Shown here: one piece after another, positions 1 to 64,000 of the stretch
Layout: the number at the start of each line of letters is the position of its first letter
Position numbering within the stretch: the stretch's first letter is position 1
Source: Odontesthes bonariensis
Lineage: Eukaryota > Chordata > Actinopteri > Atheriniformes > Atherinopsidae
Direction: 5' to 3'
Length of the DNA: 64,000 bases
NCBI RefSeq assembly: GCF_027942865.1
Contig: NC_134511.1
Span: 1,377,001 to 1,441,000, forward strand
The notes under the pieces: model-generated
The model's database searches: none
The model's input: only the letters and a program-made list of their open reading frames with translations
Told to the model about the DNA's origin: nothing
Position numbers and translations under genes: made by a program

Positions 1-456
1 GAAGCCGGGGAGACATGAGCGCAGCGGCCCGCTGACCGAGAGCGTGTTTTCTGCGGAGATGTCTCACTCTGACCCGCTTCCCAGGAACCAAAAACGGCAC
101 AAACTGATGAGTTGCAGTCAGTTCAAAGTTACTATGTTTTAGCCAAAGAGGCTCTTCTTGCTCTTCTTGCTCTTCTTGCTCTTCTTCTTCTTCTGCTTCT
201 TCTTCTTCTTCTTCTTCTTCTGCTGCTGCTTCTTCTTCTTCTTGTAATTTATTGGCGGTTAGCATCCGTAATGTTGCATTACCTCCACCAACGGTACAAT
301 TATGTAACTGCGGGTGTGGAGCGTCGACGAAGGAGTGACAAAATAAAATAAAAAATAAATAAATAAATAGACAAATAAATAAACAATTCACTAAATAAAA
401 AATAAACTAAATCCTTTCAATGAGCTGCAGTCAGTTCAAAGTTATTATGTTATAAA
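1..456. other. 5' flank: CTT-rich microsatellite and AT-rich spacer
   Basis: I see no gene here. A CTT/CTTCTTGC microsatellite runs from about 160 to 243 and an AAATAAAT-rich stretch from about 338 to 410. The sequence around 108-150 (GCAGTCAGTTCAAAGTTA) recurs at 427-445, so the flank itself contains a short duplication. The short Leu-rich reading frame over the CTT tract is only a translation of the microsatellite. Confidence 0.6.
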
Positions 457-1261
457 CAGGGGCGAGGCTAGGCTATTTTTAGTGGTGCCAAGGCACCCCC
501 TGGCTCAGCACATTTTTTAAATATTATATTATGCAAAAACACTTCTTTTTTTTTTGCTCAAGGATGCATTATTTTAGTAACCATTTCATTTATTTTCTAG
601 CATTTGTTTTTGTTTTAACTCTTTACTCCCAAAATAAATGTTGAGTTATCTTCAATATTTGTCTCAGGCTCTCTGTTATCCCTGTCGAGCCACAAAGTCT
701 TTTGAAATGAAGAGGTCAAAAGCTCCTGTTGGCTGTTCCCAAATCCAGGCTAAAGACGAGAGGTGAGCCTTCTCTGTGGCAGCACCCAGACCGTGGAACA
801 GCCTCCCGTTGTCTGTTAGATCCTCTCAGTCTTTAGGCCAGTTCAAATCTGGACTGAAAACGCATCTCTTTTCCCTGGCCTTCCATAGCTGAAATGGAGT
901 TCACCTTGGCTTGCTACTTTTATTGTTATTGTTACTGTTATTGTTATTTTATTGCTAATTTTATTTTTATCTGTGATGAAAGTCATTCTTATTGATTTTA
1001 TTGATGACTCTCTCGTGATGCAGTTGCTGTTGTGAAGCACTTTGGTCAGCTGAGGCTGTTTTAATGTGCTATAGAAATAAACTTTGAATTGAATTGAATT
1101 GAAAATTGAATGTTGTAGGGGAAAACACTACTCAAAGCAAAACTAATACGGCTCCACAATTTATAAATGTACTAGTTCGCCTCAATTAGTGAGAAATAAT
1201 GTGCCTCTGTGAGCACTGGGGGCTGGGCCCCCCTAAAGACCAGATCCTAAAATCGCCCCTG
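457..1261. mobile_element. non-autonomous hAT-like DNA element
   Basis: The left end reads CAGGGGCGAGGCTAGG and the right end, reverse-complemented, reads CAGGGGCGATTTTAGG, giving a short terminal inverted repeat of the hAT type. Eight-base flanks are gttataaa on the left and gttatagc on the right, identical in the first six bases, as expected for an aged 8-bp target duplication. No transposase frame remains. A LINE 3' tail lies inside it. The boundaries are seen in the sequence; the superfamily is inferred from the CAGGGGCG ends and 8-bp target length. Confidence 0.6.
727..1108 (+). mobile_element. LINE 3' fragment (L2/CR1-like reverse transcriptase tail)
   Basis: Translated on the plus strand, about 757-893 reads like the common C-terminal tail of fish non-LTR retrotransposon ORFs: PRPWNSLPLSVRSSQSLG followed by FKSGLKTHLFSLAF and a stop. 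It is followed by a short 3' UTR ending in GCTATAGAAATAAACTTTG and a (GAATT)n tail at about 1070-1105. The fragment is 5'-truncated and sits inside the hAT-like element. The exact clade is not certain. Confidence 0.65.
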
Positions 1262-1969
1262 GTTATAGCCAAAGAGGCTACCTGCTTCAAACCTCTGAGA
1301 TATTTTAACCTACAATAAGTAATTATCACTAATCTCTGTGTTAAAAGTGTTGACTGATTAAAAGAATCCAAATTCTCACATAGTGGGCTTCCGTAGAGCA
1401 ACTCTATCTCTTACTTAATTTATAATTTAACAATCTTACACAGAGGAACTGGTAGAAAGACTAAGAAATAAAAAATAAATGGATAAACAGATACAATGTA
1501 TTTACATATTGGTTGTCTTTTTGTTGTGTTTTTTCATTTTCTTTTTTTTTTTTGTTTAAACCGCGTAGTGATTCATCTGTTTTAATAAAACAGCTTTGTA
1601 AGAAAAACGTAACTTACGTTGACGTTGACGTAGCAGCAGTGTTGCGCTCACGAACTCAGACCTTTATGTTTTACGGGTTTAAACGGTCAATAAAAATGCT
1701 TTCCGAGGTCTTTAAATCATACAATAACGCATTAAAGTATTTAAAATACCGGTTTCACATATAAAGCAGTAAAAATTGGTTAAATTTGAAGCGTGGCAAA
1801 CTAAAACGAGGTAAACTGAAAGAATTTCAGATAGTTGGTGAGTAAACAACAATGAGGGCGCCAGTTTGTTTGAAAGATGAGCGGAAAACAGACACAATGA
1901 GTCCGCTGAACAGTTGGTTAACATTAAAACATTAGTTCGGATGTTTTAATGTTCGCTTCAGAGTTCAGA

Positions 1970-2101
1970 AGGTTGTTGCCGCTTCGAATCATCACGGCTG
2001 GACGCAGCCGGCTTCCGTACTCGCGTTGCGCCGTTGTTCCGCTTCTTGTTGCCATAGAAACCGTTCGGCAGGACTCCGTTGGACGCGGACGGAAACCTCC
2101 G
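1970..2101 (+). promoter_or_regulatory. CFAP77 promoter and 5' UTR exon with X-box-like motif
   Basis: The segment is GC-rich compared with its flanks and ends in a good splice donor, CTCCG|GTGAGT at 2101/2102. It joins an acceptor near 2244 just upstream of the CFAP77 start codon. GTTGCCATAGAAAC at 2048-2061 fits the RFX X-box (two half-sites of type GTTGCC and RGNRAC with a 2-bp spacer). RFX factors activate ciliary genes, which suits CFAP77. The transcription start is not defined. Confidence 0.55.
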
Positions 2102-2279
2102 GTGAGTCTCTCTGTTAATTAAAACGAGGAAAACTCAAAACCAGCTCTTCGTTCACGTGTCTGTTGAATATAAAAGTTCAAACTTATTGATTAATTAAAC
2201 CAGAATTCGGTTTTTTGTTGCCTTTGGAAAACTTTTGTTGCCAGGACAGGTCAGAAACACCTGAAGAAGAGGAGAAAAC

Positions 2280-5200
2280 ATGTCGTCACCGCGGCTGGGC
2301 GTGGTCAGAGACTCCATGCTGAGCGATCCGCTGCTCATCAAGGTAAACAGAACCGGAACCGACAGAACCGGAACCGGCCGCTCCGTCGGGTCCAGTTGGA
2401 CTTTTTTTTATTTATTTTTTATTCAAACATGTCACATAGACAAAACAATGACATACTCAGAAGTAAACTTTTTTTTTGTTTGTTTAACTTTATATATTCA
2501 CACCTCCACATATAGAAAAAAAATTTAATGATCTTAAATGCACAAGATAAAAAAAGGGGGATCATAAATAATAATAATGAAAAATTAAATATATAAATAA
2601 AAAAAATAAGTCCATTCTAAACAGTTACAGGGCGGTTAGGACATGTTAAGATTTTCTATGAGTGTGTATAATTTATCTGCATGGGGATTATTTACATATT
2701 TCAGACATTTTTGTAACGAGGATATATTATTTTTTATTGCAAGCCATGAAGGTGGGGGTTTGGCATATCGACACTTGTGAATATAAAATTTAGTGATGAT
2801 GATGAGGTTATTTATCAAGAACTCTGTTTTCTTTTATCTTTGAGGATTACGCCGACTTGGATGTTTTGAAAAGACCAGAAATCCGTGTTTATGGAACTGG
2901 ACGATAATAAGTCATGTAGAGATTTCCACAAATATTGGACAGTCTCACATTCATAAAAAACGTGTTCTGTTGTTTACAGATTTGTTTTCCAATTATAACA
3001 GTTTTCTACAACAAATTTGGGTCCAGTTGGACTTTCAAACACGTTCACACAGGAGAAACGGTTCAAAGCCACAACATGGATGAAAAAAGGACCGTTTAAG
3101 AAATAATTAATGGGCAACGATTAAAATGTTTAATCTAATTAATCACATGATTTCCCTGATTAATCACGATTAATCTCATTTGTACGCAGAATCCAAAAAT
3201 GAATCCAAAAGTAGCGTATAGCTTTTAGCATTTAGCTTTATTTTAAATGTGCTGCCATATGAATGAAAGTGCCATAACATTTGTTGTGCAAACACACTTT
3301 TAACATCAGCATCTTTCTGTAGTTTTTATGTAGAAGCCTCGCTCCACTGTCTGTTTCCTTGAATGACTTGCTGCTATCAGTTGTGTGTTTTGCCTTTAAG
3401 TGATATTTTAGACTGGAACTACTACGCTGAGAAGATAATTCAACTTGGCAGTGTTTACAGATGACTTTGGTTCTGTCGACTCCGCCGTCTGGAAGAACTT
3501 TAACATGAAAATGGCCGAGTAAAAGTTCCGTACCCTTCTCCATGTTTGGTGGATCCGCCGATTACTTTATTTTCCTGTTCCACAGCAGACAGCAGCAGAC
3601 TTTTACAGAATAAAAGCCTGTGAGCAACATACTTTTACAGAATAAAAGCCTGTGAGCAACAGACTTTTACAGAATAAAAGCCTGTGAGCAGCAGACTTTT
3701 ACAGAATAAAAGCCTGTGAGTGACAGACTTTTACAAAATAAAAGCCTGTGAGCAGCAGACTTTTACAGAATAAAAGCCTGTGAGCAGCAGACTTTTACAG
3801 AATAAAAGCCTGTGAGCAGCAGACTTTTACAAAATAAAAGCCTGTGAGCAGCAGACTTTTACAGAATAAAAGCCTGTGAGAAACAGACTTTTACAAAATA
3901 AAAGCCTGTGAGCAGACTTTTACAAAATAAAAGCCTGTGAGAAACAGACTTTTACAAAATAAAAGCCTGTGAGCAGCAGACTTTTACAGAATAAAAGCCT
4001 GTGAGCAGCAGACTTTTACAAAATAAAAGCCTGTGAGCAGCAGACTTTTACAGAATAAAAGCCTGTGAGAAACAGACTTTTACAAAATAAAAGCCTGTGA
4101 GAAACAGACTTTTACAAAATAAAAGCCTGTGAGCAACAGACTTTTACAAAATAAAAGCCTGTGAGCAACAGACTTTTACTAAATAAAAGCCTGTGAGCGA
4201 CAGACTTTTACAATAATAAAAGCCTGTGAGCAACAGACTTTTACAAAATAAAAGCCTGTGAGCAACAGACTTTTACAAAATAAAAGCCTGTGAGCGACAG
4301 ACTTTTACAAAATAAAAGCCTGTGAGCAACAGACTTTTACAATAATAAAAGCCTGTGAGCAACAGACTTTTACAGAATAAAAGCCTGTGAGCAACAGACT
4401 TTTACAATAATAAAAGCCTGTGAGCAACAGACTTTTACAATAATAAAACCTGCATTAATGCACGATAAAATATTTTTTATTAATTAACAAATTAACGCGA
4501 TAACGAGTTAACTCGCCCAGCTCTGATTATTATAGAAAATATACAGCAGAAATATTTAAAAAGCAACAAAAGGAAAAACAAAAGAGTCACAAAATAAGTT
4601 AAAAGAAGATCAACCAGTTAAATCTGAGTTTTTTTTTTACACTTTTTATAAGAAAACTTCACATTTTAACATCCAGTTTCCAACAGGCTGCAGATCGAAA
4701 ACAGTCAGAGATAAAAAATTTAAAAAAACTGTAACTGTGTGCGTCTTAACTTCTGGAGGGACTGTGAACTAAAGGCCTGCGCGGGACAGAATTTACAGTC
4801 CCGCTCCTACCAAAATCTACCGTGAAGATTAAGAATAATACATTGTACATATGTTATATGCCACTCCTCACATTTCCATTCTTGGAAGTAAAAGTATATT
4901 TTTAGTTAATATGATTTTAAACACAGCGTGATGGAGCCCCGCCCCCTACTTTGAGTGGATTTGAGCATAAATATCTCAGCCTACAGCTCATGTTACATTG
5001 ATTTAAATGCAAACAAGTGGAATGAAAACAATATGTGTTATTAATTACCCTACCTTTTCTAAACCCAGAATGTTGAAAATGTAACATGTAATCCAGATAT
5101 TATTTAAGTAGGTTACCCATGCCCTGTCCCTGTGCAATGCGCATCTCCTGAATAAAAGGAGAGATGGATCGCGCTTTTGAACTTCTTTTAGTTAGGCTTT

Positions 5201-8200
5201 ATTTCTTCTCAGTTGTTTTCAGCAGCAGGAGATCATTATAGCTTTTATATTAAACACGTTTTTAGTTAGCGGGACTGCAGCTTATCACCGCTCCAGCCCG
5301 GAATGAGCTTTCAAAATGTGTCTCGCGCCGCACTGCTTTGGGTCCCGCAGGAGTGCAGGGCTCTACTGTGAACTACCTGATTCATCCAGAATAGTCTAAG
5401 TATATTTTTCTTGCGTACCAGGCTGCTTTTTGCTATACTTTGATTACTAAGTGGTCCTGCTGTTAGGCTGTTGTTGTTATTGCTGCTGTTGTTCAGTTTC
5501 ACTGTGTGATAACGGCCCCTACTTTAAACTAGTTTCAGCCAAGAAAGGCTGTTAATCTGTGGGAGGGGTCTGTATGACTCAAGTTATATATTCAGCTCAG
5601 GTTGGGCGCTCCCTGGGCGCTGTTATTGGCGGCCCATGGCACCGTGTGCATGGCAACCTGGATGGGTCAAATGCAGAGGAGTAATTTCATGTGTACATGA
5701 CAATAAATTAATATTTCAGCCTGTTTAATAGAGACAGAAAAGAGCGACTTTTGTTTCCTCTTCATTAAGCTGGAGAAAGCTGTCAGACATCCAACTTTTA
5801 ACAGAGTCTGAGCAGCTTAGAAACATCTTAAAGAGAAATACAGCTGAGTGTCATCTGCATAGTGGGAGGATATGTCCTTAAAGAGGGAGCAGATATAACA
5901 GAAACCATAAAGGCCCCAGAATTGAACCCTGTGGGACACCGTAGGAGAGAGAAGTGGAAGAGGAGCTGTACTTAGAGGCAGATAGATATGAGCTGAACCA
6001 CTGCAGAGCAGAGCCTGGTACACCCGCCCAGAATGTGACGGTCAGCAGTGTCAGAGGTCCAACATCAGCAGAACACAACTCCTGAAGATGTTTCTGAGAC
6101 TCTTTCTGTAGGACGAGCTGTGAGCTGCCGAGTAAAATCTTATCTGTAAACGATAATTTGGTCTGTAGCCGCTGAGAGGAAGATGAAGATCATGATGACA
6201 CTGTTCTGTGTGCAGGTGCCCCTGGGCAAGGCCCGGACCAGAGGTCTGGCTGTTCCCGGTCCAGACTTCACCTTCGGAACCAGCAGCAGGCACCTGAGAG
6301 ACGGAGGCGTGGCTGAGGGTAAGCTCCGCCCCCCTCAACAACAACAGTCAGCATACTGCAGCTTTAAGACACAGCTAATGCTAGTTAGCATACTCAAACA
6401 TTAGCACAGCTGCAGCTTTAAGACAAAGCTAATGCTAGTTAGCATACTCAAACATTAGCACAGCTGCAGCTTTAAGACAAAGCTAATGCTAGTTAGCGTG
6501 CTCAAACATTAGCACACTGCAGCTTTAAGACACAGCTAATGCTAGTTAGCATGCTCAAACATTAGCACAGCTGCAGCTTTAAGACCCAGCTAATGCTAGT
6601 TAGCATACTCAAACATTAGCACACTGCAGCTTTAAGACACAGCTAATACTAGTTAGCATGCTCAAACATTAGCACACTGCAGCTTTAAGACACAGCTAAT
6701 GCTAGTTAGCATGCTCAAACAGCACACTGCATCTTTAAGACAAAGCTGATGCTAGTTAGCATGCTCAAACATTAGCACACTGCAGCTTTAAGACAAAGCT
6801 AATGCTAGTTAGCATGCTCAAACATTAGCACAGCTGCAGCTTTAAGACACAGCTAATGCTAGTTAGCATGCTCAAACATTAGCACACTGCAGCTTTAAGA
6901 CAAAGCTAATGCTAGTTAGCATGCTCAAACATTAGCACAGCTGCAGGTGGTATCTGAGTCAGAAATGACAAATTCAGTTCAGTTTTATTTCTAAAGCACC
7001 AAATCACGACAAAGCACTTCAGAGCTACAGTCCAATTCAAGCCAATTCATTGTTATTCAGTAATAATCCAAATAAATCCAGTTCATACAAAACCTATTAA
7101 ATACAGTTTCCAGCTCAGGAAACCAACAGACTGCACTGAAACTTCTGGGTTTCTTGAACCCGCGTCTCCCACATGAAAGGTGGCAAACTTACCTTTTACA
7201 GTATCCAGTCCAATGCTCACCACTCCAATGTTTTAATAATTCGTTTGTCGGCACCCTTTACGCTAACATGAGGGGAGTCAGGAAGCTCCTGTGGTGTCAG
7301 GTCCTCACCTCATCGCTCTACCTGAGGAGTTTTTCGCTGTCAGGGTTCTACTTGGACTCTGTTCTTAAAGGTACTTAGCTGTGGCGTGGCATGAAAGGTG
7401 AAGACGGAGAACAAATTCACAAAATGAAAGGGGAGCATGGAAACTAAATAGTGAACTGAATGATTGCCAAATGAGTGCAGCTGGGGAACGATGGACGTGT
7501 GAAGTGAGTGAACTAATGACCTGGCATGGGAAGTGAGAAAAAAGCAACTAAACATGGACTTAAACTAATGATAAAAAACACAAAACCAAAAACATGGTAA
7601 AACCCCATGAACGTGACAGACCCCCCTCTCAAGGGACGGATCCCAGACAGAACAAAAACCTGTGGGTGGGAGGGAGGGAGGGGCTCGAAACCGGGCTGGT
7701 GGATGGCCAGACTTCCTGCGACGTGGCAGGAGGAACCGGAGGCGGTCCGGCCAGCGGCCAGACATCCAGCGATGGGGGAGCCCCCCCCCCTTCAAGGGAT
7801 GGATCCCAGACATCCCAAAAAGAGGGTGGGAGGGAGGGGCTCGAAACTGTGGGTCCCCGGGCAGGGGCCCCATGGGCTCTGTAGCCTCTGTGGGTGCTAG
7901 CTCTGGCTCTGTGGTCTCTGTGGGGGCTAGGCTCTGTGGCCTCCGTGGGTGCTAGCTCTGGCTCTGTGGTCTCTGTGGGGGCTAGCTCTGGCTCTGTGGC
8001 CTCTGTGGGTGCTAGCTCTGGCTCTGTGGCCTCTGTGGGGGCTAGCTCTAGCTCTGTGAGGGCTAGCTCTGGCTTTGTGGCCTCTGTGGGGGCTAGCTCT
8101 GGCTCTGTGGCCTCTGTGGGTGCTAGCTCTGGCTCTGTGGCCTCTGTGGGTGCTAGCTCTGGCTCTGTGGCCTCTGTGGGTGCTAGCTCTGGCTCTGTGG

Positions 8201-11200
8201 CCTCTGTGGGGGCTAGCTCTGGCTCTGTGGTCTCTGTGGGGGCTAGCTCTGGCTCTGTGGCCTCTGTGGGCGCTAGCTCTGGCTCTGTGGCCTCTGTGGG
8301 CGCTAGCTCTGGCTCTCTGGCCTCTGTGGCTTTGGTTGCTAGCTCTCTGGACTCTGTGGCTTTGGCTGCTAGATCTCTGGACTCTGTGGCTTTGGCTGCT
8401 AGCTCTCTGGACTGTGACTGCTAGTTCTCTGGACTGTGGCTGTGGCTGCTAGCTCTCTGGACTGTGGCTGCTAGTTCTCTGGACTCTGTGGCTATGGCTG
8501 CTAGCTCTCTGGACTCTGTGGCTTTGGCTGCTAGCTCTCTGGACTGTGGCTGCTAGTTCTCTGGACTCTGTGGCTATGGCTGCTAGCTCTCTGGACTCTG
8601 TGGCTTTGGCTGCTAGCTCTCTGGACTGTGGCTGCTAGCTCTGGACTGTGGCTGCTAGCTCTCTGGACTGTGGCTGCTAGCTCTCTGGGCTGTGGCTGCT
8701 AGTTCTCTGGACTGTGGCTGTGGCTGCTAGCTCTCTGGACTGTGGCTGCTAGCTCTCTGGACTGTGGCTGTGGCTGCTAGCTCTCTGGACTGTGGCCGCT
8801 AGCTCTCTGGACTGTGGCTGCTAGCTCTCTGGACTGTGGCTGTGGCTGCTAGCTCTCTGGACTGTGGCTGCTAGCTCTCTGGACTGTGACTGTGGCTGCT
8901 AGCTCTCTGGGCTGTGGCTGCTAGTTCTCTGGACTGTGGCTGTGGCTGCTAGCTCTCTGGACTGTGGCTGATAGCTCTCTGGACTGTGGCTGTGGCTGCT
9001 AGCTCTCTGGACTGTGGCCGCTAGCTCTCTGGCTCTGTGGCTGCTAGCTCTCTGGACTCTGTGGCTGCTAGCTCTCTGGACTCTGTGGCTGCTAGCTCTC
9101 TGGACTCTGTGGCTGCTAGCTCTCTGGACTCTGTGGCTGCTAGCTCTCTGGACTCTGTGGCTGCTAGCTCTCTGGACTCTGTGGCTGCTAGCTCTCTGGA
9201 CTCTGTGGCTGCTAGCTCTCTGGACTGTGGCTGCTAGCTCTCTGGACTCTGTGGCTGCTAGCTCTCTGGGCTGTGGCTGCTAGCTCTCTGGACTGGGACT
9301 CTCTTGGCAGCAGGTCTGTGAACTGTGCTGTAGAACCTGTCTGAGCTTTTGGGTCCTCGGGTGGTGCTGATAAACTGCTCCATGATGTTAAACAGAATCA
9401 TTTTATTCTCTCTACTGTTTGTCACTGAATCTTCTGGAGAAAAGATAAATATCTGCTCTGAAGTCCAGGCTTCTTATTCTCCACGTGCACAGTTATTCTC
9501 CACGTGCACACTGGGATTTATATGGGGTTCTTTTATCAGGACACTTTGACATGTGGGCAGCTGCCGATGAGAGAACCTCAGAGGAGAGAAGGACGCCTCC
9601 CTGTCAGTCCTGGTTCTGGGTTCAGGTCAGAACCGGGTCTGGGGTTCAGGTCAGAACCGGGTCTGCGATCATGAGGAAAGCAGCAGCCTGTGTGTCAGAG
9701 TGTTTGTGTGACAGAAAGATGCCTTCAGGCAGCATCTCTGCTGTCAGTCACACAAACAGGATGAAGCAAAGCTGTGACTGACAGATCAGAGGATACAGTT
9801 ACAGCCGGTGTGTTAGTCAGCTGACTCTCTGGTCACACAGCTCTGCTTTATCCTGCTTCTGAGGACTTTCCATTAAAGGTACGTTTTCAGACCCAAAGAC
9901 ACACAGCAGGAATCTGTGAGACCCCCGCCCCCCCCACCTTTGCTTGTTTTTATGCAGGATTCGTGCCACCGTGGGTTCCCCAACACACACACAGACCACT
10001 TTGTGGGAGTTAACCGTTTATTTGTGTCAACCAAGGCTCACTAGGCTGCACACAGGGGATGATCGCCGTCTTCTCCGGTACTTTGCTCTCGTGCCTCCTG
10101 CTGTCTCTTCCGACAGGTCATCTCACGGTTCTCTCTCCTTTGCCCGGACCAGCACGCTACTGATAAAGGGGAGAATGATTAGCCGATGATGTGCAGGTGT
10201 GCCAATCATCTCCCTTCCCACCTCTCCTCTGCAGCTGATGCACCACACCCCCTCCACAATGCTGCTTTATACTGTTCTTTTAAATGTCTTTATGTGAAGC
10301 ACATTGAGTTGCCTGTGGTATGAGATGCGCTATATGAATAAAGATGCCCTACCAGAGGGAGTCAGGGACCCCTGGGGCCCTTTGGTCTGTACCTGCTTTA
10401 TACTGATTCTCGGTTCTCTTTCAGTTCTGTCCGGCTGGAACGTTCAGTCCAGACCTGAAGAATCTACTCAGCGCCCAGACTTCGTGTCTCTGAACCGGGA
10501 CGCCGTGAAATCCGGTTTGGTGACTTCCAAAGAGCTGAGTCAGTACCGGGTCTGGGCCGCGGCCCAGAACCAGGCTCCCAGAAAACCTGAGGGCAGGGCT
10601 TCACGGCAGCCGAACCCGGTGCCTGACATCACGTTTGGAGTGGCGAACAGGTGAGGAAACACTAAACTGATTCCTCTATTCCTCTATCTATAACTATTGA
10701 TCGATGACTCATTGATGTGTCATCAGGACGCCGTCGCCACTGGCCGACCTTCTGTCTCATCACTACGCTCGACAGTGGCTGGAGGACCAGCTGAGCCGGA
10801 ACCAAGCGAGTACCCACAAACCCAGGGTGAGAGAGACAGATCCCCCCCCGATCACTGTGTGTGTTTACCATACGTTATGGGGACCCTTTGTTTTCTGGGG
10901 ACAGATTCTGAACTGTCCCCATAAAGCATGTAAAAACAAGCGGTCCCCATAATGTATGGTAAACACACATCTTGGGACGGATTCTGAACTGTCCCCAGAA
11001 AGCATGTAAAAACAAACGGTCCCGATAATGTATGGTAAACACACATCTGGGGACGGATTCTTAACTGTAAGACCATTGGGTCCCCATAATGTATGGTAAA
11101 CACACATCTGGGGACGGATTCTGAACTGTCCCCAGAAACCATGTAAGACCATTGGGTCCCCATAATGTATGGTAAACACACATCTGGGGACAGATTCTGA

Positions 11201-14200
11201 ACTGTCCCCAGAAGGTAAACAAGGTGAATCTTTGTTTAGGATCGCATAGCTTTATTAATAATTAATATCGTAGGGATATAATTTACCTTCAGGGATTAAA
11301 AAACTATAACAAGACATTAAACTGGAATAGAGAAACTAATCTAAATGCTCTCCGTTTATAATAACATTTCAAATATTTGAAACATTTCATGAATAAACTT
11401 TTTTAAAGGACAAACAGTAACAACTACAGAACACGACTGAGCAGAACTTTCTCCATTTGTAAAGAAACACAAGATTAAAGTGATCAGGTCTCAATACTCT
11501 GACTTTTTACTAAAACATCGACGGTTTAAGTCCATTTTAAGGTCAGTCTGTGTTCAGTGTGTAATTCTATAAAACATCAACTCAACTCGTGTTGGGAAAC
11601 CCAAAGCCAAAGCCAAAGCCAAACCTAAACCTAAACCTAAACCCAAAGCCAAAGAAAGCCAAAGCCAAAGTGAAACATAAAGCTAAACCCAAAGCCAAAG
11701 CCAAAGCCAAACCTAAAGCTAAACCCAAAGCCAAAGCCAAAGTCAAACCTAAAGCCAAAGCCAAAGCCAAAGTTAAAGCCAAAGCCAAACCTAAAGCTAA
11801 CCCCAAAGCCGAAGCCAAAGCCAAACCTAAAGGTAAACCCAAAGCCAAAGCCAAAGCTAAACCCAAAACCAAAGCCAAAGCCAAACCTAAAGCTAAACCT
11901 AAAGCCAAATCCAAAGCCAAAGGCAAAGCCAAAGCTAAAGCCAAAGTTAAAGCCAAAGTTAAAGCCAAAGCCAAACCTAAAGCTAAACCCAAAGCCAAAG
12001 CCAAAGTCAAACCTAAAGCTAAACCTAAAGCCAAAGCCAAAGCCAAAGGCAAAGCCAAAGCTAAAGCCAAAGTTAAAGCCAAAGTTAAAGCCAAAGCCAA
12101 ACCTAAAGCTAAACCCAAAGCCAAAGCCAAAGTCAAACCTAAAGCCAAAGCCAAAGCTAAACCCAAAGCCAAAGCCAAAGCCAAAGCCAAACCTAAAGCT
12201 AAACCTAAAGCCAAAGCCAAAGCCAAAGCCAAAGCCAAAGCCAAAACCAAAGCTAAAGCTAAAGCTAAAGCCAAAGCCAAAGCCAAAGCCAAAGCCAAAG
12301 CCAAACCTAAAGCCAAAGCCAAAGCCAAAGCCAAAGCCAAAGCCAAAGCCAAAGCTAAAGCCAAAGTTAAAGCCAAAGTCAAGGCCAAAGCTAAAGATAA
12401 ACCCAAAGCCAAAGAAAGCCAAAGCCAAAGCCAAACCTAAAGATAAACCCAAAGCCAAAGCCAAAGTCAAACCTAAAGCCAAAGTCAAAGCCAAAGTTAA
12501 AGCCAAAGCCAAACCTAAAGCTAAAGCCAAAGCCAAAGCCAAAGCCAAAGCCAAAGCCAAACCTAAAGCTAAACCCAAAGCCAAAGCCAAACCTAAAGCT
12601 AAACCTAAAGCCAAAGCCAAAGCCAAAGCCAAAGCCAAACCTAAAGCTAAACCTAAAGCCAAAGCCAAAGCCAAAGCCAAAGCCAAAGCTAAAGCCAAAG
12701 CTAAAGCCAAAGTTAAAGCCAAAGTTAAAGCCAAAGCCAAACCTAAAGCTAAACCCAAAGCCAAAGCCAAAGTCAAACCTAAAGCCAAAGCCAAAGCCAA
12801 AGCTAAACCCAAAGCCAAAGCCAAAGCCAAACCTAAAGCTAAACCTAAAGCCAAAGCCAAAGCCAAAGCCAAAACCAAAGCTAAAGCCAAAGCCAAAGCC
12901 AAACCTAAAGCCAAAGCCAAAGCCAAAGCTAAAGCCAAAGCCAAAGCCAAAGCCAAAGCCAAAGCTAAAGCCAAAGCCAAAGCCAAAGTTAAAGCCAAAG
13001 TCAAGGCCAAAGCCAAACCTAAAGATAAACCCAAAGCCAAAGAAAGCCAAAGCCAAAGCCAAACCCAAAGCCAAAGCCAAAGCCAAAGCCAAAGCCAAAG
13101 CCAAAGCCAAAGCCAAACCCAAAGCCAAACCTAAAGCCAAAGCCAAAGCCAAAGCCAAACCTAAAGCCAAAGCCAAAGCCAAACCTAAAGCCAAAGCCAA
13201 AGCTAAAGCCAAACCTAAAGCCAAATCTAAAGCCAAAGCCAAACCTAAAGCCAAAGCCAAAGCCAAAGCCAAAGCCAAACCTAAAGCCAAAGCCAAAGCC
13301 AAAGCCAAAGCCAAACCTAAAGCCAAAGCCAAAGCTAAAGCCAAACCTAAAGATAAACCCAAACCCAAAGCCAAAGCCAAAGCCAAACCTAAAGATAAAC
13401 CCAAAGCCAAAGCCAAAGCCAAACCTAAAGCTAAAGCCAAAGCCAAACCTAAAGCCAAACCTAAAGCCAAACCTAAAGCCAAACCCAAAGCCAAACCCAA
13501 AGCCAAAGCCAAAGCCAAAGCCAAACCTAAAGCCAAACCTAAAGCCAAACCTAAAGCCAAACCTAAAGCCAAACCTAAAGCCAAACCTAAAGCCAAAGCC
13601 AAAGCCAAAGCCAAAGCCTAACCTAAAGCTAAACCCAAAGCCAAAGCCAAAGCCAAAGCCAAACCTAAAGCTAAACCCAAAGCCAAAGCCAAAGCTAAAC
13701 CCAAACCCAAAGCCAAAGCCAAACCTAAAGCTAAACCTAAAGCCAAAGCCAAAACCAAAGCTAAAGCCAAAGCCAAAGCCAAACCTAAAGCCAAAGCCAA
13801 AGCCAAAGCCAAAGCCAAAGCCAAAGCTAAAGCCAAAGCCAAAGCCAAAGCCAAAGCCAAAGCTAAAGCCAAAGCTAAAGCCAAAGTTAAAGTCAAGACC
13901 AAAGCCAAACCTAAAGATAACCCCAAAGCCAAAGCCAAAGTCAAACCTAAAGCCAAAGCCAAAGCCAAAGTTAAAGCCAAAGCCAAACCTAAAGCTAAAC
14001 CTAAAGCCAAAGCCAAAACCAAAGCTAAAGCCAAAGCCAAAGCCAAACCTAAAGCCAAAGCCAAAGCCAAAGCCAAAGCCAAAGCCAAAGCTAAAGCTAA
14101 AGCCAAAGCTAAAGCCAAAGTTAAAGCCAAAGTCAAACCTAAAGATAAACCCAAAGCCAAAGAAAGCCAAAGCCAAAGCCAAACCTAAAGATAAACCCAA

Positions 14201-17200
14201 AGCCAAAGCCAAAGTCAAACCTAAAGCCAAAGCCAAAGCCAAAGTTAAAGCCAAAGCCAAAGCCAAACCTAAAGCTAAAGCTAAAGCCAAAGCCAAAGCC
14301 AAACCTAAAGCTAAACCTAAAGCCAAAGCCAAACCCAAAGCCAAACCTAAAGCTAAACCTAAAGCCAAAGCCAAAGTCAAAGCCAAAGCTAAAGCCAAAG
14401 CTAAAGCCAAAGTTAAAGCCAAAGTTAAAGCCAAAGCCAAACCTAAAGCTAAACCCAACGCCAAAGGCAAAGTCAAACCTAAAGCCAAAGCCAAAGCCAA
14501 AGCTAAACCCAAAGCCAAAGCCAAAGCCAAACCTAAAGCTAAACCTAAACCTAAACCTAAAGCCAAAGCCAAAGCCAAAGCCAAAACCAAAGCTAAAGCC
14601 AAAGCCAAAGCCAAACCTAAAGCCAAAGCCAAAGCTAAAGCCAAAGCCAAAGCCAAAGCTAAAGCCAAAGCCAAAGCCAAAGCTAAACCCAAAGCCAAAG
14701 CCAAAGCCAAACCTAAAGCTAAACCTAAAGCCAAAGCCAAAGCCAAAGCCAAAGCCAAAGCCAAAACCAAAGCTAAAGCCAAAGCCAAAGTCAAACCTAA
14801 AGCCAAAGCCAAAGCCAAAGTTAAAGCCAAAGCCAAACCTAAAGCTAAAGCCAAAGCCAAAGCCAAAGCCAAACCTAAAGCTAAACCTAAAGCCAAAGCC
14901 AAACCCAAAGCCAAACCTAAAGCTAAACCTAAAGCCAAAGCCAAAGTCAAAGCCAAAGCTAAAGCCAAAGCTAAAGCCAAAGCTAAAGCCAAAGTTAAAG
15001 CCAAAGCCAAACCTAAAGCTAAACCCAACGCCAAAGGCAAAGTCAAACCTAAAGCCAAAGCCAAAGCCAAAGCTAAACCCAAAGCCAAAGCCAAAGCCAA
15101 ACCTAAAGCTAAACCTAAACCTAAACCTAAAGCCAAAGCCAAAGCCAAAGCCAAAGCCAAAGCCAAAACCAAAGCTAAAGCCAAAGCCAAAGCCAAAGCC
15201 AAAGCCAAAGCCAAAGCCAAACCTAAAGCCAAAGCCAAAGCTAAAGCCAAAGCCAAAGCTAAAGCCAAAGCCAAAGCCAAAGCTAAACCCAAAGCCAAAG
15301 CCAAAGCCAAACCTAAAGCTAAACCTAAAGCCAAAGCCAAAGCCAAAGCCAAAACCAAAGCTAAAGCTAAAGCTAAAGCCAAAGCCAAAGCCAAAGCCAA
15401 AGCCAAAGCCAAAGCCAAAGCCAAACCTAAAGCCAAAGCCAAAGCCAAAGCCAAAGCCAAAGCCAAACCTAAAGCTAAACCTAAAGCCAAAGCCAAAGCC
15501 AAAGCCAAAGCCAAAGCCAAAGCCAAAGCCAAAGCCAAAGCCAAAACCAAAGCTAAAGCTAAAGCTAAAGCCAAAGCCAAAGCCAAAGCTAAAGCCAAAG
15601 CCAAAGTTAAAGCCAAAGTCAAGGCCAAAGCCAAACCTAAAGATAAACCCAAAGCCAAAGAAAGCCAAACCCAAAGCCAAAGCCAAAGCCAAACCTAAAG
15701 CCAAAGCCAAAGCCAAAGCCAAACCTAAAGCCAAAGCCAAAGCCAAAGCCAAACCTAAAGCCAAAGCCAAAGTCAAACCTAAAGCCAAAGCCAAAGCCAA
15801 AGCCAAACCTAAAGCCAAAGCCAAAGCCAAAGCCAAAGCTAAAGCCAAAGCCAAAGCCAAAGCCAAAGCCAAAGCCAAAGCTAAAGCCAAAGCTAAAGCC
15901 AAAGTTAAAGCCAAAGTCAAGGCCAAAGCCAAACCTAAAGATAAACCCAAAGCCAAAGAAAGCCAAAGCCAAACCTAAAGATAAACCCAAAGCCAAAGCC
16001 AAAGTCAAACCTAAAGCCAAAGCCAAAGCCAAAGTTAAAGCCAAAGCCAAACCTAAAGCTAAAGCCAAAGCCAAAGCCAAAGCCAAAGCCAAACCTAAAG
16101 CTAAACCTAAACCTAAAGCCAAAGCCAAAGCCAAAGCCAAACCTAAAGCTAAACCTAAAGCCAAAACCAAAGCCAAAGCCAAAGCCAAAGCCAAAGCCAA
16201 AGCCAAAGCTAAAGCCAAAGTTAAAGCCAAAGTTAAAGCCAAAGCCAAACCTAAAGCTAAACCCAACGCCAAAGGCAAAGTCAAACCTAAAGCCAAAGCC
16301 AAAGCCAAAGCTAAACCCAAAGCCAAAGCCAAAGCCAAAGCCAAAGCCAAAGTCAAAGTCAAACCTAAAGCCAAAGCCAAAGCCAAAGCCAAAGCCAAAC
16401 CTAAAGCTAAACCTAAACCTAAACCTAAACCTAAAGCCAAAGCTAAAGCCAAAGCCAAAGTCAAACCTAAAGCCAAAGCCAAAGCCAAAGCCAAACCTAA
16501 AGCCAAAGCCAAAGCTAAAGCCAAACCTAAAGGCAAACCTAAAGCCAAAGCCAAACCTAAAGCCAAACCCAAAGCCAAAGCTAAAGCCAAACCTAAAGCC
16601 AAACCTAAAGCTAAAGCCAAAGCCAAAGCCAAAGCCAAACCTAAAGCTAAACCCAAAGCCAAAGCCAAAGCTAAACCTAAAGCCAAACCCAAAGCCAAAG
16701 CCAAAGCCAAAGCTAAAGCCAAACCCAACGCCAAAGCCAAAGCCAAAGCCAAAGCCAAAGCCAAAGCCAAAGCCAAAGCCAAAGCTAAAGCCAAACCCAA
16801 AGCCAAAGCCAAAGCCAAACCTAAAGCTAAACCTAAACCTAAACCTAAAGCCAAAGCCAAAGCCAAAGCCAAAGCCAAAACCAAAGCCAAAGCCAAAGCC
16901 AAAGCCAAAGCCAAAGCCAAAGCCAAAGCCAAAGCCAAAGCCAAACCTAAAGCCAAAGCCAAAGCTAAAGCCAAAGCCAAAGCTAAAGCCAAAGCCAAAG
17001 CCAAAGCTAAACCCAAAGCCAAAGCCAAAGCCAAACCTAAAGCTAAACCTAAAGCCAAAGCCAAAGCCAAAGCCAAAACCAAAGCTAAAGCTAAAGCTAA
17101 AGCCAAAGCCAAAGCCAAAGCCAAAGCCAAAGCCAAACCTAAAGCCAAAGCCAAAGCCAAAGCCAAAGCCAAAGCCAAAGCCAAAGCCAAACCTAAAGCT

Positions 17201-20200
17201 AAACCTAAAGCCAAAGCCAAAGCCAAAGCCAAAGCCAAAGCCAAAGCCAAAGCTAAAGCCAAAGCCAAAGTTAAAGCCAAAGTCAAGGCCAAAGCCAAAC
17301 CTAAAGATAAACCCAAAGCCAAAGAAAGCCAAACCCAAAGCCAAAGCCAAAGCCAAACCTAAAGCCAAAGCCAAAGCCAAAGCCAAACCTAAAGCCAAAG
17401 CCAAAGCCAAAGCCAAACCTAAAGCCAAAGCCAAAGTCAAACCTAAAGCCAAAGCCAAAGCCAAACCTAAAGCCAAAGCCAAAGCCAAAGCTAAAGCCAA
17501 AGCCAAAGCCAAAGCCAAAGCCAAAGCTAAAGCCAAAGCTAAAGCCAAAGTTAAAGCCAAAGTCAAGGCCAAAGCCAAACCTAAAGATAAACCCAAAGCC
17601 AAAGAAAGCCAAAGCCAAACCTAAAGATAAACCCAAAGCCAAAGCCAAAGTCAAACCTAAAGCCAAAGCCAAAGCCAAAGTTAAAGCCAAAGCCAAACCT
17701 AAAGCTAAAGCCAAAGCCAAAGCCAAAGCCAAAGCCAAACCTAAAGCTAAACCTAAACCTAAAGCCAAAGCCAAAGCCAAAGCCAAACCTAAAGCTAAAC
17801 CTAAAGCCAAAACCAAAGCCAAAGCCAAAGCCAAAGCCAAAGCCAAAGCTAAAGCCAAAGTTAAAGCCAAAGTTAAAGCCAAAGCCAAACCTAAAGCTAA
17901 ACCCAACGCCAAAGGCAAAGTCAAACCTAAAGCCAAAGCCAAAGCCAAAGCTAAACCCAAAGCCAAAGCCAAAGCCAAAGCCAAAGCCAAAGTCAAAGTC
18001 AAACCTAAAGCCAAAGCCAAAGCCAAAGCCAAAGCCAAACCTAAAGCTAAACCTAAACCTAAACCTAAAGCCAAAGCTAAAGCCAAAGCCAAAGTCAAAC
18101 CTAAAGCCAAAGCCAAAGCCAAAGCCAAACCTAAAGCCAAAGCCAAAGCTAAAGCCAAACCTAAAGGCAAACCTAAAGCCAAAGCCAAACCTAAAGCCAA
18201 ACCCAAAGCCAAAGCTAAAGCCAAACCTAAAGCCAAACCTAAAGCTAAAGCCAAAGCCAAAGCCAAAGCCAAACCTAAAGCTAAACCCAAAGCCAAAGCC
18301 AAAGCTAAACCTAAAGCCAAACCCAAAGCCAAAGCCAAAGCCAAAGCTAAAGCCAAACCCAACGCCAAAGCCAAAGCCAAAGCCAAAGCCAAAGCCAAAG
18401 CCAAAGCCAAAGCTAAAGCCAAACCTAAAGCCAAAGCCAAAGCCAAAGCCAAAGCCAAACCTAAACCCAAAGCCAAAGAAAGCCAAAGCCAAAGCCAAAG
18501 CCAAAGCCAAACCTAAACCCAAAGCCAAAGAAAGCCAAAGCCAAAGCCAAAGCCAAACCTAAACCCAAACCCAAACCCAAACCCAAACCCAAAGCCAAAG
18601 CCAAACCTAAAGCTAAAGCCAAAGCCAAAGCCAAACCTAAACCCAAAGCCAAAGCTAAAGCCAAACCTAAAGCCAAACCTAAACCCAAAGCCAAAGCCAA
18701 ACCTAAAGCCAAACCTAAACCCAAAGCCAAAGCCAAAGTCAAACCTAAAGCCAAAGCCAAACCTAAACCCAAAGCCAAAGCCAAACCTAAAGCCAAACCT
18801 AAACCCAAAGCCAAAGCCAAACCTAAAGCCAAAGCCAAACCTAAAGCCAAAGCCAAACCTAAACCCAAAGCCAAAGCCAAAGCTAAACCTAAAGCCAAAG
18901 CCAAAGCCAAACCTAAAGCCAAAGCCAAAGCCAAACCTAAAGCCAAACCTAAAGCCAAACCTAAAGCCAAACCTAAAGCCAAACCCAAAGCCAAACCCAA
19001 AGCCAAAACCAAAGCCAAAGCCAAAGCTAAAGCTAAAGCCAAAGCCAAAGCTAAAGCTAAAGCTAAAGCCAAACCTAAAGCCAAACCTAAACCCAAAGCC
19101 AAAGCCAAACCTAAACCCAAAGCCAAAGCCAAAGCCAAAGCCAAACCTAAAGCCAAACCTAAACCTAAACCTAAACCCAAAGCCAAAGCCAAACCTAAAC
19201 CTAAACCCAAAGCCAAAGCCAAACCTAAACCCAAAGCCAAAGCCAAAGCCAAACCTAAACCCAAAGCCAAAGCCAAAGCCAAACCTAAACCCAAAGCCAA
19301 AGCCAAACCTAAACCCAAAGCCAAAGCCAAAGCCAAAGCCAAAGCCAAACTTAAAGCCAAAGCTAAACCCAAACCCAAAGCCAAAGCCAAAGCCAAAGCC
19401 AAAGCCAAAGCCAAACCTAAAGCCAAACCTAAAGCCAAACCCAAAGCCAAAGCCAAAGCCAAAGCCAAACCTAAAGCCAAATCCAAACCCAAAGCCAAAG
19501 CCAAACCTAAAGCCAAACCTAAAGCCAAAGCCAAACCCAAAGCCAAAGCCAAACCTAAACCCAAAGCCAAAGCCAAACCTAAAGCCAAACCTAAAGCTAA
19601 AGCCAAAGCCAAAGCCAAAGCCAAAGCTAAAGCTAAAGCTAAAGCCAATCACACGTCCCTGTGAGTAGATCATCAGCTGTTAGTTCGAGGACCCGGTTTA
19701 ACGCCAGTTTAACCTTAGTTTAAAGTCACTTTAACCTTAGTTTAAAGTCAGTTGCGTTTCTGTAATGTTAGGAGGACAAATGTGAGTTTTTGTAATGTAA
19801 TTTCAGATGAAACCAGATTCTGTTAGAGAAACCAGAACCAGCCTGCTGAGGAGGAGCAGATCTCTGCCAGTCGCACAAACACCGTTCGAACTTTCGTCTT
19901 TTTCACAGGTAATTCACACACAAGGCAACACGTCCTCCGATGCAGGTGATTCCTTAAAGGTGGTTTTTCTTTGCCCCCCCAGGAGGCCTTTCACATTTAT
20001 TCTGCTTCAACCCTGAAATACGACTGATGAGGATTTAGGGCTGGGCGAGTTAACTATTTATGTTGACTCATTAATTATTTTATGTCAATAAATATTTTAT
20101 CGTGTATTAACGCATATATAATTTATTTAAAAAAAAAGTATTTTGTAAAAGTCCGTTGCTCACAGGCTTTTATTTTGTAAAAGTCTGTCGCTCACAGGCT

Positions 20201-20866
20201 TTTGTTTTTTAAAGGTCTGCTGCTTACAGGCTTTTATTTTGTAAAAGTGTGTTGCTCACAGGCTTTTATTTTGTAAAAGTCTGTTGTTCACTGGCTTTTA
20301 TTTTGTAAATGTCTGCTGCTCACAGGCTTTTATTTTGTAAATGTCTGCTGCTCACAGGCTTTTATTTTGTAAATGTCTGCTGCTCACAGGCTTTCATTAT
20401 TATTTATATTAAATAGGATTAAATAGGATTAAATAGGATTAAATAGGATTAAATAGGATTAAATGGGATTAAATAGGATTAAATGGGATTAAATGTGAGG
20501 AGGTTTTACTGATAAATCTTCCAGAATCGGACACTTTGCTGAGCCTGATGGTTTTAAACAAACCTTCTTTGGATTATTTCTTTATTCTTCTGACTTTTTC
20601 TGCCATAAATCCGATTCAAAGTGTTTTTATTTGCACTCACGTTGGGCTGTTTGTTATATTTCCTCTCTGTGAGGAAGCTGAGCTCAGCATCATTCTTCCT
20701 CAGTCTGATGGCGTCTCTTCCTCCTCAGGACCAACACACCACCTCCTCTAAGCTCCGCCTGCAGGTGGCGCCGGCTCTGGACACCTTTAGGGACGCCGAG
20801 GCCCGTCAGCAGGCACTCAGGGCTCAACCGGTGGACCCCAGGAGGGGGCGGCGGGGTCCGGACTGA
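2280..20866 (+). CDS. cfap77: cilia and flagella associated protein 77 (six coding exons)
   Basis: CFAP77 is a microtubule inner protein of ciliary doublets, linked in Tetrahymena to the outer junction. Coding exons by splice sites and phase are 2280-2342, 6216-6318, 10425-10650, 10727-10826, 19807-19908 and 20729-20866, a 732-nt CDS for 243 aa. Recognisable family stretches are [16 protein letters not shown] in exon 1, [21 protein letters not shown] in pieces across exon 2, [19 protein letters not shown] in exon 3, [18 protein letters not shown] in exon 4 and [14 protein letters not shown] in the last exon. The start at 2280 follows a non-coding exon ending at 2101. Exon 5 (34 aa, basic) is the least certain because family memory does not help there. 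Introns carry an L1 insertion, a hAT remnant, two minisatellites and the 8-kb hexamer array. AATAAA at 20879-20884 probably ends the transcript. Synteny with barhl1, DDX31 and AK8 supports the call. Confidence 0.87.
2388..3035 (-). mobile_element. 5'-truncated L1-type LINE with 17-bp target duplication
   Basis: The body is 2405-3018 and is flanked by identical 17-bp copies of GGGTCCAGTTGGACTTT at 2388-2404 and 3019-3035. The plus strand begins with a T-rich tract, which is the poly(A) tail of a minus-strand insertion. The minus-strand frame at 2636-2818 ([20 protein letters not shown]...) resembles the C-terminus of fish L1 ORF2, where an IL.KFYIHK block is common. The insertion lies in CFAP77 intron 1. 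The intact target duplication suggests it is fairly young. Confidence 0.8.
3100..4525 (-). mobile_element. hAT-like transposon remnant with BED-finger fragment
   Basis: Its ends carry GGGCAACGATTAAAAT (near 3112) and, reversed, CTGGGCGAGTTAACTCG (near 4500-4520), typical of hAT ends in fish. The same ends recur at 20035 and 38290. A minus-strand frame from 3543 to 3238 encodes the N-terminus of a transposase with a BED zinc finger: CKHC, then H-x4-H in KYHLKAKH. The rest of the transposase is lost. A hairpin minisatellite occupies the region upstream of that ATG. Located in CFAP77 intron 1. Confidence 0.65.
3592..4447. repeat. minisatellite, about 31-bp unit, hairpin core
   Basis: About 27 copies of a unit containing GACTTTTACAAAATAAAAGC plus CTGTGAGCAA. 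Each unit can fold because CTTTTA and TAAAAG are complementary around a CAAAA loop. Copies differ by AGA/AAA and a few spacer bases. The same unit, reversed, forms the array at 20140-20395, inside another copy of the same hAT element. Confidence 0.9.
4526..5790. other. CFAP77 intron 1, repeat-derived, no gene seen
   Basis: No coding exon is recognisable. The segment 4770-5310 holds paired GC-rich motifs (GCGCGGGACAGAATTTACAGTCCCGC in pieces near 4778, and GCGGGACTGCAG near 5268) that look like a decayed DNA transposon. The class is not assignable by eye. Confidence 0.4.
5800..6080 (-). pseudogene. LINE reverse transcriptase fragment (L2-like)
   Basis: The minus strand encodes [14 protein letters not shown], then [19 protein letters not shown] in one frame, and [11 protein letters not shown] in an adjacent frame. 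These are the conserved reverse transcriptase blocks B ([12 protein letters not shown]) and C (YADD catalytic box) of L2/CR1-type fish LINEs. A frameshift separates the two blocks, so the fragment is dead. It ends about 130 bp upstream of CFAP77 exon 2. Confidence 0.75.
6353..6944. repeat. minisatellite, about 53-58-bp unit, 11 copies
   Basis: Each unit contains GCTAATGCTAGTTAGC followed by CTCAAACATTAGCAC and CTGCAGCTTTAAGAC. Unit length varies because CAGCTG and CACTG junction versions alternate. The core has complementary GCTAA/TTAGC arms. Located in CFAP77 intron 2, starting about 35 bp after the exon 2 splice donor. Confidence 0.9.
6950..7880. repeat. dispersed repeat segment with LINE tail, CFAP77 intron 2
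   Basis: About 6965-7060 looks like a reversed LINE 3' tail: reversed it reads GTGCTTTAGAAATAAAACTG, a common fish retrotransposon end. From about 7370 to 7660 the AACCCCATGAACGTGACAGA and GGGACGGATCCCAGAC blocks look like a dispersed fish repeat, the latter recurring at about 7794. No gene is seen. Confidence 0.45.
7880..9300. repeat. GCTAGC-containing minisatellite, two unit types
   Basis: From 7880 to about 8330 the unit is 30 bp, built from GCTAGCTCTGGCTCTGTGG plus CCTCTGTGGGT. From 8330 to 9300 it changes to shorter units of the type GCTGCTAGCTCTCTGGACTG with optional CTGTGGCTTTG inserts. Nearly every unit contains the palindrome GCTAGC. The 30-bp units give long open frames ([10 protein letters not shown] repeats), which are translations of the repeat only. 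CFAP77 intron 2. Confidence 0.92.
9300..10001. other. CFAP77 intron 2, no gene seen
   Basis: No exon or RNA gene is recognised. A short direct repeat (GTTCAGGTCAGAACCGGGTC twice, about 9623-9664) and a doubled TATTCTCCACGTGCACA at about 9475-9508 are present. Confidence 0.5.
10002..10258 (-). mobile_element. possible solo LTR
   Basis: The segment starts TGTGGGAG and ends CTCCACA, matching the TG...CA inverted ends of LTRs. It contains GTTTATTTGTG near its left end, which on the minus strand would be a polyadenylation signal. No clear target duplication is visible (cactt on the left, atgct on the right), so this is a weak call. The next 90 bp, to about 10350, resemble a LINE 3' tail (GCGCTATATGAATAAAGATG). 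Confidence 0.35.
10850..11215. repeat. minisatellite with GGGGACAG/CTGTCCCC hairpin
   Basis: About five copies of a unit of roughly 75 bp. Units contain CATAATGTATGGTAAACACA and GGGGACAGATTCTGAACTG followed by TCCCC. GGGGACAG and CTGTCCCC form a perfect 8-bp stem around ATTCTGAA. The array begins about 25 bp after the splice donor of CFAP77 exon 4. Confidence 0.85.
11602..19647. repeat. 8-kb hexanucleotide (AAAGCC)n array with higher-order repeats
   Basis: Over 1,300 hexamers, mainly AAAGCC with variants AAACCT, AAAGCT, AAACCC, AAAGTC, AAAGTT and AAAGAT. The plus strand is almost free of T outside the variants. An occasional AAAGAAAGCC adds 4 bp and shifts the phase (near 11650, 12411, 13040, 14160, 15660, 15957, 17321, 17605, 18478 and 18530). 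A rare AACGCCAAAGGC marker occurs near 14458, 15028, 16266 and 17906, showing duplicated blocks of 570 and 1640 bp. Long frames on both strands (Lys-Ala/Lys-Pro on plus; Leu-Ala and Phe-Gly on minus) are translations of the hexamer. It fills most of CFAP77 intron 4. Confidence 0.97.
19650..20034. other. CFAP77 exon 5 and flanking unique sequence
   Basis: Unique DNA between the hexamer array and the next hAT fragment. It holds CFAP77 coding exon 5 (19807-19908), with acceptor TTTCAG|ATG and donor CACAG|GTAATT. A short duplicated motif (TTAACCTTAGTTTAAAGTCA, twice at about 19710-19750) precedes it. Confidence 0.6.
20035..20400 (+). mobile_element. hAT-like element fragment with minisatellite
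   Basis: Begins AGGGCTGGGCGAGTTAACT, matching the end of the element at 3100-4525 in reverse orientation, then runs into the same TTTTGTAAAAGTCTGTTGCT / CACAGGCTTTTA units at about 20140-20395 (eight or so copies). No transposase part remains. CFAP77 intron 5. Confidence 0.65.
20405..20500. repeat. 10-bp tandem repeat (ATTAAATAGG)
   Basis: About nine head-to-tail copies of GATTAAATAG with two G-variant units, directly abutting the hAT fragment. CFAP77 intron 5. Confidence 0.9.
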
Positions 20867-20878
20867 GGCGCTAACACG

Positions 20879-20917
20879 AATAAAAGACGGATAAAAGATG
20901 AATAAAAGATTAATAAA
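20879..20917 (+). other. CFAP77 polyadenylation signals
   Basis: AATAAA occurs at 20879-20884, 13 bp after the CFAP77 stop codon, and again at about 20899 and 20911. The first two lie inside a short ATAAAAGA repeat. No other transcript end is nearby. Confidence 0.55.
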
Positions 20918-21064
20918 GCATGAAGTCATCAGCTGTCTGCTCCTCCTTCTGTTTTACTCTCAGAAAGCTGAAAGTTCTGATTATTTCAGAGGTTTTATGG
21001 TTCTGACCCGGTTCCAACCGGAGCTCAGACTGAAGTTCTGACCCGGTTCTGCGGGTTACAATTT

Positions 21065-22600
21065 GTAACCAGATCAATAACTGATCAATAACTGATCAGT
21101 AACTGACCAATAACCTCATCAATAACCTGATCAATAACTGATCAATAAATGATCAATAACTGATCAGTAACTGACCAATAACCTGATCAATAACTGATCA
21201 ATAACTGATCAGTAACTGATCAATAACTGATCAATAACTGATCAGTAACTGACCAATAACCTCATCAATAACCTGATCAATTGGCAAGGCAGTTTTACTC
21301 ATAGAGCACACTTCGTACACAGGTATTTCAAAGTGCTTCACAGCTACATAAAATCACAAGAAGGCAATCCAATCATCAAAAGAATTTTTTTTTTTTAATA
21401 ATAATAATAATTAAAAACCCATTAAAATAATCATTAGTTAATTAAAAAGCAAAGAGTGCAGATAAAATACTTTCAGGTGTCATATGCACAGCTAAACAGA
21501 ACTGTTTTCAGCCTGGATTTAAACATTGTCAGAGCTGAGGCCTGTCTCACATCTTCTGGAAGGCTGTTCCAGATGTTAGGAGCATCAAACTGAAACGCAG
21601 CCTCACCTTGTTTAGTCCTGACTCTGGGCACCAGAGTCTGATCAATAACTGATCAACAACTGATCAATAACCTGATCAATAACTGATAAACAACTTATCA
21701 TTAACCTGATCAATAACTGATCAATAACCTGATCATTAACCTGATCAATAACTGATAAACAACTGATCATTAACCTGATCAATAACCTGATCATTAACCT
21801 GATCAATAACTGATAAACAACTGATCATTAACATGATCAATAACTGATCAATAACCTGATCATTAACCTGATCAATAACTGATCAATAACTGATCAACAA
21901 CTGATCATTAACCTGATCAATAACCTGATCATTAACCTGATCAATAACTGATCAATAACCTGATCATTAACCTGATCAATAACTGATCAACAACTGATCA
22001 TTAACCTGATCAATAACTGATCAACAACTGATTAATAACCTGATCATTAACCTGATCAATAACCTGATAATTAACCTGATCAATAACTTGATCAATAACC
22101 TGATCATTAACCTGATCAATAACTGATCAATAACTGATCCACAACCTGATCAATAACCTGATCAATAGCCTGATCAATAACTGATCAATAACCGATCATT
22201 AACCTGATCAATAACTAATCAATAACTTGATCAATAAACTGATCAATAACTGATCCACAACCTGATCAATAACCTGATCAATAACCTGATAATTAACATA
22301 ATCAATAACTGATCAATAACCTGATCATTAACCTGATCATTAACCTGATCAATAACTGATCAATAACCTGATAATTAACCTGATCAATAACTGATCAATA
22401 ACCTGATCAATAACTGATCAATAACTGATCATTAACCTGATCAATAACCTGATCATTAACCTGATCAGTAACTGATCATTAACCTGATCAATAACTGATC
22501 AATAACCTGATCAATAAGTGATCAATAATCTGATCATTAACCTGATCATTAACCTGATCAATAACTGATCAATAACTGATCATTAACCTGATCAATAGTC
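21065..22600. repeat. TGATCAATAACC minisatellite, interrupted by a LINE tail
   Basis: Units of 10-12 bp (ACTGATCAATA, CCTGATCAATAA, CCTGATCATTAA) run from 21065 to 21282 and from 21640 to 22600. Nearly every unit contains the palindrome TGATCA. The 21285-21640 gap is a LINE fragment that probably inserted into the array. The array ends about 30 bp before the first CRE-like site of barhl1. Confidence 0.93.
21285..21640 (-). mobile_element. LINE 3' fragment inserted in the array
   Basis: The minus strand translates to AFQFDAPNIWNSLPEDVRQA followed by SALTMFKSRLKTVLFSCAY, the usual C-terminal tail of a fish non-LTR retrotransposon ORF. It is followed (towards lower coordinates) by a poly-A-like T run at 21386-21398 and a 3' end containing AAGTGCTTTGAAATACC reversed. 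Array units lie on both sides. Confidence 0.7.
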
Positions 22601-22629
22601 AGCTGCTTCAGACTCAGATCTGGGTTATT

Positions 22630-22667
22630 TGACGTCACAGCCGAACTAAAGCGTCATGATGACGTCA
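22630..22667 (+). promoter_or_regulatory. paired CRE-like sites upstream of barhl1
   Basis: Two perfect palindromic CRE octamers (TGACGTCA) lie at 22630-22637 and 22660-22667, exactly 30 bp apart, 48-85 bp upstream of the predicted barhl1 start codon. CREB/ATF proteins bind this octamer. The binding is inferred from the motif only. Confidence 0.5.
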
Positions 22668-22714
22668 CTTTGCTGATTGATGTTCCCGCTGATGAACAAA
22701 CTCACCTGGTGCTC

Positions 22715-28855
<6,141 letters not shown>

Positions 28856-29620
28856 AGATGTGTGGACAGAGCAGCAGGTCCAGGCTGAGCGCTCAGAGGA
28901 TCAAACCCAGCAGAGGATCAGAAACAGAACACACGGTGGAACAACTTGGACACAAACTTTTCTCTGAATGTGTCACCTTCAGTTTTTAAGATTTTCATGA
29001 ATAAATTAAAACATTTAAATGTTTATTTGTACTTTTTGCGTTTCGATGAAGAAACTGAAAGATTTCCAGGATCAGTTCATGTCAGCTGCTGTTCTGAATG
29101 TTGTTAAGAAGAGTTGTAGGTAGTATTCATGTGAGAACTATACATATCCTACAGCATCCTGGGGACAACTTTAACCTTTAACCCTTTAACCAAAGCACGC
29201 TCATCGAGAACAAATAAAAAAATAGAGTTTGTCTCATCCAACAGCTCCAAACAGACTTGTGATGGCTGCCTTCCATGAAACCTGATTCCACCAACATGCA
29301 TGTTAGTGATTAGCAACATCATCGATTAGCATGTAGCATGTAAACAATATAAAAAATACAAACACACGGATCCCATTGGTCGCATTAACTCAGAGGTGAG
29401 TGAGAAAGATGATTACTTTGAGTTCTTTTAAACCCATTTTTAAATGACGACTGTATGAAATAACAAAAAAAAAATTCTATTAACAAATCCTTTATCCGAG
29501 TCAAAATTATTCTGCTTAAACTATATACCTGCCACTGATGGCAGCTACATCTCACCTGCAGTAGACCGCACTTAGAGTGTATCAGTTTGGAGAATCAGAA
29601 GTATTTAGGACATGCATGCT
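28856..29620. other. barhl1 3' UTR and spacer
   Basis: AATAAA at 29000-29005 lies 145 bp after the barhl1 stop codon and is the likely polyadenylation signal. Beyond it, to 29620, the sequence is unremarkable AT-rich spacer between two converging transcripts. No gene is seen. Confidence 0.5.
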
Positions 29621-29624
29621 AAGC

Positions 29625-30540
29625 AGCTAAAGCTAAAGAGCTAAAGCTAAGGAGCTAAAGCCAAAGAGCTAAATCCAAAGAGCTAAAGCCAAAGCTAAGG
29701 AGCTAAAGCTAAGGAGCTAAAGCTGAAGAGCTAAAGCTGAAGAGCTAAAGCTGAAGAGCTAAAGCTGAAGAGCTAAAGCCAAAGAGCTAAAGCCAAAGCT
29801 AAGGAGCTAAAGCTGAAGAGCTAAATCCAAAGAGCTAAAGCCAAAGCTAAGGAGCTAAAGCTAAGGAGCTAAAGCCAAAGAGCTAAATCCAAAGAGCTAA
29901 AGCCAAAGCTAAGGAGCTAAAGCTGAAGAGCTAAAGCTGAAGAGCTAAAGCCAAAGAGCTAAAGCCAAAGAGCTAAAGCCAAAGAGCTAAAGCCAAAGCT
30001 AAGGAGCTAAAGCTGAAGAGCTAAATCCAAAGAGCTAAAGCCAAAGCTAAGGAGCTAAAGCTAAGGAGCTAAAGCCAAAGAGCTAAATCCAAAGAGCTAA
30101 AGCCAAAGCTAAGGAGCTAAAGCTAAGGAGCTAAAGCTGAAGAGCTAAAGCCAAAGAGCTAAAGCCAAAGCTAAGGAGCTAAAGCTGAAGAGCTAAAGCT
30201 AAAGAGCTAAAGATAAGGAGCTAAAGCCAAAGAGCTAAAGCTAAGGAGCTAAAGCTGAAGAGCTAAAGCTAAGGAGCTAAAGCTGAAGAGCTAAAGCCAA
30301 AGAGCTAAAGCCAAAGCTAAGGAGCTAAAGCTGAAGAGCTAAAGCTAAAGAGCTAAAGATAAGGAGCTAAAGCCAAAGAGCTAAAGCTAAGGAGCTAAAG
30401 CTGAAGAGCTAAAGCTAAGGAGCTAAAGCTGAAGAGCTAAAGCTAAGGAGCTAAAGCTGAAGAGCTAACTCTAAGGAGCTAAAGCTGAAGAGCTAAAGCT
30501 TAAGAGCTAAAGCTAAGGAGCTAAAGCTAAGGAGCTGGAG
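29625..30540. repeat. AGCTAAAGCTGA/GCCAAAG hexamer-derived array
   Basis: About 60 units of the type GAGCTAAAGCTGAA, GAGCTAAAGCCAAA or GAGCTAAAGCTAAG. Its hexamer (AAAGCT/AAAGCC) is the same as in the 8-kb CFAP77 array and lies on the same strand. It lies between the barhl1 and DDX31 3' ends. Confidence 0.93.
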
Positions 30541-30940
30541 CCTAAGGGAGAGAAAATAGGGCCAAGCGATTGTGAGGTCTGACTTTTTCCTGGAGAACCA
30601 TTTTATGATTTAAATGTATTACTCTGTTGAACGCATATTGTTCTGAGAAGCAAAACGCTTTATTTTTTAAACCCCAGCCAACTAGCCGGACTACCTTCAT
30701 CAACACCAAAACGAGGCTGAACTCTGCTCACAGGACGCAGCATGTTCACCATCAGCAGCTGAACCAGATGTTAGAAACGGTCAGAGTTAAAGCAGCGTTT
30801 TTAACCCGTTTGGATCATAAAGAAACTAAATGTGGAACCTTCCAGCTGGTTTTATTCACACAGAACCAAACACACTGAAGGTCCAGTTCACTGGTCCGGT
30901 TTTTGCTTTGGAACAGAACCACTGAAAACCAATAAGAAGT

Positions 30941-31215
30941 CAAAGTTTTATTCTCAAAGTCACTTCACAAACAGAAACCAGTCAACAGCTGGGGTCAGAG
31001 GCCGCGCCCACAAAGCCCGGGTGGGGTCACATGGTTCCTGCTGGACCTCATTCTTTGGTTCTTTGTGCTTCTTCCTTAAATGTTTCTGTAAAATCCTGAA
31101 GACAAACTGAAGCTCCTTTCCTCTCAGGTGGAACTCCATCTTTAATCTGCAGGTTTTCAGCCTGAAACTCATCCGTAAATTCACCGTCTCAGGTTAAAAA
31201 CGCGTCCGTCTGCAG
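30941..31215 (-). other. DDX31 3' UTR and polyadenylation signal
   Basis: Reading the minus strand from the DDX31 stop at 31216, AATAAAA appears at 30952-30946, about 265 nt downstream. No other signal lies between, so this is the probable transcript end. Confidence 0.5.
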
Positions 31216-34200
31216 CTACTCGTCCTCCGACCGACTCAACTTCTTCTTCTTCTTCTTGGCAGCGTCTGCGGCCTCCAACCCGCTGGAGAACTCGGACCGG
31301 ACCAGTCTGGCCTCCCTCTGACCCGGATGAAACCTGTGGAGTTAAAGACTTATTCTGTCAGATGAAACTCTTTTAAATGCTTTTTGCACCAAATAAAGAA
31401 CTAAAGTGAAAACTGAAAAGATTCAGGTTCTTAGAAACCAGCTCACTGAGGTCCTGAATCCGTCTGAATCTGACCGAGGACTTAATTCAGTTATTGCTGC
31501 TTCAGAGACGATGGACACTTCCTGTTAGCTGCGTGAGCTAACGGTCAAACGCTTCCTGTTAGCTGCGTGAGCTAACAGCCAAACGCTTCCTGTTAGCTGC
31601 GTGAGCTAACGGCCAAACGCTTCCTGTTAGCTGCGTGAGCTAACGGCCAAACGCTTCCTGTTAGCTGCGTGAGCTAACGGTCAAACGCTTCCTGTTAGCT
31701 GCGTGAGCTAACGGTCAAACGCTTCCTGTTAGCTGCGTGAGCTAACGGTCAAACGCTTCCTGTTAGCTGCGTGAGCTAACGGTCAAACGCTTCCTGTTAG
31801 CTGCGTGAGCTAACGGTCAAACGCTTCCTGTTAGCTGCGTGAGCTAACGGTCAAACGCTTCCTGTTAGCTGCGTGAGCTAACGGTCAAACACTTCCTGTT
31901 AGCTGCGTGAGCTAACGGTCAAACGCTTCCTGTTAGCTGCGTGAGCTAACGGCCAAAAGCTTCCTGTTAGCTGCGTGAGCTAACGGCCAAACATTTCCTG
32001 TTAGCGACATGACCTAATGGCTAAACGCTTCCTGTTAGCTACATGAGCTAACGGCCAAACGGTTACTGTTAGCTGCGCGAGCTAACAGCCAAGCTAACGG
32101 CGTCACTGATACGGCGTTTTATTTCTTCAGTTTACTGGAACATGTTGAACATGAAGGCGCCTGCATTCGGGGATAATTCAGATCAAACACGGCTGTTATC
32201 TGGTGCTAATGTTCATCAGATTTCTGACGGACGCAGAAAGAGATGCTCACCTTTTCTTTCCAGCCATCTTGTTCTGGTTCTTGCCGGGACTCCCAGCGGG
32301 CTTCCTGTGCTCCTTGTTCTTGGCCCCGGGGCCGCCGGTGGAGGCCAGGCCCCTCGGAGCGTCTCTCAGGCCGAAGCTCTTGGCGGCGTGGCCCAGGTGG
32401 AGCGAGCGGATGTGGAAGATGTGTTTCAGGTGGGCGGGGTAGGTGGTGTAGGCCCGCAGGTAGGACTGCAGCGCTGATGACATCACAGGGGCAGGTCAGC
32501 CAATGAAACTACTTCATGATGCTAACGGTCACATGATGCTAACGGTCACATGATGCTAACGGTCACATGATGCACGTACCTTTCTTGGCGGCCTGCAGTG
32601 ACGGAGCGTCGGAGTGGACCGAGTTCTCGAACTCTGTCTGGAGGACGGTGGCGCGTTCCCGGACTTCCTGCTCCAGAGCTTTGGATGAACTCTGATGGGA
32701 CGCAGACAGCGTATCAATCACAGTGATCATCACCAATAAATCATCAAATCACCAATAAATCACCAACAAATCAGCAATAAAATCACTAAATCGTCAGTAA
32801 AAAAAAATAAAAATAAAAATCAGCAATAAATCTGATTCTGGAACACAGTTTAATCCGAGTTGTTGGTTAATGTTTAAGTCTCGACAAACGTTCCCTAAAA
32901 GAAGCTGTAAGACCTCATCAGACCAGAAGAATCCCACTTTTACCCCTAAAAACTGGACTGGAACCACCTTAAAAACCTCTCGGTTTGCTTCTCCATCAGT
33001 CGGCAAACAGAAACTGCTGTTAAAACGAAATGTTTGACAGATGCCAACAAACAGATCAGAGGAGGCTGCCGACTCCCAGGAGAGTCGACATTAAAAGCAA
33101 AATGTCTCCTGATTTCAGCTGAATAATAAGCAGCTGCATGGAAGCAGAGTTTCTCCTTTAAAGCTGGCAGACGGACACATGAAAGAACAGAAAAACTTGT
33201 TCATCAGCATCACAAACACCCCACGTGACTTCTGTAAACCAGCGTTCACGTTCAGAGGATTTAAATAAAGGTTCATTGAAATCTGCTGAATGTGTTCTGA
33301 CAGTTTCACATCGGGCCGGTTACTGTGAAATCAGCTTAAATGGAACTGAGCCCAACTTTTACCCTCACTTCTGTTATTGTAAGCTGAACCTTTGTTTGTG
33401 CTGCCGAGGTTAAAGAAAAAACATCCATCCATCATCTTCTTATCTTCAGATATCTTTAGATGATTTAGAGCCAACTTAAATGCCTCAAGAACTCCGAAAA
33501 ATCCAAAGAACACCCAAAGAGTAACAAAACCCACTGAAAGGTCAAAGAATCCCTGGAACAAGGCTAACTGCAAGGACCCCTGTGTTCAAAGGCCTTCAGA
33601 GAACCCTGAAGCAAAGAGCTAAAGCTAAAGTTAGAGCTAAAGCTAACTGTAAGGACCCCTGTGTTCAAAGGCCTTCAGAGAACCCTGAAGCAAAGAGCTA
33701 AAGCTAAAGTTAGAGCTAAAGCTAACTGTAAGGACCCCTGTGTTCAAAGGCCTTCAGAGAACCCTGAAGCAAAGAGCTAAAGCTAAAGTTAGAGCTAAAG
33801 CTAACTGTAAGGACCCCTGTGTTCAAAGGCCTTCAGAGAACCCTGAAGCAAAGAGCTAAAGCTAGAGTTAGAGCAAAAGCTAAAGGTAGAGTGTAAGTTA
33901 AAGTCAGAGTTAAAGTTAGCGTTAGAGTTAAAGTTAGAATTAGAGCTAAAGTTAGAGTTAAAGCTAAAGCTAAAGTTAGAGTTAAAGCTAAAGTTAGAGT
34001 TAAAGCTAAAGTTAGAGTTAAAGTTAGCGCTAGAGTTAGCATTAGAGTTAAAGTTAGAGCTAAAGCTAAAGTTAGCGTTAGAGTTAAAGTTAGAATTAGA
34101 GCTAAAGTTAGAGGTAAAGCTAAAGTTAGAGGTAAAGCTAAAGTTAGAGTGTAAGTTAGTTAGTTAAAGTTAGCGCTAGAGTTAGCATTAAAGTTAAAGT

Positions 34201-37200
34201 TAGAGCTAAAGCTAAAGTTAGAGCTAGAGTTAAAGTTAAAGTTAGAGCTAAAGTTAGAGGTAGAGTTAAAGTTAGAGCTAAAGTTAGAGGTAGTTAGAGT
34301 TAAAGTTAGAGCTAAAGTTAGAGTTAGAGCTAAAGTTAGAGTTAGAGTTAAAGTTAGAGTTAGAGCTAAAGTTAGAGTTAGAGCTAAAGTTAGAGTTAGA
34401 GCTAAAGTTAGAGTTAGAGCTAAAGTTAGAGTTAGAGCTAAAGTTAGAGTTAGAGGTAGAGTTAGAGCTAAAGGTAACGTTAGAGTTAAAGTTAGAGTTA
34501 GAGCTAAAGTTAGAGTTAGAGGTAGAGTTAGAGCTAAAGTTAGAGTTAGAGGTAGAGTTAGAGCTAAAGTTAAAGTTAGAGCTAAAGTTAGAGTTAAAGT
34601 TAGAGCTAAAGTTAGAGTTAAAGTTAGAGCTAAAGTTAGAGTTAGAGCTAAAGTTAGTTAGAGTTAAAGTTAGAGCTAAAGTCAGAGTTAGAGCTAAAGG
34701 TAACGTTAGAGTTAAAGTTAGAGTTAGAGCTAAAGTTAGAGTTAGAGGTAGAGTTAGAGCTAAAGTTAGAGCTAAAGTTAGAGCTAAAGCTAAAGGTAGA
34801 GTTAGAGTAAGAGTTAAAGTTAGAGCTAAAGTCAGAGTTAGAGCTAAAGGTAACGTTAGAGTTAAAGCTAAAGTTAACGTTAGAGTTAAAGTTAGAGCAA
34901 AAGTCAGAGTTAGAGCTAAAGGTAACGTTAGAGTTAAAGCTAAAGTTAACGTTAGAGTTAAAGTTAGAGCAAAAGTCAGAGTTAGAGCTAAAGGTAGCGT
35001 TAGAGTTAAAGTTAGAGCTAAAGTTAGAGTTAGAGTTAAAGTTAGAGCTAAAGTTAGAGCTAAAGCTAAAGGTAGAGTTAGAGTAAGAGTTAAAGTTAGA
35101 GCTAAAGTCAGAGTTAGAGCTAAAGGTAACGTTAGAGTTAAAGCTAAAGTTAACGTTAGAGTTAAAGTTAGAGCAAAAGTCAGAGTTAGAGCTAAAGGTA
35201 GCGTTAGAGTTAGCGTTAAACAAAGTCTCAAACTCTGAAACCACTAAAAACACTAAGAAGTCCTGGCGTCAGGTTTTCCTGAAGTCACCCGAAGGTTTTG
35301 TGAAAGCTATTAAAGACTGAGGATTTCCTTTTAATCTCCTGTGAAACCTCAAAATGCTAAAAAAAAAAAAAACCTGATTAAAAGCCTGGAACCACCTCAC
35401 AGATCACGTTGGTCTCTGAAGGATGGAGGCAACCTACCTTACTGTGGTACTTGCCCCGCCCCTTGTAGGCGTCGTCCATCATGAGACTGGATAAAATCTT
35501 CTGTAACTTCATCTCTGATAGGCTGAAACACAAGAAACCAGCCCCGTCAGTGTCACTACATGCTACAGGTGGTGCTACAGGTGGTGCTACAGGTGGTGCT
35601 ACAGGAGGTGCTACAGGTGGAGCTACAGGAGGTGCTACAGGTGGTGCTACAGGTGGAGCTACAGGAGGAGCTACAGGAGGTGCTACAGGTGGGGCTAGAG
35701 GAGGTGCTACAGGTGGTGCTACAGGAGGTGTTACAGGTGGTGCTCCAGGTGGTGCTACAGGTGGTGTTACAGGAGGTGCTACAGGAGGTGCTACAGGTGG
35801 AGCTACAGGAGGTGCTACAGGTGGAGCTACAGGAGGAGCTACAGGAGGTGCTACAGGTGGGGCTAGAGGAGGTGCTACAGGAGGTGCTACAGGTGGTGCT
35901 ACAGGAGGTGTTACAGGTGGTGCTCCAGGTGGTGCTACAAGTGGTGTTACAGGTGGTGCTACAGGTGGTGTTACAAGTGGTGCTACAGGTGGTGCTACAG
36001 GTGGAGCTACAGGAGGCGCTACAGGAGGCGCTACAGGTGGTGCTACAGGAGGTGCTACAGGAGGTGCTACAGTTACAGCAGGTGCTACAGGTGGTGCTAC
36101 AGGTGGAGCTACAGGAGGTGCTACAGCTATAGGTGGTGCTACAGGAGGTGCTACAGGTGGTGCTACAGGAGGTGCTACAGGAGGTGCTACAGGAGGTGCT
36201 ACAGGTGGAGCTACAGGAGGAGCTACAGGAGGTGCTACAGGTGGGGCTAGAGGAGGTGCTACAGGAGGTGCTACAGGTGGTGCTACAGGAGGTGTTACAG
36301 GTGGTGCTACAGGAGGTGTTACAGGTGGTGCTCCAGGTGGTGCTACAAGTGGTGCTACAGGAGGTGTTACAGGTGGTGCTACAGGTGGTGCTACAGTTAC
36401 AGCAGGTGCTACAGGTGGTGCTACAGGTGGAGCTACAGGAGGTGCTACAGCTATAGGTGGTGCTACAGGAGGTGCTACAGGTGGTGCTACAGCTACAGGT
36501 GGTGCTACAGGAGGTGCTACAGGTGGTGCTACAGGTGGTGCTACAGCTACAGGAGGTGCTACAGGAGGTGCTACAGGAGGTGCTACAGGTGGTGCTACAG
36601 GTGGAGCTACAGGAGGTGCTACAGGTGGAGCTACAGGAGGAGCTACAGGAGGTGCTACAGGTGGGGCTACAGGAGGTGCTACAGGAGGTGCTACAGGTGG
36701 TGCTACAGGAGGTGTTACAGGTGGTGCTCCAGGTGGTGCTACAAGTGGTGCTACAGGAGGTGTTACAGGTGGTGCTACAGGTGGTGTTACAAGTGGTGCT
36801 ACAGGAGGTGCTACAGGTGGTGCTACAGGTGGAGCTACAGGAGGCGCTACAGGTGGTGCTACAGGAGGCGCTACAGGTGGTGCTACAGGAGGTGCTACAG
36901 GAGGTGCTACAGGTGGTGCTACAGGAGGTGCTACAGGAGGTGCTACAGTTACAGCAGGTGCTACAGGAGGTGCTACAGCTACAGGTGGTGCTACAGGTGG
37001 AGCTACAGGAGGTGCTACAGCTACAGGAGGTGCTACAGGAGGTGCTACAGGAGGTGCTACAGGTGGTGCTACAGGTGGAGCTACAGGTGGAGCTACAGGT
37101 GGAGCCAGCTGTCGGTCAACACACCTGATGTTGTGATTGGCCAGCTCGCTGATGAAGGCCATCTCAGCTGGGGTGAGGAAGAGGAGGCTGCTTCCTCGTT

Positions 37201-40200
37201 CTCCAATTCGAGCCGTCCGGCCGACGCGGTGAACGTATTCAGCTGTTGACGTGGGAGGAGTGAACTGCAAACACAAAGTTTACCTGTTACCTGAAGCTCG
37301 TCTGGACCAGGAGAACCCAGGAGAAGTCAGGAAAACCCAGGAGAACCCAGGAAAACCCAGGAAAACCCAGGAAAACCCAGGAGAACCCAGGAGAACCCAG
37401 GAGAACCCAGGAAAACCATGGAGAACCATGGAGAACCCAGGAGAACCCAGGAAAACCCAGGAAAACCCAGGAGAACCCAGGAAAACCCAGGAAAACCCAG
37501 GAAAACCGAGGAGAACCCAGGAGAACCCAGGAAAACCAAGGAGAACCATGGAGAACCCAGGAGAACCCAGGAGAACCCAGGAGAAGTCAGGTAAACCCAG
37601 GAGAACCCAGGAGAACCCAGGAAAACCCAGGAAAACCCAGGAGAACCATGGAGAACCATGGAGAACCCAGGAGAATCCAGGAGAATCCAGGAAAACCCAG
37701 GAGAACCCAGGAAAACCCAGGAGAACCCATGATAACCCAGGAGAACCCAGGAGAACCAAGGAAAACCCAGGAAAACCCAGGAGAACCCAGGAGAACCCAG
37801 GAGAACCCAGGAGAACCCAGGAAAACCCAGGAGAACCAAGGAGAACCAAGGAAACCCCAGGAGAACCCAGGAGAAACAAGGAAAACCCAGGAGAACCCAG
37901 GAAAACCCAGTAGAACCCAGGACAACCCAGGAAAACCCAGGAAAACCGAGGAGAACCCAGGAGAACCCAGGAAAACCCAGTAGAACCCAGGACAACCCAG
38001 GAAAACCCAGGAAAACCGAGGAGAACCCAGGAAAACCCAGGAGAACCCAGGAGAACCCAGGAGAACCAAGGAGAAACAAGGAAAACCCAGGAGAACTTAA
38101 AAGTGTGTTTGCACAACAAGTGTTATGGCACTTTCATTCATATGGCAGCACATTTAAAATAAAGCTAAATGCTAAAAGCTATACACTACTCTTGGATTCA
38201 TTTTTGGATTCTGTGTACAAATGCGATTAATCGTGATTAATCAGGGAAATCATGTGATTAATTAGATTAAACATTTTAATCGTTGCCCAACCCTAGTTTA
38301 AACATACATGTAGCATTATCATACATTTAACTATAAAACGTACACCAGCTCAGAGTAAAACCCTTCAGGAAGGAGCTCTGGTAGCTGATATTTACCTGAA
38401 TTATCCAGGTGACCTGAGGAAGGTCCAAGCCTCTGGCTGCTACATCCTGAAACAAACATCACACACGAACCTTTAGACAACGACACCGTACAGCAGCGAG
38501 TATTCGTGAAGGTGGAGAATGTTTCTCTGGAACAATAATCAGGCCCAGTTCCTGGGATTATGTTCGCGATCAGAAGAGAAACTCCCGAACTAATTACAGA
38601 CCTGTTCAAGTCCTGTTGAGGTTTGACAAAGTTTTATTATTATCTGAACTAAGACAGTCTGACTGCGTGGTGTCTCATCAGGTGCGAATGTTTAGATGAA
38701 CAGAGTTTAACTCACTGACCGTGCACAGCAGGACTCCAGAATGAGACGCCGCAAACCGCTGAAAGACCTCGGAGCGCTCCTGGTGAAGGAAACAAACAGC
38801 CTGAGAACACGAGTCGCTGAGCGGCAGGTAAACGGCGGCGGGGGGGGGGCGTTACCTCCTGCTTCATGTTGCCGTGTAAACGCAGAAAGCTGAGCTTGTG
38901 ATTGGCCGACGGCCCGGAGAGGACGGAGGTGAGCAGCGAGTGGAGGAACTCGGTGACCTCGCAGCTCGAGACGAAGACGATGAGTTTGTTGTTCTGAGAA
39001 AACTGAAACAACAACGTGTCATATTTACCCGTTTAGGTTCAAACTTTTTCCCAGCTCACGTTGGGTGGAATCAGGGTTCGTTTTACTGATCTTCACCTTG
39101 CATTTGTCCAGGATGAAAGCAGCCAAGCAGACCAGTCTGATCTTACTGGGAACAACCACCACAAACTGCTTCAGAGCCTCTGGGACGGCAAAGCTCTCCG
39201 ATTGGCCGGCTGCTTTGGGGTCGGAGGTTACTGTTGTGGTGAGGTCAGAGGAGGGAGCGCCAGAAACATGGATGCTGACCGGGTCCTTTAAACAGACGTC
39301 CGCTAATCGGCTCACACCTGAAACAAAAGGTGAAAGTCACAGTGTTCAACTGGTTGTTTTAGTGACAAAACTCACAGATGACAAAGAAACACTGGCTGTA
39401 ACTACGGCAACACTGCCTGTAACTACGGCAACACTGCCTGTAACACTACAGAAACGCTGCCTGTAACTACAGAAACACTGCCTGTAACTACGGGAACACT
39501 GCCTGTAACTACGGAAACACTGCCTGTAACTACGGAAACACTGCCTGTAACACTACAGAAACACTGCCTGTAACTACGGAAACACTGCCTGTAACACTAC
39601 AGAAACACTGCCTGTAACTACGGAAACACTGCCTGTAACACTACAGAAACACTGCCTGTAACTACGGAAACACTGCCTGTAACTACGGAAACACTGCCTG
39701 TAACTACGGAAACACTGCCTGTAACTACGGAAACACTGCCTGTAACTACGGAAACACTGCCTGTAACTACGGAAACACTGCCTGTAAAACTACGGAAACA
39801 CTGCCTGTAACACTACGGAAACACTGCCTGTAACACTACGGAAACACTGCCTGTAACTACGGAAACACTGCCTGTAACACTACGGAAACACTGCCTGTAA
39901 CTACGGAAACACTGCCTGTAACTACGGAAACACTGCCTGTAACTACGGAAACACTGCCTGTAACACTACGGAAACACTGCCTGTAACTACGGAAACACTG
40001 CCTGTAACACTACGGAAACACTGCCTGTAACTACGGAAACACTGCCTGTAACTACGGAAACACTGCCTGTAACTACGGAAACACTGCCTGTAACTACGGA
40101 AACGCTGCCTGTAACTACGGCAACGCTGCCTGTAACACTACAGAAACACTGCCTGTAACTACGGCAACACTGCCTGTAACTACGGCAACGCTGCCTGTAA

Positions 40201-43200
40201 CTACGGAAACGCTGCCTGTAACTACGGAAACGCTGCCTGTAACTACGGAAAAACTGCCTGTAAAACTACGGAAACACTGCCTGTAACTACGGAAACACTG
40301 CCTGTAACACTACGGAAACACTGCCTGTAACACTACGGAAACACTGCCTGTAACACTACAGAAACACTGCCTGTAACACTACGGAAACACTGCCTGTAAC
40401 ACTACGGAAACACTGCCTGTAACACTACAGAAACACTGCCTGTAACACTACGGAAACACTGCCTGTAACACTACAGAAACACTGCCTGTAACACTACGGA
40501 AACACTGCCTGTAACACTACGGAAACACTGCCTGTAACACTACAGAAACACTGCCTGTAACTACGGAAACACTGCCTGTAACTACGGAAACACTGCCTGT
40601 AACTACGGAAACACTGCCTGTAACTACGGAAACACTGCCTGTAACTACAGAAACACTGCCTGTAACTACGGAAACACTGCCTGTAACTACGGCAACACTG
40701 CCTGTAACACTACGGAAACACTGCCTGTAACTACGGAAACACTGCCTGTAACACTACGGAAACACTGCCTGTAACTACGGAAACACTGCCTGTAACTACG
40801 GAAACACTGCCTGTAACTACGGAAACACTGCCTGTAACTACGGCAACACTGCCTGTAACTACGGCAACGCTGCCTGTAACTACGGCAACGCTGCCTGTAA
40901 CTACGGAAACGCTGCCTGTAACACTACAGAAACACTGCCTGTAACTACGGCAACACTGCCTGTAACACTACAGAAACACTGCCTGTAACTACGGAAACAC
41001 TGCCTGTAACTACGGAAACACTGCCTGTAACTACGGAAACGCTGCCTGTAACACTACAGAAACACTGCCTGTAACTACGGAAACGCTGCCTGTAACTACG
41101 GAAACGCTGCCTGTAACTACGGAAACGCTGCCTGTAACTACGGAAACACTGCCTGTAACTACGGCAACACTGCCTGTAACTACGGAAACGCTGCCTGTAA
41201 CACTACAGAAACACTGCCTGTAACTACGGAAACGCTGCCTGTAACTACGGAAACGCTGCCTGTAACTACGGAAACGCTGCCTGTAACTACGGAAACGCTG
41301 CCTGTAACTACGGAAAAACTGCCTGTAAACCACGGAAACACTGCCTGTAACCACGGAAACACTGCCTGTAACCACGGAAACACTGCCTGTAACCACGGAA
41401 ACACTGGCTGTAACCACGGAAACACTGCCTGTAACCACGGAAACACTGGCTGCAACCACGGAAACACCTGCCTGCCTGTAGCTACGGAAACACTGCCCCC
41501 TACAGGCAGAAACTAGTCGGATGCCATGGGGCCTCGGCCCTGAAGTTTATCTTGGCCTTACTGTTGGTCAGTGTTGCAGACAGCAGGACGTTCTGGCGAG
41601 CCGGTCCTGTAGAGTTCAGACTGTTTAATATGACGGTCAGATCCTTCTCAAAGCCCAGGTCCAACGTCCTGCAGGCAGATGTGGAGACGGTGAACAACAC
41701 AAACTTTCATCCTGCGTCAGTCCAAACGGGTTCAGAGCTGAACTCAACGTGCACACGTCTGTGATAATAACGCTAACTCACCGGTCGGCCTCGTCCAGAA
41801 TCAGCCAGCGGACGGCGCTGAAGGCGATGCTCAGCGTGTTTTTGATGTGATCGACCAGACGGCCGGGAGTCGACACCAGGATGTTGATTCCTTTTCGAAT
41901 CCTGAAGTGAGAGAATACTTTACGGGACGTTCACACGATTCCCTGTCAGTCAGTTTCTATCAGCTGGTTTCTCAGTCGGAGCAGAAATACTTTAAACCCA
42001 CAATCAGTAAATGCAGCGTTTAAAAACACAATGTCTGATTGTCTGAAAACGCAGCTCTGTGAGCAGGTTTCTGATGCAGGAAACAGGAAAAGAGCAAACA
42101 GAAACCCTACCTGGCCTTCTCTGCCTTCCTCTTCTCTCCCCCCATCAGCACACCTGGGACGATCCAGGTGAACGGCTGCAGCGACAGAAACACAACTTCA
42201 TGTTGGAGAACATCAGTTCAGCACTGAGCTGTGAGCTCGGCCTGATTTTAACTGGCAACAACAACATTACTGTTGAAAACAAAGATTACTTCATCAGGAG
42301 TTTCCTACGGAAGCCCGGAGCGGACGTGGTGCGTATGAACCTTTTTCTGATGGTTTTCGAGGCCACTTTTTCTCCCCAGTCCGCCCCTGTTTATATGTGT
42401 TTATGTGTGTTTATATGTGTTTCTGGCAAAGGTTTTTACCCCTTTTCATTGAGAACTGAATAAAGTAGCCTATGAATCAAACAAAGTTCTTCTTTGCACA
42501 AAGCTTTGCACGGCCTGGTCCCCTCAGCTGGTCCCTGAGGTGTAAACGCCTGCTGAGCTGCAGCCGAGCCGGCCGTCTCATTAACCCTAATCCCTGATAG
42601 GGGACATTTTTCTCCACTTGGGGTGAACTTTCTCCTCTAATTTCACACTGTAGATAGTGATACTCGTCATATTTGGTCCAGTTGTGCATTTTTTACTATT
42701 TTTTCAAATTTCAAACACACATCAGATACAATGCAATTTTTCATTGTGTAGAAAAAAAACTTCATTTCTGAAAAGGGACATTTTTGTCCCTTTTTAAAAC
42801 GACCTAAAAACATCATATTAAATTTTTTTCAACTTTTTTTTCATAAATCTTTTAGTCCACTTCAGTTCTGATCATAGTCACCAAGTTTTCAATTATTTAA
42901 AAAAAAAAAAAAATAACCCTTTAGATGCCAATTTGAACTTTTTAGCCCAAATTTTAAGCCTTTAGGTGCCAGCATTTTCAAAATATGGAATGCAAAGTGG
43001 AATTATTGAGTAGGGATGATTATGGTCTGGGATATGTCAATGATTAGCAACAACATTGATTTTTTAGGGATTTTAATATTTTTTGTTATGCCTGATTTAA
43101 AATAAAAAACTCCTTCATTTCTGAAAAGGGACGTTTTTTGTCCCCTTTTACATTACGTAGACTATGAAATCTTCAGGGGGCCGATTACCTTTAGAAGCTT

Positions 43201-46200
43201 CTGGAAGGTCTGGAAGGTCTGCTGTGCGAGCTGATGGCAGCAGGAGAGGGAATCAGTCAGAGAGCAGACAGGTGAAGCTACAAACAGTTTTAAATGTAGA
43301 GAACAGAACGAACCTCTCTGGTGGGGACGATGACGAGCGCCAGAGGCCCGTCGGCCCTGCTGACCTTGGGCTGAATGCACTGAAGACTCTGAACCAGCGG
43401 GACGGCGTAGCACAGAGTCTTACCTGCAGACAAAGAGCAACCCTCAATAAGACCACACCATCTATGAAACTCATTGCTTTTTTATTTAGCTACTTTAACT
43501 GTGTAGCTGTAAAGATGCCGGTTAGGAGTTAAACTCATAATACGGCAGCCATTTTAGAATAGAAGTACTTTATTCATCCCAGCTGGGAAATTACTTTGCA
43601 GTTGCAGCATACAGACATAAATAAAATTAAATGGAATATAAAAATGCTATAAAATGTAAAAATACCGTAAAATATAAATGCAACTTAAAAGCAGAACTAG
43701 CAGAGATTCAGTTCGGAATGTATATAAATATGTAGATATGTATATGTAAAATATGTACAGCAAAATGTGCAACAAGTGCAGTTGTGCCAAATTGAAATTA
43801 CCATAATGAGCATAATTAGTGCAGAACAATGATTAACTGTTATTATACAGAGTGATGGCATGTGGCAGGAAAGATTTCCTGTATTTGGCTGGGTAATTTG
43901 CTCCCAAAGGCGGCTCCTGATGTGAAAAATGCCAGAGTTGGACACTGAAAAGCCAACAATAGGAAATGGGAAACTAATGTTTAAAGCCCGATTTATACTT
44001 CAGCCCATTAAGATGGGACCGCCATAACAGCTGCCACCGCCATGAGCATTTAAACTTGCTACGTTGGGTACTGACGACAGTCCACAGTTAGGAAGCGGTA
44101 AAGCTAACATATTAGCTGTCCTCTGGTGTTTCCTGTTTAGAGCAGCAATGGCTGCCCACAAAAAGTGTAAGTCAGCCTTAACCTGTAACCCACTGAGACA
44201 AACACTAACTCACTTGGTAATTAGCATGCTGTGGCTAGTACCTAGCATGTCGAGGATAGCAGCCATGTCTGTTAGCTAGTGTTCATAATACAGTTTTTGG
44301 CCAGATTAGTTTCAGAGTGAATTTATTTTGTATATTTGTTTAAGGCTTGAGCGTAAATGATTTTAGTTGCATGCGTCTGTTTAAAACAGAGTGAGCTATG
44401 GCAGCAGCTAACATCCACTGCTAGGCCTGTCAGCTAACCCTGACTGTTAGGTAGCCGCTAGCAAGCTAAAGCTTGTGGCTGCTAACAGCTGCTCACTTGC
44501 TCGACCAGTCAGCAGATAGTGCATTTCTAATATTGCTGAAAGCGACCGAAAGTGAGCACGTTGCCACTCAGAAACCTTCACCTGCATGCAGCTGCGCATG
44601 CTAGCAGCTGTTGGAGCGGCAGGATAACTTGACTGACCCAAGCTTTTCATTTCATCAGCTTCTGACAGCACATGTACATCAGCTGTACTGCCTCACCCAG
44701 CAAACAGTCGGTTAACACATAAAAAGGTCATACGGACGCGTTCACAAGGTTAAAAACTAGACTTTTTAGCAGACAAGAACTTTATCAGCTTTCACACATT
44801 ACAGTAAAATATCTACCAGGTGTCATGTTTACATCTGTGGGCTAATCTGACCAGCACAGTGGGTTGTGAACCTCTTCATACTGGCTGGTAGCCACAACAT
44901 GCTACAGACCAGCCAAGACGTGCCAATTAACAGCTGAGTCAAAGGCTGTGTTCCAAACCACATACTTCTTCTATCATTTACATACTGCAGTATGTAGTAT
45001 GGAAGTATGTAGTATGCAGTATGAAGTATGTAAGTATGTAGTATGTAGTATGCAGTATGAAGTATGTAAGTATGTAGTATGCAGTATCTAGTATGCAGTA
45101 TGTAGTATGCAGTATGTAGTATGCAGTATGTAGTATGTAAGTATGCAGTATGTAAGTATGCAGTATGAAGTATGGAAGTATGTAGTGTGCAGTATGTAGT
45201 ATATAGTATGCAGTATGAAGTATGTAGTATGCAGTATGTAAGTATGCAGTATGAAGTATGGAAGTATGTAGTATGCAGTATGTAAGTATGTAGTATGTAG
45301 TATATAGTATGCAGTATGAAGTATGTAGTATGCAGTATGTAAGTATGCAATATGTAGAATGCAGTATGAAGTATGGAAGTATGTAGTATGCAGTATGTAA
45401 GTATGTAGTATGTAAGTATGCAGTATGTAGTATGTAAGTATGCAGTATGTAAGTATGCAGTATGGAAGTATGTAGTATGTAAGTATGCAGTATGTAAGTA
45501 TGCAGTATGCAGTATGTAGTATGCAGTATGGAAGTATGCAGTATGGAAGTATGTAGTATGTAAGTATGCAGTATGTAAGTATGCAGTATGTAAGTATGCA
45601 GTATGCAGTATGCAGTATGTAGTATGCAGTATGTAGTATGTAAGTATACAGTATGCAGTATGTAGTATGAAAGTATGTAGTATGTAGTTTGCAGTATGCA
45701 GTATGTAGTATGCAGTATGCAGTATGCAGTATGTAGTATGAAAGTATGTAGTATGAAAGTATGTAGTATGAAAGTATGTAGTATGAAAGTATGTAGTATG
45801 AAAGTATGTAGTATGTAGTTTGCAGTATGCAGTATGCAGTATGCAGTAGGCAGTATGCAGTATGCAGTATTTGCGTCCTAATCTGTGGCTGTTAGACACA
45901 TGAGTTGTGGGCCAATCAGGAGCCGCCTGTGGACAGAAAACAGCCTCCACTAGCTTCTCATTGGTCCTAATTTTGACCCATATCGCCCACCGTTGTATCG
46001 GCCGTCGCAGGTGTGCTGATGTCTCACCTGAACCCGTCTGAGATCGAACGACGGCGTCTTGTCCTGACAGGAGAGCTGGGATGGTCTGCTTCTGAACACT
46101 GGACACACACATTAACAGAACCAGTGTGTGTGTGTGTGAACTAGTTTTCCCACATTGTGGGGACCACACACTCCTGCCGACCGTATGAAGGTCCCCAGAT

Positions 46201-49200
46201 TTCCCAGAGATTCAGTTCAGGTGTTCAGACGAGACACTACAGGTGAATAGGGTAATATTCTAAAATAATAGATATCACCATGAAACTTCCTCAGTTGATT
46301 ACTTATACAAGTATGAAAAAAAATGTATTACAAGTTTTAGAAATTCAAATACAAGCTCAATAAAATACAATAAAAGATCTTTTTCTTTGAAAGTTGTGGT
46401 GTTTTGGGGCATTTTCGGAGCGTCAGAGTCCACCACGTGATGCGTCTGAGCGAATCACGTTAGCAGAAACGAACAGCAGCCAATGAGATTTCGTCATTAG
46501 CTATAAATCCGCCTTTAGACATTCACGATTGGTTACTGACAGAAAGGAAGTGCCGTTATTTGGGTTTCATATCTTTGTGCAAGAGATTCAGAGCTTTCCA
46601 ACGACACTGGTCATGACAGACTTCAGTAAACAGACGAAGCTCGGCATGGCGCGTTGGAATGCTAACTTTTTGGTCAAATCGGGCGAAACATACTGCAGCG
46701 AATAAACAAAATGTTATAAAATAAACATTTTAATTTATGTTTTCAACATTTTCTTTATAGCAGGTTGAAAGAACACATGTTGAAGGAGTAGACTGGCCCA
46801 AAATCTCAAAATTGACCCCTGCATGAAGAATCACTGTTTTTGCCGGCCGTGTCTCGCCTTAAAGGGGAACTCCGGGGCATTTGAAGCGCGTTTCCATTGC
46901 TAGAGGTTGTCAAATACTGACAGTAGGACACAGAGAGGTGCAAATCTGCGCTCCCTGTGTGGAGATTGCGCGGTTCGCACACCCTGTCATGCGAGGCTAA
47001 TACGTGGTGGCTAAGGGGCAAGCGCTAACCCTTCCACGTAAAACAACAACTTGCACACTGCAGAAACGTCACACCACTTTATAAACCATCCGACAATAAA
47101 GTCACAAGCCTTACCATCAAAACCATATGCATGGTTCTCACATTACTGGCATGGGGACGTTACAAAACAACTTTATAAACAGCATGTAACTCACCGGCTG
47201 GTTGTAGGCTCGCGCATGTGAAAGCCCAAAAGAGTCGATGGACGATAATCCCATATACAAAACAATTATCTTCTCTAGAAAAACTGCGTTCAAGTATTTA
47301 AAACATTACAACAATATTACTGGGCATGTATTGTTATAATGTTTTAAATACTTGAACGCAGTTTTTCTAGAGAAAATAATTGTTTTGTATATGGGATTAT
47401 CGTCCATCGACTCTTTTGGGCTTTCACATGCGCGAGCCTAAAACCAGCCGGTGAGTTACATGCTGTTTATAAAGTTGTTTTGTAACGTCCCCATGCCAGT
47501 AATGTGAGAACCATGCATATGGTTTTGATGGTAAGGCTTGTGACTTTATTGTCGGATGGTTTATAAAGTGGTGTGACGTTTCTGCAGTGTGCAAGTTGTT
47601 GTTTTACGTGGAAGGGTTAGCACTTGCCCCTTAGCCACCACGTATTAGCCTCGCATGACACGCTGTGCGAACAGCGCGATCTCCACACAGGGAGCACAGA
47701 TTTGCACCTGTCTGTGTCCTACTGTCAGTATTTGACAACCTCTAGCAATGGAAACGCGCTTCAAATGCCCCGGAGTTCCCCTTTAAAGCTTCAGAAAGTG
47801 ATGAATTGTATTTGGATTACTGAGTGTGAGTCCCCATAACACCAGTCAGCTGGCTGTGTGTGTGTGTGTGTTTGTGTGGACTGACCTGGTCAGAGTGGAA
47901 ACGTTTAGGACTTTGTTCAGTGTCGCCACCTGGTGGAGAGAAACAGCCAATCAGAACGCAGAACCCTCAAAGCTTCCGTTTGCTTTCTGCGTTTCTCACA
48001 ATAAATCAGTCGATTTTAAATAAAAAGAACTGTGAGACAGTGTGTTACCAGGTGGGGGTGCAGGTGGAGGTCCGAGAACGAGTCCGAGGTGAAAATCTTC
48101 TCCTTCACCTGGGAGACGAGTGGCCTGAAGGAGGGAAAGACACACCAGTCTGAATATGAGTCTGAACAGGATCAATATGAGTCTGAACAGGATCAATATG
48201 ACTCTGAACAGGATCAATATGACTCTGAACAGGATCAATATGACTCTGAACAGGATCAATATGACTCTGAACAGAATCAATATGACTCTGAACAGGATCA
48301 ATATGACTCTGAACAGGATCAATATGACTCTGAACAGGATCAATATGACTCTGAACAGGATCAATATGACTCTGAACAGGATCAATATGAGTCTGAACAG
48401 AATCAATATGAGTCTGAACAGGATCAATATGAGTCTGAACAGGATCAATATGACTGAACAGGATCAATATGACTCTGAACAGGATCAATATGAGTCTGAA
48501 CAGAATCAATATGACTCTGAACAGGATCAATATGACTCTGAACAGGATCAATATGACTCTGAACAGGATCAATATGACTCTGAACAGGATCAATATGAGT
48601 CTGAACAGGATCAATATGACTCTGAAAAGGATCAATATGACTCTGAACAGGATCAATATGAGTCTGAACAGAATCAATATGAGTCTGAACAGGATCAACA
48701 TGAGTCTGAACAGGATCAATATGACTCTGAACAGGATCAATATGACTCTGAACAGGATCAATATGAGTCTGAACAGGATCAATATGACTCTGAACAGGAT
48801 CAATATGACTCTGAACAGGATCAATATGAGTCTGAACAGAATCAATATGAGTCTGAACAGAATCAATATGAGTCTGAACAGGATCAATATGACTCTGAAA
48901 AGGATCAATATGACTCTGAACAGGATCAATATGAGTCTGAACAGAATCAATATGACTCTGAACAGGATCAATATGAGTCTGAACAGGATCAATATGACTC
49001 TGAACAGGATCAATATGAGTCTGAACAGAATCAATATGAGTCTGAACAGAATCAATATGAGTCTGAACAGGATCAATATGACTGAACAGGATCAATATGA
49101 CTCTGAACAGGATCAATATGAGTCTGAACAGAATCAATATGACTCTGAACAGGATCAATATGACTCTGAACAGGATCAATATGACTCTGAACAGGATCAA

Positions 49201-52200
49201 TATGACTCTGAACAGGATCAATATGACTCTGAACAGGATCAATATGAGTCTGAACAGAATCAACATGAGTCTGAACAGAATCAACATGACTGAACAGGAT
49301 CAATATGACTCTGAACAGGATCAATATGACTCTGAACAGGATCAATATGACTCTGAACAGGATCAATATGAGTCTGAACAGAATCAATATGAGTCTGAAC
49401 AGAATCAATATGAGTCTGAACAGGATCAATATGACTCTGAACAGGATCAATATGACTCTGAACAGGATCAATGACTCTGAACAGGATCAATATGACTCTG
49501 AACAGGATCAATATGAGTCTGAACAGAATCAATATGAGTCTGAACAGGATCAATATGACTCTGAAAAGGATCAATATGACTCTGAACAGGATCAATATGA
49601 GTCTGAACAGAATCAATATGACTCTGAACAGGATCAATATGACTCTGAACAGGATCAATATGAGTCTGAACAGGATCAATATGACTCTGAACAGGATCAA
49701 TATGAGTCTGAACAGAATCAATATGAGTCTGAACAGAATCAATATGAGTCTGAACAGGATCAATATGACTGAACAGGATCAATATGACTCTGAACAGGAT
49801 CAATATGAGTCTGAACAGAATCAATATGACTCTGAACAGGATCAATATGACTCTGAACAGGATCAATATGAGTCTGAACAGAATCAACATGAGTCTGAAC
49901 AGAATCAACATGACTGAACAGGATCAATATGACTCTGAACAGGATCAATATGACTCTGAACAGGATCAATATGACTCTGAACAGGATCAATATGACTCTG
50001 AACAGAATCAACATGACTGAACAGGATCAATATGACTCTGAACAGGATCAATATGACTCTGAACAGGATCAATATGACTCTGAACAAGATCAATATGACT
50101 CTGAACAGGATCAATATGAGTCTGAACAGGATCAATATGACTCTGAACAGGATCAATATGAGTCTGAACAGAATCAATATGACTCTGAACAGGATCAATA
50201 TGACTCTGAACAGGATCAATATGACTCTGAACAGGATCAATATGACTCTGAACAGGATCAATATGACTCTGAACAGGATCAATATGAGTCTGAACAGAAT
50301 CAACATGAGTCTGAACAGAATCAACATGACTGAACAGGATCAATATGACTCTGAACAGGATCAATATGACTCTGAACAGGATCAATATGACTCTGAACAG
50401 GATCAATATGAGTCTGAACAGGATCAATATGACTCTGAACAGGATCAATATGACTCTGAACAGGATCAATATGAGTCTGAACAGAATCAACATGAGTCTG
50501 AACAGAATCAACATGACTGAACAGGATCAATATGACTCTGAACAGGATCAATATGACTCTGAACAGGATCAATATGACTCTGAACAGGATCAATATGACT
50601 CTGAACAGGATCAATATGACTCTGAACAGGATCAATATGACTCTGAACAGGATCAATATGAGTCTGAACAGAATCAATATGAGTCTGAACAGGATCAATA
50701 TGACTCTGAAAAGGATCAATATGACTCTGAACAGGATCAATATGAGTCTGAACAGAATCAATATGACTCTGAACAGGATCAATATGACTCTGAACAGGAT
50801 CAATATGAGTCTGAACAGGATCAATATGAGTCTGAACAGAATCAATATGAGTCTGAACAGAATCAATATGAGTCTGAACAGGATCAATATGACTGAACAG
50901 GATCAATATGACTCTGAACAGGATCAATATGAGTCTGAACAGAATCAATATGACTCTGAACAGGATCAATATGACTCTGAACAGGATCAATATGAGTCTG
51001 AACAGAATCAACATGAGTCTGAACAGAATCAACATGACTGAACAGGATCAATATGACTCTGAACAGGATCAATATGACTCTGAACAGGATCAATATGACT
51101 CTGAACAGGATCAATATGACTCTGAACAGAATCAACATGACTGAACAGGATCAATATGACTCTGAACAGGATCAATATGACTCTGAACAGGATCAATATG
51201 ACTCTGAACAAGATCAATATGACTCTGAACAGGATCAATATGAGTCTGAACAGAATCAATATGAGTCTGAACAGAATCAATATGACTCTGAACAAGATCA
51301 ATATGACTCTGAACATGATCAATATGAGTCTGAACAAGATCAATATGACTCTGAACAGAATCAACATGACTGAACAGGATCAATATGACTCTGAACAGAA
51401 TCAACATGACTGAACAGGATCAATATGAGTCTGAACAGAATCAACATGACTGAACAGGATCAATATGACTCTGAACAGAATCAACATGACTGAACAGGAT
51501 CAATATGACTCTGAACAGGATCAATATGACTCTGAACAGGATCAATATGACTGAACAGGATCAATATGACTCTGAACAAGATCAATATGACTCTGAACAG
51601 AATCAATATGAGTCTGAACAGAATCAATATGAGTCTGAACAGAATCAATATGACTCTGAACATGATCAATATGAGTCTGAACATGATCAATATGAGTCTG
51701 AACAAGATCAATATGAGTCTGAACATGATCAATATGAGTCTGAACAGAATCAATATGAGTCTGAACAGAATCAATATGACTCTGAACATGATCAATATGA
51801 GTCTGAACATGATCAATATGACTCTGAACATGATCAATATGAGTCTGAACATGATCAATATGAGTCTGAACAGGATCAATATGAGTCTGAACAGGATGAA
51901 CAGAGCTGGACAAATCAATCGTCTGAAACATCAGCTTCCTGCTGGCTCAGCCAATCAGAGCAGAGCACCTGTGGACGTTGGGGATGTCGGGGTTGTGTTT
52001 AAACAGAGAAGAAGTCTTGATGCCGCCGCCGCCGCCGCGTCCACCTCTCAGCTCCTCCGGGGAGCTCAGCTTCCTCTTCTTCTGAAAAAATAAAATAAAA
52101 TCAGGAAAACATCAAACAAACAGCCCGAGTGTGGCGTACGTGCGCGCGTACGTGCGTGCGTACGTGCACTCACTGAGGCCCATCGCTGCTGAGTCGTCAG

Positions 52201-52281
52201 ACGATTCTTCGTGTTGGACGGTGGTGAAGACTCGCTGCTGCAGATGTTCAGGCACAGCTGGTCCCCTGCTGATGACATCAT
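31216..52281 (-). CDS. ddx31: probable ATP-dependent RNA helicase DDX31 (19 coding exons)
   Basis: DDX31 (yeast Dbp7 family) is a nucleolar DEAD-box helicase for large ribosomal subunit assembly. Coding exons, in transcript order, are 52281-52174, 52081-51969, 48124-48049, 47929-47886, 46098-46028, 43423-43314, 43230-43189, 42175-42111, 41901-41782, 41668-41562, 39317-39097, 39002-38856, 38779-38720, 38446-38396, 37264-37125, 35522-35438, 32691-32580, 32473-32251 and 31333-31216. They total 2013 nt (670 aa), and every junction keeps phase. Motifs: VQKQTIP (Q-motif region), TGSGKT (about 137-140), PTRE, STPGR, DEAD (246-249), SAT (280-282), [12 protein letters not shown] and [10 protein letters not shown] (457-466). 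The C-terminal extension [13 protein letters not shown]...[18 protein letters not shown] is the DDX31/Dbp7 signature, ending in a Lys-rich tail. The N-terminus is short against human (about 850 aa). A non-coding first exon at 53008 precedes it. All motifs are intact, so it is probably functional. Confidence 0.92.
31520..32095. repeat. hairpin minisatellite, 33-bp unit
   Basis: About 17 copies of a unit made of GTTAGCTGCGTGAGCTAAC and GGTCAAACGCTTCCT. The first block is a perfect hairpin: GTTAGCT and AGCTAAC pair around GCGTG. Copies are very uniform except the last four. It lies in the last DDX31 intron, beginning about 185 bp above the final exon. Confidence 0.95.
32518..32575. repeat. short tandem repeat (three 20-bp copies)
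   Basis: Three copies of ATGATGCTAACGGTCACATG-type units, ending 5 bp before the DDX31 exon at 32580-32691, so they overlap the region just inside the splice donor on the minus strand. Confidence 0.85.
32700..33560. other. DDX31 intron, no gene seen
   Basis: Intronic sequence with a short AATCACCAATAAATC-type repeat near 32735-32830. The short frames here have no recognisable family. Confidence 0.5.
33564..33870. repeat. 79-bp tandem repeat, four copies
   Basis: CTAACTG marks unit starts at 33564, 33643, 33722 and 33801, exactly 79 bp apart. Units contain AAGGACCCCTGTGTTCAAAG and end in AAAGAGCTAAAGCTAAAG, and so grade directly into the hexamer array that follows. Confidence 0.92.
33850..35215. 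repeat. hexamer array AAAGTTAGAGTT/AGAGCT
   Basis: Hexamers AAAGTT, AGAGTT, AGAGCT, AAAGCT and AGAGGT alternate over about 1.35 kb, with rarer AACGTT and CAGAGT. The block from about 34806 to 34995 is repeated at about 35090-35210. Thr-Leu and Ser-Asn frames on the minus strand are translations of the repeat. DDX31 intron. Confidence 0.94.
35523..37124 (-). repeat. DDX31 intron made of 12-bp repeats, open in frame
   Basis: The intron lies between DDX31 exons 37264-37125 and 35522-35438. About 35566-37108 is a (GGTGCTACAGGA)n array, 12 bp per unit with GGTGGAGCTACA and GTTACAGGT variants. The intron is 1602 bp, a multiple of three. Read on the minus strand in the phase of the upstream exon it has no stop codon and enters the downstream exon in its own frame, as (VAPP)n. 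Splice sites look normal (CATCAG|GTGTGT donor and TTTCAG|CC acceptor). If the intron were retained, 534 residues would be inserted between helicase motif VI and the C-terminal extension. Confidence 0.93.
37313..38098. repeat. 10-bp minisatellite (GAGAACCCAG)
   Basis: About 78 copies of GAGAACCCAG or GAAAACCCAG, with GAACCATG and GAACCAAG variants. A block of about 60 bp near 37905-37970 is repeated directly at 37977-38030. It starts about 50 bp from the DDX31 exon at 37125-37264. Confidence 0.94.
38099..38300 (+). mobile_element. hAT-like element end fragment
   Basis: The segment matches the 3100-3290 part of the CFAP77-intron hAT element in reverse orientation, including ATGGCACTTTCATTCATATG and AATCAGGGAAATCATGTGAT, and ends CGTTGCCCAACCCTAG, the hAT tip. 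It abuts the 10-bp array exactly where the array stops. Confidence 0.7.
39390..41492. repeat. 2.1-kb minisatellite, 21- and 23-bp units
   Basis: Units are CTGCCTGTAACTACGGAAAC plus A (21 bp) or a 23-bp version with AACACTACAGAAAC. About 95 copies alternate irregularly. Small blocks rich in GCAACGCTG variants recur near 40130, 40865 and 41050. Fills most of the DDX31 intron between exons 41668-41562 and 39317-39097. Confidence 0.95.
42176..43188. other. DDX31 intron with GGGAC/GTCCC repeat fragments
   Basis: AT-rich DNA with two similar hairpins, AAAAGGGACATTTTTGTCCC near 42771 and AAAAGGGACGTTTTTTGTCC near 43124, and a related GGGGACATTTTTCTCC at 42600. They may be ends or remnants of a DNA transposon; the class is not assigned. 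No gene is seen. Confidence 0.4.
43430..44970. other. DDX31 intron, dispersed repeats
   Basis: Around 43560-43640, TACTTTATTCATCCCAGCTG followed by GGGAAATTACTTTGC is a common fish dispersed-repeat end; a related GGGAAATTCAAGTCCC lies near 62005. From 43980, GCCCGATTTATACTTCAGCC resembles a DNA transposon tip. No coding exon lies here. Confidence 0.4.
44940..45880. repeat. AGTATGTAGTATGC array within a transposon-like frame
   Basis: The left edge reads GGCTGTGTTCCAAACCACAT, then about 890 bp of 7- to 15-bp units (AGTATGTAGTATGCAGTATG, with TAAGTATG variants). The unit contains the palindrome CATACTGCAGTATG. A similar edge (GGGTTCCAAACCGCATACTC) begins at about 63080, and the same repeat closes the window at 63965-64000. 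The minus-strand Tyr/His/Ile-rich frame is only a translation. Confidence 0.85.
46105..46858. other. DDX31 intron, repeat-derived, no gene seen
   Basis: Contains a TG microsatellite near 46120, a TTTCCCACATTGTGGGGACC segment of the kind often dispersed in fish genomes, and AT-rich sequence to 46858. No exon was found. Confidence 0.4.
46859..47786. mobile_element. long palindromic TTAA-flanked element
   Basis: Two arms of about 450 bp (46863-47315 and 47330-47782) are near-perfect inverted copies around a 14-bp spacer. The tips read AGGGGAACTCCGGGGCAT and are flanked by TTAA on both sides, the target site of piggyBac-type elements. The same short frame ([12 protein letters not shown]...) appears on both strands because of the symmetry and is not a gene. 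It is a foldback-like non-autonomous element in the DDX31 intron between 46098 and 47886. Arm divergence is low, so it is fairly young or maintained by conversion. Confidence 0.8.
48152..51898. repeat. 3.7-kb minisatellite, 21-bp unit
   Basis: About 180 copies of a 21-bp unit built from ATCAATATGACTCTGAACAG plus G. ATGAGT replaces ATGACT in many copies, AACAGAATC replaces AACAGGATC, and an 18-bp version lacks CTC. The last 300 bp use AACATGATC. Because 21 is a multiple of three, acidic (YDSEQDQ)n frames appear on the plus strand and LILFRVI-type frames on the minus strand. It fills the intron between DDX31 exons 51969 and 48124. Confidence 0.96.
52134..52169. repeat. alternating purine-pyrimidine tract beside DDX31 exon 1 donor
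   Basis: 36 bp of unbroken purine-pyrimidine alternation (GCGTACGTGCGCGCGTACGT and onward to GTGCAC), starting 4 bp beyond the splice donor of the first DDX31 coding exon. Such tracts can adopt Z-DNA. Confidence 0.8.
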
Positions 52282-52289
52282 CGACACAC

Positions 52290-53007
52290 CTGCGACACAC
52301 ACACACTCTGAGGTGTCTCCTGCATACTACGTACTGCATGCTACATACTATATACTACATACAGTATGCTACATACTATCCATACTATATACTACATACT
52401 TCATGCTACATACAGCATACTACATACTTCATACTGAACTGTGCTCACTTCACTCTCACCAAACTCCATTGAAAAAGTTTCAGATTTTGAGTTCGGCTCA
52501 GATTTAACAGCAGCTCCTGGTAACAGCTCAACATGCACGTGAGATTTTGGTTCCTGTGAAACTACGTCACTCAGCAGCTGTTGGACACCCGCACGGCGAA
52601 CAGCAGCACGTGCACAGCACCTTTACCTGCATCTCGCAGGACAACACAAAGACGTCTGATTGGAGCAAAACGACAGAAACTCTGTTCAGGACGACGCGCT
52701 GTTTCTGGGACCGGAGCCGGATGAAAGTGTGACACCTGAGTAGGTGTTCGGGGTTCATTAACACGTGATTTTGCTCGAGCTTCACTGTCACGCGGGACGT
52801 GAAACGTTAAACCGGCGAATTCTGGACGGAGTTCGGCTCAACCAAAACACAAACACGTGCGTTTGTGCACGAGTGTGTGCGCGCGGGTCTCAGTGGAGGC
52901 TAAAGCTAGCCTGGAGCTAACAGCAGCCGCTTCCGGACTTTAAAAACGTTTCATAAATGTATGAAACACAATTTAAAAACAGAAAAATCCTAGAAGTCAA
53001 AACTCAC
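52290..53007. other. DDX31 first intron
   Basis: Holds a short run of TACATACTATATACTACATA at about 52335-52440, related to the 45-kb array, and otherwise unique sequence. No exon is seen. Confidence 0.45.
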
Positions 53008-53110
53008 CGTGAAACTATCCGGACACAGACACGCGCTGGAACTTCTTCCGGCTACGTCGCTGAAGCCCCGCCCCGTGAACAGCTGATGTTGCGGACATGC
53101 GCAGTAGTTC
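53008..53110 (-). promoter_or_regulatory. DDX31 5' UTR exon and promoter
   Basis: On the minus strand a donor TTTCACG|GTGAGTTTT lies at 53008/53007 and joins the acceptor at 52290 upstream of the start codon. Just upstream are a GC-box (CCCCGCCCC, about 53067-53075), ETS-like CTTCCGG and an NRF1-like CATGCGCAG near 53097, typical of housekeeping promoters. No TATA box is seen. The transcription start is uncertain. Confidence 0.5.
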
Positions 53111-53309
53111 CGGGTCTTATACCCGTTGAGTCTGTAGCCAGGAGCCATAATCACCGTTTGCATGTTAAAAGTTGTATTTACGACATTTTCATCGAGATGT
53201 TTCAAGGCTTAAATACATTTTCAGTCTCCAACTGGAAGCCTTCATCACCAAAAAGTTTCTGTAATCACCCACAGCCCCCATTTCCGCCACAATAAAAATA
53301 CACTTCTGG

Positions 53310-54668
53310 TTAGTTAGTTCCTGGTTATGTTCTGGTTAGTTAGTTCCTGGTTATGATCTGGTTAGTTAGTTAGTTCCTGGTTATGTTCTGGTTAATTAGT
53401 TCTTGGTTAGTTAGTTCCTGGTTATGATCTGGCAAGTTAGTTCCTGGTTATGTCCAGGTTAGTTAGTGCCTGGTTATGTTCAGGTTAGTTAGTTCCTGGT
53501 TATGTTCTGGTTAATTAGTTCTTGGTTAGTTAGTTCCTGGTTATGATCTGGTAAGTTAGTTCCTGGTTATGTCCAGGTTAGTTAGTTCCTGGTTATGTTC
53601 AGGTTAGTTATTTCCAGGTTACCTTCTGGTTAATTAGTTCCTGGTCATGTTCAGGTTAGTTAGTTCCTGGTTATGTTCAGGTTAATTAGTTCCAGGTTAC
53701 CTTTTCGTTAGTTCCTGGTTATGTTCAGGTTAATTAGTTCCAGGTTACCTTTTCATTAGTTAGTTCCTGGTTACGTTCTGGTTAGTTAGTGCCTGGTTAT
53801 GTTCAGGTTAGTTAGTTCCTGGTTATGATCTGGTTAGTTAGTTCCTGTTTACCTTCTGGTTAGTTAGTTCCTGGTTATCTTCTGGTTAGTTAGTTCCTGG
53901 TTATGTTCAGGTTAGTTAGTTCCTGGTTATGTTCAGGTTAATTAGTTCCAGGTTACCTTCTGGTTAGTTAGTTCCTGGTTATGATCTGGTTAATTAGTTC
54001 CTGGTTATCTTCTGGTTAGGTAGTTCCTGGTTATGTTCAGGTTAGTTAGTTCCTGGTTATGATCTGGTTAGTTAGTTCCTGGTCATGTTCAGGTTAGTTA
54101 GTTCCTGGTCATGTTCAGGTTAATTAGTTCCAGGTTACATTCTGGTTAGTTAGTTCCTGGTTATGTTCAGGTTAATTAGTTCCTGGTTATCTTCTGGTTA
54201 GTTAGTTCCTGGTTATGTTCAGGTTAGTTAGTTCCTGGTTATGTTCAGGTTAATTAGTTCCAGGTTACCTTCTGGTTAGTTAGTTCCTGGTTATCTTCTG
54301 GTTAGTTAGTTAGTTCCTGGTTATGTTCAGGTTAGTTAGTTAGTTCCTGGTTATGTTCTGGTTAGTTCCTGGTTATGTTCAGGTTAGTTAGTTAGTTCCT
54401 GGTTATGTTCTGGTTAGTTGGTTATGTTCAGGTTAGTTAGTTAGTTCCTGGTTATGTTCAGGTTAATTAGTTCCAGGTTACCTTCTGGTTAGTTAGTTCC
54501 TGGTTATGTTCTGGTTAGTTAGTTCCTGGTTATGTTCACGTTAATTAGTTCCAGGTTACCATCTGGTTAGTTAGTTCCTGGTTATGATCTGGTTAGTTAA
54601 TTCCTGGTTATCTTCTGGTTAGTTAGTTCCTGGTTATGTTCAGGTTAATTAGTTCCTGGTTATCCAGT
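53310..54668. repeat. minisatellite of GTTAGTTAGTTCCTGGTTAT
   Basis: About 55-60 units of 22-30 bp with alternating GTTCAGGTTA, GTTCTGGTTA, GATCTGGTTA and CTTCTGGTTA endings and variable numbers of TTAG. It begins about 200 bp upstream of the DDX31 first exon and fills most of the DDX31-AK8 interval. Confidence 0.94.
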
Positions 54669-55304
54669 CAGGCTGTGCTTTTGGTTCCAGTTTTTAAAAG
54701 AACATTCTTTTAGTTTCTGTCTGTTTGGGTCCTCATGAACCCACCAGCAGCAGCAACAGAATCATGAGAATGATGAGGCCCAGATAGTCTGAATAAGGAC
54801 AGATCAGACCTTCAGAACCAGTCCAAACATCAGCCCGAGACCTGATCCAGAACGCTGGGACTTCCTGTTTGTGTTTCCATGCCAAACGGAGACTTGACGG
54901 CGTTTGACCACGATTATTGTTTGATCCCACACACACTTGCTTTTCTATCTTTGTGGGGTCAGGACTGGACTGGGGCAAAGAACGGGCCCGGGTATTTGGT
55001 TCTGGTAAAATATCCAAATGTGAGCTTTGGATATAAAAAGCCTCAAAAGTTCTAATAATCTCAGAATTATTAACAGTGAACTAAAATATTCATTTTTAGA
55101 GAATAAAGTTTTTAATTTTTTTACTTTTTACTTTTTACACACATTTCATTTAGTTACAAAGTTAATATTTAGGACAAACAAACACGTGTTAATCAATATT
55201 AACAAATTAAGAAAATATTAAAGGAATATTTCCTGATAGAACACATAAATGAGTTCAGGTGGGTCCAGGTGGATCCAGGTGATAGTTGGACAGGATCCAG
55301 GGTG
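54669..55304. other. spacer downstream of AK8
   Basis: No gene is recognised. Short frames at 54733-55017 on the minus strand have no recognisable family. This is the interval where GTF3C4 would be expected by comparison with human; no sign of it is seen. Confidence 0.5.
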
Positions 55305-58300
55305 TCAGTCAGTGGTCAGCTGGCTCTCCAGAACCTCAAACACGGTATGAGGGTTCTGATCCGCATCGACGTGAACAGCATCTGGAAACACAGACTGAAC
55401 ACAAACGTTTGTTTGTTTATGAAGTTTCCAGCCACAACAAAGTGCACGTACGTGTGCATGTGTGTGCACGTGCGTGTGCATGTGCACCTGCAGGGCAGCA
55501 GACCGGACCCGGTACTGTTCCAGTCTCCGCTTCACGGTGTCGGTTCTGTCCTCGGGTCTGGTCTGCAGTCTGTTCTGGACCTCGGAGCTCGGAGCGGGTC
55601 GGGTCAGGGCGTGGAACCTGCAGAACCAAAAACAGGAGTGTGCACGTACGTGCACGAGCTGGCACAAATCTGGTTGTTGTTCTGGAAGAACCAGCGCACT
55701 GACCTCTGCCCGCTGACCGGGTCGGTCGCTCTGAGACCGGTTCTGTCCAGGCAGACGTCATCCGTCACCTCCAGGAAGAAAACCCTGGAGGAGGAAAAGT
55801 TCTGATGAGGTTCAGAGAACCAGCAGAACCCTGAAGGTTACAGAAGGAAACCAGCAGAACCCTGAAGGTTCCAGCAGAGAACCAGCAGAACCCTGAAGGT
55901 TCCAGCAGGAAACCAGCAGAACCCTGAAGGTTCCAGAAGGAAACCAGCAGAACCCTGAAGGTTCCAGCAGAGAACCAGCAGAACCCTGAAGGTTCCAGCA
56001 GGAAACCAGCAGAACCCTGAAGGTTCCAGAAGGAAACCAGCAGAACCTTGAAGGTTCCAGCAGGAAACCAGCAGAACCCTGAAGGTTCTGTCGGTTCTGG
56101 AGTTTCCATCATGAGACCAGAAGGAGACCAGCAGAACCCTGAAGGTTCCAGCAGAGAACCAGCAGAACCCTGAAGGTTCCAGCAGGAAACCAGCAGAACC
56201 CTGAAGGTTCGTTCGGTTCTGGAGTTTCCATCATTTTATCCAGGTTTGATCGGCATGTTTCTCTCTGGAGTTGTGGCTGCAGCGAGCTGCATATTAGCAG
56301 CAGCACCGTCCTTAGAGATCTAAATCATGATTTTAGCCATTCGTCTGTCTCCACGGTCTCGGAGCGCACGCTCTCTTCCAAGAGCCTGACGCGCTAAGGC
56401 ATCCAAAAGTAGCAAGTCAGCCGCTGGTACCAGCTGGGTTCTGTGGTACCTGTTGGGTTCTAAGGTACCTGTTGGGTTCTGTGTTGGGTTCTATGGTACC
56501 TGTTGGGTCCTGTGTTGGGTTATATGATACCTGTTGGGTTCTGTGTTGGGTTCTATGGTACCTGTTGGGTTCTAAGGTACCTGTTGGGTTCTATGGTACC
56601 TGTTGGGTCCTGTGTTGGGTTCTATGGTACCTGTTGGGTTCTGTGTTGGGTTCTATGGTAGCTGTTGGGTTCTATGGTACCTGTTGGGTCCTGTGTTGGG
56701 TTCCATGGTACCTGTTGGGTTCTGTGTTGGGTTCTAAGGTACCTGTTGGGTTCTGTGTTGGGTTCTATGGTACCTGTTGGGTTCTGTGTTGGGTTCTAAG
56801 GTACCTGTTGGGTCCTGTGTTGGGTTCTATGGTACCTGTTGGGTTCTGTGTTGGGTTCTAAGGTACCTGTTGGGTTCTGTGTTGGGTTCTAAGGTACCTG
56901 TTGGGTTCTGTGTTGGGTTCTAAGGTACCTGTTGGGTTCTGTGTTGGGTTCTATGCTACCTGTTGGGTTCTGTGTTGGGTTCTATGCTACGTGTTGGGTT
57001 CTGTGTTGGGTTCTATGGTACCTGTTGGGTCCTGTGTTGGGTTCTATGGTACCTGTTGGGTTCTGTGTTGGGTTCTAAGGTACCTGTTGGGTTCTGTGTT
57101 GGGTTCTATGGTACCTGTTTGGTTCTATGTTGGGTTCTAAGGTACCTGTTGGGTTCTGTGTTGGGTTCTATGCTACCTGTTGGGTTCTGTGTTGGGTTCT
57201 ATGGTACCTGTTGGGTTCTGTGTTGGGTTCTATGCTACCTGTTGGGTTCTGTGTTGGGTTCTATGGTACCTGTTGGGTTCTGTGTTGGGTTCTAAGGTAC
57301 CTGTTGGGTTCTGTGTTGGGTTCTATGCTACCTGTTGGGTTCTGTGTTGGGTTCTATGGTACCTGTTGGGTTCTGTGTTGGGTTCTATGCTACCTGTTGG
57401 GTTCTGTGTTGGGTTCTATGCTACCTGTTGGGTTCTAAGGTACCTGTTGGGCTGGTGCTGGGACTCCAGCAGGCTCTGGGCCTGCTGCAGGTCGCAGGGG
57501 AACCCGTGCAGGATCCAACCTCTGCAGCTGCAGTCCACTCGGCTCAGACGCTCCTCCAGAACCTGCAGCACCAGGGAGTCTGGAACTGAACCGACAGGCC
57601 GATTGGTGATCAATAATCCAGGATCAATGATCACAACCGGAACACAGAACAGAACCCCGCGGACCACAGCGGCACAGTGCGCTCACTCTGAGCTCACCTG
57701 CTCGTCCATCGTCCAGGTACGGCTGGATCTCTGCTCCCGGGTCAGAACCGTCGGCTGCTGCAGACCTCAGCAGCTGACCACAGCACACTGAAGGAACACA
57801 TAGAACACTTTACGAGTTAAACAGAAACAACAGAACACTTTACGAGTTAAACAGAAACAACAGAACCAAAGTTCTGGTCCTGTTCGGATCAGATGTGCGT
57901 TCTGTTTGGACTCTAAGCCAACGTTACTGCTCCTGATCAGAGTGGTCTGATCCATAGATATGTATAGAATCATAGATATGTGTAGAATCATAGATATGTA
58001 TAGAATCATAGATATGTGTAGAACCATAGATATGTGTAGAATCATAGATGTGTATAGAATCATAGATATGTGTAGAATCATAGATGTGTATAGAATCATA
58101 GATATGTGTAGAATCATAGATGTGTATAGAATCATAGATATGTGTAGAATCATAGATGTGTATAGAATCATAGATATGTGTAGAATCATAGATGTGTATA
58201 GAATCATAGATATGTATAGAATCATAGATAAGTATAGAATTATAGATATGTGTAGAATCATAGATATGTATAGAATCATAGATTTGTATAGAATCATAGA

Positions 58301-61300
58301 TATGTGTAGAATCATAGATGTGTATAGAGTCATAGATATGTGTAGAATCATAGATATGTGTAGAATCATAGATATGTGTAGAATCATAGATATGTGTAGA
58401 ATCATAGATATGTGTAGAATCATAGATGTGTATAGAATCATAGATATGTGTAGAATCATAGATATGTGTAGAACCATAGATATGTATAGAATCATAGATG
58501 TGTATAGAATCATAGATATGTGTAGAACCATAGATGTGTATAGAATCATAGATATGTATAGAATCATAGATATGTGTAGAATCATAGATATGTATAGAAT
58601 CATAGATATGTATAGAATCATAGATATGTGTAGAATCATAGATATGTGTAGAATCATAGATATGTATAGAATCATAGATATGTATAGAATCATAGATATG
58701 TGTAGAATCATAGATATGTGTAGAATCATAGATATGTATAGAATCATAGATATGTATAGAATCATAGATATGTATAGAACCATAGATATGTGTAGAATCA
58801 TAGATATGTGTAGAATCATAGATATGTATAGAATCATAGATATGTATAGAATCATAGATATGTGTAGAATCATAGATATGTATAGAATCATTGATATGTA
58901 TAGAACCACAGATATGTGTAGAATCATAGATATGTATAGAATCATAGATATGTATAGAATCATAGATATGTATAGAATCATAGATATGTATAGAACCATA
59001 GATGTGTGTAGAATCATAGATATGTATTGAATCATAGATATGTATAGAATCATAGATATGTATAGAATCATAGATATGTATAGAACCATAGATGTGTGTA
59101 GAATCATAGATATGTATAGAATCATAGATATGTATAGAACCATAGATATGTGTAGAATCATAGATATGTGTAGAATCATAGATATGTAAAGAACCATAGA
59201 TATGTGTAGAATCATAGATATGTAAAGAACCATAGATATGTGTAGAATCATAGATATGTATAGAATCATAGATATGTATAGAATCATAGATGTGTATTGA
59301 ATCATAGATATGTATAGAACCATAGATATGTGTAGAATCATAGATATGTATAGAATCATAGATGTGTATTGAATCATAGATATGTATAGAACCATAGATA
59401 TGTGTAGAATCATAGATATGTATAGAATCATAGATATGTATAGAACCATAGATATGTGTAGAATCATAGATATGTATAGAACCATAGATATGTGTAGAAT
59501 CATAGATATGTGTAGAATCATAGATATGTGTAGAATCATAGATATGTGTAGAATCATAGATGTGTATAGAATCATAGATATGTGTAGAATCATAGATATG
59601 TGTAGAACCATAGATATGTATAGAATCATAGATGTGTATAGAATCATAGATATGTGTAGAACCATAGATGTGTATAGAATCATAGATATGTATAGAATCA
59701 TAGATATGTGTAGAATCATAGATATGTGTAGAATCATAGATATGTATAGAATCATAGATATGTATAGAACCATAGATATGTGTAGAATCATAGATATGTG
59801 TAGAATCATAGATATGTATAGAACCATAGATATGTATAGAACCATAGATATGTGTAGAATCATAGATATGTATAGAATCATAGATATGTATAGAATCATA
59901 GATATGTATAGAATCATAGATATGTATAGAACCATAGATGTGTGTAGAATCATAGATATGTATTGAATCATAGATATGTATAGAATCATAGATATGTATA
60001 GAATCATAGATATGTATAGAACCATAGATGTGTGTAGAATCATAGATATGTATAGAATCATAGATATGTATAGAACCATAGATATGTGTAGAATCATAGA
60101 TATGTGTAGAATCATAGATATGTAAAGAACCATAGATATGTGTAGAATCATAGATATGTAAAGAACCATAGATATGTGTAGAATCATAGATATGTATAGA
60201 ATCATAGATATGTATAGAATCATAGATGTGTATTGAATCATAGATATGTATAGAACCATAGATATGTGTAGAATCATAGATATGTATAGAATCATAGATG
60301 TGTATTGAATCATAGATATGTATAGAACCATAGATATGTGTAGAATCATAGATATGTATAGAATCATAGATATGTATAGAACCATAGATATGTGTAGAAT
60401 CATAGATATGTATAGAACCATAGATATGTGTAGAATCATAGATATGTGTAGAATCATAGATATGTGTAGAATCATAGATATGTGTAGAATCATAGATATG
60501 TGTAGAATCATAGATGTGTATAGAATCATAGATATGTGTAGATTCATAGATATGTGTAGAACCATAGATATGTATAGAATCATAGATGTGTATAGAATCA
60601 TAGATATGTGTAGAACCATAGATGTGTATAGAATCATAGATATGTATAGAATCATAGATATGTGTAGAATCATAGATATGTATAGAATCATAGATATGTA
60701 TAGAATCATAGATATGTGTAGAATCATAGATATGTGTAGAATCATAGATATGTATAGAATCATAGATATGTATAGAATCATAGATATGTGTAGAATCATA
60801 GATATGTGTAGAATCATAGATATGTATAGAATCATAGATATGTATAGAACCATAGATATGTGTAGAATCATAGATATGTGTAGAATCATAGATATGTATA
60901 GAATCATAGATATGTATAGAATCATAGATATGTGTAGAATCATAGATATGTATAGAATCATTGATATGTATAGAACCATAGATATGTGTAGAATCATAGA
61001 TATGTATAGAATCATAGATATGTATAGAATCATAGATATGTATAGAATCATAGATATGTATAGAACCATAGATGTGTGTAGAATCATAGATATGTATTGA
61101 ATCATAGATATGTATAGAATCATAGATATGTATAGAATCATAGATATGTATAGAACCATAGATGTGTGTAGAATCATAGATATGTATAGAATCATAGATA
61201 TGTATAGAACCATAGATATGTGTAGAATCATAGATATGTGTAGAATCATAGATATGTAAAGAACCATAGATATGTGTAGAATCATAGATATGTATAGAAT

Positions 61301-62759
61301 CATAGATATGTATAGAATCATAGATGTGTATTGAATCATAGATATGTATAGAACCATAGATATGTGTAGAATCATAGATATGTATAGAATCATAGATGTG
61401 TATTGAATCATAGATATGTATAGAACCATAGATATGTGTAGAATCATAGATATGTATAGAATCATAGATATGTATAGAACCATAGATATGTGTAGAATCA
61501 TAGATATGTAAAGAACCATAGATATGTGTAGAATCATAGATATGTATAGAATCATAGATATGTATAGAACCATAGATATGTATAGAATCATAGATGTGTA
61601 TTGAATCATAGATATGTATAGAATCATAGATATGTATAGAATCATAGATGTGTATTGAATCATAGATATGTATAGAATCATAGATATGTATAGAATCATA
61701 GATATGTATAGAATGGCTAGATGTCTCGTCCGCGTTGCTGGGCAACGGAGTGGAACGTCCGCAGATGGCGGCCATCTTACCACAGGCAGCTCTCTCATTG
61801 TGTTGATGGTGAAACATTCAAACATTCAAGACATAACTTGCTTAATTCTCAAACGTCTAGGTTAGTATAAACATCAAAGTAGTAAGCTAATTATCACACT
61901 ACAGACGAAGTCCATATTTATTTTTTTAAATAAAAACGTAAATATTTCAGGTTTATTTGCCCCATGACTCAGCTTTATTTACCCCTTGGGATGACTCCCT
62001 CAGGGAAATTCAAGTCCCCAGTAGCTCCAAACACACACATAGGATCTCTATAAATCTAAACACAGTATAATATAGAATAATTAATATAATATATAATTAA
62101 TATAGAATAATCTAAAACAAAGTGTAAAAAAGAATATAGGCTATACAAGATATACAAAGTAAAGAGAGTTAAATAAAATAAGTTATGGCACTATGGTTGA
62201 GTTATTGCCCATATTGCACTACACTTGTGTTAATTACACATTGTATGCACATAGTCTGACCATAAATAGAAAAGATATTGCACAGTAGTGACGTGAATTA
62301 TTGCACAGATGACCGAATAAATAAAATATCGCACAGGGTCTTTTAGTATGTAAAACAGTGTAAAATGGTGGAGATTTCTGCGAGATAAGAGTAATAGTGT
62401 CAGAGCAGATCACTTAGCGTAACTATGGTTACCTCAGGTTTGACTGTCTCCCGGACATCTCACCCTGTGGTAAGATGGCCGACTTGTGCGGAGGTTCTAA
62501 ACTCAGACGGAACACATCTAGCCATTCTATACATATCTATGGTTCTATACATATCTATGGATCTATACATATCTATGGATCTATACATATCTATGATTCT
62601 ATCCATATCTATGCTCTGATCTATGCGTGTGCGTACCGTCCACCATCTTGTATTTCTCTGACAGCAGCCGGGCCTGGTGGCTCCTCCCAGAACCCGGAGG
62701 ACCCAGCAGGAGGATTCTGGGAGTTCTGGAGCGATGACGAGTCCGGATGAAACCCAGAA
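55305..62759 (-). CDS. ak8: adenylate kinase 8, C-terminal half (partial)
   Basis: AK8 has two adenylate kinase domains and acts in cytosol and cilia in nucleotide phosphotransfer. Six exons of the second domain are present: 62759-62637, 57787-57698, 57585-57444, 55784-55704, 55617-55488 and 55394-55305 (656 nt, 217 aa plus stop), with all phases matching. Earlier exons lie beyond 64000. Visible parts: P-loop [50 protein letters not shown] (NMP-binding), [11 protein letters not shown] region [28 protein letters not shown] and [16 protein letters not shown]. The P-loop has Arg where kinases have Lys (GSGRS), and GFPR of typical kinases is GFPC here, so activity of this domain is doubtful. The largest intron (57788-62636) holds a 3.8-kb satellite. 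Confidence 0.87.
55812..56215. repeat. minisatellite, about 30-bp unit
   Basis: About 13 copies of AACCAGCAGAACCCTGAAGG plus TTCCAGCAGG or TTCCAGAAGG. It starts about 27 bp beyond the AK8 exon at 55704-55784. A larger duplication includes the TTCGGTTCTGGAGTTTCCAT junction near 56090 and 56215. Confidence 0.93.
56440..57443. repeat. minisatellite with GGTACC core, about 35-bp unit
   Basis: About 28 units of GGTACCTGTTGGGTTCTGTG plus TTGGGTTCTAT or TTGGGTTCTAA. The palindrome GGTACC or a CTACC variant is in each unit. The array runs right up to, and includes, the splice donor of the AK8 exon 57444-57585 (CAACAG|GTACC). Confidence 0.94.
57955..61712. repeat. 3.8-kb satellite, 18-bp unit TAGAATCATAGATATGTG
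   Basis: About 209 copies of the 18-bp unit with TATGTA, TGTGTA and GAACC variants. The rare GTAAAGAACC unit at 59186, 60122 and 61256 shows duplicated blocks of 936 and 1134 bp, which are 52 and 63 units. The last unit runs directly into the inverted-repeat tip at 61713. Ile/Ser/Tyr-rich frames of about 1,300 codons on the minus strand are translations of the array. AK8 intron. Confidence 0.97.
61690..62620. mobile_element. inverted-repeat DNA element whose tips are satellite units
   Basis: The left arm (ATAGATATGTATAGAATGGC onwards to GGCCATCTTACCACAGG, 61690-61785) and the reversed right arm (62620-62465) share the tip, TAGAATGGCTAGATGT, and CGGCCATCTTACCACAGG. The right arm carries about five 18-bp units (62524-62616) in inverted orientation; the left arm carries about 209. 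The middle (61800-62460) has no transposase and includes a fish dispersed-repeat piece near 62000. Foldback-like; superfamily unassigned. Confidence 0.72.
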
Positions 62760-63117
62760 CTGAGAACACACAGAGGGCTGTAGTTACGACAATGGAATGC
62801 CAGAAAATGGATCGCTAGTTCTGGTCATTTGGAAGAAAGAAAAAGCAAACAGCAGAAAAACTGCTGAGCTGGTTCTTCAGTTCTCAGGTTTTACTCATCA
62901 AAACCAAATAAAATCTGTTCCTCAGCAGGTGAAACTCAGAGAATCCAACACGTCTCATTATTAATGGAACGGAAACCGAGACAAAAGGTGCTCCCACTGA
63001 CTGATGATCAATTAATCAGAGCATTGATCAGCAGCTCCTGGCTGCTCCTTCCTGTGGAAGCAGGAAGGGTTCACTGAGGCTGGGTTCCAAACCGCATACT
63101 CATACTAACTTTCTGAG
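62760..63117. other. AK8 intron sequence, no gene seen
   Basis: No exon is seen upstream of 62759. From about 63079 (GCTGGGTTCCAAACCGCATA) a repeat element related to the one at 44940 begins. Confidence 0.5.
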
Positions 63118-63444
63118 TTAGTGTTGTGGAGAAATTAGAGTCGAATCCCGCGTTGGTCAGCCGTCCATTGGGGAGTTTATTGAACAAACCGTCACAGCAA
63201 ATGTGCGTACAGAGTGTACAAAATGTCCACCGTCTTCATACTGTGAACCAACTTTATACTGGTTTAATCATAACATGCATGCGTCATCCGGACTCAATCT
63301 CTTCCTGCGACGCCGAGCGTCTGCCCTAAATGTAAACAGCCCATACTACCTTTTACCCATATTCATATGAATCAGTCAACAAGGCTCAGGATGTAACTAG
63401 GCCAGAAGTCATGAACATGTCATGACATCCTTCTCCCACATTAG
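63118..63444. mobile_element. probable solo LTR nested in a DNA element
   Basis: The segment 63122-63440 starts TGTTGTGGAG and ends TTCTCCCACA, with TTAG on both sides (63118-63121 and 63441-63444), a 4-bp target duplication. GTTTATTGAAC near 63176 would be a polyadenylation signal on the minus strand. It interrupts the GAGTTAGT/TTAGTAAGC sequence of the surrounding repeat element. Confidence 0.5.
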
Positions 63445-64000
63445 TAAGCAAGTTTGAGTAAGCGAGAAGTTCCCGGATGCATACTAGATTCTCCGAAATG
63501 TTGGGTATGCATCATGAGGTTACTACTCATACTCAAACTACCCAAGATGCAACGTAACGTGACGTCGCCGATCGTCATTTCCTGTCAAAACGGCAGTTTC
63601 AAGCTAGCTACAACGAGGGTAGGTTCACTTCCTGTTTTCAAAACAAAAGCACCAATTGTATGGTAATGGCTTTCCCTATGATAAAAGGCAACGGGTATTT
63701 TATTTTGTGAAAATAACCGGAAGTGCGTTGCTCACTGCGGCTAGCTTTAGTAGCGCCGAATTCGTGGGAACAAAATTGTAAATAGCCGGTATTTTGTCAG
63801 GTTTGGGGATCTAAACGACTACTTTCTCGCCTGAAAATGTTTCAAATGTTGCTAAAGTTTACAGTGTTTAGAGCTTAAGTGAAATCAGCTTCAGGCCGGC
63901 TGATTTCGGCTCGGGCAGGAACGAAATGCATTGTGGGTAAACGCTCTGCATACTGTCTGATCGATGAGTATGTAGTATGGAAATATGTAGTATGTAGTAT
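63445..64000. mobile_element. fish dispersed element with AGTATG tandem end (cut by window)
   Basis: This continues the element begun at 63079 after the LTR insertion. Near the right edge, GAAATGCATTGTGGGTAAAC leads into GAGTATGTAGTATGG repeats that run off the window. The edge sequences match the array at 44940-45880. No coding frame of note is present. Confidence 0.55.

Follow-up and report, generated by a model that had tools for sequence, protein, structure and literature searches.

We found that J11, a minus-strand intron of a DDX31-like gene of Odontesthes bonariensis, runs without an in-phase stop for 3 x 534 bp, and that its openness is accounted for by the 12-bp minisatellite that fills most of it. 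J11 is very probably a conventional spliceosomal intron of DDX31 that was expanded by the minisatellite and is spliced out. The stretch of DNA analysed here (the window, 64,000 nucleotides) contained the gene model, the intron and the arrays used for comparison. The features of J11 and its exons are listed in Table 1.

Table 1. Features of intron J11 and the adjoining exons (window positions)
Feature	Position	Strand	Description
Upstream exon	37125..37264	-	carries the motif presumed to be helicase motif VI
DDX31 intron J11	35523..37124	-	1602 bp, phase 2, no in-phase stop
12-bp minisatellite array	35561..37102	-	about 128 units by length; VAPP in exon phase
3' flank outside the array	35523..35560	-	CTGAC branch-point match 24 nt from intron end and T-rich tract
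Downstream exon	35438..35522	-	from the gene model

Host gene and intron anatomy

The gene model was guided by a provisional human DDX31 portion, and 13 of the 15 planned junctions were kept, each with its top-scoring site pair. The first planned junction was left out since conserved residues are lost with the best intron for it, 48030..46092 (1939 bp, 1 modulo 3); a small exon was probably missed there. The last one was left out when its anchor peptide was not found. The spliced protein was identical to this provisional human portion at 324 of 509 positions. Pfam search placed PF00270 (DEAD), PF00271 (Helicase_C) and PF13959 (SPB4-like C-terminal) in it, all above cut-off, a combination which we take to mark the DDX31 / Dbp7 helicase family; the name helicase motif VI for the motif in the upstream exon is likewise our assumption. 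The nearest solved structures were has1/HAS1 (best PDB match) and DDX18.

J11 begins with the donor CAG|GTGTGT and ends with the acceptor TTTCAG|C (GT-AG). A 12-mer array of the GTAGCNCCWCCT type makes up 1542 of its bases and flank the other 60, and no AG lies between the CTGAC match and the intron end. The sequence-only reading had described a stop-free intron of 1602 bp joining both exons in one minus-strand frame, and this was confirmed: read-through in exon phase met 0 stops and entered the downstream exon in its own frame, the stop-to-stop frame being 35378..37279 (633 codons). With its GT-AG ends, a length divisible by three (3n) and no in-phase stop, J11 belongs to the stop-free 3n introns. 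This kind of intron is already known: PMC4484396 mentions it, with reference to Jaillon et al. 2008. J11 resembles the introns described there in length class and in the lack of an in-phase stop, and differs in that its openness is supplied by a minisatellite unit. A comparable case was not seen in the open-licence PubMed Central literature, as judged from titles and abstract openings among the matches listed; PMC4039745 concerns C. elegans minisatellites and splicing.

When the open frame of J11 was compared with Pfam, 0 families matched; searches for RNA families gave 0 at gathering score and the tRNA search gave 0 genes.

The 12-bp array and the origin of the open frame

The consensus unit reads GTA GCA CCA CCT (V-A-P-P) in exon phase. 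Tandem Repeats Finder counted 133.0 copies with 83% match between copies, while the mismatch to one fixed consensus was 7.3%. The array was parsed as 1539 bases consisting of 256 hexamers and one CCT, with no frame-breaking indels, and 12 of the 256 hexamers were half-unit joins (GCTGTA 9, ACTGTA 3). A cyclic aligner reported twelve events (six of length 6, three of 4 and three of 2); the events of length 4 and 2, scored as non-multiples of three, are in our reading 6-bp steps split by the aligner. The earlier proposal that allele lengths change in 12-bp steps was corrected, since the half-unit hexamers show 6-bp steps as well.

The array was open in two of the three minus frames. In exon phase the consensus unit has 36 possible single substitutions, and 0 of them lead to a stop; in each of the other minus frames 1 of 36 does, and one of these frames already has TAG. 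Among 13 codons of the array that were checked, only GGA is one step from a stop. J11 is open because its consensus unit uses GTN, GCN and CCN codons only. No such codon can become a stop by a single substitution, and this property is passed on as copies are homogenised. The 3n length follows from array growth in multiples of six together with flanks that chance to fit. We propose that the minisatellite grew inside the DDX31 intron as units of 6 and 12 bp were gained and lost, that J11 would be removed by normal splicing, and that the lack of stops is a by-product of the repeat unit.

Of random 12-mers of window composition, 79% were open in a given frame (20,000 draws). When arrays were simulated with independent random substitutions, 300 runs at 5% divergence left the exon frame open in 82% of cases and 300 runs at 10% in 45%. 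At 17%, where the 83% match is read as divergence, 13% of 300 runs stayed open, which counts against the ordinary reading. Among the 13 resolved introns, five had 3n length (J1, J6, J9, J10 and J11), about the expected third, and five carried an array; J8 (76 bp) was stop-free and not 3n. J11 was the sole one both 3n and stop-free, and this also counts against the ordinary reading.

A cut test was then performed, in which each of the 17 arrays of at least 500 bp was cut at random and placed in the J11 flanks, with 600 trials per strand. The J11 array on its own strand gave an open 3n intron in 0.252 of 600 trials, within a range of 0 to 36% of 600 trials over all array-strands; the mean over the 34 array-strands (17 arrays, both strands) was about 5%, and about 4% without the J11 array. 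The open 3n state of J11 is thus not far beyond chance for such an array.

The J11 minisatellite is one of many in the window, where 21 arrays merged from the repeat table span 36,096 of 64,000 bases. An 8-kb array of the 6-bp unit AAAGCC (11597-19648) shows 10% mismatch to a single consensus, with ten indel events of 2 bp. Stop-free frames longer than that of J11 occur in other arrays of the window; in the array at 24488-28651, with a 64-bp (32-bp) unit, each of the three plus-strand frames stays open over 1343 to 1387 codons. Two arrays in opposite orientation (3591-4452 and 20139-20398) share one 32-bp unit (31 of 32 consensus bases agree), and an 18-bp unit array at 57953-61714 is followed by a short reverse-complement array at 62525-62613 (17 of 18 consensus bases). 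The high tandem-repeat load is like that of the Atlantic cod genome as given in PMC5241972; the cod repeats are mostly of short units, whereas the window has long-unit arrays too.

Splicing or retention of J11

In the exitron-like explanation, the array would be coding sequence that some mRNAs keep, and a VAPP linker of 534 residues would thereby follow the second RecA domain; we consider this extremely improbable. According to PMC4484396, an exitron lies inside a protein-coding exon and is alternatively spliced, has no in-frame stop, and is often but not necessarily of 3n length, which is over-represented. J11 resembles exitrons so described in having no stop, 3n length, GT-AG ends, a branch-point match and a fairly high GC content (0.57, the second highest of 13 introns), and its length, openness and GC speak for the exitron-like explanation. 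That source also describes exitron splice sites as typically weak, judged against retained introns. Splice matrices were built here from the other 12 introns of the gene, and although 12 sites make a crude matrix and the comparison of PMC4484396 is with retained introns, the J11 sites were not weak next to the others: the donor scored 6.6 bits (3.8-9.3 in the other 12 introns) and the acceptor 7.6 bits (2.5-14.0). The splice sites of J11 are about as strong as is usual in this gene, which differs from exitrons and argues against the exitron-like explanation.

The spliced protein at the junction was compared with its relatives. Alignments to HAS1 chains cross the J11 junction with neither gap nor insert, which speaks against a coding segment at this position, and they end 5 or 6 residues past it; the provisional human DDX31 portion aligned gap-free across the junction and over more than 20 residues after it. 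The two MSS116 alignments listed (u61087 and u61085), which were shown up to a point near the junction, have a one-residue insertion just before it, a result which counts against the ordinary reading.

Unit variation bears on the same question, since a subset of exitrons shows a prevalence of synonymous changes indicating coding origin, according to PMC4484396. With the J11 array set in 12-mer register, third codon positions held 97 of 125 minor copies, a skew as in a coding array that favours the exitron-like explanation. The third-position copies were, on the other hand, confined to two positions: two of the four fourfold-degenerate positions were invariant (0/132 and 0/120) and four non-degenerate positions varied. 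Among distinct variant types, the 12 possible silent changes were represented by 4 and the 24 possible non-silent ones by 5 (Fisher p 0.44). One mod-3 class took up 0.75 of the mismatches, within the 0.50-0.78 of five other arrays with a period divisible by three, two of which sit in J6 and J12, introns with in-phase stops. Freedom from frame-breaking indels was also found in 5 of 12 other arrays. Unit variation in the J11 array is without a clear coding signature, and selection on the VAPP frame, considered as a candidate, is unneeded given the variant types, mod-3 classes and indels of this and the other arrays. The sequence-only reading had remarked that a stop-free 12-mer makes openness natural with no need for selection; the 0/36 stop substitutions, the 25% of the cut test and the variation pattern agree with it.

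A further alternative is that J11 is spliced, yet transcripts that occasionally retain it evade nonsense-mediated decay owing to its 3n length and lack of stops, and so yield rare aberrant proteins of no benefit. This follows from the open frame and from the statement in PMC4484396 that selection acts against human 3n introns without stops. The splice sites inside the array, which would mostly shift the frame, stand against it, and we hold it to be very unlikely. The scan for AG covered J11 from after its first 60 bases to just before its last 3. With the native donor, 116 of 117 AG acceptors shift the frame; with the native acceptor, 0 of 128 GT donors keep it; and of 4294 AG-GT pairs inside the intron, spaced by 30 to 600 nt, 128 keep it. 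Acceptor-like TAG sites occur within the array, the best reaching 6.3 bits against 7.6 for the native site. Since internal sites mostly break the frame, whole retention is therefore nearly the sole frame-keeping outcome. The earlier claim that any array allele keeps the frame stands for whole retention with 6- and 12-bp steps and fails for partial use, where the 116 of 117 AG and all 128 GT sites break it.

Retention of J11 received no support from the sequence features tested, and removal of J11 as a conventional spliceosomal intron is the reading that we prefer. That some of the DDX31 mRNA keeps the array, so that an elastin-like VAPP linker of polymorphic length sits between the helicase core and the C-terminal extension, is hardly to be expected.

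In conclusion, growth of a minisatellite can readily yield a long stop-free 3n intron. Such introns might confound the prediction of exitrons and retained introns, and likewise gene finders applied to repeat-rich genomes. Were retention real, it would offer a rapid way to form new protein linkers of variable length.
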